Assembly (NCBI RefSeq): GCF_910596095.1
Contig: NC_056546.1
Coordinates: 12,549,925 to 12,613,924, forward strand
Length of the DNA: 64,000 nucleotides
Reading direction: 5' to 3'
From: Thunnus maccoyii
Lineage: Eukaryota; Chordata; Actinopteri; Scombriformes; Scombridae
The translations under genes were made by a program, and so were the position numbers. The notes under the pieces are model-generated. The model was given only the letters and a program-made list of their open reading frames with translations, searched no databases and was not told the DNA's origin. Within the stretch, counting starts at the first letter, position 1. Each line of letters begins with the position of its first letter. Below are positions 1 to 64,000 of this stretch, in pieces.

Positions 1-340
1 ATAACTTTACTTGTGTGTCATAACATCTCAACGTTAGCTAATGTCAAATCCGAAGTTTGCTAATATTAGCTAACATTAGTTACCATAGTGACTTAATTGA
101 AATGAGCAAGGCTGCCTTTTGTTGCTTATGAATTCAACTTTTCATCAGTAAAAGAAAAAATGTCATATTTCGTATTTCAAATCTTGAAAAGCAGAATATG
201 CCATGTTATAATGTCTCCCTAAGATGGGACTGATTCAAGATTCTAGTCACCATGAACCCAACGCAAGAAAGCAAATTAAACATTACAAGTTAATTGTACT
301 GTCTTGAATCAAGTGTATTTTTGTAAAATAATGTACATAC
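1..340. other. pgbd5 intron at the left edge
   Basis: This is non-coding sequence downstream (on the minus strand) of the sixth visible pgbd5 exon. It begins with AT-rich DNA carrying several GCTAAC/TTAGC-like words near positions 30-90. No other feature is seen. The last pgbd5 exon or exons must lie left of base 1. Confidence 0.7.
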
Positions 341-3300
341 TTGCTGTACTTGTCGTCATATTTGCAGATGTAGCTGAGGTGAGCCGCAAACGCCTCAACA
401 GCCAGAGGACATGGAATCTCCCCACTTTTTCTCTTAATGATCATACCTGCCGCAAACACACAAACTGAAGGTGAGTTACACAGAATACAAACAAGTTCCC
501 ACTGAAGGGATTCGTTTTCTCTGTTCTCAGTGGTCACCTGGCCAACAACCAGACATGGGAGAGGAAAAGAGGTGTACGGGTGTGCCTCGTTACTACTTGT
601 GTTTTTAGCTGGTCTCTTTGTTGTTTCGTCCCTGGAGGGCTGCTATGTTTAAAGGGCCTTTTTCATGACACACATTCTGACTTGTCACAGCAAGGAAACG
701 CACAGGTGTAACTAATAACATCAACAATGGTGCTGTTCCATTTAAATCCCAGTAAGCCATGACAGTGTGCCATTATGCATGATACCAGGACCCTGGAAAT
801 GATACACATAAATAGAATAATGCCATTATTAATGTTATTAGTTGCACTGATGTGTAACTAATAACATTTCCTGACTAGTTTTATGCTCTACTTTCTGGAC
901 TATTACTGGTCTTTGCTTCAGATTTCTAATCTGGAAAAACATGGCACTTTAAATTTCTCCATAACTATCTGCCAAAATCAGTTCCTGAACAAATTTTGTA
1001 TGAGAAATACCCCGAGCACTTGTGCTATGATGTAAACACGCTTGCTGATTAATCTGTGTGTAATCAGGCTGAATCGATTCTTGAATGGATGTTTTTAGAC
1101 TTGAGTCTTATGGTTAAATATAAACTTGTGAGATGTAGTCATGGCTGCACACGGCCATCTTTCTAATCATGCAATCGTTGATATAAGAGATAAAAATGAA
1201 ATGAAAACATCACCAAGGCCCAATAGCTGCTATTATACCATATTGTTTATGTGTGTATAAGATTATCAGATTAGCATTTATCACCATGCATAGACCTTTT
1301 TTACATTACCATTGAGGAATTGTGGAATACAATGTACAATCATGGACATAACTGGGTGAGTGAATTTCTAACATCTCACTCTCTAACCAAGGATGCATGC
1401 AGTTATCACCATCTACACTCTCAAACATGAGTGAGCCCCTTGTTATACCTGCAAACTCTGAAAACCTTAAATGGCTGTTTCACTGTGCGATATGGAGTCT
1501 CCTCACACTTTTCTGGCAGTGTTTGTGATGAAAAGCTCCCAGGGAATTCCAAGTCTATTGTTTTATTGCTGTTGCTGTTATCTGGGAACATACAGCCAAG
1601 TCTCAATGATTTGATCACCATTGATGGATACAATATTTCCAGAACAAATCGTTCAGGCAAGCAAGGCGGAGTTGTTACTGTATATATGTTAAATCTAAAT
1701 TTTGGAGCTTGGTGATATTGTCTTGAAGTAAAGCCAAACAATTTGAACTACTGGTGATGAGGGTGAACTTATCCAAGGACCTCACTGTTATTACAGACCA
1801 CCATCCGCCACAAAAGAAGCTATTTCCTCTCTCTCTGATGTACTACTCAACCTTAATGACTCTGAATTAATTATCCTGGGTGACCTTAACTTGCACTGGC
1901 TCTCTCCCTCCTCTGATATTATTAAAGACCTATTTGATTCTCTAAATCTCACACAACTTATTGACCCTCCAACTAGAATCAACCTGAGAGATCATAGCTA
2001 ATCGACGCTGTTGGACATTGTGCCTACAAATATGCCACATAAGTAAACATCATCTGCTGTATTTTGCGATGATGTCAGTGATCACTGTGCTATTACTTGT
2101 ATAAGAGACTCAAAACTACCCAAAGATGTTTTAAATGTTTTGATTTACAGACTTTTCTTCATTGTCTGATACCCAATGTTGAAAAAACTTGGGAATATTT
2201 TCATAATACCTTTACAGCAATGTGTAATAAGCATGCTTATCTAAAGAAATTTAGGATTCGTGGCAGGTCTATGGCTCGCTGAAAGGTTGGCTCTTATGAT
2301 CAGAGGAAGAAATGTTTCAATGGTCAAAGCTTGAGCCACAAATTCTGCTATTGACTGGTCTGCTTTTAGAACTTTAAGAAATGCACAAGCATGACCGGAA
2401 AATCTAAATCAGATTATTATCTAAAAACTGTCAGAAAATCTCAATAATTTATGAGGCAGCTGGATTTGCGAGATTATGACATCACACGAGGATCCATCTT
2501 GTCAGGCTTCAAGTTATGTGCTTGTGTCCGAACAACTGGTGGTTTGGACCAATCAGCATCATATGAGGATTCTTGTGTGATCTGGTGAATCCAGCTGCCT
2601 CGCAAGGTAAGACGCTGATAGATGGTGACAGACAGATGGTTCATCCAATCACCTGTCTGCCCTTTTCCAGACAGTTTACAAGGACGACTTCTCAGATGGG
2701 ACTGTGTAACAAACCATCTGGTGTGTCAGGTTATCTAAATTTTGGAAGCAAATTAAAGAACTGTCCTGTTTCAACTCTTCTTAAGGTCTCCCTGAAGATA
2801 TGTTTTGCATATAAGTTGAAATTAATGACAAAAATTATATAGTTGGGCTCTTTGAGAAACATTTTGTATCAACTGGCTGTATTTTCAATGAGTCTAAATC
2901 AGGCTCTCATTGCTCTAACTTCAGCACTGTGACACCTTGAACTGGTTCATGAGAAGCCTCTTTTGTTTCTAGACCCATTTCAAAAGAGGACATCTGTATT
3001 GCTCTTACAGCTATTGATCCAAGAGAGTCCTTAGGACTAGAAAACCTAGAGCCTTCCTATTCAAGGCTGCAGCTGAAATTATTGCTAAGCCTATGCAATC
3101 TGTAGACTACATAAATTGCAGTCTACAGACAAATTTGACCCCAAAATTATGGAAGGCAGCCTATGTCCTTCCCTTCTGAGATCCTTCAGATCTTAACAAT
3201 TACCATCCAATCAATCTCGGAACCCATCAGCTATCAGCTGATAATGATTTAGCCTCTTGGGCCAACAGCCAATATTTCGAGAAGGGTCTATCTGCAGTCT

Positions 3301-4780
3301 TGCAGACTCACACGACAAACCCACTTTACTACATGGCTGAATTGGTAGACTAGCCGTAACCAAATATATGTAGACAACTTCATTTGTATATTTTTGCATA
3401 CAAGGCCATGCTGGGTAAACTCCTCTCATATATATGTAACCTTGCTCCACCTGGTGGAATCAGCTGAACCAACGAACTGCACTGACATGCACCAGCTATG
3501 TGAAAACTGGCCATTTGGCATCGTAGCACATCGTAGTAAGCTGGATCGATATTGAATTATCATATCAATAAAATAGGTCTCTACTAGATGATTGTGTTGT
3601 AAAATGGCAGCAATTAATGAAAAAAACATGCTGTGTGGCAGAAAAACTGCTGTTTTACCATTAATGAGTTCTGTTGTATTTTATGATTTACACCTACCCT
3701 TGGGGCATGTGTGTATCTATTTAGTTGTTACTTAGTGTTATGTTGTAATTTATCTCTGTGGTGCAACTGCTTTCTAAACTGTGCAGCTCTTTTGTAATTT
3801 ACCACTGGCTCTAATGTCTCCATAGGATTTTGAAATGTTGATGACAATGAACAGATTAACTGAAAACAGTAAGCTTTACACTATATTCAGTGAGTGATAA
3901 TGGTGGTGGGGTCATTCTTTGGGGGAAAGGGTGGTGGAGGATGTGCTGCCCCCTTTTTGTTTGGATCAGGTGGCCAATTCTTACACATTGAACCTTTAAA
4001 ACCAAAACAGAACTGTTACATTGAGAGTGGATTATGCTGTAAGAGGAAATGGATTATCATGGATTAGCAGCTCTCAGTGATTTTCCCTGACATGAATGCT
4101 TAACGATGTGCCAATTTCACCTGATGGTAACTTGTATCCAGACTGTGGTTAATCTTCTTTTCATTAAAAATGTCTGATTTCTGAGATTTGAAATTAAGTC
4201 CAAAGTCTTTTCTAATATTATGACAAATTTCCTACAATTATGCAATTCTAGTCTCAGCCAAAATGTGGGTATTACATAAGTGCATCAGAGCAGCGTTTAC
4301 CTTGTTTTGTTGGGGGGTAAGCGTTGGTGAGGAACCTGAAGTGTCCCTTGTTGTACCAGCTGATCAGTGACATGCTGCCTTTCATCATCACTCGTGATTG
4401 GCCGCGCTGTGCTGGTGTGGAGCCACAGACCAGCATGTTCTGGGGTAAGCCTGTGCAGTCGCTCTTCCTGGTGCTCAGCAGACCACAGCAGAAGATATCT
4501 GCAGAGGGACAAATACAAAGACATGTTCTCTCTCTATTCTCTACCCACATGTAACTCTGGTGCATTAATTGTGCTTTTCGTGTTTTCTGCTTCGGCTTTG
4601 AACCAAAACTTACAGAACAAACTATTGTAGACTGTTTATATCTTTTCTTCTTATTCATATCTTTTCACCCATTTCTTTCTTTATTTCTTACATGGATGAG
4701 CAGAAGTTAAACTTCTGGCTTGCTGACTGTTGCTGATTTGTTACCGTTCTCAATTTGGAGAAGGATTTCTCTTTGTGTAG

Positions 4781-4835
<55 letters not shown>

Positions 4836-7672
4836 GGTAATTAACTCAGCTAATTAATCCAGCATGATAAATTTGAAAGAAAAATGTCGGATAATGCCTT
4901 CACAAGCACAGAGCTGAGCTTTTTTTTTTTTGGCTGAATGCCTCATGGCAGCTTCACCCAATTAGGATGACAAAATATTGATTATATCTCCAGACTTGTT
5001 TTTCTTTTCTTGCTGTACTGTAGCTCTGCCCGATTGAGTTTAAAATTGCTCCACTGTTATTGTTGAGTGAAAGAGCACTTGTGATAAAAACTTTTTTCCA
5101 CGCTGTGCTGATGATATCGTCAAAGGAGCACAATCTGTTAGGCCGACTATTTATTCTCTGCCTTCACAAATTCACTTGTTTTTTAAGCTTATTTGATATG
5201 ATGACATTGTCCCACATCCGCTGTTATTATGAAAGAAGGAAACAGGTCATTGAAGAGAATTCAAATGTGACTCACCCTTCCACAATCGGATTATGCTTTC
5301 ATAACCAAAAGATTGCTTTGGCATAATAAGCATGAAAATCAGAGCTGCTGATCAGCATAGAATATCACCATTTCCTCCAAAATGTCAGATATGCAGAAAA
5401 TGTGATATTTGTAAGTTATTTATTTCAAGTCGCCAAGTGTTAAATGGTGTTTCTGAGCAAATGTCCACTTAAAACTCATTGATTTCTTTGAGCTGTGACC
5501 TGGCTAAACACTCCCTACAGGATCTCCCATGATTTATTGTGACAATAAACGGTCTATTGTTGCTCATCCCGGGGCTGTTATGGTCGATGTTGGTTGGTAA
5601 GCAAAAAAACATCCATCTTAACAAGTCACATAGTCTGAGATTCGGTCTTCAGATGTGTTTTTTCTTTACAAGAAAAAATAGAGTGTGATAATTCTTCTTC
5701 TTTTCAGAACGAGTTCTCCTTTTAACATGACAGAATGAGGCAACTTTGTGCTTTGATGTAAACTCAGTTACACTTTATTCTACAGCATCCTTGAAACACA
5801 TTGATGTATATCAGGAAAAGATGCTGCACTAGTTTGTTTTACTAATAGGCAAAATCACTGCTTAAAACGGCTATTTTTTTGCAAAACTGAACCTTTCTTT
5901 AAGATATTATATTTAATTTAAAAAATCCAAGTTTCTAGATGAGAAAAGAAGAAGTTACTACATGAACCGACAAATACAAACACAGTCTACCAGCATATAC
6001 AGTAAGTATGACAGAGGCATGCTTGTGCTTTAGCATATTTATATGCGGTCATGTTTCACATTGTAAGGACAGCTGAAGAAAATAAAAAAGGAGCGTTCTA
6101 GCTGCATACTGTAGTGCTGTGAAGGTGCAACAGACTACAGTCATCCTCTGTGCTGTTTAGCCCGGGGATGTTATCATCACACCATGATTAAAAATAAATA
6201 AACAAACAAAAATTGCAGAAATGGGTGGGACATGTGAGATGAGGAGAGAGATTACAAGCAGTACACAAAAGCAGAAGGTGAGGAAGGAGGGAGAGGACAA
6301 GACATGACAAAGGAGGAGTGCAGAGAGGCAGGAGAGATATGATGAAACACAAATCAGAGGAAGAAAAGGTGTTTTTTTTCTTTAGGCAGCATGACTCAGA
6401 CAGAACAAAAGATATAATATCTGCTGCTGCAGCTTGCTTGTGTACCTTGTTTGCTGAACTCGGTGAAGAGGCTGAGGCTGGTGATGGACGGCCCGGTGAA
6501 GATGATGGTGTTCCTGCCGGAGATGTTCTGGCAGAGCTGCTTGGCCACGAGGCTGTGGAGCTGAGGCTTGTTCTTCAGGGTGGCCAGACCGTCTGTACCC
6601 TGACCCTCCTTCAGATGGACTGAGATCTGCAGAGTCGGGGGGGGGGGGGGGAAACAAGACATGTAAATAAAATGAGTGGAAAACAGGCAATTTTTGCTTC
6701 AATTTATATGAAAGCTTAACATATGTGCCCTTTACTTGACCTCTAGTTCAGAAAATCCTACAGTAACGAGTCTAACGTTAATGAGAATACAGTGTTCATT
6801 ATGCATCAAAGAGTTTGTCCAGAGGCGGCACAAGAGGAAAAGCAGTGCGTTGGCTGAAATCAACTTGTATGCTCTGCTGATTGTTGTCTCATTTAGTCTG
6901 TAAAATGGTAAAAAATTATGAAAAAGTGCCATTTACCATTTCTTAGAGCCTACAGTGATGCCTTTGATTTGCTTGTTTTGTCCAACCAACAGTACAGAAT
7001 CTTAAGATATTCACTATTATATATGTTGAAGACAAACAGCAAATTCTCACATTTAAGAAGCTGGAACCAGAGATTTATTTTGTATATGTGCTTGAGAAAT
7101 GACTGAAAAGATTAACCGGTTATCAAAATAGCTGCTGATTAATCTTCTGTCAATTCTGACTTCTAATTGATGAATCCACTAATTGTTGCAGTTCTATTAT
7201 GAAATATCTGGTGTGTAAAGAAGATATTTTGGTCTGATGTTGGTGCATTAAGAAAACTCACAAGTGTCCAAGATGGAAAACCATCATCCTGTCGGTAGGA
7301 GTGTAAATTTTATGGTAATCTTCACTTTACATTTGAATACATTTTTAAAGGACAAGTTTGGGCATCTGTTCAGTTGCTGTTGAGATGTTGCTCTGGATCA
7401 GGACAGACTGACCTGTTCTTCTTAGTTCAACACACTGGTGCATCATGCACTTAAAAATGCAAGTCTCAAATATAAAGAAGAGCTCAGCTGGCAAAGAAAA
7501 CCATTATCAAATACACACAAACATACACACTTTATTAAAGTCTGGTATCCTCTTGCACTAACCTTTCTGCTGTTGTTCACGAGCTGAATGGCATTAGCTT
7601 GATTAACCAACATCTATGCCAGGCCTGTGGCTATTACACTAAGTGGTCAGTCCATGCTGCTGTGTGTGTGTT

Positions 7673-7709
<37 letters not shown>

Positions 7710-10700
7710 CCTCGTGTGTTGCCCTGGCTAATGGAATCTCATTGATTCACTCCATTAACTCGTTTTATTTCCTAGATCTTTTTTTTCTCCCCCTTGACAC
7801 AACTCATTGAGAGAAAGAAGATCTCAGTGCTGACACACGCCAGCGTACAGCGGACTGGTAAAGACTGAGTGATTGCTAAATGGCCACTGTCAGTATGAAT
7901 GCTAATGCTTATTTGTTCAATGGATGAGATAATGGAATATGGCTTTAAATGATTGAGTCTGTGATATTTCTTGTTTTGCCAAGGAACAAAATGATGAATA
8001 GTTTAATATTTAATACATTTATAAATCATTACATTTGTCTGTTATCTTATTTGATATAAACGACTGATAACTACTAATTCTTCTAACTAATTCTGATGGT
8101 TACTCCTATTTCCACTAATATGATTCTGGACTACATCCACACTAAAGAAGGAAACGCTCCTCCAGCAGTCCTGTGCCTAAGATCTGTCTATTTATGGACT
8201 CTGTCCAGCGTAAAGCACCTTTACAGCGTTCTTTACAGTGTTGTATTATTTTATTGCAGTTCATCCTACCTAATTTCTCCAAAAGCCTGTTAAAGTTTGT
8301 CCTTGAGCAGGTCAGTGAGAAACCTAAGAAACTGCTAACATGCTTTATTCTTCTTCATTAGTCTATTTCTAGTGTCATGCCAGTTATATATACTGTTACG
8401 GACTGGGTGGCATGGTAAGAGTTACTGTTATGCAGTTATGAGAGTGAGTGTGTAAACATGTGGTCAGTTTAGATGCTGTAAAGCCTGTCAGTCATTCAGC
8501 AACCTGTGACAGTGACTTGTGTGAGATACAGGTAGTGTAACAGGACCATAGAGGAAATGGGTTTAGTTTTCCTGCTAGTTCGGTTCAGGGGCAGGAGGTA
8601 TCCTTGCTGCGGGAGTCTAAGCAGGAGGCTAGTTCAGAGCTAACAGCAACTGTTTTTGTTGTTTTGGCATTGGTTACAGCCCACAGTAGCCCATGCACAG
8701 TTTGCTAATAAACTGTCAGTAAAACCAGGCCATGCTACAACACATACAGTATGTCTGTGTGCTCTTGTAACTTTGTTTTTGTGGGGACCAATTTCAGTAA
8801 AAGACCCAGAAAAAGTGGATATTTTTGGAACATGAGGCCAGACTTCACTTCCTCAAAGGGCTGTTTGAAGGTTAAAACTTTATTTTAGGGTTTATGGTTA
8901 GAATAAGGTTTAGGTTAAGGTTAGGGTAAGAGTTGAGGTTAGACATGTTATTGTAATACTTGAAGGGCCATAATAAACATATGCTCTCACTTTGTGATTT
9001 AACCATTTTGCACCAAGGGAATAGTCCCTATGAAAACAGTGTCAGGGACACTGTTTTTGAAAGACATGCTGGTATTCACCTCCACTGAGGAAGCAAAAAT
9101 CTCAGAGACAGATATTTCAAAACCGGGACACATAAAAGTGCTGTCAAGAAAGCCTGCATGGCCAGATACCACTGGAGGTAAGTGCATTATGTCCTTTTAG
9201 GTAGAGCACTGCACATGTTTTTGTGTGTGCCTGCATGTGTGTGGGTGGCTGGATGGAAGACCTGCACAATATCTATGTTCGAGTTTAAAAAAGAAACAAA
9301 AAAAAAACATGTTAACAACCTGCAACCTGCAAATTTCGTGGTATCACCTATAGTTTTGCCATCCTGTATCACAAATACTGGCAGGTTAAGAGGTTGCCTC
9401 ATGCACTTGTCACCAATTTAAGAATACAAAATAAATACTGAAGACTCTTACAGTTTTGGAGTTGTTTTTTTCTCTGTAACGACCTCTATGATGGAGAATG
9501 TTATCCAGGTCTGACAGTCCTGCAGTGCTGGGCCACAGTCAAATAGTAGTGTTATATAAGTTACCGGTGTAGGAGTGGAAGGTTGTGGTAAGGGCAAGGC
9601 TGTTAGTGAGCAGATCTAACACAGATCAAACACAGATCTAATGATGAGTCAGAAGCTACTCTGCTCTGAAACAGCATCAAAAGGAGATTCTGACAACCAA
9701 TATTTTTGCCCAGAAGGTGTTTCAGTTTGATCATTTCATAAAGTCAAACTTTTCTGCATGTAAAGCTCACAAATATTCACAATAAATTTATAAAAAAATG
9801 TTCTTCTCTGTTGTGTCGACACATAATTGGCTGAATGCAAAATGATGCAACATTGACAACCTGAGAATAAGATTCCAAATTGGGCGGAGATCAAAGTCTC
9901 TGATGTTTTCATGACAGATTTTTTTTTTACTTCAGTCAATACTTTTTTACATTTTTGATGCAAAATATTAGATTTCTGCTATAAAGTTTGAAAGCAGCAA
10001 ATTCAAACAGCCTCACAAGCAAACTCTCTTCTCTCTTTCATCTACTCACTCTCTCTCACACTCACAGGACCTGACAATTGTGACTCTGATTGCTGCTGAT
10101 TGATGTTTCCCATCTTTCATTCATTCACTAATATAACAAACTCCTACGAGCTGAGTGTTGCTGCTACCTGACAGATGAATCCTGTGGAGGTGCACTGTCG
10201 AACCCAGAGACTGAACTTCCGTTTCTTCCTCTTCCTCAGCTCTCTTTCCGTACAGGTGGTGATGAAGACCGGGTCCTCGTCTATCAAGGGTTCATGAAGA
10301 ACCTGTAACATACACGCAAAGTTACTGTACACGTGAGTTTGTCTGAGTGGATTTTTATATAACCGCGTCATAAGAAAAGTACAAAATGTGTTGCTGGAAA
10401 AATAGCTGGCCTGAAGGTTAGTTATGATGTAACATTACAGCTGAGGGTTATAGAGAGAAGGCAGCCAATCGAAGATCCTCTCAAGTTGTGTATGTGTTTG
10501 TGTGTGATACCATGGAGAGAGAAAAAACACCTCTAAGCAGAAACACTCTGTATCATACAGTTCTGTCTGCAAAACCTTGCAGAAAAATGACTTCTCCATC
10601 GTCAGCTTCATTCTCCCTCCATTAATTCAGCAGATATCCTTCATGTTAGTATATATATTTTATCTTCTAAAGATGTATTCCTTCTTTCTCTCTTTTTCTG

Positions 10701-11024
10701 TCTCCATTTTTCCATACAAACTATGAGCCTGGACAGTTTTCTTTCATGTTCTGTGCTTGACTGTTTCAAAATAAGACCAAACCCCGTACAAAATATAGAC
10801 AAATTAAACATATATCTACAAAACATAGATGGCATGAAATTAGAATAAATGTTACTTTAATTTTTCAACCTGAGTGTGAATTTTGACTGATGCAATAAAG
10901 CCAGGTGGGCCTTGGGGGAAAAGAAAGTCTGTGGGTATTTGTGGCAAAGAGGTTATCATGAACAGTGCAGACTCTACTGGATGCTGAGCCTGGTGGAAAT
11001 GGATTAAGATTTTAAAATGGTAAA

Positions 11025-11060
<36 letters not shown>

Positions 11061-14000
11061 TTGTGTGTGTGTATATAATATAATACGTATATAACATATA
11101 TGTATTATAATATATATAATACAGAGACACAGTTCCAAGTTTTGGAACATGTTTTTATGATTCTCCATCTCGAAAAACAAGCACTCGAGAAGATGTCACC
11201 CCAAACAAGTAAACATTACTATGTAAATCGATGCTGCTTGCAGTTGTGGTAAGGATATCATCAAAAGGGCTGCATGTCGACATGCAAGTGTTACCGTCGA
11301 ACTGATGGAATTAATGCAAGAAGTATATTTAGAATAGTTTTCCTCCTGTATATTTATTATTTCCTGAGTGCTGTGCAATGTCTGCTCACTGATCAGATGA
11401 GATGCAGAGCATGAATTCCCCAACAGGGAATAGTAAAGTGATAATAAAATAAAAATAATACAAAAAACTGACACACATCAACAAATCCAAACACATACAA
11501 AAAAAGAAGGATTAACAGAAACACACATAACAAACATTTTCTAACCCTTTCTTCGACAATTAAACTGGCATGATACACCTCAAACCTGGCCAAATATTTC
11601 CCTGGAGATGCTTCCAACCACACAACAAATATTTGCATTTCAAATTTTCTTTCCTCTGGTGCTTTCCTCTCCTCCCTCTCCATCATGATTTGACTGAAGC
11701 TGAAGTGAGCACCGACCAACAGCTCTTTCCTGCTCCTGGAACGAGAGCAACAAGCCATTTCCCAGTCAAATGTAGAGTTATGGATTATACAAGCGGAAGA
11801 CTAATGAGGCTATCTAGCCTTTGGATGGATGACATCACCCAAAACCACAATGGCCTTTTAAGAAATATCTCATCCTGTAACTGCCACACATCAGCAGAGC
11901 GATTGCTACTGCAGTGTGCTTCTTTGTATGTTGTGCAGAAAAACTGACAATATTTCTCTATTTTAATAGCTGATATACATAGTTACATTTGTATGTGAAT
12001 GAAAAAAAAAATCCATCTATCCACTGGCTGTCTTGCAGTGGATGTTGTGTGAAGGCTGCGACATGGGCTCTTAAAGATTTTACACTTGCAAATCAATACA
12101 AAGCAGTGTCAACAGATCATCTTAGCGACTGCAAAACTGCCAGACTGACACAGAAAATGTCACACATCACCGTCAGCAGAAGCTGGCATAACCTGCTTTA
12201 TTCAGCCCTGATATTATTCTCACATTAGCGCTGATATTCAAACAGACACACAGCATCATGTCGACTGATTCTCAGACGAATCCAGGTCACACGCAGACAG
12301 TCAGTCTCAAGATATATCCTGTATTTGAACATTTTCGTTACTGTTTCCTCCCTTTGTTCATCTCTTAAACATTCAAATTAGAGATTGAATTATTTTTCAA
12401 TTAATTTATTAGTTGGTAAAAAAATCAATGTTGACTATTTTGATAACTGAACTTGTCATTTATCATTCCAGCTTCTCAGAAATGGTAATATTTGCTAGTT
12501 TTCTTTGTCTTCACACTAAATATTGTTGGGTTTTAGGCTACTGGCCAGAAAAAACAAGCAGCGTGAATACGTCACTTTAGGACTTTGGTCTTGTGATTGC
12601 CATTTTTTTCACTATTTTCTGACATTTTATGCACCAAAATTAGAATAAATGAATAACTGATGGAGAAAATAATCAACAGATGAATTGGTTAGTTGCAGGC
12701 CCGACTCAAACTAGTACATCACCTTCCTTTCTACCTTCTTTCCTTCTGAGTCAGTCGTTATTAAATGGGTTGATTACTTTTGCGCTGTCTGTGGAGCAAC
12801 AGTCTCAGTCTGTGCCACTCTCACTATCTGGGTCCACTCTCTGCCCCTGGCACAGAAATCTAACAGATAAAACAAACTGGCCTAGATACACACGTACCCC
12901 CGTCACTGCTAATGACACACATACACACACACACACACACAGTTTGCCCTCGTTGTTTCAGTTTAGTTGTTTTTAGATTTAAGTAGATAGAGAGCTTTAG
13001 TGTACTGTAAAATTACACGTGGACTTGGATGTGATAGAAGTCTGGGCTTGCTGTTAAGAGCCGGTATCCCCAAATGCATCGCAGCACTAACATCATATTT
13101 CACAATGGCACAAAGACGAAGTTATGGCACATGTACTGTAGAAAGACCAAAAGCAATTTAATCAACTACTTCCCAGAAATGCGTCATTAATTTTTGAGAG
13201 CTCAATCGTGGCTGCAGATTCTGAACATGACGGCGTAAATGAAGTGGAAGCAAATTAAACAGTTTTAAGCTGAAATCTCATTATTTTGTGTGACTTTTAT
13301 GGCAACAATTTCCATGTGTCACTGCTCTTTTATAATTCTGGAGTGAAGACAAGTTGAACTGACATTCAGGAGCAAATGACATGATTTCTTTGACTTCTGC
13401 AAATTGTAACATTCTGCTATTAATTAGACGCGTTTTATATGTGATTTTAATCAGGTTGAAGTAAATAAGGCTGGCTGAGTGATTGCTGCTGTCTCTCTTT
13501 GCTCAAGAAGAGCAAATGTCTTTTTATTTTTTCTTTCAACCATCACTTTCAGATAATACAGTAATCAAGTTGGATAGGAGCATAACACTGATGGCGCTAT
13601 TTTGATTTCAATAGTCTTCAACTTTCAAATCTGCTGTCCTGCTGTTCATCTACAGAAAAAGGCTGAATTAACTCCAGTCCACCCAAAATAGAGAAGCAAG
13701 GCTGGCGCTCCACTGCCCCAGTTGCATTAATGTAGATCTGATGCATACAGAGCGACTGAAAACAAGCTGCAGTAAGAAAGTCTTCTGGAGGGTAAGTCTG
13801 TTGAAAAATGAGTGCTTTGCCCAGATACTTGCTGTGTAGACTGTTTTCAGACTGGAGCTCCTCCTCGTGGGAGCCACTTAGTTGGTTCGCCCTATACTTC
13901 AAGAGAAAGAAAGCTTTACATTTTTATTTTACAAGGTAACTGGAGAATTTCTTAGTTACTGTGTTGACATTGCATGTCTATAAAAGAAATATACAGTAGT

Positions 14001-17000
14001 CATACGTTTGGACACACTTTCTCAGACAGTATCTCTTGTATCCAATATTCTGTCCGTAAAGGTTTTTAATTGTTTTGTTGTTGAGTTGTTTCATACTTGT
14101 CACTTTTCTTGGTACATTAAAGACTTAAGTTTATGTCAACTTGACCTGACAACTTGAAGCAAATGAGTTGAGTTCTGCAAGTTGCAACACTGTGTTATTA
14201 CATAGATGTATTTTATACTTTTATCAGGTTGTTTCATACTTGCAACTTTTCTTGGAACGTTAAAACTTAACTGTATGTCTAATTATAGATATTAAATTGA
14301 TACAATGCATGCATTGCAATGATGTCAATTGTGCTGAGAGTTTGCTGTGGTGTTTAAAACTGTTGCTGCAGCTGCTATGCCAGCTTTGTCAAACCAGTGA
14401 ATGGTGATGAATAAATGAATAAGAGAGCACTCATAGCTGTCTGCAAGCATTATAAGAGGCTTTAGGGAAATCCTGCACACACCTGCGTCTGTGAAGGTCT
14501 GAAGGTGCAGCTGAACGACTGCTGCAGCGAGTCCAGGAAGGGCTGGATCTTGTACAGGCCCTGGTTGCTTCCTTGCGACGGCCGGAAAGCCACGATATGG
14601 AAGTACTTGAGGATCTTCTCGAAGCGTGCCTGGCTCATCTTCAAGGCGATGCTCCGGTTGCTGAAGAAGCCCGAGCTCCAGATGCTGAGCACCGACTCAC
14701 AGCGGTGCACACTGGTGGAGGTGACGAAGCCCAGGAATGCCTTCATCTCCTGGGAAGTGACGGGGCGCCAGCCCTCGTCCAAGCCGAAGCGCTCCTGGAA
14801 CTTCTTGGCGTACATGTTAGTCTGGGTGACCATGTTTTGGATGCAGTTGTCTGGAACGAAGAGCTGGAAGAAGTCCAGAGCTGTGGCGGTGGCCGGCATC
14901 TTCTGAGCAGGGCCTGGATCAGGACAGGAAGGAGAAAAGAGTGAAACGTTATGATGGAGGAAAACAGACAGATTGACAGTTAGTGAGTCCCATATGGGCT
15001 AACTCATAGACGCAGCTGTCACTTAATCCAAGTTTTTTAAAACTTTGGCACCAGGCCTTCACTTTGAGTGACTGCTCAATAAAAGTTGTCTCTTTTGACA
15101 CTGCAAGACAGGATGAAAGTTGAATTAGTCGAGCTGTCACTGTCAAGGCTGTGTGGGAAGCATGCAAACTGTTTTTTTTGCTTAAATAAACGACACTGTT
15201 ATCGCTCAAGATGAGAGGAACCAGTAGCAGAGAGAACATGAGAAGTTTAAGAACATACTACTTTCACGTTTAATCTCTGGGCTTCTTCGTGAATCAGGCA
15301 CTGCAGCTTTTGGTGTGAATGTCACAAGCCCAGGGCGGCGCTTCGAAAGTTTACACAACTTGACAGCAACCATACTGCGATCCTTGTCACAGCGTGGCGT
15401 TTCCATGCTTGCGGAAGGTTCAGTGTCTCGTTGCTTTAGCGTTATGGCAGGCAATGAGTCAAAAATCCTGTTCTGATGGAGTGGAGTCAGACGTGAGCCA
15501 TGAATGAAAGGCCTCTTAAGCCATACTGTCAGTAAAGCATCAGCTGATGAGAGATTGTGGGTTTGAAAACCTGTTAATCGACCCAACCAACAAGGCTGGA
15601 CTTAAAAACTTTTCTTCCTTTCTTCCAGTAGTTTACTGACATTTACCTCTCATTTAGAAGTTTGTAGGTATTTAGCATTCATGTCACACAGTCAGAACAC
15701 AATGCAGTGACTGGGTTGATGTGTTTGCTCTCGTAAATTAGAGATTTTCTCTGTGGTTGTTGGAAAACGTGAGCGGGAATCTGAATGTCGAGCGGAACAA
15801 CTTCAGGCTCAATTGAACAACACAATCTCATTATCTCTGAACAAGGTTTTCACTCTTTATCTGTCCTGTCTCTACTCCTGATCGGCCGGCTGCAACTGAA
15901 ATAATAAAGGAATTTTTTTCAGTTTTCCGATGTTGATTTAAAGACAACATGTACAAGACGGGAACTTAAATGGTGCTCTGTCAAAGCAACATGTAGGAGA
16001 GGACAAGACAGGAAGGAAAAAAAAAAAGCGAGTACAGCATAAGCACGCCCACACAGCCGATGCTTGTGGCCAAGACAGCAGAAGTAACCGGGGCTCGGCT
16101 CAAAATCCACTCATTTGCATTCCATTAGACTTGAAAGCTGAATGTAAAATCCAGCGTGACTTCCTCGGAGAGAGCCACTCCTCAATAAAAACATCAGAAA
16201 TTCAGATGGAAGGTCCGCTGAGGCAAAATGACTCGCCTCAGGAGTGTGCCAAAAATACAACCTGAGGAGAGACATATCATTTTTACAGATAATGAAACTG
16301 TTTCATCTGCTGCTGAGCAAATATGCCCTTCCTTCATTTTTTTTTTTTTAATGCATTCCTGCCAGCTGATCTTCAGCCTAGCCTATATGACTCTGATAGA
16401 ACTACATCAAACATTTACAGAATTTTACTGCAGACTGCTAATATTATCTGATGTTGGTCTACAAGGGAAGCTTTCAAATATTAATTCCCCACATTACTCA
16501 TTACCGAACTCCACCTATGTTGCACATACAGACAGACGTATAATCCCTCATGATTATCAGCTGTTGTTGTATTTCTATTGTCATGGGACAAACATCTGCC
16601 TGCTTTTATAGCCATGGATTTACTGTAAGAATGAGAGATTACAGTGTATTTGGAGTGGATAAACCCTGCGTGCTCTCAGCTCAGTTTTGAAAGGAAATTA
16701 AAGACTCAGAGTCTGATTTCTAGACTATTTTGTCTATGGCTGAAATTACTATCACAATATGAATATGAATAATTTTCTGATGTCAGTATATAAAGATATT
16801 TAGAATGCATATGAATAATCTGTAGAAGGAAAACATACAACAACTCATTTTGTTTGTTTTTCATTACCTTTTACTGGGATATTTTTTATCAGTCCCTGTT
16901 TCTTTACAGTACTTGACTGATTTAAGATTTAATATTCTGTTGTACAGATGATCAAAATTTTTCATGTTTTTTGATTTCCTAACTTTGTCCCAAAAACCTG

Positions 17001-19469
17001 GAAAAGAAGACAGGATGGGTTATTTACTGTAATTAGCAGTTCACTTCAGATTCACTTTGCATGAGTCTGTGTACCTGTGTGTTTTTTCCATATAGGTCTG
17101 CAATGATACACTGCAACATATTTGGGTGAGGGACAGAGAAAGAGATGACATAAACAGTGAGAAATATAGGGTCAGACATGCAGATAAACTGACATATGGG
17201 GTGTACCAGTAATCTATAAGAGGCACTAAGCAAAGTGAATGAATAAATAGCTCTGTAATTCCTTTCAACATCACGATAAGGTGGTTATATAATCGGAGAT
17301 GTGGATATATGCATCATAATCCTCAGCTTGGTCCTTTGCCAATCCCCTCGCCCTGCATAGGAAGCAATCTCACACTGTCATGAAGATAACACATCACCTA
17401 TAAACCTGACCTTGAGTAAGCCACATTTTCATGCAAGCCAAAAACCAGGAGTGGTTTCAAAACCTCCAGGTTCAAAAACCAAGAGGGAGTAAAGTAACTG
17501 TAAACAAACCCAAAACACAAACTAGTTGGAATCTTTGAGAGTTTGCATGAGGTTGACTCGATGCTCTTTGATGGTGGCTGATGATTTATGTAGGAGGGTG
17601 CACAGTCTCTGAGGAGAGGAGCTGTCAAATCAACGCTATGTCTGTGTCAGCACTGTCACAGCCAGACAGTGAGACACACGGACAGCGAAATGGACAGAGA
17701 TACAGACAGACAGGCAGGTGACAAAAAGACAAACCAGGCAGATGGACAGACTGACAGATCCAGACACATGCTGACTGATAAAAAAATATCACTAACCATA
17801 TTTCCACTGTGTCCGCCACTGGCAGACTTAGCGGAAACCTCATCCAGCTTAAGCTGCCTCCCATCCCCTGCCATTAAATCGGAGGAGAAACATATTTATA
17901 AGGCTCAGGATCCAGTCAGTCTTTATACTGTTCAGGCCGATAAAATCAGACTACAGTCTTGGCTACTTGAGGTCTGAAGTGTGATTATGTTCCCTGGCAG
18001 TCCTGCATCCATCCAGCCATGCAGCTCTAAATCATCCCAACCCTGATGCAGGATGGCGGGACCACACCCACACTGGCTGTGCTTGTACAAACAGACACTA
18101 GCTGTATTTTAACAAACACGCCTGCCGGTGTGCCAGAACACACAAAGCAGACAGATACACCTGCTGCTTCCTTAGTTTTGGTCAGCAGAGTCGACACAGT
18201 CAAACAGAGCAGGACGGAGTTGAATGTGGGAGCAAAGAACATCCTGTAACCTTTTTTTTGGCACCCCAGCTTGGCTCAGATTGGTTCAGGTTCTTTTGAA
18301 TAAGTGAAAGCGGCGCCACTCCATATTTGGGCCCTGTCTCACAAAGCAGGATTACTGAAGTTAGCTGGATAACTGGGCTGAGTAAAAACCTGGAAACCAT
18401 TCAAATCTGGAGCATGAACAGAAGTAAACAGAGTTGTTCCAGTTTTTGTTTGGTGTCCTGTTTACTCAGTAATCCTGCATCGTGAGACAGGCCCCAGCTG
18501 TCACGGATTTCAATTTAGGCACCACACAGTTTCAACAGTAGATGCAATCATTAAAAACTTCCATCTCGTGATCTTCATTATAATTCTAGTACATTTTTCA
18601 ATTGGTATTAGAACAGCATATAATCGATTCAGTTTGCTTAATTTGCTGCGAATCTCTGGCACTTTCGTGCTTTTATTCATGCGTATATGAAGGTTCCTGT
18701 GTGTGTGAGCAGACTGGGGTTTGGTCCATATCTGCTACAGCCATATGCTGGTTCACCACCAAGGGTGCAACAGTACAACATGTCACAGTGGATGCAGGGA
18801 TATAGGACAGGATGGCATTCCCAAAAATCGCCTTGGCTTCAGCTGAAGAGACGAGAGAGGAGAACAGATCCAAATGAAGCCTGACAGAAGGAGAGAGGAG
18901 CTGCCCCCCCCCCCCCACACCCCCACCCACCCCTTCCGCTCCATGATGCATACTGTACTTAGTGGTAGATAAATGGATAAAAACTGCTTAGGAGACAGCA
19001 ACAGCTTGGTACAAGTTGGCTAGCAGAGGGGTTTAAACAATGAGAGAACAATTTGTGGGATGATGGCTTTGTACATTTATCACAAAGACAGAACGGGACA
19101 AAGAGAGACAGAAAGAGACAGAGCAGTGTGGGTGCTGTTTAACTGTCACGATTCAAACACACACACACACACACACACATGCACGCACACACAAACACAC
19201 ACGCGCGTGCGTCTCTGCTTTGCACGCACACACACACATATTCTATTATAAAGTGTGCAGCCAAAATCGGGGTGCCTTGACCTTAAGTCTCATGCCAATC
19301 CACTTCTGTTAATTAACTCACTGCAGGAGGATAAAAGACTACGTGTGCATGTATTCTGCATGCATTCACTATATGTAATGTAACAGTAATGTGTGTGAGC
19401 CAGGAGGCTCACACACATTACTGTTTCTCTAAATTAAACAGCATGTCTCTGCATTGCCCTGAAACATGA

Positions 19470-19502
<33 letters not shown>

Positions 19503-20262
19503 GGACAGCATGTGTATAACAGCACCAAGGGGTGAAGTATCAAAGGCTAAGCGTTTGCCATTAACTTAATACATCAATTAACGATGCAGTGTCATGCGTC
19601 TCACTGTCACCCACACACAGACACGTACTGGGAAATGCATGCACGGTGAAACAAGCATCCAGTTGTACCAGAGCAATAGCCTTTTGTGTTCTGTTTTGGC
19701 ACCAGATGGGAGAGCCACAGTGATGGCCTGCCTGACCTGAAAAAAAACATGAACGTGAACTGCACTATTTCCTGTCTGTTTCCATCCAATCACCTCACAC
19801 CCAGGGGCAACACTTCCCCGTTGCACAAAAAAATGACCTTATTCATCTCGTCGTGCAGCATGTCTCACCATATGTCTCTTTGTACGGCGGCACGGTGACA
19901 TCCTGCAGACTCTCCGTCCAGCCCTCCTCCTCTGCTTGACTACGGGACAGAGAACCCGGGGGACCGGCTCCGGTTCCGCCGCTGCCACCTCCCGCTCCCC
20001 CGCTGTGCCCGCTCTCCTTATCGCCCCGCTTTTGTTGGTGGTGGTGTTGGTGTTGGTGGTGATGATGGTGGTGGTGGTGCTCCTCCTCGCCTATCTCGGC
20101 TATGCAGTTGTCGGAGTCGGAGTCTCCGGAGGTGCTGTAGAAGGGATTGTCGCTGCTGTCATCCCCGGACTCGCCGAACACGTCGTCGGATATCTGCAGG
20201 CTCTCGTACCGGGAGCGGGCCGCTTCCAGGAGAGACAGCGCCTTCCGCCCGCACTCAGCCAT
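341..20262 (-). CDS. pgbd5: PGBD5, domesticated piggyBac transposase (3' end outside window)
   Basis: Six coding exons are visible: 20262-19869, 14913-14483, 10302-10168, 6626-6446, 4498-4301 and 446-341. All junctions are GT-AG and the phases agree (1,0,0,1,1,2), giving about 481 residues; roughly 60 C-terminal residues lie beyond the left edge. The chosen start, [20 protein letters not shown], matches the conserved N-terminus of vertebrate PGBD5. Residues 1-131 are acidic and low-complexity, with a His/Gln-rich run near residues 62-78. The piggyBac-like region runs from about residue 137 (FFQLFVPDN, then [11 protein letters not shown]) through LIDEDPVF (D283), the basic [11 protein letters not shown], and [16 protein letters not shown], to the KYDDKYSK block. 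The family is a vertebrate-wide, neurally expressed domesticated transposase; whether it still cuts DNA is debated. It is divergent from cog2. Confidence 0.96.
1425..3215 (+). mobile_element. Degenerate non-LTR retrotransposon (LINE), endonuclease plus 5' part of reverse transcriptase
   Basis: Conceptual translation in several plus-strand frames gives pieces of an apurinic-type endonuclease: [20 protein letters not shown] at about 1588-1650, a YRPPSA-like motif near 1797 and [14 protein letters not shown] at about 1865-1907. Next comes the linker [16 protein letters not shown] (about 2191-2240). The reverse-transcriptase entrance follows, with ISKEDI, TAIDP, EPS, AAEIIAK and SLQTNL, and [11 protein letters not shown] at about 3180-3215. 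Several stops and frame changes make it non-functional, and it stops before the catalytic YADD box. It resembles CR1/L2-group fish LINEs by eye; the clade is not proven. It sits antisense inside pgbd5 intron 5. Confidence 0.8.
2448..2735. mobile_element. Inverted-repeat (MITE-like) insertion nested in the LINE
   Basis: The LINE frame breaks at about 2448 and resumes at about 2735. Inside, GAGGCAGCTGGATT at 2453-2466 is repeated in inverted form as GAATCCAGCTGCCTC near 2586-2600, and flanking bases extend the similarity (ATCACAC in both arms). The sequence 3' of the inner arm, to about 2735, is also foreign to the LINE. No coding capacity is seen. The exact ends and target-site duplication are uncertain. 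Confidence 0.55.
4499..6445. other. pgbd5 intron 4
   Basis: This 1.95-kb intron contains the (GT)n microsatellite at 4784-4832 and otherwise AT-rich unique-looking sequence. No gene or clear mobile element is seen. Confidence 0.75.
4784..4832. repeat. (GT)n microsatellite
   Basis: An uninterrupted GT dinucleotide run of about 24 units lies in pgbd5 intron 4. Confidence 0.95.
6637..6651. repeat. 15-base G homopolymer at a splice acceptor
   Basis: There are fifteen G on the plus strand, hence fifteen C on the transcribed pgbd5 strand. They end 10 bases before the first base of the coding exon at 6626, so they form most of that exon's pyrimidine tract. Confidence 0.95.
6873..7197 (+). repeat. 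Dispersed repeat family A, copy 1
   Basis: This block matches 52889-53222 (same orientation) and 12383-12705 (opposite orientation). Shared landmarks are 'ATATTCA', 'TCACATTT(A/G)AGAAGCTGGAACCAGAGA', 'TTATCAAAATAGCTG' and an end like 'ACTAATTGTTGCAG'. It has no coding capacity and probably is a non-autonomous transposon common in spiny-rayed fish. Confidence 0.7.
7661..7707. repeat. (GT)n microsatellite, slightly interrupted
   Basis: TG/GT dinucleotides run through this segment with two TTTG interruptions. Confidence 0.93.
8785..8960. repeat. Degenerate TTAGG-type repeat with GTGGGGACC head
   Basis: A 'TGTGGGGACCAA' segment is followed at about 8886-8945 by diverged units of GGTTTAGGTTAAGGTTAGGG type. 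Such blocks are scattered in fish introns; this one is interstitial and degenerate, not a telomere. Confidence 0.5.
11026..11080. repeat. (AT)n(GT)n compound microsatellite
   Basis: An AT run passes directly into a GT run, followed by further AT-rich palindromic sequence up to about 11122. Confidence 0.92.
12383..12705 (-). repeat. Dispersed repeat family A, copy 2 (inverted)
   Basis: The reverse complement shares the landmarks of the copies at 6.87 and 52.9 kb: it starts in 'CAACTAACCAATTCATC', runs through 'TTCTGAGAAGCTGGAA' and ends near 'CAATCTCTAAT'. It has an internal segment different from the other copies. Confidence 0.65.
12917..12941. repeat. (AC)n microsatellite
   Basis: A short run of AC dinucleotides lies in pgbd5 intron 2. 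Confidence 0.9.
18328..18497. mobile_element. Small MITE with about 40-bp terminal inverted repeats
   Basis: The left end GGGCCCTGTCTCACAAAGCA is mirrored by the right end, whose reverse complement reads GGGCCTGTCTCACGATGCAG; both continue with GGATTACTGA. The element is about 170 bp long and non-coding. Confidence 0.7.
18903..18931. repeat. C-rich tract
   Basis: A homopolymer of 13 C (18904-18916) is followed by CACACCCCCACCCACCCC; the plus strand is pyrimidine-rich and the minus strand G-rich. Confidence 0.9.
19157..19240. repeat. (AC)n microsatellite, interrupted
   Basis: Two AC-rich runs are separated by an ACGCGCGTGCG segment in pgbd5 intron 1. Confidence 0.9.
19382..19425. repeat. Perfect 20-bp inverted repeat with 4-base loop
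   Basis: The left arm 19382-19401 is the exact reverse complement of 19406-19425; the loop is AGGA. See findings. Confidence 0.95.
19473..19502. repeat. (AC)n microsatellite
   Basis: A run of CA dinucleotides lies about 370 bases before the end of pgbd5 exon 1. Confidence 0.92.
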
Positions 20263-22251
20263 CTCTCTCTCTTTCTCTCTCTCTGTGGTGATGCTGCTAC
20301 TCCCCTCTTTTTTTCTGCTTTCTTCCTCCCTCTTTCTCACCCTTCCGCTACGGCTTCAGCGGCGTGCAAGTGGTCACGATCCTGGAAAGAAGGAGGTGTT
20401 TGCCTTTAATGTCGCGGCTGCACCCTCCCTCTATCTTGAGATATGAATTGTGGTTCCCCTCTGCCCCTCCAGGCTCGGATGCTGGAGCCCGGCGGTGACC
20501 AGCGTGTGGATCCGGGGAGAGCTGTCCGCTTCAAGGGTACTGAAATATATCCGCCCCCCTGTTCTGCCTACAGCGCTGCGCACTGGGCAAAATGATCAAT
20601 AGTCATGGCACAGCATCCGGGTTGAGAGACCAGCGATTTCTCCACAGAGAGAGAGAGAGAGTAGTGGCTGCTGCTGCATCACCTGACACCACAGCCCTGC
20701 CCTGCCATCCAATGAGATGCTTTTTTATCATCCAAAATCAGAAAGGAGCGACTGATTGGAGAAATAAATCATAATTAATTAATAGCAACATAGGCCCAAT
20801 GTTAGGATGAAACACAAAAATTATAACTCAAGAAAGAGCTTATGAAAATGAAACCCTGATCTCGAGTTTATTGTCATGAGGAACTCCCCCTTAAAAAGGC
20901 AATGCATGTAATAAAATAAAAACATATAAGAATATGTTTTCTCATGGTGTCATGGGCCTTTTTTTCAAGAAAAAAATATCACTTTTGCACTCTTATTTAA
21001 TGGCTTTGCTGTTCTCTCTTGAGATTATTTTATCAGTCAAAATTTAAAAAAAAAAAAAAAAAACAGAGCCAATGATCAACAAAAAGAACAAATATGATGA
21101 TTTTGTAGGAGTGTGTTCTCCTGACCTTTTATGAGATGCACCATCCGAACATCATCAAACATATTTGGCAATTCTGTGACATCTGAATGTTCAAATCATC
21201 ACCTGATCAGTGTCCGGATGGAGTGAGTCATCTATAAGCTATAAAAAGCACTAAGCTGTCTGTCTTTTTTATTCACTGTCTTCCTTTCTTTGCATTTCAA
21301 TTAGCATGTACACTATGTGCAAATGATTGTCAAATACAAGCATTTCAAAACTCAGAATCCTTTTTTGCACTGAAAGCCAGAACCTGATGGGGTCCCAGGC
21401 AGAAAATCCCACAAGCCCTTCTGACTGACTTTCACTGCCATTACATTCCCCAGAACTACTAGTAAATAATCAGATATTAATCAAAAAGTGTTTATAGAAT
21501 GTAATAAATGCCTTAGTTACAATAGAAACACTGTTAAATATTAAAGAAATAAATGTAAACAACTTAAAGGTATAAAGTGAAAAAGGTATACACATATATA
21601 ACAACTAAATAAATAACTGCAGCCAACTCCTTAAAAATTTAGTTTAAAAGAACCTGATGAAAAAAAAAACAGAATTGAGTTACCAGTATCATCACTGGGT
21701 TTTTTTCTGTGTTATGGTGGAACTGCTGGTGGTACAGGTGGGGGGTGGTGTGTCTTGGTCAGATAGACTTTGCCTGAGGTGGACCTAAATATGTGACAAT
21801 TTCTAAATAAAACATCTTTATTAGCCAAGTATGTTTACACACACAAGGAATTTGACTCTGGTTTAGTGGCTCCCAGTATACTTAGTCTATAGAGAATAAC
21901 AACACAGCAATCCTCAGAAATATACACAAGGAATGACGGTGAAACTGTAAATAGGATAAATGTAACAGGTAATATGACAGCAACATGTCATGTGGAATAA
22001 CTCATAATGCATTTAAGTGCGGATAGTCTACTAAATGTGATAATTTAATATTTTAAAAGACCAAATCAATGCAAGAGGCTGTAAACATCACAGTGCAGTT
22101 ACCTCTGGCGGCCTGCGGGGGGCGCTGTAGTATTATTCCTCGGTGGTGCGCTTGCCATGTTTGCGGAAGCTCGGTCACTACTACACAGCTAGCTGCTTGG
22201 AGGCTTGTCGCTCATCGCTGTGAATGTTGTAGCGACGTCTTATAATTCAAC
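20263..22251. promoter_or_regulatory. Divergent pgbd5/cog2 intergenic promoter region
   Basis: About 2 kb separates the two start codons. The pgbd5 side (to about 20.58 kb) is GC- and CpG-rich with CT-rich tracts and no TATA box, as expected of a CpG-type promoter with a 5' UTR. The middle (20.8-22.0 kb) is AT-rich and holds an A tract at about 21045-21063 and a repeat fragment at about 21.8-22.0 kb. The cog2 side has a CpG-containing stretch at about 22115-22250 with no TATA box. Exact transcription starts cannot be set from sequence alone. Confidence 0.55.
21800..22000. repeat. Dispersed repeat fragment (LINE/SINE end type)
   Basis: The segment 'TTTATTAGCCAAGTATGTTT' followed by 'ACACACACAAGGAATTTGACT' is a recurrent word in fish genomes, usually at the end of retroelements. 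It is recognised by eye only. Confidence 0.45.
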
Positions 22252-25200
22252 ATGAATTTACCAAAGGGACCAGACTCTTTGTGCTTCGACAAAGATGTTT
22301 TTATGAAGGTGAGAATCCGTAAACGCTTCGTTTGTCGACGCCCTAACGAGAGTAATGCTGTTAAAGTAGCTAGCATTAGCTAGTTGACGTGTTGGTGTAG
22401 TTCATCCTGTTTCTTAATCCTGTTTCTTAAACATTTCTTCTTTGTCAGACAGTATGAATACTTAAACAATTTAGCATGCATTCTAGCTTTAATCGCAGTA
22501 TGGATTAGATTATGGGTATCAAGTTGATTATTGTGTGCAGCTGTTATGATTATAATTCTGTATCCTTCTGCTTCGTCTCTCTGTCTCATCTTTCTGCCTG
22601 TTTCTCTCTCTCTGTCTGTCTCATCTTTCTACCTGTTTATCTCTCTGTCTTTCTGTCTGTCTCATCTTTCTGCCTGTTTCTCTCTCCCTCACTCTCTCTC
22701 TTGCTCTCTTTGTGTGTGTGTGAGTCTCTCTGTCTCTCTCAAATTCAAATAAGCTTTATTGGCATGACAGATCAGAAACCTGTGATGCCAAAGCAGTACA
22801 GAAAAATATGAATATTGACAGATGATTAGCAATTAATATACAATAATATGCAAATAACAATCATATCAAATACAATATAATAAAATACACTTTTTTTTAC
22901 TGATGTAATCACTCAGAAACATTTACTACAGAGCTTGTTTCTCTTAGTGTATGACAGACAACATGTAACATATTTTGCAACTATGACTACACACTGACTT
23001 TTCTCCCCACATAGATAGAGCAGTTTCTAAGGATCGAGGAGATGGATGAACTTGGGATATATATTATTTATTTTTTCAAAGAAAACTCAAATCCATATAT
23101 TTCTCATGATATAGTAGGAGGTGAGATTCTGTCTCTGCCTCTTTTTCATGACAAAGTGAACACAGCCTGACCTCCCTGGGTGGCCTGTTCAGCCTGTGAC
23201 GGCCTGTTTCTGCATGTACATTGTCACCTTTTTCCTTAGTTTTCTATCAGTCACGGTGGTCATGTACTCTGCCACCATGTACTCTCTGTTTAGGGTCAAA
23301 TAGAATCCTAATTTACTTTGTGATTTCGTGGTTTTGTTCCACTATTTGATACTATTTTCTTTTTGTTTTGAGATGGTTTGGTTGGGCCAGATTATTTGGT
23401 GTCTGTCCTGAAGCCATGGTGTGTGTGGGCAGAGCTTCAGGACCAGCTGGCAGAGGGGACTCTTACGTTTGTTCAACTCTTGGCACTGAAGGGCTTTGTA
23501 CTGGTAGGAGTGGGGGTCGCTAGATTGGAGGTGTTTATAAAATTTGATGGCTCGCTTTTGAAGTTTTATTATTAAAGGGTATTGGCCAAGTTGTGCCCTG
23601 CACAATTCTGCATGCAGCGCTTCCAGAGGATGTTTTTCTCATTTTGGGAGGTTCTTGGCCAGTTAATGGACCCCACACTTCACTACCATATAACATTATT
23701 GGGTCTATTACTGAATTTACAGCTTTGAGCCAGGTCCTAATAGGAATGTCAATTGTAATTTGTCTTTTGATGGCATAAAAAGCCCTTCTTGCGTTTTCTT
23801 TCAGCTCATTCACAGCCATGCCAAAATGTCGGTGTCAATATTTTGGTCTTTTTCATATTTACGCTTAGTGCCCATGTTTGACTGTACTTGTGGAGGATGT
23901 AAGCCCTCTCCGGAGGGAGACAGGAGAATCAGGTCATCAGCAAACATCAGACATTTGAACCTTTGACCTTTGACTGTGTCCTGCAGAGTCACACCAGAGG
24001 CTGTGGATTTCTGCAAATGTATTTATATATATATATATATATGTTGAAAAGGGTTGGGCTCAAACTGCAGCCCTGTTTCACCCCATGGTTCTTTTGTTTC
24101 CAATTTTAATTGAACATCTGTTATTCAAATATATTAATTAAATTAAATCGTAGGTAGAACCCCGTGTGCCACTCTCTAATAATCAATAAATGATGACATA
24201 TACAGTCAAAGGCCTTTTTGAAATCTACAAAACATGAATACATTTTATTTTTATTTTTGTGCACATGTGTGTTAATGAGAATGGTGAGGGTAAAGATATG
24301 GTCAGATGTGCGATGGTTAGGCATGAATCCAAGCTGACTTTTATCCAGTGCTCATTGAGGAATTCAACTACACCGGAGTTGATAATGTTGCAGAGCATCT
24401 CGCCCATGCAGCTGGTGACACATATCTCTCTGTAATTCTGAGGGTCTTTTAAATATAGGTGTAATACAACCATTATTCCAACTCTCAGGAAAATATCCCA
24501 CACTCAGAATTAGATTGAATATTTTTTTAGATTGAATATTTCGTTTAATATTCCATCAGGACCATGTGCTTTTTTGCTTTTGAGGGTCTTCAATGCTGTT
24601 TTCAAATTGTTCATAGTAATGGGGAAATCTAGGGGGTTTTGTTGTCTTTGATTAACAATTCCATATTTAGTAGTTTTTCAAGTATTTGTTTGGTCTCTAA
24701 GTCAGTTATTGGTGGTGTTGGCCTGAATAAGGTCTGGTATGGTTTATCTTTTTGGTTCTAATTTATATATCTCTCTCTCTCTGTCTCTGCAGGATGACTT
24801 TGACGTTGACCAGTTTGTGGCGGAGTGTCGGAAGCAGGTCCAGCTGGAGGAGATGAGAGAGGACCTGGAGCTCTACTACAAGCTGCTGAAAACAGCCATG
24901 GTGGAGCTCATCAACAAGGACTATGCAGACTTTGTTAACCTCTCCACCAACCTGGTCAGTTGTTGTCATTGTCGCCTGTAGCAGCATGTAGTCCACAGGA
25001 TACAGGGAGAGGGCAGAAATATTGTCTCATAATGTCTAAAAGGAAAGCTTGACCTTTTTAATTAAGTGGCTTGATGAATCTCAAGCCCGTTTATAATAAT
25101 GAAAATAATAATGAGAACATCACAGATATGTCTCTGTGTGTATGTTGGAAGAGAAAATGCAGCAATAAATGTTTTACTGGTAGTTTTTATTAATACATAT

Positions 25201-28200
25201 TTGATTGAATTTTGTCTTAATTTAACTGAAACATAGTGTGTTTTTATTTATTGTTAATTCACGTGAGTTAAACATCCATGATGCACGTTGTTCAAAATGG
25301 ACAGTAAGCTTATATATAGTTTATTGTTCAACTGTAAAAATATCATCACAAAGACGTGTCTGCCCCAAAATATTTGTTTATATTATGTGTTTATGTCAGA
25401 AGAAGAGTATCGGTTGACTGTTAATGGATTTTTATTATTTTCAAGTATCAATATCAGCATCAGCCTCAAAAATCCAGTATCAGTTGGGCTCTTAACATGC
25501 TTTTATGTTTACCCTGGAAATAATAAAGGGAGCAAACAATACAGCGATAATGTTTAAAAGTACGTCAGATAGACTGTTTCTCATCTCACACCTCTTCTCT
25601 CTTGTCTCAGGTGGGGATGGACAAGGCCCTCAATCAGCTCTCTGTGCCCTTGGGACAGTTACGAGAGGAGGTTATGGTATGTTTTCTGATGAAGTGTACT
25701 GTTTTTTTTACTACTGTATTAATTCCTGCTACTGAGTGTTCATGCATATTGCTGGCTGTTATCTGTTTGCAGAGCCTGCGGTCCTGCGTCAGTGAGGTGA
25801 TTCAGTCTATAGACAACCAGCTGTCCAAACAGGAAGATCTGCAGAAAAAAAAGGTTTGGCTCCTCGTCTAGCTGTCTGACTGAACTTAATGTTGTTTCAG
25901 CAAATTATATTTGGTTCCGTACAGAAGATAAACCTGTTTTTGAATGAAACACTGGTTTTCTAACTTTTAATGCGGAGGATAATATGCAACGATATTGTCG
26001 CAGTAGTAGATATAGATATGTAATTGTAGTTTCCTGCTCTGTGGGATGATCTCAATAAATTATCATCATCCTTACATCATCCCATCTGTCAGGTATGTGT
26101 ATTGAGGCTGATCCAAGTGGTGCGCTCAGTGGAGAAGATTGAGAAAATCCTCCACTCACAGAACTCCAAGGAATCCAGCTCTCTGGAAATCAGCAGGTGG
26201 GAAACAGGCCAATAAACATGCTGGCATCATTTTGGTAGATAACAGTTGCAGTTGAATGTGGGCAGATGGACGAATTATGATATTTTACTCAACCAGCCAT
26301 TACATGCACAGTGCCCGTCAACAGACTGCAGAAAATTAAAGTAGATGGAACATGTCTTAGATGTAATTTTGCATTTCTATTTTTTTCAAGCCGCAGTGTC
26401 CAAAGGTATATTTCTGTCTTGTCATCTTGTGCACTTCATACCATTCTCTGGCAAATGTCCAAATTGTTGATATGAAGAGCTATACAGGAATAAAAGTGCT
26501 AGAGAACAGTTTGTTAGTCTAACTTCTGTCTGTCTGTGTTCAGCCCCTTGTTAGCAGGTCAGATCCTGGAGAGGATAGCTACAGAATTCAACCAGCTGCA
26601 GTTCCACGCTGTACAGAGTAAAGGCATGCCCCTACTGGACAAAGTCAGACCTGTAAGTATTATGGGTGAATCAGTCAGACAGCAGATAAATCAATAGCCT
26701 CTCATTTAGTCAATCAGTGTGTCTGCCTGCATTTCTTTCAATCCGTAAGTCCTGTAATTATTTGACAAAGATGATCAGCTTCTGTACAGTCCTTCCGGTA
26801 AGTGGTAAAGGCACTAAGTATGCAGGATATATAGAAGCGTTTTCCTGTTTCCATGCAGCACCGCATCCTGCACAGTCAAATGATCTCTAAAGTAATTGAT
26901 CCCAGCTTTCATTTTGATTCATGGTTCGCTCACTCTAGTTTCCTGGAATGTACTCTCAGTATATTTTCCATACTCGTTTAACTGCGTATGTGACGAGCTT
27001 TTGTACTCTGCCAGCGTATCGCAGGTATAACCTCCATGCTGCAGCAGTCTCTGGAGGGTCTGCTGATCGAGGGGCTGCAGACGTCCAACGTGGACATGGT
27101 ACGTCACTGCCTGAGGACATACGCCACCATTGACAAGACCCGAGACGCTGAGGCCCTGGTAGGACAGGTGCTGGTCAAACCATACATGGACCAGGTAAAC
27201 ATGAGGCTGACAACAAGAGAACTTACTACCTGAATACGGAGCTTCCTCAACTAAATGTTGGAACATTATATCTTGCTTTGATATGAATGCTGTATCATGA
27301 AAATCTCCGCTCCTCCTTTCAGGTGATAGTGGAGGAAGTGGTGAAGTCCAATCCAAACGGTCTCCAGTTGATGTATACTCGACTGTTGGAGTTTGTTCCT
27401 CATCACTGTAGACTCCTCAGAGAGGTGACTGGAGGAGCGATATCCAGGTATTAATATCATTCTGGAGGCAAATTGATTCAAAACACTCATAGATCAATTA
27501 GTTCTTTGTTGTGTATTGAAATCCTTTTGTCTCAACTAGAAAAGCAAATTGTCTGCTTTCATCTCTTGAGCTATTGAGTATTGACCGAGCTGTGTGATCT
27601 GCTTTCACACACTTTGATATGTATTTATTTTGTTTTCTGAATATATATTAATATAATTATCATGCACCATTACAAACAGATTTGTACATTTTGCTTTCCT
27701 TTCATAAAGAGTGTCAACTTTTAGACAATTTCTGTCTACTGGTTCCACAACTTCTCCTCTACAATCATGCACATAAGCTATACTGGCTTAAGTAGAGCCA
27801 ACAGTACAGTAGACAATATGTTATAACATATTTAAAATGTGCTGCTGTTCCTTCTCTCCTCAGTGACAAAGCTGACATAGTGCCAGGCTATGATTTCCTG
27901 GTGAACTCTGTGTGGCCGGAGATGATCAAAGGAATAGAGGAGAGGTTGTCTTACCTCTTCAACCCCGGAAACCCCGACATGTTCTACGAGGTACATCCAC
28001 AGTAACACAACGGGCGCTGATGCGTTCACTTTGGTTTTGCGTATCATACGCTGTCACATGATTCAATGTTAGATTTTGTAGTCTCACCTGGGCGCCTTCT
28101 TTTCCAGCGTTACAGCGTGAGTATGGAGTTTGTGCGGAGGTTCGAACGCCAGTGCAGCTCGCAGGCCAGTGTAAAGAGGCTGAGAGTGCATCCTTCATAC

Positions 28201-31200
28201 ACCAGCTTCCACAACAAATGGAACCTGCCTGTCTACTTTCAACTACGGTACATATTTCCTCAATACAACCTACAAACTCTGTCTTACATCATGTACACAC
28301 ACACACCATCGCTTTCCATATATTGTAAACTGCAGGCATTACCAATGATCATGTTCTATAGTCTTTGAAAAAGTTGGATAATGTCTTTAATCTTGGAAAC
28401 CCAACATAGTTTTTAACAAATACAAAATACTAATTAAATACTAAATAACTAATAATAAAATACTAACTAATACTTTTCTTATTTTAATAATCATCTTTGC
28501 ATCCATTCAGTCAATACATGTTTTTCTCTTTTGAATTTGGATCCCTCAGCTTAAATTGATATGTTCAGACAGTGATGAAGGTGGGATTTCTGCACAGCAT
28601 GTATTTTGAAGAACTGCTTGATCTGACTTTAAGGGCTCAAGAGACAAGTTTTAATTAAAAATGCATCCAGCCTGTCAGCATTTTTTAGGAGAAAAAAGAC
28701 AAGTTGGCAGACGTTCAAAAGTTGAACAAAGCCCATTCTTATATGAATCTTGAAAACTGCTTATTGGTGTGAGCTTAATGCTGAACAATGAAAAGAAGCA
28801 AAATGTAAATTGAGAATATGTGTCAGCGTATTACTAAACATAGCCCATAAACATGACACTGGACCTTGACAGAATAGCCATTGATCTGTGTGAAACCATG
28901 GAGAAGTTGGACACTGTGTCGTCTACTGTTTGTCAACCTGCTGCCCCCACGAACGCACGCATGCACGCACACTGTAAAGTACACAGTGGACAGATTCACC
29001 ATTGCACGTCAAGACAAAGATTAGAGCCCGTGTCCTCATTTCACAATACAAACCTGCACAGTTCAGCCTTTCTGGAAAGTCCATAATTTCCAGTACACAG
29101 TGTTGTTTCATGTCATGAGCATGTGTATATCAGAGCTGAAGCAAGAAATAAGCTGATAACACATTGATTGTTTTGTCCTTCTCTCCTCTGAATGTCTCTC
29201 TTTGTTTTTCAGGTACAAGGAAGTAGCCGGAAGTCTGGAGAACGCCATAAGTGATGGATTAGAGGCAGCACCAGGTACTCATTTATTCTCTCTCATGAAC
29301 ACCAGTGTGCACCTATACTTCTCCCACAGTAACACTTTGTCTGTGTGTGTTTATGACCAGCTGGCAGTGCGTATCACCTGCAGGTGTCTGTGGTGTTATG
29401 GTCCTGCCTAGTTAAGTGTTGGTCAGACAAAGTCTACCTTTCACCTCTGGCTCATCGCTTCTGGAAGCTCACGCTGCAGCTCTACTCACGATACGCCAAG
29501 TTTCTTGACGAGGTAAACGTCAATAAAACAGATAGAGGATTGTAATGATTTAAAAATCATTATTAAGAAAAAGAAGTCCAAACAAGCAGCATCAAATTTA
29601 ATAAACATGTTGCTGCTACTTGATCTTGTTCCTCATGTTGATCGGTATCATGCACAGGTGTTAACTAAAACTCCAGCCCCTGAGGTGACTAAAGAGCCCA
29701 CCAGGCCTCTACCGAGCTCAGCCTCGTCCACCTCCAGTCGAACTTCAATGGACGAGGCCGGCAGCGAGAGCGGGAGTCCCACCTCTCTGTCCACCAAACA
29801 GCTGGTCTACATCGCAGCGGACATCCAAAAACTACAGGAGCAGGTGCAGCTACAGAACGTTTAAATTAACATATCAGAGCACAGCTGTTTCACAAGTTTA
29901 GACAAGTTGTTATTGACCTTTGCCTGAATATTACATAGATGACAAATTGTCACTTTTTGAGTATTTTGCAATGATTCCGTGATGTTTTCTTGTCTATCTA
30001 TTAGATACCAGAGTTGTCAGAGATGGTCAGACAGCGGTTAGAAGCCATTGGATTCAAGAACTTTGCTGTTGTGGAAGGTAAACGAACCATGCAGTGCGTG
30101 TGGAAATCATTTTAGCTTTTCACTTCACGTGCAGTGTTTGCTTGATCTCACTCTGCACTGTTTGGTCATAAACTGTGGAAGAAACGTGCAGAAAGACTAG
30201 AGTGGTGATGCAATCTTAAATGCCAGTGTTCACTGACTTTTAAAAAAATGTCAACATTCAAAAACTCCAGCAGGCTAACATGACATCTTCGTCAACAAAA
30301 TCGTGGTCAGAAAATGACGCCATTCTTTCCTCTTTGTGTGTCACTCTCCATCCCTGTCTGTAACACAGTGATAAATCAGACTGTGTGTGTATGATACTTG
30401 TGCATTTACTATTGTTCTCTTCTATGTCAGGTGCTCTGGCGGACTCCAAGGCTTGCCTCTCAAGTAGCATTCCCACTCTCAACAGTAGGATGACCCAGCA
30501 TCTGACTGAACGCTGCTGTCGCTTCCTGAAGAGTGCCTCTGAGGTTCCACGACTCTACCGCAGGACAAATAAGGTCAGTGAAGCTTAGCAACGTGCACAC
30601 ATACATGTTTCTCCTATATTACATCAGATAACATTTCTTGAAGCAAACATTGACAGCACATGACACTTGTCTGCTTTTGACAAAACCTTGAGGGTTGATT
30701 CACTTGGAACTGTGTTGTGACTATTTTTTTATTAGACATGCTATAATTAAAAGTCAGAATTTTAGCTTTGAAATGCATTGACCGGTCATATTTTAATGAA
30801 ACTTGGTGAGATGAACCAATAATAATAAAGTACTCCACTGGCATTCGAACAAATGCAAGTGGAGTACTTTATTATTATTGGCTCTAACATTGAGCCTATT
30901 AATAAACTAAGTGATGTTTCAGGGTGACGATGGACATACTATTAAGATATTGATATATGAAGCACATCAGTTCCAAGAAAATTTTAAGTGAACTTGAAGG
31001 TTCATTATTGACCTTGTAAATGGCAGTTTGACAAAAAAATTCAAGGTCCACTTACTGGACTCAAGTTGAACTCGTGCCAACAACTTTTTGTCAAATGTAT
31101 TCATAAATCTTACTCTTTCTTTCATTCATTCATCCACTCACGGTTAGCCTGTCTGCCCCCTAATGTCCAGCATCACTGCTTTGCAGCTGAACTGTGTATA

Positions 31201-31384
31201 GCTGCATCTATGATATTGTGTTTTCTTATTAATCAACATGTTCTGTAGCATTGTTAGCAAAGTCCTTGCTATTGGGAGTCACTATTGCAGAGTGAATATA
31301 AAGGAAAAACTGATCCTGATAAAGTTTTATTGCCCCTGAATGTGATTCTGAGTATCTGCTGATATATGAGACTGATTCTGTATT

Positions 31385-31421
<37 letters not shown>

Positions 31422-32716
31422 CTACACAGTTGAGCTGTACAATGCACATTATATCTGGTAAAGCAATTTCATTATGACTTTTCATTGTGACTTATCACAA
31501 CAACTGCATAGCTCTACACTGAGAAAATGAAGCCTACAACATGCTCTTTCTTTTTAATAGTTAAATAGAAAGGGTAGTAAGGCTGGAGCTGTTGTGACAT
31601 GAAGGTTCGGATGATTTCAGCCACTCCTCATCTCCAACATGAACAAAATCACATATCAAATGTATATCTTCGCCACCAATCAGTAGCATATAGATTGTTC
31701 TGAATACAACAGTCTACTTCCTTCCTGGACAGGATCTGCCGGTGCGCGCATCAGCGTACATGGACAACGCCTTACGTCCGTTACATCAGGTGTTGACTGA
31801 CTCAACGGGGCTGGTCACGCCTGCTACAGCACAAGAGTGGCTGCGAGTTGCACTTTCTGACTGCACACAGAGGTGAGCTCACACACACAAATACACCCAA
31901 ATATAGTACTAGTGTGAGAAGAATTAAAGAAGTATTTACCAAGGCCTGCGGTGTGACGTTCATCCATTAAATGTAAATGAAAGAACGTCAGCTTCATTTT
32001 AAAATGTCCTTTCATATTGACTAAAAGAAACTGACGGAATTTTAGTAGATGTACCCAGGTGAAATTACAATACAATATTTTTTGTTCTCATTCCAGTCAG
32101 TATAGTGGTAGTAGCCTATTTTTTTTTTTATTTGATCAAGATTTATTTCCAACCGCACCCGAGTTTGAATCACTGCCATTTTCCATCTTTCTTAATGTGT
32201 CCGTGCTTTGTGTTCAGGTACTATGAGACCATCTCTGAGGTGCTGAGCTCAGTGAGGAAGATGGAGGAGAGTCTAAAGCGTCTGAAGCAAGCCAGGAAGG
32301 GCACGACCACGACTACCACAGCAGGAGCAAACGGCGGACCCACAGACGACAGCAAGATCCGCCTTCAGCTGGCGCTCGATGTGGAATACCTCGGGGAACA
32401 GGTGGGTGGTGCTTGACAGGTGCACAAACACATGCAGACATGTGCGGTGACAGATATGCACATGTAACAATCATATGAAGATTTCTCTGGTAAAAACATA
32501 TATATAGACAAATTATCTGAATACACAAACCTACAAAATTGCGTTACGCACACAGTGTCACCTGAGATACCTTTAATTATTCTCTCTTAACCTGCTCTGT
32601 ACTGTTGTGTGTCTCAGATCCAGAAGATGGGTCTTCAGCCAACTGACATCTCGATGTTCTCCACTCTGATGGACTTGGTGAAAGAGGCCCGAGAGCTTGC
32701 TGATCAGAACCAGTAG
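22252..32716 (+). CDS. cog2: Conserved oligomeric Golgi complex subunit 2
   Basis: Eighteen coding exons give 729 residues (human COG2 has 738): 22252-22308, 24793-24954, 25611-25676, 25773-25853, 26093-26196, 26544-26652, 27015-27194, 27323-27447, 27864-27990, 28108-28247, 29213-29274, 29361-29512, 29658-29843, 30005-30077, 30431-30573, 31733-31872, 32218-32401 and 32618-32716. All introns are GT-AG and in phase. The start MNLPKGPDSLCFDKD is preceded in frame by TAA, so the extra N-terminal residues of human COG2 are absent. Landmarks include LYYKLLKTAMVELINKDYAD, GQILERIATEFNQLQFHAVQ, RTYATIDKTRDAEALVGQVL, WNLPVYFQLR, and IRLQLALDVEYLGEQIQKMG at the C-terminus. The least conserved part is the Ser-rich linker in exon 13. 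COG2 belongs to lobe A of the COG tether at the cytosolic face of the Golgi, acting in retrograde vesicle traffic and so in glycosylation. Confidence 0.98.
22597..22744. repeat. CT/TCTG-rich low-complexity tail of a LINE
   Basis: Repeated TCTCTCTG and CATCTTTCTGCCTGTTT-like units directly abut the 3' end of the minus-strand LINE. On that strand the block is a GAGA/CAGA-type tail. Confidence 0.8.
22745..24700 (-). mobile_element. 5'-truncated, inactivated LINE in cog2 intron 1
   Basis: Read on the minus strand, translation gives NYREICVTSCMGEMLCNIIN (about 24.4 kb), MPNHRTSDHIFTL and CFVDFKKAFD (24324-24200), and the catalytic box MFADDLILLS (about 23.95 kb). The C-terminal reverse-transcriptase region follows, with DPIMLYGSEVWG and LIIKLQKRAIKFYKHL (23.5-23.7 kb). 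Frames shift several times, so it is dead. The 3' end is AATAAAGCTTATTTGAATTTG at about 22763-22743 followed by the GA-rich tail. The 5' boundary is approximate. It lies antisense to cog2, ending about 90 bases before exon 2. The clade is not assigned. Confidence 0.85.
24024..24042. repeat. (AT)n microsatellite inside the LINE
   Basis: A short TATA run interrupts the minus-strand LINE just after its FADD box region. Confidence 0.85.
24955..25610. other. cog2 intron 2
   Basis: A 656-bp AT-rich intron in which no repeat or gene is seen. The 3' end has a normal pyrimidine tract before the acceptor at 25610. Confidence 0.7.
28248..29212. other. cog2 intron 10
   Basis: A 965-bp intron with AT-rich sequence and TACTAA-type words near 28425-28475. 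No gene or clear mobile element is seen. The shorter cog2 introns (85-420 bp) likewise show nothing notable. Confidence 0.7.
30816..30881. repeat. 66-nt hairpin, 24-bp perfect outer stem
   Basis: Bases 30816-30839 are the exact reverse complement of 30858-30881. Inside, one mismatch (G30840/A30857) is followed by five more pairs (GCATT/AATGC), leaving a 6-base loop. The outer stem contains AATAATAATAAAGTACTCCA. Size and shape recall a microRNA precursor or a tiny palindromic element. Confidence 0.9.
31387..31420. repeat. (AT)n microsatellite
   Basis: An uninterrupted AT run of about 17 units lies in cog2 intron 15. Confidence 0.93.
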
Positions 32717-33542
32717 ACTCTGGTTGACTCCATAGTAACTGAAACCCATTAATATGCTGCGCTCATCCTTGCATTTCCACAGGATGTGTGAAGGAGAAAA
32801 AATGGTCCCAGTCCAGGCGAGGGCTGTGCGATATGACCAAAATCTCATATCCATAAGTCATTTTTTATCCTGATAGCGATACATATCCCAATATAGCACA
32901 TTTTCTGTAAATTCAATGAATAAATAGTTTCTGATGTGCAATGCATTGGTCTGGTTGTGACACAACGGAATAAACGATAGAGCATAATATGCAATGATAG
33001 ATGTTTTTTCTATCATCACATGATATATATATATCGTCATATTGCACAGTCCTAGTCCAGGCCGAAGTCATTGCTTGGGTTACAATGATCTGACCACAAC
33101 AAAAGTAGGATAAGTACTACTGGACACTACTGAAATCTGTCTGATCAAGTGTTAAAGTGTTGTTGGAAACACAGCAGAGACAGTACTGTCTGTCTGTCTG
33201 CGAGACTGAATTATCATTGGATCTACTGTAGGAAATGTGACTAAAATGGATTGTTGCGTGGTATCATGTTCATGAAATGTTTTCCACATAATAATCAATG
33301 CTGAATGCTGGTGATATGCACTGCTCTATGCAAACTAATATACTGATCTTATGTTGGGCCAGAATGCTGCATAACAATAGTTTCTAAGTTGTAAAGTCAG
33401 TCAGACAACATTTGTTTGTTTTCTGCTACCTGGTGAAGGATAAAGCAAAGATAAGGAAGTCTGTTTGTGGGTCTCATGTACATTTTTGTTAAAATCAGAT
33501 TTATATAATATAATATGTTTGACATAATTACCTTGGGATTAA

Positions 33543-33548
33543 AATAAA
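33543..33548 (+). terminator. cog2: Probable cog2 polyadenylation signal
   Basis: A canonical AATAAA lies about 830 bases after the stop codon and is followed by a GT-rich stretch (TTTGATTTGTGTGTTG), as expected of a downstream element. Confidence 0.6.
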
Positions 33549-34561
33549 GAACTTTGGATACCATATTTGATTTGTGTGTTGTAAAGCAAAGGTCATTAGT
33601 AAGCTACAAGCAGCAGTACTTTAGACACATCTGTTTGCACCGCATACATCTTTTCCCCTGAAGACCACCACCATGAAAGCTAAAGGACTCAAACTTAGCT
33701 ATAAATTGATAAGCATAAAACAAGTAGAAGTCAATGCCAAATGTTGCTTTCAGATTTAGCCTGGGTTGTTTCTGTCATACTGATACCTTTTTATATTGAT
33801 TCATGCATTGTTTATGTTATATTTTCAAATATATTAAAACAGGAGAAGAGGTAAAAAAAATCTTAAAACCACAGTATTAAAAATATGCAGTAACACCTCA
33901 GCTAATGACAACTTAGGGTTGCTGGTTGTCATAGTAACACACCTGTTACAACTGTTGTGGCTTGTGAGTTTTTCTGGTGCTCAGCAGTAAGAAGAGACAC
34001 AATGACAAAAAGAAAATGTACGGAGGGGGGCTGAGGTCTAAAACACGTTTGGGAACCAATGATCTACAGCAGTGATCAAATTTTCACACACAAGCATCAT
34101 AAAACTCCCCCCGAAAAAATGATGGAGAAAGAAGAGCAGCCGTTCTCCAGGATTCTCAAATATTTAATGCTCTCTTCTTTCTTTTAATGCTCATAATATA
34201 TTGGACAAAGCACAAGATACAGAAACAGGACAAAAGGAAAACACTCAACTGACTGTGTATGTTTTAACAACTGAGAAATTGAAATATGATGTTTACCAAA
34301 ATGAATAATTGTCAGAAGGATAATTTTAGTGATTTCTTCATATATTCTCAGTTCTAATACTATCAGCTACAAATGTAATCAGAAAGTTAAATGACTTCTA
34401 GTGCAGCATTTTCCTGCAGTCCAGTTTTGTAGGCTGCTCACGTCTGAACTGTTTAGGTGGTGATGAATCTTAATACAAGACTCATTAGAGGCTTTGAAAT
34501 GGTTCCCAAACAATGAAATAAACACATTTGACATTTCAACCATATTGAGAAATCTTTTTTT

Positions 34562-34567
34562 TTTATT
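34562..34567 (-). terminator. agt: Possible agt polyadenylation signal
   Basis: AATAAA on the minus strand lies about 510 bases after the agt stop codon. Other weaker sites exist, so this is a guess. Confidence 0.4.
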
Positions 34568-35076
34568 TCAGCAGTCACAAATCGTAACAAAACAAAAATA
34601 AACTCTTAGTTACAATATACAACGTATTAGTCTTCATCATAGAGAATCATGGTTACTGTACCTACTCTACTGAAAAATACTGTACAGAACTCTGCTATAA
34701 TAAATTTTACAGAAAAAAATTAGGATTTTAACCAGCTGCTTGAAAACAACTCAGCTTAAAGTAACAAGTTTTCATAAATACTGAGAAAGGATTCCCCAGT
34801 GACTCCCAACAGTTTTTGAGTTTGTGGAGAGATCAGTGGTGAAAGACAATAATACTGTAGAATATCCTTCTTGAACGAGGCTGTGCTTCATTCCTCATAT
34901 ACTGTATGTGGCCTTTAATTCAGTTAAACAACAAGGTTAGGATCAAAACAAATGATTGATATCAGCCACTAAAGGAACGCAAGCTGCAGGGGATAAAGTA
35001 CTTAGTAAAGAAATAGGTCTAGTAGGTCAGATTTTTCATGTCAGAGGTTTTTGTTGGTTTTAAGTACGATATGACT

Positions 35077-37864
35077 TTAGAGTGTCGGATTGGTGATTTT
35101 TCCCAGCATGAGGATGGCGTTAGAATCTCCTTCTATGACAGTGAAGAGGAATGGCCGGTTGATGGACAGCTTCAGAGGGACGCCTTCTTCCTGGATCTTG
35201 TCCTGAAGCTCCGCACCTTCCTCTGACATCTCAAACGACACCTTGTTGATTGCCTGAGAGGAGACAGAGACGGCAGGTTAACTTCATGATGCACACAGTG
35301 AATGATTCTTACTATGATTTGACAACTTGACAACGCAGCCTGTTCACCTTATCTATAGTGACAGGTTTAGTGTTGCTGAGTTGGCTGAACTCAGCCTGGG
35401 AGCCCAACAGTTTGGCCTCTATTTCTGGATCCATGTTGGTCAACAGGTCACGCAGATCAGTCACAGAGGACATGGAGAACTTCGGCAGCGACAGCTCCAA
35501 CAGACTGGAGGGATGAGAAGGAAACTGCTTTTAAAATTTAAGATGAAAAGTATTTGAACTGAAATGGGATTGTACCTGATTCTTCAATATCCCTAGCCTC
35601 ATTTGCTCTACTTTGATATGATGACACATCATTGATTGACTAACCTATAAAATGGCAAATATTGTATATCCTGGATCTGTTTCTACAGTCAAAAACCAAA
35701 AGTGATAAAAGTTTTGTTTTGGAGAAATTATGAAAAATAATAAACGCCAAAAAGATCTTAGAAACATAGACAATTGTAATTAATATTGCTAATATCTTCT
35801 AAATTAGATGTATGTAGGTTTGATCAGTTATCACAAATAATCAAAAATGAAATTGTAATAATTAGAGAAGTCCCATGCAATAAGTTGTAATACATCCAGT
35901 ATTTAAAAGTGAGCTATTCACCAAGAAAAAGTGACATTTGAACAGAAATTACACAATTACTGTCCATTGAAATGTTGCAATGTTGCAAGTCACATTAAGT
36001 TGATAAATTTTTTTAAAAATGGTTACAAGACAAGATATGATTCTGATTTACAGTTTGTCAAATGATTTGTGGGTGATACTTGATTTGAATTTAGTGATAA
36101 AGTTTGGAAAAGCACAATTCTTACCCTTCCTGGAGGCTCCGGTGCCAGTCAGACATGACTTCAGTGCGCAGCTTAGACTCTATATCGTGGAGGTTGGCCC
36201 CTTCGTGAGGCAGGACCAGCAACATGTAGGACCGTTTGCTCAGAGACAGCTTCACAACTGTGCACCGCCGCACCTTCATGGTAACCAAACAAAAATATTT
36301 ATTACAGATGCGTGCGGTCATTAAGATAAGAGCAAACTCTGCCAATATTTCACTTTTTTTATAGGTGGAAATATGTGTAAAGTAGAAATACACAAAATAG
36401 CTCCAACAAATCAACATTAAGACAGATCTCCTGAACTAAGATTTACCTTATCATTCAGGTAGTGGTACTGACCCGTGTGGGTCATCAGTGGAGTCATTAC
36501 TGTGGTCGTTTCATCCACGTGAAACTCCTGCAAGGAGGTTTTCTCTGGCTGGAAGGCTGTCCTCCAGTTGCCTGAACACACACGACCAGACCATCAAGTA
36601 AGGTGGTGACATTTTTGTAGGATTTCAATTTGTTGTTTGAACAGATCAAGGCAAACTGCACAAAGTCAAATCCCTGTATGTTTGTCAGTACTTTTATACT
36701 GTATAGTAAAAGTAATCAAATCTGATTGTGATGATAATAAGTGGTCAGATTTTTTGGTGCCACACATACTGTACTTTTCAGCTGTATTTAAAGTAAGAGT
36801 GAGTAGTTGATTCAGTATTATCATCCTGGCAGTGTGGTTAAGATTGAAGCAAGTCTTATGATGCAAGTCTTTATAAATGTATGTGCTATAAAAAAAACCC
36901 AACTTTACAGAAGTCTAGAGAAAAGACGGAGAGACGGAAGAGACAGACCTTGGAAGTTGAAGAAAGTAAGGAACACAACGTTGGAGCTGGAGTTTAGATC
37001 TTTGAAGATGCTCTTCACTTTCCCGTCTGACGTCTTGTCCACAAAGCTGTTCATCAGCTGCTCAGCTTCCTGTGGTTTAGAGAAGTCCACGCCGCGGATG
37101 AACGATGCGTCTGAGAAGTCTTGTGTGCCTTGAATAAAGTCCTTGGATAGTTGAGCGTCCTGGCGAGTGAAGGCCCACACCTGGGTAGTGATTTCATCTT
37201 TGGGTCCATCGTCCACTAGAGAGTTAATGCTCTGCAGGGTCTTCAGAACCTTGTGTCCGTCCACTAAGGACACACAGTCCTCTCGGTCGGTGCCACTGCT
37301 CAGGCCAAGAAGAAGCTGGAAAAATAGAAGTGGGTTAGGAAAAGCTTGTGTCTTTGAATTAAAGTACGAGACCTGATAATCTGATAAATGGGTTAGGACT
37401 GAATTAATCATCTCTTCATTCAACAAGAACAAATCAAAAGTAAAGACCTGGAATGAGCTTGCCGTCTTCTTGGAGGCCCCCAAGTAGAAGGTGACGAGGG
37501 ATCCAAAGGTGTTGACTGGAGAGAGGAGGGTGTTGGTGCTTTGCTGTTTGCTGCTGAGATCCTGGTACATCCTCAGGCCCAGAGAGTTCAGCAGCTCTGC
37601 CAGAACCGCTGTTCTCTGCGTGATATTCTGCCTCTGGCCATCCTGGTTTGATGGATCCCTGCTGTCCGGTGTCAGGACTTCAATGTCAAGGGGTGCCACA
37701 GGAAGTGTCTGCAGAGGTTTGGCAGTCTGGGTCTGCAGGGTCTCACAGCTGACGTTTTCGCCGGCAAAGAGATAGAAGGGGTGAACGTAGACGCGGTTGG
37801 CTTGACTTCCTGATAGGTAGCAGCCAAGTAGGAGGACTAGAATAGGCGACCGCAGGCTCTGCAT
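35077..37864 (-). CDS. agt: Angiotensinogen (non-inhibitory serpin, angiotensin precursor)
   Basis: Coding exons 37864-37448, 37315-36949, 36571-36447, 36273-36125, 35504-35348 and 35253-35077 give 463 residues (human preprotein 476-485). Residues 1-22 form a signal peptide ending SGSQA. NRVYVHPFYL (23-32) is angiotensin I, with angiotensin II as its first eight residues; renin would cut after L32. Cys40 and Cys153 (GTDREDC) align with the human redox pair Cys18/Cys138 that tunes renin access. The serpin fold follows, from SPVNTFGSLVTFYLGASKKT through FHVDETTTVMTPLM to NRPFLFTVIEGDSNAI and LGKITNPTL. Glycosylation sequons include NVS at 37 and NIT at 80. The protein is made mainly in liver and secreted. 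The 132-bp first intron within the coding region is stop-free and a multiple of three (see findings). The gene converges with cog2, as in human 1q42. Confidence 0.97.
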
Positions 37865-37902
37865 TTTACCTTTTGTTGGTGGTCACCTTAAAATGATTCC
37901 TT
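37865..37902 (-). other. agt: agt 5' UTR part of exon 2
   Basis: On the minus strand an acceptor (pyrimidine tract ending CCCCCACAG) precedes base 37902, 38 bases before the ATG. This matches the known agt layout, in which exon 1 is non-coding. Confidence 0.65.
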
Positions 37903-39280
37903 CTGTGGGGGAAGACAGATATTTCTAGTTTAAGATGTATAACCTCTTGAGCCTTCGTGAGCATGAGATCACTTAGTATCGGGGAGTCTGTGAATGCTAC
38001 ATCACTATTAGTGTGGCTTTCGTTAGGAATCTGGCTGGATCTGGTTTTCTGTCCCTGACAGGATTGGCTGGCAGGAACACTGAACATAGAGCAGCATGTC
38101 AGTGATTGATTGATTGCTCTTTGTGTTTCCTTTCTCCTGCTGGTCAGTGAATGAGAGCAGGCATTACCCTCTACGGCAGAGGTCGCATAGATAATGAAGA
38201 GCATCTACGCACATCTGTGTGTGTTTGTATGTGTTCCCTCACTAACATAAGACGAATGTCTCATTTGGATATTGTTGATTGTTTATTTGGATCCTCAGAT
38301 TGGGGACTCAATCTGGGCATGCTCAGACAGTAAACAAACAAATTTACACGCTGAACGTATCACAGTGCAGACTGTGACTGGAAAATATGATACTTATTTT
38401 GCCACTTTTGACCAATGTCAAAATAAATACATATGTAGAATGAATAAATGTAAGTTTCAAATCATAAATTGTACATACAAATTGTATGAAATGAAATTAA
38501 AATGAAAATAAATAATTTGCTTGACTATTGACAAGTTCATAGTTTTGTCACAGGAGCTCCTGACAAATGCAGAGTCAACACTCATTAAAATACTGTAGTT
38601 TTCCTTCTAAGTTGAACTGACAACTTTCTCACCCTTTTGAATAATTTTGGATGCATTAACTTGAAGGAAGATAATTTGGGTTGAGTGCTCTTATGTAAAA
38701 ATGGGACTTTATCCTTTGAGTTGAACGTGCAGAAATGTGGACTGGTGGACTCTTGGAGGAGATGAGCAAACACTAGATTTTCCTCTGTTTGGACATGCAC
38801 CCAGGACATGGCCTTGGTCCCTGATCAATGAAACCTGTACACTCCAATGCTCAGATACACAAGCAAGTGGGTTACTTATGTACCCAATGACAAGATGACA
38901 GAGGTCAGAAAACAGTCTGGTTGATGATCACAGATGTTTTCTATCAAGCTCCAGAGTTTAGACTAAATTTTTCATATGATCTGATTCATAATAAACTTCT
39001 CTTCAAGTAGTAACTTCACAGAAATAAGTTGCACTATTTATCATTATGAAGTAGCGAACCCTTAAATTAAACTAAAAAGTTTCAGCTTATCTGGGAAAAG
39101 GCTGAAAAGACACACTTTGCTGCACAACAGTTTTAGACATTTAGAATATTTTATGGTAATGAAGAATATAATGAATCAGTCTTATCAATTATAGGACTCT
39201 AAACACATTTTTTCCTTTATCCCTGACAAGTTAGTACTGCACAATCAAAAGGCAATTACTGAGATAAGGTTTGCTCTTAC
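37903..39280. other. agt intron 1 (5' UTR intron)
   Basis: A 1.38-kb AT-rich intron between the predicted non-coding exon 1 and exon 2. No repeat, gene or other structure is recognised. Confidence 0.6.
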
Positions 39281-39315
39281 CGTGTGTGTCTGCTGCTGCT
39301 GCTGAGTGAGGTCCC
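39281..39315 (-). other. agt: Predicted non-coding exon 1 of agt
   Basis: A good donor on the minus strand (CACACACG followed by GTAAGAGC) ends this exon at 39281. The upstream boundary, i.e. the transcription start, is estimated from the distance to the ATTAAAG box and is uncertain by tens of bases. The exon carries a GCA/CTG-type triplet run. Confidence 0.5.
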
Positions 39316-39333
39316 GACTCCTCTGCTCCCTTA

Positions 39334-39385
39334 CTTTAATCCTCGGCGGCCAGCCGCAGTGCTCCCATTCTGGTTACTGATTAAC
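39334..39385 (-). promoter_or_regulatory. agt: agt promoter with HNF1-type site
   Basis: GTTACTGATTAAC at 39373-39385 differs at one position from the palindromic HNF1 consensus GTTAATNATTAAC. An ATTAAAG box (minus strand, about 39334-39340) lies between it and the predicted exon 1. HNF1 drives many liver-secreted protein genes, which fits angiotensinogen. Confidence 0.5.
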
Positions 39386-39837
39386 CAAAACAGCATTGAC
39401 TCAGGGGCTCTGCTGCCATGACTCACAGTCCGCTTTGTACTGACGATCTACTGCTATAGATAAATAGGTCTGACAGAGAGAAGAGAGAGACCACCCAATG
39501 TCCCTCTACATGTTGACTTTAGGAGGATGATGCAAGCACATCCTGGAGGGGGTGAAAGGAGAGCTCAACTTCAACAAAGGAGGAGTGGGAAGCATTGGGA
39601 GAGCCTGGCTTGTTTGTGTTTGCTGTCTTTTGAGAGTGACTCACTGAAATGTCACAATATTGTGGAGATGTTTCTTTGTGATGGGGGAATAGTGCTTTTG
39701 ATAAATTACGTATGTTCTTTGTAATTTTGCACAAACAAAGGAGTTGAACGCGTATCAAGTAAACAAGTCTCAAGTCTCGCAGCAAACCTGAATTACTTAT
39801 ATTCTTATGAGATGGAAGGCAAAAAGTCACATCAAGT

Positions 39838-39985
39838 CATTTTTTATTTGTATAGCCTAATATCATTAATCACAAAACTGCCTCAGGTTGACGTTGTGTT
39901 GCTGTACAATCTGTACAGCAATACAACGTCCTCTATCCTCAGACCCTCAATTCAAATAAGGAAAAACTCCCTAAAAAACAAAACT
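39838..39985 (+). repeat. Dispersed repeat family B, copy 1
   Basis: The sequence starts TTTTTATTTGTATAGCCTAA and passes through CACAAAACTGCCTCAG, CAATCTGTACAGCAATACAA and AAGGAAAAACTCCCTAAAAA. It is the reverse complement (diverged) of 55679-55835. Confidence 0.75.
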
Positions 39986-40996
39986 GCAGGAGTTAAAATG
40001 AATTAAGAACTTAGTAAATAATACGATTTACATTTATTTTTCTGCTAATATTGCTATTATGTTACTAAGTTAAGTTATCCTGTCTTCATCTCTATTAACT
40101 TTCTCTTGTGTTTCACTTTCTGACAGTTCCAATCAAATGTTTGGACATACTTTCACGTTCACTTGAATGATAAAATGTGTCCAAACTTTTTACTGGTATT
40201 GTATTTCATGTGGATATTATTTTATTTTATTGTACTTATCACATTATTCATTCCATGTCATTAGTGCATTTTTACTGTTTACTATAATTTTACATCATTA
40301 AACCATTTTGCTGACCTGCATTTTTATTTTGATGAGCCCCTTCTAAATCAAGAAGTAATGAAATGTCCAATAAATGCAAATGTATGTTTATAAATAAAAA
40401 CAATGTCTCTTATATCCTCCCTTTATCTTTCTCTCGTGTCACAATCAAACTGACACTCTTCAAAAGATGGATTTGGAAATGTGTCGTGGGAAAAGAGCAA
40501 ACAGCTTTCAAATGTTCTTTATAGGCGGGTAAACATGTGTACTATGCCACGCAGTTCACGCTTGCTATTAAAAAGGGACATCCGTGAATGTAACAGGGAA
40601 AATCCTTCACACACACCTGATTAAACAAGGCAAGGTAGACAAGATTTTCTGATCAGAAAGAGAAACAGTGTATTGTGTCGATTGTTTTATGGCCCCGATT
40701 TTATCTTTTCTAAACACTGTTATATTAATAAAGTCATAACGCTAAGTGAAGAGTCTTAAGATAAAAATGAAATAAGATGGATATTTGTAAAATTTAATCT
40801 ATTAACAATGTAAAACTAATAAAACAATATTCATTCATCTTTTCTGGTCTCTCATCAACTTATAGTACTTAAGATGTATTATAATAATGTGTGTTTGGAG
40901 TGTTTCAAACACTTTTATGTATATGGTGTGTTTATATATACACCATATTTCATATACTTATTTAAATATTTTATACTTTTACTGACAAAAACTGAA

Positions 40997-41095
40997 AATG
41001 TATAAGCTTCGTAAAAGTAGAATTTATGGCAGAGCTGTTGAATTGGATTGCATTAGATGGCACAGGTGTTCCTAATAAAGTGCTTGGTGAGTTTA
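40997..41095 (-). mobile_element. MITE family D, one end only
   Basis: The segment ends GGTGTTCCTAATAAAGTGCT followed by TGGTGAGT, preceded by GGATTGCATTAGATGGCACA and AGAATTTATGGCAGAGCTG. It is the reverse complement of the left half of the copy at 44397. The other terminus is not found here. Confidence 0.65.
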
Positions 41096-41232
41096 TATGC
41101 CAATATAGCCTACTGTATATACATATTTAAAAATATTGATTTTCAGTAAACACTACTGACTTAAAATATCAAGACTAAAAGTCTACAGCCATGCTAGTGG
41201 CTCTTAGAGGCTTATGAAGGCTACAGCAGTGC

Positions 41233-41650
41233 TAAATGCTAATGTTAGCATGCTGACTTACTCACACTGACAATGCTAACATGCTGATGTTTAGCTGGTA
41301 CAATTGTTACCATGTTCACCATGTTAGTTCAGTGTGTTAGCATGCTGACATTTGCTAATTAGCGCTATAACACTACAGCTGAGGCTGAATGTCGGTAATT
41401 TTGCAGGTATTTGGTTGTAAACAAAAGTGTAAAATTTGGACCTGATAGCACTAATTCATCCTGAGGGGGGCAGGATGTTTGTACCAAATTTAGGGCAATT
41501 CATCCAAAGACAAACGTCAATCTCAAATAAGAGGGATTCATCTTCTGGGGACGATGAATGTCTGTAGAAAATTGACCGTCCATCCAATAGTTGCTAAGAT
41601 ATTTCAGGCCAAAGTGGTGAGTGACTGAGTGACTGAGCTTAATTGCCAAC
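41233..41650 (+). repeat. Dispersed repeat family C, copy 1
   Basis: TTAGCATGCTGAC-type units are followed by 'ACAGCTGAGGCTGAATGTCG', 'GCAGGTATTTGGTTGTAAAC', 'ATGAATGTCTGTAGAAAATT' and 'CCATCCAATAGTTGCTAAGA'. A second copy with the same order lies at 47090-47515. Confidence 0.75.
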
Positions 41651-42347
41651 ATGAGAGACACACACTACCATGGCTAAAAAATAAATGTATATAATTTTGT
41701 CCTTTGACTGTTGATAACTATGACATAATTTGCCATTGAAACACAAACACAAGAACAGTTTTTTTTTAAGAATATGTGAATCTTCAGCTGCAAAAATGAT
41801 GCATTTTTTATCATTAAAAAATCAAGTCCTTAACTTATACAATACGTGTGCAGGACTGTCCCAGGCTACTGAATGGTGAGGTTTAATTTGAAGGGCTTTA
41901 ACATACATTACGCTGCATCTGTATTATAGTTTTTGTACTAGTTCTAAAATAAAAATGTACAAATGTTTGGAGTTCAGTGAAGCGTTGCCCATATGAGCAC
42001 ACAATTTTACTGTAAAATGGTGCAACTTATGCAACAGGGTGTAATGACAATATTCAGTCACAATTAGTGTAGCAGATGTCAGTTACACATGTAAGATCAT
42101 TATTGGGTATACTTTATTAGCTGCTCAATTGCAAGTTCCCAAAACCCATTATGAAGTTTCACTGTATATCTTAAGCAAATACCTTAAAACACATCCTGAA
42201 ACTAGAGGTGAACATGTACTGCAAACTCTTTATGATAGTTAACCAACTGTGTGTTTCTCATGCCCAATGATTACTGAGTAATCTATAACATTCAGTGACA
42301 TAAGAAACTTTATGGGTGCTACATCAGAGTCTCTGTTGGCTACAGGG

Positions 42348-42355
42348 TATATAAG
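42348..42355 (+). promoter_or_regulatory. TATA box of the CUB/ZP gene
   Basis: TATATAAG lies 46 bases upstream of the chosen ATG at 42394, predicting transcription start near 42378. The upstream ATG at 42361 would fall before that start, which is why the start at 42394 is preferred. Confidence 0.65.
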
Positions 42356-42393
42356 CTGTCATGTTCAGCATTGTTGCATGTTCAGGTTCGAAG

Positions 42394-45300
42394 ATGAAAG
42401 AATTCACCATGTGGACTCTCTTGGTTCTTTGCAGCGTGATCACCTCACATGGAGTGCAAGGTATTGTCCACTACTTTCTTATCGGTTTGTGTATTTTTCA
42501 TTCAAAATATCAGTTTTGCATTTTTATTTTTAGGGCAGTTCTGGGCAACATTAGTTTGAGCAGTTTTCAGTATGTGTTTTGATATTTTGTCTATATGGTT
42601 GTACTTTTTTTTAGATATTTTTACTTGTGCTGTCACTGGTCTTTAAGCGACATATGTACTATGAACTCCTTTTTGGTTTGCTTTTGTCATAATCCATCAG
42701 GTGCTGGTCTCCCCCCAACAACTGAGGAGGCGAATACAGCACCACCAAAATCTCAAGGTACATAGTTACTTAAAAAACTACATTTTTAATTATCCAGCAT
42801 ACATCTAAAATGTGAAATCTAAATGGCTTGATGTGTTGCTTTCAGATGGTTTTAACCAACACTTTCAGTTAAATCAGTGGCATTTACTGAGTGTGTCCAA
42901 GGTGGAAAGATAGATTTCCGGTTATCAGGATACCTAAAATATCTTTTATCTTATTTTTAAATGATTTTCAGTTTGAGTGAGAATGTGTTTTCGCTTGCAT
43001 TTAAGTGTCAAATGTACTCTCTGAGTTTCCTCTTTTTAACTTTTCCAGAATTGGATGCAAGATATACATTTGGTGTGACTGATGATTATTACTGGACCAC
43101 TGACGCAGGTAAACTAAGTGCCACTAAAACGAGAAGTATAGTGTCAGATTGTGTTTCTGGGTGTACTTGGCTTTGTTTCTAAACTATCAAGCCAGAGAAT
43201 ACTGACCAATAGAAAGCCGAGGTTTTCCAGGCTGAAAATTCAATTCAATAACGACAACAACATTATAAAAAGAGAAAAGAAAACAAATTTTACAGGTCTG
43301 GATAACTTGCAGACCTTTGTTGTGTAATTGTGCTACCTGAGACAAATCCTCTTAGCTTCATTGGCCAATTTTCTAAAAAAAAAAAGACAAAAACAAAACA
43401 AACAAAAAAAACATAATAATAATAATAATAATAATTCACTTGTATGATTGCATTTTTCATCACTGTATCATGTGATCTGCTTTCTTCTGGTCATTTGTCA
43501 TTTTTCCATTCTTAATGAGTAATTTCATCTCATTCTCATGATCCTATGTTTCTTCAGGTTGGGACTGTGGCGGCTACCTGTATGGCAGCAGTGGCACTTT
43601 TCAAAGCCCCAACTATCCAAACCCATACCCACACAACGCCCACTGCACATGGTATATCAGACCAGGCAGGCAAATCATACAGCTGGAGTTCCCTTCTATA
43701 GAGTAAGTCCAACAAGAATTATCAACTCAGATGCGTGTTGGTTCACATGTGGTTTGGATGATTAAAAGATTAATGAAAGTTGTGATGAATGTGATAAAAA
43801 CATTCCCCTGTAATCTCTAACTGCTTCTGCTATATCATTTGTGGCTCTATGTTCAATCCTCTGTTCTTCTTTTGCTCTTATCACAGAATGGAGAATCAAG
43901 CATCGTGCCCTTTTGATTATATTTACGTCTATGATGGTTCCAGTACCAGTAGCAGGATTCTTGGGAAGGTGTGTGACAACAATGTCACCTTCCACTCCAC
44001 CGGTGCTTATTTAACTGTGCGATTCCGGACTGATGGTAGTGTTAACGACAAAGGATTTCGAGCTAACTACCATGTTGTCTGTAAGTCACAATGATTATGA
44101 TCAAGATGTTTATGCATTTTACAAAATATGTAGTATCACCATTTTAATGATATCTAGAATTTTAATAACAATAAAAACCAAAAGAAATCCTATTACAACC
44201 CTGAAGAGATCAACCTAAACTATGTGTTTTCAGTGATGGGAATTGTTTTATCTGTTCTTTCTGTAGCTCAAGGTTCCTGCAGATACAACTGTGGCTACCA
44301 GGTTGGAACCTGCTCTTGTTATTCAGGCTGCGAATACGGTGGGAACTGTTGTCCAGATTATGGAGGTAAAACCAGGCTGTAGCAGTAAAATGGTCTACAC
44401 TCACCAAGCACTTTATTAGGAACACCTGTTCAATCTAATGCAATCCAATACAACAGCTTTGCCATAAATTCTACTTTTATGAAGTTCATACATTTTCGGT
44501 TTTGTTGATATTGTCAGAAAGGTAATAATTCTACTTTATGTTTATTAATGAGGTAATAGTGGGTGGTGGTGGTGTACTGGAGTGCATTATATTTAAAGGT
44601 GTTCCTAGTATTTTGCTCCCCTCATGTGTGTTAATATGGTGGTTGCATTAGATTGCACAGCTCCTAATAAAGTGATTGGTGAGTACATGGTGAATATGTT
44701 AAGAAAAAGGAAGTAAGAAAGGAATAACCTTTATTTTTCTCTCCGTCATGCAGCGTACTGCTCAACAACTACTATGGATCCATACATCACAGGTATAAAA
44801 ACTTCTCAAGCTACACCTAATTTACCTTAAAGTTCTTGATATGTAACGTTTTTTAAGTAATAAGCAGTAATGTCAACATCAACCTGTGTCTCCCAGCTCA
44901 GCCCTCATGTCGAAACAACTGCGGCTACAACATGGGAAGCTGCTCCTGCTCGAGCTCTTGTCAATACTATGGCAACTGTTGCTATGACTACTACTGTAAG
45001 TGTCAAGTCCTAACAAATCAACAGCATTTACAGGTTCTGCGTCCCTCTCTTGCTGAAGTCCGTCAAATTCCTCACTGCTTATGTGGACATGATGTGATAA
45101 TATTTGTTAATCACAGTTGCAGAATAAACAGTAGGTGTATCGGAATGTGTGTTTTACACAGTACGAAGAGATAGTGATCACTTTATTCTCCTCTCTCTGT
45201 CATGTAGCTTACTGCCTGTCAACCACTGACTTACCCATTGACACCACAGGTATGCAAACCCTCTCAACAACCTAAATATAAAAGAATAAACCATATCACC

Positions 45301-48300
45301 AATTGTTGAAATGTTTTCATATCCTCCTGTGTCTCCCAGCTCAGCCCTCATGTCAATACAACTGCGGCTACAACATGGGAAGCTGCTCCTGCTCGAGCTC
45401 TTGTCAATACTATGGCACCTGTTGCTATGACTACTACTGTAAGTGTCAAGTCCTAACAAATCAACAGCATTTACAGGTTCTGCGTCCCTCTCTTGCTGAA
45501 GTCCGTCAAATTCCTCACTGCTTATGTGGACATGATGTGATAATATTTGTTAATCACAGTTGCAGAATAAACAGTAGGTGTATCGGAATGTGTGTTTTAC
45601 ACAGTACGAAGAGATAGTGATCACTTTATTCTCCTCTCTCTGTCATGTAGCTTACTGCCTGTCAACCACTGACTTACCCATTGAAACCACAGGTAAGAAA
45701 ACCCTGTCAACAACCTAAATATAAAAGAATAAACCATATCACCAATTGTTGAAATGTTTTCATATCCTCCTGTGTCTCCCAGCTCAGCCCTCATGTCAAT
45801 ACAACTGCGGCAGGCACCTGGGAAGCTGCTCCTGCTCAAGCTCTTGTGAATACAATGGAAACTGTTGTTATGACTACTACTGTAAGTATATGTCCCTCAA
45901 AGCTCGGCAGAGAAGCCACTGTTCACTATGATCACACTAATGAAATCCATATTTTTTTTAATTTTTTTTTTAAACAGCCTACTGCTCATATACAACCGAC
46001 ATATCAGGCACAGGTAGGATCCTCAGTGTACAAAATTAGCCTGCAGCAAATATAGTTAATTGCAGTGATTCTTATGTAATTTTGTGCTTCTTCAGAAACA
46101 CCCTGTGGAGGCCACTTGTATGGCTCTGGTAACATCTCCAGCCCCAACCATCCCAATTACTACCACGACCATGCCTACTGTGTCTGGCAGCTCAGAGCAT
46201 CGTATGACCAAAGAATCTACTTGGCATTCACATACCTGCAGTGAGTGAAGAGTAGACTACTTTTATACTTTTATATACTTTATTATTATAAATAAGTGGC
46301 ATTATCACGTACTATATTTCAAGAATATCATTAACTTGTGGGAAAAATACCTACCAATTACAGAATAAGGCTCTCAACTAAACTATTCTTTTGAGTTTTA
46401 CTTCAATAAGTCAGTGATTTATGGCTTTTATCATCTTTTTAAAAAACAGATTGGAGAACTGCTGCACCTGTGACTACATTGCAATCTATGATGGGCCGTC
46501 TGTTAATTCACAATTTCTGGGAAAAGTGTGCAATGACAGTCAGAGCTCTTTCTACTCCTCCTCCAACTACATGACTGTGCTCTTCCGCACTGACAGTTCA
46601 GTGGTCGGCCGAGGATTCAAGGCTGAGTTCATGAGCTCTCTGCAACCAAGCTCAGGTAAAATTGTGGTAGATTTAAGACGTCTAGTTTTGATATAGTTGT
46701 TATATGTGTGTTACATGTCGGGGACTGACTTAGCTCTTGTGCATCATTTTATTTCAAGAGGAACTTGTCATGTCATAACTGTATAATGTCTACTGTTTAT
46801 AACAGAAGTTTGTAAGATTTAAGAATTAACCACGTGGAGAGGATTTTACAAAAAGATGCTATTGGTTGTATTGTAGGAAATGTAGGATTAAACAGTTTTG
46901 GAGTAATGTACTACGACAGTTTTAGTCACATTCTAGTGACTAAAAGTTAGGATATTTTTGCCTTTGCTGCAACCGTTTTATTTAATCTGTTTTGATTCTT
47001 TCAACTTTATGCAAGTGCAAAACAATCATTGCAGTAATACTTTAAATGTCACCCTAGTAGTACATCCTTAAATCAACCATAATACTGTAAATTAGCATGT
47101 TAACATGTTGACGTGTAGCATGTAATAGTGTGTGTGTTAATGTGTTAGCATGCCAACATTTGCTAATTACCACTAAACACAAAGTACAGCTGAGGCTAAT
47201 AGGATGTCGGCTTTCCACATATTTGGTCATAAACCACAGTATTGGACAAATTAAACATGTTTACCTGATGGTGGCACTGGATGCAAAATGAATATCTATA
47301 CCACATTTCATAGCAGTCTATCCAATAGTTGTCAAGGCTTTTTGCTCAAAACCACAAATCTAAACCTCATGGTTGTGAGAAAGGAATAACCAAAATCAAT
47401 TTATCCACTGGGGACCATGAATGTCTATACAAAATTTCATGGCAATCCATCCAATAGTTATTGAGATATTTCAGTTTTGACAAAAGTGGTAATCCAGCCA
47501 ACTGACTGACCACCAGTGCCATCCCTACTTAAAACATTGTATAATCTTACACCTTCATCCTGAAAATCAGTCAAGTTGTAAATATCTTGTGAACATGGTC
47601 CTTTGTCAGGTCGAGTGGACTGTTCCTCAGACAACATGAACATTGTGATTCAAAGGAGCTACCTGAACTCTCTCGGCTATGACGGCCACAGTCTGTACGT
47701 GAACGACCCACACTGCAGACCCCAGGTTTCCTCATACCAGGTGGTCTTCAGTTTCCCCATTAACACTTGTGGCACCGTTCGAAAGGTAGACAACTCACCG
47801 CCTTCTGAAAACTTTCTAAGAATTCTCACACAAATTACTGTGATGGTAGGGACTTTGATGCAGACATTACAGAAATCTTGACATTTTTTCCAATATCTTC
47901 TACTTGGAACAGTTTGAGAATGGCAGAGCCGTGTACACCAACACTCTCCGTGCCTACACCTCCAGTTACGGAGAGATCACGCGCCAGACTCACTTAAAGC
48001 TGAACGTTGCCTGTCGAATGGAGCAAGACTCAGTGTCGCAGATTATGTATGTCGTCAATCATCATGATAACAGCAGCATTACAGGCACAGGCAGATTCAA
48101 TACCAGCATGGCTTTCTACACATCCAGCAGCTTCTACTACAAGGTGTGAAAACTTTTTTCTTCAGGTAGTAAAGTGGTGTCTGTTCATAAATAAATTAAT
48201 ATTGGAACTACTTCATAACACATGTACATGCACATTACAGTTCAACAGAGCAGCCATAACGACATTGCTTTTACACTCTCTTCTGTCAGGTGTCTCAAGT

Positions 48301-48998
48301 TCCATACGAGGTGTCACTGAACCAGAACCTGTATGTCCAAGTGGACTTGAGAAGGGGTGACTCTTCCCTGGTCGTTTACCTTGACACCTGTGTGGCCTCA
48401 CCATCACCCCATGATTTCCAGACCAGATCCTACGACCTGGTCCGTAACGGGTAAGCTGAAAGATCTTGAGTGTTATAGGCTGATTTCTGAGATCTGTGTT
48501 ACTTACATATTCATAGTACCTGTATTCTGCAGTCACAATGTCTCTGTTGCACTTTCAGATGTTCCATTGACAGCACCTACCGGGCTTACCTCACTGGTAC
48601 CCATCCCTACGCCCGTTTTGCATTCAAGTCCTTCAAGTTCCTGCGAGCCACAGAGTCTGTATACATCCAGTGCAAGGTCCTGATATGCCAAGCTTCTGAC
48701 TACAATTCCCGCTGCCGCCACGGCTGCAACAGACGACAGGCCAGAGACCTGGGGTCAGAACACGACAGCCAGACTCTGGTCCTGGGTCCCATCAAACTTA
48801 AAGGTCTGTACACATTTTCACCTGGTTTTTATACCAATAGAGGATTAATGAAAGAATTCTGTTGGGCTGGAAACAAGAAGTTATCTCCTGTGTTTATTGT
48901 ATAATGATAATCATACATGATCATCATACAATTATTTCTTGTCATTTCTAGACCTTAAGAAAAAGGAAGACGGGGCGCATAAGGAGGACAAGGTGTAA
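42394..48998 (+). CDS. Secreted CUB / SMB-like x4 / CUB / zona pellucida domain protein
   Basis: Twenty exons give 762 residues: 42394-42460, 42701-42757, 43049-43108, 43558-43702, 43887-44080, 44267-44365, 44754-44792, 44897-44995, 45208-45249, 45340-45438, 45651-45692, 45783-45881, 45978-46013, 46096-46240, 46450-46655, 47610-47785, 47913-48143, 48290-48450, 48559-48803 and 48952-48998. All introns are GT-AG and phases agree. Order: signal peptide ([19 protein letters not shown]), short linker, CUB1 (about 64-174: [19 protein letters not shown]), four Cys-rich modules (175-359), CUB2 (about 360-476: [19 protein letters not shown]), ZP domain (about 480-740: [24 protein letters not shown]) and a Lys-rich tail. 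Each Cys-rich module has the spacing C-x3-C-x6-C-x-C-x3-C-x5-CC, a shortened somatomedin-B pattern. No membrane helix is seen. ZP domains polymerise; the architecture recalls the DMBT1/CUZD1/GP2 mucosal group, but the exact orthologue is unknown. Confidence 0.92.
43376..43436. repeat. A-rich tract with (AAT)n
   Basis: A-rich sequence passes into eight ATA/AAT units at about 43412-43435, in intron 3 of the CUB/ZP gene (43109-43557). Confidence 0.9.
44397..44688 (+). mobile_element. MITE family D, complete copy
   Basis: The left end ACTCACCAAGCACTTTATTA is mirrored by the right end, whose reverse complement reads GTACTCACCAATCACTTTAT. The element is about 290 bp, non-coding, in an intron of the CUB/ZP gene (44366-44753). 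Its left 100 bp match 40997-41095 in inverted orientation. Confidence 0.75.
44897..45782 (+). repeat. Tandem duplication of a 443-bp exon-pair unit
   Basis: Unit 1 (44897-45339) and unit 2 (45340-45782) each hold one 99-bp SMB-like exon, a 212-bp intron, one 42-bp exon and an intron. They differ at only a handful of bases, introns included. A third SMB-like exon begins at 45783, again 443 bases on, but diverges after it. Confidence 0.95.
46656..47609. other. CUB/ZP gene intron 15 with repeat family C
   Basis: This 954-bp intron separates the CUB2 exons from the ZP exons. Its second half is repeat family C copy 2. The first half is AT-rich and unremarkable. Confidence 0.7.
47090..47515 (+). 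repeat. Dispersed repeat family C, copy 2
   Basis: It has the same word order as 41233-41650: TTAGCATG units, ACAGCTGAGGCTAAT, ATATTTGGTCATAAACCA, ATGAATGTCTATACAAAATT and CATCCAATAGTTATTGAGAT. Confidence 0.75.
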
Positions 48999-51356
48999 CT
49001 TCATACTGCAATGAGCTGCTTCGATCATTTTTACTAATCATTACAGCTCTTGTTGTTGTGTTTATGGTGACACTGAATTATACTCAACATTTTCTCTTTA
49101 TCTCATTACCTGATTAAAAGCATCATCAAAAGACAATCTGTGTTTGTGTATTTCATTATGTCATACTTGTAAATGAACTTCAAGTATTAATGTCCCAGGA
49201 TAAATATTTGTGATATGAATGCAAAGCAGATGGAGAAAATGAAAACAAAAGACAGCACAGCTCTGTTAGAAAACACTTTACTTATAAATTAGTTAGATTA
49301 ATCCATCTCACAATAAAATGATTTGCCATCCCAGAGGGAGAGAGTGATCGCCAAAAGGCTTCAACGTTCACCATTACCTATGAACCTACGACACACTGAG
49401 AGAACATAAGGCAGTCATTACTGGATGCCCCTATTACTGGTAAGCATGGTGACAAAGAGGTGGTCCTAAAAACAGTAACTATGTTCTTCACACATGTTGC
49501 TAAGCAACAGACAACAGTACCCGAGACAAAGAACAATCTTGCTAAAGTAGCAGTCTTACTGCAACATGTTTTTTTTTCTTTTTACACTGAACATCTATCC
49601 AACCACTCAGAATACAATACGCAGTAAATATTCAGAAAAGCACTGGGATCCATATGATCGATGGGGAATCTCAGTGTGTGTTATCACAAAAGGCTAAAAC
49701 GTGGCATCCCCTGTGCTACGTGGCAATTTCTGAAAAAGTGTTCACATGTCACACAAGACATTGTGATTCTGTCCTAAACATGAAGATACTGGATATCAAA
49801 GTGACTTCATACAATATCAAAATATCAGAATGTGATATAATGTAATTTAACATAATTTAACAAAAAAAACAGTGAAGTTGCCGTAACGTGCTGGTAACGG
49901 AAGGGCACTGTGTGGAGGAACTACAAAAATAATACGACTTCAATACAATCTAGTTAACGTGTTAGCTGGCTGACCAAAAACCACTGATATAAAGTTTGGC
50001 CAGGTTTTACTGTGGATGCCACAGCTGGCATTGATTCCAAAGTTACGTAGCAGCATTCATGGAGCAGAATTTTGGCAAAATCATGGCTACCATAGAAAAC
50101 TACAATGGCAAAAACCTTCTTCTTATGGTCCTGGGCAAAGAAGAAGAATAGGATATTGTAATAATATCTGTTAAACTTCAAAGTAACAGTCCTCTTGATC
50201 TTGGACACACAAGAAAGTGAATCTGTCAGGCACTGCAAAGAAATAGTTGTAATGCATCAAAGCACTGAAATAATTTCAACAAGGCTCAAGTAAGATCACT
50301 CTAGGCCAACAGTGTCACTCCTGTGTTAGTATCATCAGAGCAATCTTTAGATATAGCTACAGGAGTGTTGAGAATTTATTTGGGTGGCCCACTCATATAG
50401 ATTTGTTTATTTGTTGTTTGCATTTTGTAGTTTTTCAAATGGGAGATGCTATTGAGTGTAAGAGCCATTTTGCTATATGAGCAGCTCCTCGCCCCTTAAC
50501 TTCTTTGGCAGGCACAGGTGAGCTACAGTCCTCCATCAGGTGATGTTCAAGGATGTCAATAAAAACATTAATTTTAGCAAATGGATGTGTCTGATTTCGT
50601 CAAAATCTATAGTGTGTCCTATCAAAAAAAGGACTACACCTGCATTTTTTGTGCATCAAAAGTCACTCAGAAGGAAAGTGCTCAAATTCACTTCAAAATA
50701 TGGACAGGAGGAGCAGGGAACCTGCAATTAGTGGATGACCTGCTCTACCTCCTGAGCCACATGAGCCCCTTCCTGCAGCCACTGGTTTCCAGTGACCTCA
50801 GTAGTGTATTAAAATCACCATATAGATTGAAAAAAACGTCCTGCTTGGCTTTATTTTGTCAGTTATGTTAGGCCTGCATGGCATTGTGTTTAAAAATGCA
50901 GACGTATTTGAACAGTTTGCCCATCAGCTGAGATTATGTGCTTTTGAGACCCTCCAACATTTGCACAGCATTGCACTTCTAAAGAATGGATTTGTAAAAA
51001 CCAATGGTTAATGTAAATTTGGTAACTTACTACATTAAATAAGGTGACAAATATTAGTCTTGCTAACTTCCAAGTTAGGGAGGTGTTTTTCTGATAGCCA
51101 ATGAAAGTGACTCCCTTCACCACCACAAGTAAATTCTCAACCTGTGGAAAACACTGATCATCCCTTTATAATACACTTGAATGGGCACCATTAATTATAC
51201 AAAAGAAACCATCTGAATGTTGAATTTTCCTGTATAAGTACAACTTTCAAAAGGCTAGGCTACATCAAGGCCAAGTAAAAGACCAATAAATAAAATTACT
51301 ATGGAATTAATAAAACAAAGCTGTCCGTTTAAAGTTCTTTTCCTCATTCATTCACT
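48999..51356. other. Convergent 3' ends of the CUB/ZP gene and ikzf5
   Basis: The CUB/ZP 3' UTR probably ends after ATTAAA at 49113-49118. The rest is the expected long ikzf5 3' UTR (minus strand) and spacer. Candidate minus-strand AATAAA signals exist (for example 50855-50850), none clearly best. No gene or mobile element is recognised. Confidence 0.6.
49113..49118 (+). terminator. Probable polyadenylation signal of the CUB/ZP gene
   Basis: ATTAAA, the commonest variant signal, lies 115 bases after the stop codon and is followed by a TGTGTTTGTG stretch. Confidence 0.55.
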
Positions 51357-53530
51357 TTACTTGTGCTGCCCGCGGGCAAAGTGGCAGGCAAAGTCATACT
51401 TGCTCTTGCACTTGTATCCGCAGATGTTGCACTGGAATGGGTTCTCGTAGCCATGGCAGCCCATGTGGATGGTGTACAGGATGTTGTCGGGAAAGTAGAT
51501 GTCACAGTGCTGGCAGTGATGCAGCATGTGGGGGTCCTGGAGTGGGGCAGACAGGCCTGGGACTGGTGTACTGGGTTGGCTGTTGGAGATACTAGGGGTA
51601 CTGGTGCGCCCACTGTGCTCGCTGCAGGGTCCCCCTCCAGGGCTGCAGTTGCTGTGTGGCGGAGCTCGGGGTTCTGGGGTGATTGGGGAAGAGGAGGAGG
51701 CATGGGCCATGCTGGCTGTGACAGCCACAGGAGCTGTGGCAGGGTGGGGTTGCTGGATGAGGAAAGGCTTCTCGTCGACAATAGACTCGGCTCCGGGAGA
51801 CATGGGAGGTTGAGTCTGGGCCTGGGACTCTGAAGGGAGGCTGGCCAACTGGCCTGCCAGGGTGGACAGCTGGTTCAGGGGGTTATCCATGACCATATCA
51901 TGGTGATGATGATTTTGATTCGCGGAGATCCCGTCCTCGCCTGCCTGACTCTGATTATCATAGGTCTCCTGACGTAAGTGGGGTAGTTCATGGGAGTAGT
52001 CATTCACATTGTCAGCCTTGTGCACCACCATAGATGGGGGGCTGAAGTTGATGAGGAGTCGGCGGCCATAGCCCAGTGAGCTGGCCTTCTTCTGCAAGAC
52101 ACTTAACATCTTCTTATGGGAAAGTGAGCGAGCACCTTTCATTGGCAGGAGTTTGTGGCGTCTGCGGCGATGGTGTGACAGGTTGCTACGGTCACTGCAG
52201 CGGAAGGAGCACAGCTCGCACTTGTAAGGCTTCTCGCCTGTGTGTGATCTCATGTGGGCCTCCAGGTGGCGTTCGTAGGCCGAAGCAAATGGACAGAGGT
52301 GGCAGCGGTGAGGTTTCTCTCCTGTTTGATCAAAGAAAACAGGCTAAATAATAAAACCTTGTGAAAATTAATCTGAAAGTCAACTATTAACACTTACCTG
52401 TGTGAATTCGGATGTGCTCAATGAGTCGCGCTGTGCCTCTGGTGGCATAGTTGCAGTATCGACACTTGAGCTTGCCATCATAGGTCCTCTCAAAACCATC
52501 CACTAGGATCCCTGAGTTGTCCTCCAGTGACATGTCCACTGCAGGGTGATCCAGCCCATTCTGACTGCAGTCTGCATACAGGGACATTTACAGAGGTAAA
52601 TAATTTATGCTAAGAAAGTAGGACATGACATTCCATACAAAATCTGACTTTACTTCACTATCTAGAGAAACATATGATCCAGCAATGATGATTTATGTTC
52701 CAGTCTAGTTGTTTACAATACCCTGTGGTACAACACTCTTACACTATGCTACTTATTGCTGATAACATGTCACAATGTAATACAAGCAGGACATTGGCAC
52801 TGAAGTTGTAACCATAACTAATAATAACTGATCACATATGTATTGTAGAATCATGTGGATAAGGATGACCATGCCTGATTACTAAGGCTGATTATTTTCT
52901 CAATAAATCAATTAACTGTTTGGTCTTTAACATGGCAGAAAATGGTGAAAAATGTCAATCACTGTTTCCCAACGCCCAAGATGCAACCTAAAATGTCTTT
53001 TTTTGTTCCAAACAACAGAGATATTCAGTTTACTATCATAAAAGGACTACAGAAACCAGATAAAATTCACATTTGAGAAGCTGGGACCAGAGAATTTTTT
53101 GCATTTTTTTCTTTAAAAAATGAATGAAAAAAAAAAACAATGTATAGGTTACCAAAATAGCTGGCGATTGATTTTCTGTCAATCGACTAATCTATTAACC
53201 GACACATAGTTGCAGCCCTACAGATGACTATAGCAATTATTCATTACTATAACAATCATCAAGTGTTAAGTATCTGAAGTCACGTATCAGGTCATTGTTA
53301 GAAGTACATCTGGCATCTGTTTGCCTGAAATAAACGTAATCAAATGGTACCAAACTGCTGAATTCATACAGAGCAGCTGTAAACATGTCAACGTTACCGG
53401 CTGGCAGCTCGTCCGCCTCTTTGACGCCGCTGACGGAGCCTGATATCATGTTGACATGTTGAGTCTGCTGGCTCAGGTACTCCTGGAAATCCTTCACAAA
53501 GTCCAGCGTGTCCGGCTTTTCCTCACCCAT
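51357..53530 (-). CDS. ikzf5: Ikaros family zinc finger 5 (Pegasus)
   Basis: Three coding exons, 53530-53398, 52571-52398 and 52321-51357, give 423 residues (human IKZF5 419). The start MGEEKPDTLDFVKDFQEYL matches the conserved N-terminus. N-terminal C2H2 fingers: LKCRYCNY...HIRIH, HRCHLCPF...HMRSH and YKCELCSF...HRRRRH; these mediate DNA binding in the family. The middle is Ser/Pro/Gln-rich with a short His run (NQNHHHHD) and the conserved PSMVV and DNPLNQLSTLAGQLASLP segments. Two C-terminal fingers (HHCQHCDIYF..., FQCNICGYKC...HFARGQH) form the Ikaros-type dimerisation pair. It is a nuclear transcription factor that can dimerise with other Ikaros members. The fingers are nearly identical to human; only the linker varies. 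Confidence 0.97.
52572..53397. other. ikzf5 intron with repeat family A
   Basis: An 826-bp intron, largely occupied by repeat family A copy 3 at 52889-53222. The flanking parts are AT-rich and unremarkable. Confidence 0.75.
52889..53222 (+). repeat. Dispersed repeat family A, copy 3
   Basis: This is the best-preserved copy of family A: 'ATTTTCTCAATAAATCAATT' start, 'AGATATTCAGTTTAC', 'TTTGAGAAGCTGGGACCAGA', 'TCAATCGACTAATC' and 'GTTGCAGCCCTACAG' end. It is antisense to ikzf5. Confidence 0.75.
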
Positions 53531-53558
53531 TGAAAAGAAATGGTGCAAATATCCAACG
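53531..53558 (-). other. ikzf5: ikzf5 5' UTR part of first coding exon
   Basis: A minus-strand acceptor (GTGATTGCAG) precedes base 53558, 28 bases before the ATG. It implies an upstream non-coding exon. Confidence 0.65.
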
Positions 53559-53743
53559 CTGCAATCACATTTTACAAGTATTAACCTACTGGGCAACACA
53601 GATTAATAGACAGGAGGTCAGGTAAAAAAATATAGAAGCAAAATATGAGAACACCATAAATCACAAACATACAACCAACTACATTTAGAAACGTATCACT
53701 CTCGGTGACGTAAGCTAGCTGCTTTTCTAAGATGCACACTTAC

Positions 53744-53900
53744 CTCTTCGAAGATAACCAGCTGGTTAAAGGTAATCCGTTTTGTTCTGTTTGATTGGAA
53801 AAGCCGTTTTATAGCTATCCAGACACACAAACGGAGCAATCCGGGAAATCAGTGATTGGCAATCAAAAAGGAAATCGGCGCGATCAGGTGTGTGGTCGGT
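53744..53900 (-). other. ikzf5: Probable non-coding exon 1 and promoter of ikzf5
   Basis: A minus-strand donor, GAAGAG followed by GTAAGTGTG, ends an exon at 53744. The upstream boundary is not defined by sequence; no TATA box is evident and CpGs are frequent, so a dispersed start is likely. Confidence 0.5.
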
Positions 53901-54819
53901 CGCTCCTACACACCGCTGCTCCTCATCACCGTCATGTTGTTACCAAAGATACGTAGCTGCGTTAGCCACACAGCTAACACTAGCTTATCTCGGAGAAAGC
54001 ATCTTTGTCAACAACAGCGCCGTTTTCTCGTCAACACGGTCATTATTTACATCGTTTGTACGCGTTTGAGTAAATCGTCCAGAGCGCTGCTGGTTTTTAA
54101 ATTTGTTTCCGTCGACCCACTTGTTACAATTCACGTGAAAAGACAATCTGCTAAATCAAAACAATAAACCTGTTCGAGGGGTGAAGGTTCACCGTTTGTG
54201 CACCGGTGTAAACCGTCCCGCGAAGAAAGGTTCCCACCAAGAAAGAGCGCCAACTTTGCGTTTCTTCTTCTGATTTGTTTTACGGCGTCTGGCAACAATA
54301 AACGTTGCATTACCGCCATCTGCTGGAGTGGAACAACTTCACAGTATTAACCATCCATCCCATTTCTAGTTATCCTGATCGATCGCACTGCTGTTTTTCC
54401 AACCGCATGTGGGTTCTTGAAAATCCCGTCTGTGTTTGTCATGATTATCATCCCAACGAGATACGTCTCCTCTTTTCTCGATTTCTGACTGAATTTGCTT
54501 CGGTAACTTAATCTATTCTTCTTCCTTTTCTTGTTATTTTCAATCTCTCTCATGTCCTCGTTCTCATTTTCAATTTCACTCTCCAACTTTCTTAAACTAT
54601 CCTCTAGTGTGTATATCCCATAAACTGTATAAAAACCTATCCTGTCTTTCCTCAACCATATGAAAGAGGGTTTTTTGGCCAACTCTGACGAGGGCAAGAA
54701 GAATGGTTGCTATAGCAACACACGCCAGTTAGAGACTGTTTTAAGTTTAGCCAATAGGAAAAGAGCTCTTGTGACTGCCAACCAATCAGATTAATCGGCG
54801 CCTTTCCAGAAGAATCCAG
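53901..54819. promoter_or_regulatory. ikzf5/alpha-tubulin divergent intergenic region
   Basis: About 0.9 kb lies between the two divergent genes. The left third is CpG-containing. CCAAT motifs sit near 54751-54755 (AGCCAATAGG) and 54782-54786 (AACCAATCAG), about 70 and 35 bases upstream of the tubulin TATA box. No gene is seen. Confidence 0.6.
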
Positions 54820-54826
54820 TATAAAA
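54820..54826 (+). promoter_or_regulatory. TATA box of the alpha-tubulin gene
   Basis: TATAAAA is preceded by two CCAAT boxes and followed, 102 bases on, by the initiator ATG. Transcription start is expected near 54850. Confidence 0.75.
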
Positions 54827-54927
54827 CCTCCGCCTGGCCCTGGTGTAAAACGAGGTAGCAGCAACTATCGTTAAATCGATTCGCCAACAAGCAAAGTCTT
54901 CATTATCTTCACAAAGTCCTGAGAAAC

Positions 54928-58081
<3,154 letters not shown>

Positions 58082-61000
58082 GAATGAATAACAGCACTGC
58101 CTGAACAGAAATGTGTTTATTTTAATGTGTTCTTAAGTTCATTCAGAATAGAAATATTTTTCTCTTAAATTACTAGTTTGGTTATGTTCACAAGAAGTCA
58201 AAACATCAAATTGGATGTTTTAAAGTTCCTGAGATGTGAAGGTCCAGAGGGCTATATTCTAAATATATTCTGTGACATGTGAAGCTGTGTGTCTGTTTCT
58301 CTATCTGTTTGAGGGGGATGGAAATTTTTTTCATTAGTCCTTTAAAATCTTCAAAACATGCATGTTTTAAGTGTATACAGTACCCACAGTGTTAACATTT
58401 ATTTATAATGAAATGTCATATTTAAATTGTGATTGTGTATTTAAGCTATGGCTGCCCTCATAAGATTTCCAGTGGTTTTTTTTACAATCTTAGATTTATA
58501 GAAAACAAAGCTCTATATTTGATATAAAATAGTTACATAGATGCCATGGTGCTACGTCTTTATATCATAAACTGAATACTTATACCTGTATAATCACTAG
58601 ATGGAGATATTGTATATCTTTATTTATACACAGTTACATTTGTTGACCCCGGAGCTCTCAAGATAAAAAAATATCTCCCACATTAATTTATGATGGAAAA
58701 AACAGGCACAAAAATGCTTGTTTATCACAGACTAAACTGACCTGGCTGTAAACAAACTTTGCCTCTGTAAAAAAAAAAACATTTTTTGGGCTTCTGGCAT
58801 AGTAGTAGGTAGCCTCTGACACTGTTTTGAGTACTTTGAATTTTGTTTTTACATTAATATGTTTATTTAACTACTATTATTTGATCACAACTTACACCTT
58901 TGATACTCATAAATCTTTCAAAGCTGTACTCAACTCCATGTTACCTGTTCGTCAGGTTTAGTACAACACGTTTGTCTGTTCCTGTTTTGCTATTAAAAAA
59001 GAAGAGGACTATCCTGTATGTACATCCTTATAATATAAAGTTCCCATGCTATACTTTAGATTACTACAAGAACATAAAGATAAATATAAACCATCCCGAC
59101 TCAAAGATTTACTTGAAACTTGAACTTGAAAACATATGACGTCAGTTTTGGTCACAGGTTTCTGTGAGGAGGATTGTTTACATCCTACACTACAAAGGAC
59201 AAAGTATTAATAAACATTTGCAGAGTACAATATAAATCACCAAGGCACCTACTTATTGAGCCAGAACACGACCGTTCAGTGCAACGTTTTTCAATGCAAG
59301 TGTTTCAATGCCAATGTTTCTTTTTTTAGTTCAGGATTTGTTTTCAATGCCAAAACTTAAATGCAGTTTTCTGTCTCCATACCTACTTAACATTTTCCTG
59401 TCTGAAGACCAAAGTTATCCGAAGTTATCAACTTGTGACTGTCGACTAATAGGTCCTACAGAGGATTTGGTAAGATACAGTTTTTGTTAAATAATCAATC
59501 ATTTACAAATAGTCCCACTTCATCACTTACATTGTAAGTGCATTATGAAGGGATCTTCTAATGTCCAGTATGAACAGGAGGAATGATTACAGCAAGAAAA
59601 ACCTGTTTCAATGTTAATTTGGGATTTAAAACAGACTTGAAAAATTGTGAACCCATCCTTTAAAGCCTGATTAGAGCACAATTTTAGTTCTCAGCACAGC
59701 TCTTATCATGAGGTCTTTTCCAGTAGTTGCTGATCAGTATCAGCTTTTAACTGTTCATGTATTTATTTTCTGGAAACTCATATTTTAGATGAAGCTGTAT
59801 GTATTTGTAATATCAAACACATTGTTATTGTTTCATAATTTGTCAAAAATTGTACCATGACTGAGACACCTGCAACATGCACCTGTCATCAGATCATCTT
59901 TTTAGACATATGTGGATTTGAAGCAGCCGTCTCTCGCCGCCAGCTAATGAAGTTAACTGATAGCTTATCCATTGACATCTGTGACATGACACACTTACAG
60001 ATGTACAGCTTGCAATTATGTGCAAGTGGCAAATGAGGCACAACAATTGCATTACTTTCAAAAGCTATTGACTCATTCATGTTTTATCACAATCAATAAT
60101 TTACAAGTAAGTGCCTTGGTGAAGATCACATTGCCCTATTTGTGTCAAAGTTGTAGGAAAAACACGGAGGAGAACATGATAAATGACCAAGTTGCGTGAG
60201 GCCACTGTATCTTTTTACCACGTTACAACTGCACTGACAGAGCAATAGTGTTACAGCCGTAATGTAAACCTGCTACCAGTGAACTCTTAACTGTGTAACA
60301 TGAGTCACTCGTTTGCTGTTGACAATTTATCCGTCTATCTATACTATATTATAATATAGTAATCAGGCTTGTGTATGGTGTGTTTGTGTGTCATTTTGGG
60401 AAATTATAGAGCATTAAAACATACTATTCTAACTTTTTTTGACAGGTGCATTTGGTCCTGTATGTACACCTGCTGTTGCTCATCTCTGTGTGAGTACATT
60501 TCAACATCTGGACACTAGATGGTGCACATGCCTCAGTGGTGAAACACTCAGCTACCTCCCATCATACACATCACACACTGTCCTGAGACACACATATACT
60601 CCACATGACAGGAGATACAAAGCTACAAGATGTAGTAATGTTCATCAGTTGTGATGTAACTCATCAAGATTTTGTCTTATCAACAGTCCAGAGCTCAAAG
60701 ATATTCAGTTTACTGTAATGTATGACAGAAAAGCTTGAAATCTTCACATTTGAGAAGTTGAAACTCCAGCAACACTTGTAGTATATATAGAACAACTTGG
60801 TCATCATGAAACATATTACAAACAACTTTCAAATAGGGTAGGTATGAAGCAGAAAAAAAATTCAAAAAGGTAAAAAAATATATAAAAGACAACCAATCAT
60901 ATACATCCACACACATATCAGCCAATGGGGCACCTGCAAAGATGGGTTGGGTATATGGTCATGTGGCTTCAGGCCAATCGTCGTCCCAGACTGGCAGAAA

Positions 61001-61200
61001 GGCAAGAAGATTGTCCAATAAGGATGAGTGACACCATATTTGATCCAACTATGAGGTGGTACTTCAGTTTGTACAGAGGAGGCCTTAACCCCAAATGTGC
61101 CTATTTGATGTGACATACTTTAAAAATACTTTAATTAAAAAAAACTTTTTTTTATATAAAACTACATAAATGAGAGATATTTAAGAACCACTATAAAAAC
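58082..61200. other. Alpha-tubulin 3' UTR and downstream spacer
   Basis: AT-rich sequence with no gene. The tubulin 3' UTR lies at its left end, without a clear AATAAA within 300 bases. A short stretch at about 60695-60790 (AGATATTCAGTTTACTG, TCACATTTGAGAAGTTG) is a partial family A copy. A local palindrome of TATTATAATA type is at about 60342-60358. Confidence 0.65.
60695..60790 (+). repeat. Dispersed repeat family A, partial copy
   Basis: It shares AGATATTCAGTTTACTGTAA and TTCACATTTGAGAAG with copy 3 at 52.9 kb; both ends of the family consensus are missing. Confidence 0.55.
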
Positions 61201-61204
61201 TCAT

Positions 61205-61640
61205 TAATTGAGAAGTCCTCATTCATGCCCCCTGGAAATAAACTTTTGAAATAGAAAATCCAAAATGCTTCTCTCTTTTTCCTGAGAAAATTGACCTCTT
61301 TGGCTTGACTTAATAACTTCTATGCCTATAAAAAATAGAGATGAAATGTGATGTTGCTTTTCATTGAAATGTCTTGCAACAGGACAATTTACATCATTCC
61401 TCTCAATGGAGCTCCTATGTTCAGTGATTCGCTCTTTAAAGGAACAAGATGTCTCATTTATATATTTTTTTACCACATGGACACTGTATCATATAGACAA
61501 CATTTTTAAGTCCTTAATTTTTTTTCATTGGTAGGGAGTTTAAAAGACTTCAGTTTTTTGGTATAATAGCAATTTATGCAGGCTCCACACAAATGTTTGC
61601 TTCACAAGACTAGGTCAAAGCCTAATATATGACTGGGCCG
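61205..61640 (-). mobile_element. Penelope-like element relic, GIY-YIG endonuclease end
   Basis: On the minus strand, conceptual translation gives VVYMIQCPCG (about 61.49 kb), then SFKERITEHRSSIERNDVNC and PVARHFNEKQHHISSLFFIG (61.3-61.44 kb). After a frame change the conserved end FWIFYFKSLFPGGMNEDFSI follows (about 61.26-61.2 kb). This order is typical of the C-terminal endonuclease of fish Penelope-like retroelements. At least two frameshifts and a stop make it inactive. No reverse-transcriptase part is recognised to its right. Confidence 0.75.
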
Positions 61641-61689
61641 TGTATGAAACACTGGAGGATGTCACTTGCAGCATTTTTAAGATGTTTGT

Positions 61690-61800
61690 TTTTATGTAAA
61701 TTCAAGTTATTTATTTGTATAGCATTTTTCAAATAGTACTTGTAACTCAAAGTGCTGTAAACATAAGAAAAACATTTAAAATACTTTAAAAACACTGCAG
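61690..61800. repeat. Retroelement-end repeat fragment
   Basis: TTATTTGTATAGCATTTTTC followed by AACTCAAAGTGCTGTAAACA is a common 3'-end word of fish LINE/SINE copies; no second copy is in the window. Confidence 0.5.
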
Positions 61801-61899
61801 CAGATTTTGAGTGTAGACTATGTGGTGCTGTTGTAAGAAGGGCTGAGTTAAGATTTGGGTTATTTTTTTTAATATAATTTCACCTACCCACAACCCCCT

Positions 61900-62250
61900 G
61901 CATTGTCTCTAATGGCCAGCAGGGGGCGACTCCACTGGTTGTAAAAAGAAGTCCGATTATTTAGAAGTCTATGAGAAAATGACCCTACTTCTCACTTGAT
62001 TTATTACCCCCAGTAAACACTTTCCTAATGCGTTTTTGGTCTCAATCGCTAGTTCTGCAATACAACCTGATGTTCATCTTGTAAACTATGATCCCATTTA
62101 AAGTAAAATAGACAATAAAGCAGCGTATGCGTTAGGGCGTGGCTGCCTTGTGATTGACAAGTCGCTACCACGGCGACAACGCTGGTTACGTTACGTAACG
62201 TAATCATGGCAACCGCAGACTCGCAGAGTATAGGGCACAGATGTCGCTGC
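61900..62250. repeat. Probable dispersed repeat upstream of the THAP-like exon
   Basis: GGCCAGCAGGGGGCGACTCC, GGGCGTGGCTGCCTTGTGAT and GCTACCACGGCGACAACGCT are words met repeatedly in fish non-coding DNA. The part near 62150-62250 is CpG-rich, so a promoter is also possible. Recognition is by eye. Confidence 0.45.
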
Positions 62251-62314
62251 CGCCGTTTGTGTTGTGTTCCGTTCCGTTTATGGAAGTTAATTAATCACAT
62301 TTTGGTTGCCTGAA

Positions 62315-62375
62315 ATGTCTTGTTCAGCGTTTGGCTGTGATAACCTTCGAAGGAGTCGGCTGTTCGGCTTTTCCG
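62315..62375 (+). CDS. Possible THAP-like first coding exon
   Basis: ATG at 62315 opens MSCSAFGCDNLRRSRLFGFS and ends at a good donor (CCG followed by GTAAGTAC) in phase 1. The C-x4-C pair followed by a basic stretch and an aromatic FGF motif resembles the first half of a THAP zinc finger, where the first exon often ends in this region. No convincing downstream exon with the C-x2-H half is found within the window, so it may be a gene running off the right edge, a solo exon, or chance. Confidence 0.3.
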
Positions 62376-64000
62376 GTAAGTACATTTTGTTTTAATGGTT
62401 TTAGGCATGTTTTTCGCTAGCGAAAATTAGCATTAGCATTAGCATTATTACAGTTAACGTTAACCATAGGCTGTAAATGCACCGTGCTAACCAAGTTAGC
62501 AGCTAGCGCTAGGATCAGCTCCATCTGGCTCCAAAAATCAAAGATGGCGGCGGTCTAATAGCTAAACTCGAGGCTTCAAAACATGGATGTACATCTCTGT
62601 ATACATCTATGATGTACATCCATGCTTCAAAACGGCAGTCCTCAAACCAATGGGTGACGACCGGCACGGTGAGTACGTCCATATTTTTTACGGTCTATGG
62701 TGTGTCATGTAGATACTGCGAGTCCGCAGATGAACCAACTTCATTTGACGTATGGAAATTGACAAGAAGTTACACTGGCTACGGCACACAGATCCTCTCC
62801 GCTCACGTAAGTGTCATAAAACAGTATACTTCGCTCGGTAATAGTAGCACTATTCTCGTCTGAAAAAATAGCCTAAACTGTACACACACTGCACTGCTAA
62901 CTTCATACTCTGTGGCACTGACCCTACTGTTGCGGTCCAGCCAAAAAATGTCTAAAACTACTAATCAATTATCAAAATTATTGCCGATTAATTTTCCGTC
63001 AATCGACTAATCGTGCATCGACTACTCGTTGCAGCTGTAATCAAGATTACACAGATCATGGCCGTGCTATCATTGTGTACAGTCACAGGATGCTCAGTGT
63101 ACAGACAGCTAGTGTCTGTGTCACTTGTCTGTCCCCTGAGACAACAAGAACAGGACTTGGGTAGACATGACAGTCGACCTCATCAGTTGAACCATGACCG
63201 CCGGAGCAGCCAATTACATCACTTTCCAACAGCTCGAACAGCCTGTCCACACTAATGTTATTTTATTGCAATTTAATTATGCTCAGGTTTCCACTGGGGC
63301 CAGATCCTATTGAATAATTTACACACAGCCACAATGATTTGTCGGCATGCAAAGACAAAGTGCACACTTCTCTGTGCTCTCATTTGTTACAATAGTTTTG
63401 TTTTTGATTCTCATCATATAAATCACTAAAACAATAATCTTATGTTGTGTTTTCTGCTAAGTATTTCTTGCAGTAAGAACTGCTGCAGCCTTTGGTGTGA
63501 AAGAGGGATTTATTAAGCCTAAAAATACTTAAGGGGAATAATTGGTCAAACTTAATTTTACATTAATGACATGTCCACTGCACCATATATTAAGCAGTTC
63601 TGTTAAAGGGCAGTGAGCATGTATTAATCAGACTGAGAGCAGGTAATACTCTAATAGGGATTACTGGGGCTGGCATTTACACCCAATAATGCCGTGGTCA
63701 CACTGATGGAAACTTACATAGAAAGGACTTCCTACAAATTTATTATGTGAAAAACTGTGTTGGATGTTGAATTAGCTACCTTAAGGTATGGAGGTAATTA
63801 TGTAATATGTAATAATGTAATGTAAATCAAACACTTTTTGACTGTTTTGATACAATTATTCATATACTTAACATTTTTAAGCGCCTGACTTTAACTCAAA
63901 ACCTTTACAAGACTATCCAAATTATACGAGCGAGTTTGAATACACACACTGCTGCATGTAGAATAGGCTTAGGGACAACACCTGTCTTTTGAGAAGGTTT
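62376..64000. other. Right-edge region without a convincing gene
   Basis: It contains TTAGCATTAGCA tandem words at 62425-62450, a 14-bp inverted repeat at 62582-62624, and a partial family A copy at about 62945-63041 (TTATCAAAATTATTGCCGAT, TCAATCGACTAATCG). Open frames near 62.6-62.9 and 63.0-63.25 kb match nothing recognisable. Confidence 0.6.
62945..63041 (+). repeat. Dispersed repeat family A, partial copy (end)
   Basis: Only the end of family A is present: ATTATCAAAATTATTGCCGA, TTTTCCGTCAATCGACTAAT and CGTTGCAGCTGTAAT. Confidence 0.6.

Follow-up and report, generated by a model that had tools for sequence, protein, structure and literature searches.

A tuna CUB-SMB4-CUB-ZP gene, probably a DMBT1/CUZD1-family variant with somatomedin-B modules between its CUB domains

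What kind of protein carries two CUB domains around four small cysteine modules and ends in a ZP module? Such a gene lies on the plus strand at 42394-48998 of the window, the whole 64-kb stretch of Thunnus maccoyii DNA that was analysed. We propose that the gene is intact, belongs to the DMBT1/CUZD1 family and encodes a secreted mucosal or digestive glycoprotein with a proposed filament-forming, ligand-binding role, and we give this reading a probability of about 0.6.

Gene model and domain order

The spliced model has 20 exons, with 762 codons and a stop. All of its introns (19/19) are GT-AG, the phases are consistent and there is no in-frame stop, so the closed model of 20 exons and 762 residues proposed in the first-pass annotation holds. 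A Pfam-A search of the model, with each stretch counted at E<=1, found two CUB, four somatomedin-B (SMB) and one ZP-C stretches, at scores that exceed the cut-offs and lie far beyond chance. The order that the annotation had read by eye, two CUBs bracketing four cysteine modules and then a ZP domain, is thereby confirmed (Table 1).

Table 1. Features of the CUB-SMB4-CUB-ZP gene, in window coordinates
Feature	Position (exon parts)	Strand	Basis or remark
TATA-box-like TATATAA	42348..42354	+	46 bases 5' of start codon; pattern, consensus match only
Exons 1-3: signal-peptide-like start and short N-terminal linker, aa 1-62	42394..43108 (42394-42460, 42701-42757, 43049-43108)	+	spliced model
CUB domain 1, aa 65-171, exons 4-5	43558..44080 (43558-43702, 43887-44080)	+	Pfam CUB; PDB match to cubilin CUBs
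SMB module 1, Cys 179-210, exons 6-7	44267..44792 (44267-44365, 44754-44792)	+	Pfam SMB; cysteine spacing
443-bp tandem DNA repeat, ~2.3 copies	44878..45887	+	unit = module exon, intron, spacer exon, intron
SMB module 2, Cys 225-256, exons 8-9	44897..45249 (44897-44995, 45208-45249)	+	Pfam SMB; cysteine spacing
SMB module 3, Cys 272-303, exons 10-11	45340..45692 (45340-45438, 45651-45692)	+	Pfam SMB; cysteine spacing
SMB module 4, Cys 319-350, exons 12-13	45783..46013 (45783-45881, 45978-46013)	+	Pfam SMB; cysteine spacing
CUB domain 2, exons 14-15	46096..46655 (46096-46240, 46450-46655)	+	Pfam CUB; alignment to CUB 1
ZP module, exons 16-19	47610..48803 (47610-47785, 47913-48143, 48290-48450, 48559-48803)	+	Pfam ZP-C; PDB uromodulin/GP2 alignments
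Exon 20: charged tail and stop	48952..48998	+	spliced model, hydrophobicity windows
ATTAAA polyadenylation-signal-like hexamer	49113..49118	+	read in sequence

The CUB family (PF00431) reached 173.7 bits in the whole protein against a cut-off of 21.4, in two stretches. CUB 2 is 49% identical to CUB 1 (53/109), both are exon-split in the same phase, and each has an acidic triad as in calcium-binding CUBs (E112/D120/D159 in CUB 1, E410/D416/D456 in CUB 2). ZP-C (aa 594-719) scored 106.8 bits in a single stretch of the whole protein, with a cut-off of 24.6; ZP-N, from about aa 478, was recognised through alignments with uromodulin, GP2 and choriogenin H and not as a Pfam hit. These are followed by an RQAR cleavage-like site at aa 725-728 and an external-hydrophobic-patch-like segment near aa 738-747. 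The protein has no transmembrane- or GPI-type hydrophobic C-terminus: hydrophobicity peaks near the N-terminus, where the top eight windows begin at aa 3-10 and the highest-scoring 19-residue window begins at aa 8.

Around the gene, Rfam at gathering cut-offs returned nothing, and tblastn of the model (E<=1) against the rest of the window gave no further CUB, ZP or SMB exons. The sole other match in the window (27096-27179, E 0.57) is at chance level. In the 1 kb upstream, simple patterns for a full oestrogen-response palindrome, PTF1, HNF1 and HNF4 had no match; one oestrogen-response half-site and two TTTATG matches occur there and mean little.

The somatomedin-B array and its tandem repeat

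The modules between the CUBs had been labelled merely SMB-like. In fact, they exceed the Pfam Somatomedin_B cut-off (PF01033, 23.1 bits), with four stretches scoring 49.3 bits in the whole protein and 72.9 bits in the isolated array. In 4/4 modules the eight cysteines stand in SMB order with the spacing 3-6-1-3-5-0-6. The first-pass annotation was thus right about the order and about the six residues of the first long loop, but not in taking this loop for an oddity, because the SMB of SUSD2 (PDB 2cqw) has the identical spacing; for the same reason we rejected the loop as the sign of a new module. The eighth cysteine (210, 256, 303 and 350) is encoded outside the 99-nt module exon, in the following exon of 36-42 nt, so that two exons build one SMB module. 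A Somatomedin_B family search of the genome gave 16 matches, none of them within this gene; the likely cause is that the eighth cysteine falls outside every module exon.

SMB units 2 and 3, the first two copies of the 443-bp repeat, are identical at 434/443 bases (98%), introns included. Judging by the sequence, the array grew by a recent 443-bp tandem duplication, and from this near-identity its length may still vary between individuals, which lends support to the earlier hint of an SMB stalk that varies in length. The eight small exons of the array are all of phase 1-1, and the reading frame therefore survives a change in copy number. The differences between the two units fall on 4/141 exonic and 5/302 intronic bases (p = 0.47). 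Three of them, in the compared module-exon codons, are all amino-acid changing, as is by inspection the fourth exonic one, in the spacer exon. At this p value, and with differences too few to use, positive selection on the array is not supported.

Family assignment and genomic context

Two CUBs and then a ZP in one protein is the order of the DMBT1/CUZD1 family. Excerpts of PMC3100851 and PMC4851238 give DMBT1 as SRCR/SID array-CUB-SRCR14-CUB-ZP; an excerpt of PMC3654630 describes CUZD1, 607 residues long in human, as two CUBs with a ZP, with DMBT1 directly upstream and a similar gene structure. The first-pass annotation had named no precedent for the order. This does not stand for the frame, since CUB-X-CUB-ZP is already known from DMBT1 and CUZD1, but it does for the SMB array in that slot: among the titles, abstracts and excerpts covered, mostly of open-access literature, we found none that describes a CUB-ZP protein with SMB modules. 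Two of these sources mention 'somatomedin B' together with CUB and SRCR (PMC2246102, PMC8242945, in part). The annotation's link to DMBT1, CUZD1 and GP2 is supported, and we class the gene as a probable variant of the DMBT1/CUZD1 family in which SMB modules take the place between the CUBs.

Pfam finds no SRCR domain in the model, and a crude pattern run over all six frames of the 64-kb window picked up no SRCR signature. SRCR is also absent among the matches listed on the gene's contig (C14; 150/400 candidates scored), and the DMBT1-defining feature is therefore missing. The gene is neither DMBT1 sensu stricto, having no SRCR, nor CUZD1 sensu stricto, having an SMB array and no hydrophobic C-terminus.

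What we take to be the human DMBT1 C-terminus, used as a query, matches the tuna ZP and tail at 116/285 positions, which is a lead only; among 52 loci plus the gene, the same presumed sequence matches best in the CUB-SMB4-CUB-ZP gene (112 bits, next 52). Zinc-finger frames adjoin the gene at 51357-53602; Pfam sees C2H2 only, and their PDB matches are many zinc fingers, Ikaros and Helios among them. This next gene is presumably IKZF5. The human gene order is listed as DMBT1, PSTK, IKZF5, ACADSB in an excerpt of PMC10340279, and CUZD1 is not in that list. PSTK was not recognised by eye among the listed reading frames of the window (at least 60 aa) and of two 9.9-kb flanks (at least 90 aa). Proteins can look related just because they share mobile domains (PMC3927612, excerpt).

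Among the listed genome matches, CUB and ZP occur together only at this gene. The genome has 78 ZP-C matches; 60 of the 76 other ZP-C places lie within the compared loci, and tblastn of the model (E<=0.001) matched 2 of these loci, at ~25%. A whole-protein genome search (61 matches; 59/199 candidates scored) gave, among the matches listed, CUB-region matches elsewhere, the best at 43% on contig C12, a single further match to the ZP region (22% identity), and no SMB-region match elsewhere. SRCR arrays, again among the matches listed, lie on C2, another contig than the gene's, beside uromodulin-type ZP exons; this SRCR-ZP cluster spans 30.88-31.06 Mb.

If the assignment is true, a conserved scaffold (CUB, CUB, ZP) would be separable from exchangeable arm modules, because SMB fills the inter-CUB slot and is amplified there and the SRCR arrays of the same genome belong to other ZP genes. 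It becomes testable whether array growth was selected for binding or is a mere consequence of the repeat's exon symmetry. More speculatively, and with considerable doubt, we envision that the two halves of mammalian DMBT1 live in different tuna genes: the CUB-X-CUB-ZP half, with an SMB array, at the old DMBT1/CUZD1 place, and the SRCR arrays on another chromosome with a uromodulin-type ZP. The SMB array would grow and shrink by unequal exchange of the 443-bp exon-pair unit, so that arm length would differ between individuals. On this view a mucosal ZP protein would be a scaffold, and lineages would swap the disulphide-rich modules of its arm.

Proposed function, alternatives and known systems

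The DMBT1 SRCR array is said to bind bacteria and varies in copy number in people (PMC4851238, excerpt). SRCR14, as excerpted in PMC4851238 and PMC3100851, is said not to bind them; since the inter-CUB slot is SRCR14's, an SMB array there need not bind microbes. The tuna protein is probably an agglutinin secreted at a mucosal or digestive surface. The epithelium there would release it, cleavage at RQAR would free the hydrophobic patch, and the ZP modules would form filaments, as in uromodulin, from which the CUB-SMB4-CUB part would stand out as an arm binding ligands calcium-dependently. Its job would be like that of DMBT1, GP2 or uromodulin: catching or agglutinating microbes, or organising a luminal matrix. 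The protein carries an RQAR site as well as a hydrophobic patch, which suggests that controlled polymerisation has been selected for.

These two elements also speak against a soluble monomer, a reading that we consider unlikely, in which CUB and SMB would make a secreted adaptor or inhibitor, as the SMB of vitronectin does, and the ZP, having no membrane anchor, would not polymerise. Such a monomer would agree with the missing hydrophobic C-terminus and with soluble uromodulin, which is secreted yet escapes cleavage at its site and does not polymerise (PMC4755741, excerpt). Possible, though we would not expect it, is a role in zymogen granules or pancreatic juice: as with GP2, CUZD1 and muclin, the protein would package digestive enzymes or shield them, and its SMB modules would bind a secreted protease or else an inhibitor. 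PMC3654630 (excerpt) describes GP2 and muclin as pancreatic and CUZD1 as an antigen of the pancreas, and a flounder cDNA, 'pancreatic protein with two somatomedin B domains' (Paralichthys olivaceus, BAA88246), is tabled among pancreatic enzymes in the excerpted delta smelt array paper (PMC2806348). This cDNA may however be unrelated, and the simple pattern found no PTF1-type site within 1 kb upstream.

The first-pass annotation had suggested an egg-coat (chorion) component, which is very improbable. A ZP domain is present and many of the genome's ZP-C matches are presumably egg-coat genes, but the whole ZP module matches PDB uromodulin (8.4e-23) and GP2 (1e-20) best, whereas choriogenin H, ZP2 and ZP3 are far weaker (1e-7 to 9e-5, several chains being fragments). 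The model also resembles few other ZP loci (the tblastn and listed whole-protein matches at about 25% and 22%), the 1 kb upstream has no full oestrogen-response palindrome, and nothing in these comparisons favours the suggestion. We give hardly any credence to the idea that the model fuses two genes or alternative transcripts, so that no single protein has both CUBs and the SMB array. Skipping of the eight small exons, all of phase 1-1, would leave the frame intact, but there is one signal-peptide exon, one stop and a continuous frame over 20 exons, and two CUBs plus ZP are known in single proteins (DMBT1, CUZD1, from excerpted sources).

The preferred reading, a DMBT1/CUZD1-family variant, can be set beside several known systems. 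SUSD2, ENPP1-3 and vitronectin have the SMB module in common with the tuna protein, but to our knowledge none joins it to CUB and ZP; the tuna module differs from theirs in that two exons encode it, the later one supplying the eighth cysteine. In uromodulin and GP2 the ZP cysteines, the cleavage region and the external hydrophobic patch (LGPI) line up with the tuna ZP, whereas their branches are EGF/decoy modules and that of the tuna protein is a CUB-SMB arm. GP2 is GPI anchored. So is uromodulin (PMC11210992, excerpt), and both form secreted filaments whose branches divert a bacterial adhesin as decoys (PMC8930769, excerpt).

Closest in order are the family members themselves. CUZD1 (UO-44, itmap1) has two CUBs and a ZP, as does the tuna protein, but no SMB array between the CUBs, where the tuna protein has four modules; CUZD1 has a membrane anchor and the tuna protein none. 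DMBT1 (gp340, salivary agglutinin, hensin, muclin) likewise places two CUBs around a disulphide-rich module, followed by a ZP, and the human tail is not known to carry a membrane anchor; the tuna protein has none. DMBT1 has SRCR domains and an N-terminal SRCR-SID array, both absent from the tuna protein, in which four SMB modules occupy the SRCR14 slot. Even so, the N-terminal SRCR array of DMBT1 and the SMB array of tuna are both tandem repeats prone to copy-number change.

The gene and its somatomedin-B array

Rebuilding the gene from raw sequence yielded 20 exons at 42394-48998 on the forward strand, which join into 2289 bases, or 762 codons plus a stop. Each of the 19 introns starts with GT and ends with AG and the phases are consistent, so that the exon model of the first-pass annotation (20 exons, 762 residues) holds and the gene is real and intact. 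The domain order proposed there, two CUBs around four cysteine modules followed by a ZP domain, was recovered too. In the whole protein, Pfam-A scored CUB at 173.7 bits (two stretches), Somatomedin_B at 49.3 bits (four stretches; 72.9 bits for the isolated array) and ZP-C at 106.8 bits (one stretch), all above the cut-off and each stretch taken at E up to 1. The same scan returned no ZP-N match; in the PDB, uromodulin and GP2 align with the ZP module from about residue 477 to about 748. The two CUBs, each encoded by two exons with a phase 2 split, are identical at 53 of 109 aligned residues. Calcium-binding CUBs carry an acidic triad of one Glu and two Asp (PMC10214685, in excerpt). Such a triad is present in CUB 1 (E112/D120/D159) and in CUB 2 (E410/D416/D456), and on our reading of the PDB alignment with cubilin these residues would be the ligands.

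The cysteine modules had been singled out for a six-residue loop, seen as a departure from somatomedin-B (SMB), and here the earlier view fails. All four are spaced C-x3-C-x6-C-x1-C-x3-C-x5-CC-x6-C. Against the PDB, the array matches the SMB domain of SUSD2 (2cqw) best, and its modules and that domain are spaced identically; the loop of the first SMB of ENPP1 has seven residues. By this comparison the modules are plain SMB domains. More unusual is their exon layout, with seven cysteines in a 99-nt exon and the eighth in the next small exon. This is probably why a genome-wide search for the SMB family, which returned 16 places, did not include them. Since all eight array exons have phase 1-1, an exon pair can be added or removed without a frameshift.

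Within the array, a 443-bp unit made up of a module exon with its intron and a spacer exon with its intron recurs in tandem between 44878 and about 45887. Between units 2 and 3, 9 of the 443 positions differ (4 exonic, 5 intronic). Of 96 bases compared, module exon 4 departs from module exon 2 at 12 and from module exon 3 at 11; module 1 differs from the others at 38-39 of the compared module-exon bases. Since the pairwise differences fall in that order, module 1 is, judged by sequence, the oldest, module 4 the next and modules 2 and 3 the latest to split. The near identity of their introns dates this last split as recent, although the two units could also owe their likeness to gene conversion or to an error in the assembly.

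CUB, ZP and SRCR matches across the genome

Searching the assembly (782 Mb, 54 contigs; the window is C14:12549925-12613924) with the whole protein gave at least 61 matches (59 of 199 candidates scored), the gene's own exons included. Among the matches listed, the best CUB-region match elsewhere reached 43% (contig C12 near 22.10 Mb), others clustered on C21 near 27.5-27.6 Mb, the ZP region had one match elsewhere (22%, C1) and the SMB region none outside the gene. Family searches gave at least 153 CUB matches (150 of 330 candidates scored) and 78 ZP-C matches, two of them in the gene; 60 of the other 76 fall in loci extracted for comparison, two of which were matched by the model in tblastn (E up to 0.001), at 25% and 24%. 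When the two lists were compared by eye, CUB and ZP matches lay less than 50 kb apart only in the window gene, among the matches listed.

The CUB matches of C21 near 27.48-27.64 Mb occupy one strand over about 160 kb, either one large gene of CUB repeats or a family of genes. ZP-C matches cluster on C11 near 1.96-2.58 Mb and 0.85-0.91 Mb and on C1 near 37.1-37.3 Mb; on C11 several matches score identically, which points to recent duplication of other ZP genes.

SRCR matches numbered at least 153 (150 of 400 candidates scored), with none on C14 among those listed. About 98 of those listed, counted by hand, lie on one strand of C2 at 30.887-31.059 Mb, in runs whose repeats are spaced at about 0.54 and 1.2 kb, several matches having identical scores. 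Each run is followed on the same strand by a ZP match (30.902, 30.959, 31.012 and 31.061 Mb), and no CUB match fell in the region among those listed in the whole-protein and CUB family searches. One of these ZP exons, in locus L008, matched uromodulin best in the PDB (1.7e-9), then GP2 (1e-8). We infer that each run and its ZP exon form a single gene; by sequence, the region apparently holds four or more recently amplified SRCR-array genes with a uromodulin-type ZP.

Neighbourhood and kinship

Features of the window and of contig C2 (positions without a contig are window coordinates)
Feature	Position	Strand	Evidence
Transposase fragment	14462-14998	-	Pfam DDE_Tnp_1_7, 106.6 bits
LINE reverse-transcriptase-like frame pieces	23342-24503	-	By eye, reading-frame list
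COG2 (Golgi complex subunit) exons	24727-32416	+	Pfam COG2_N 24727-24981, COG2_C 32063-32416
Angiotensinogen-like serpin, first large coding exon	36905-37882	-	PDB 8h55, E 4e-71; NRVYVHPF near start
Zinc-finger frames	51357-53602	-	Pfam C2H2 only
Upstream tubulin exon	near 55834-56310		By eye
Tubulin coding exon	57053-58081	+	Pfam Tubulin, Tubulin_C
ZP exons of SRCR region (loci L008, L010, L014, L019)	C2 30.887-31.061 Mb		

We take the transposase fragment to be of piggyBac type and the tubulin exon of alpha type. The COG2 exons adjoin the angiotensinogen-like gene, as in human 1q42. The zinc-finger frames downstream of the window gene, on the opposite strand, match many zinc fingers in the PDB, Ikaros and Helios among them, and we assume that they are IKZF5. 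On these assignments the window would join a 1q42-like and a 10q26-like block. A table for a human 10q deletion gives the order DMBT1, PSTK, IKZF5, ACADSB, with CUZD1 absent from the list (PMC10340279, in excerpt); no PSTK was recognised among the reading frames of the window or its flanks.

As a lead, an approximate human DMBT1 C-terminus matches 116 of 285 residues across the ZP region and the tail, and the alignment stays collinear as it enters the tail; within the uromodulin alignment, two blocks agree at 11 columns out of 35 and at 23 out of 79. Against 52 loci and the window gene, this DMBT1 stretch scored the window gene best (112 bits), followed by C1 loci (52 bits), and the four C2 loci were absent from the best 25. 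Shared mobile domains can mimic kinship (PMC3927612, in excerpt). We find the gene best explained, on sequence, as a DMBT1/CUZD1-family variant. Given the lack of listed CUBs in that region of C2, the uromodulin-like ZP of L008 and the preference of the DMBT1 stretch, SRCR arrays in this genome seem to be carried by ZP genes of uromodulin type, and the CUB-CUB-ZP frame of DMBT1 type by the SMB gene.

Possible assembly, and comparison with DMBT1 and CUZD1

The ZP part has ten cysteines, a cleavage-like RQAR at 725-728 after ZP-C, and a hydrophobic segment that aligns with the external patch of uromodulin, where cleavage frees the patch for head-to-tail assembly (PMC11210992, PMC4755741, in excerpt). 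By analogy, cleavage at RQAR would free the patch here and allow similar assembly. The CUB-SMB4-CUB part would then be an arm serving as a microbial decoy, like the filament branches of GP2 and uromodulin, which are decoys for a bacterial adhesin (PMC8930769, in excerpt). Against this, the protein has no membrane anchor, and one soluble uromodulin, although secreted, was neither cleaved nor polymerised (PMC4755741, in excerpt). Even within the decoy proposal, the SMB array may serve as a spacer or have a ligand other than bacteria, because its slot is that of SRCR14, said not to bind bacteria (PMC3100851, PMC4851238, in excerpt). The protein has five N-glycosylation sequons, all within its CUB and ZP regions; the SMB array has none.

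As to where the protein might act, one table in a delta smelt study (PMC2806348) includes a flounder record, 'Pancreatic protein with two somatomedin B domains'. In salmon gill, a gene called Cuzd1 changes (PMC8129531), and scaled and scaleless Gymnocypris skin differ in a unigene annotated Cuzd1 (PMC7694923). These records, all seen in excerpt, are hints on site only, none linked to the window gene. A medaka egg-coat paper offered nothing useful on anchors or cleavage (PMC10140178, in excerpt).

No description of an SMB array in a CUB-ZP protein was found in the literature searched, and automatic annotations of fish genomes may well contain orthologues, named for instance DMBT1-like or CUZD1. 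The novelty lies in an SMB array between the CUBs, in the recent growth of that array, and in its separation from SRCR arrays within one genome. DMBT1 has an SRCR array with interspersed SID segments, then CUB, SRCR14, CUB and ZP (PMC3100851, PMC4851238, in excerpt). CUZD1, with DMBT1 directly upstream, has two CUBs and one ZP in a structure like part of DMBT1 (PMC3654630, in excerpt). The window gene shares two CUBs and a ZP with CUZD1, and with DMBT1 the whole CUB-X-CUB-ZP frame, where X is SRCR14 in DMBT1 but four SMB modules in the window gene.
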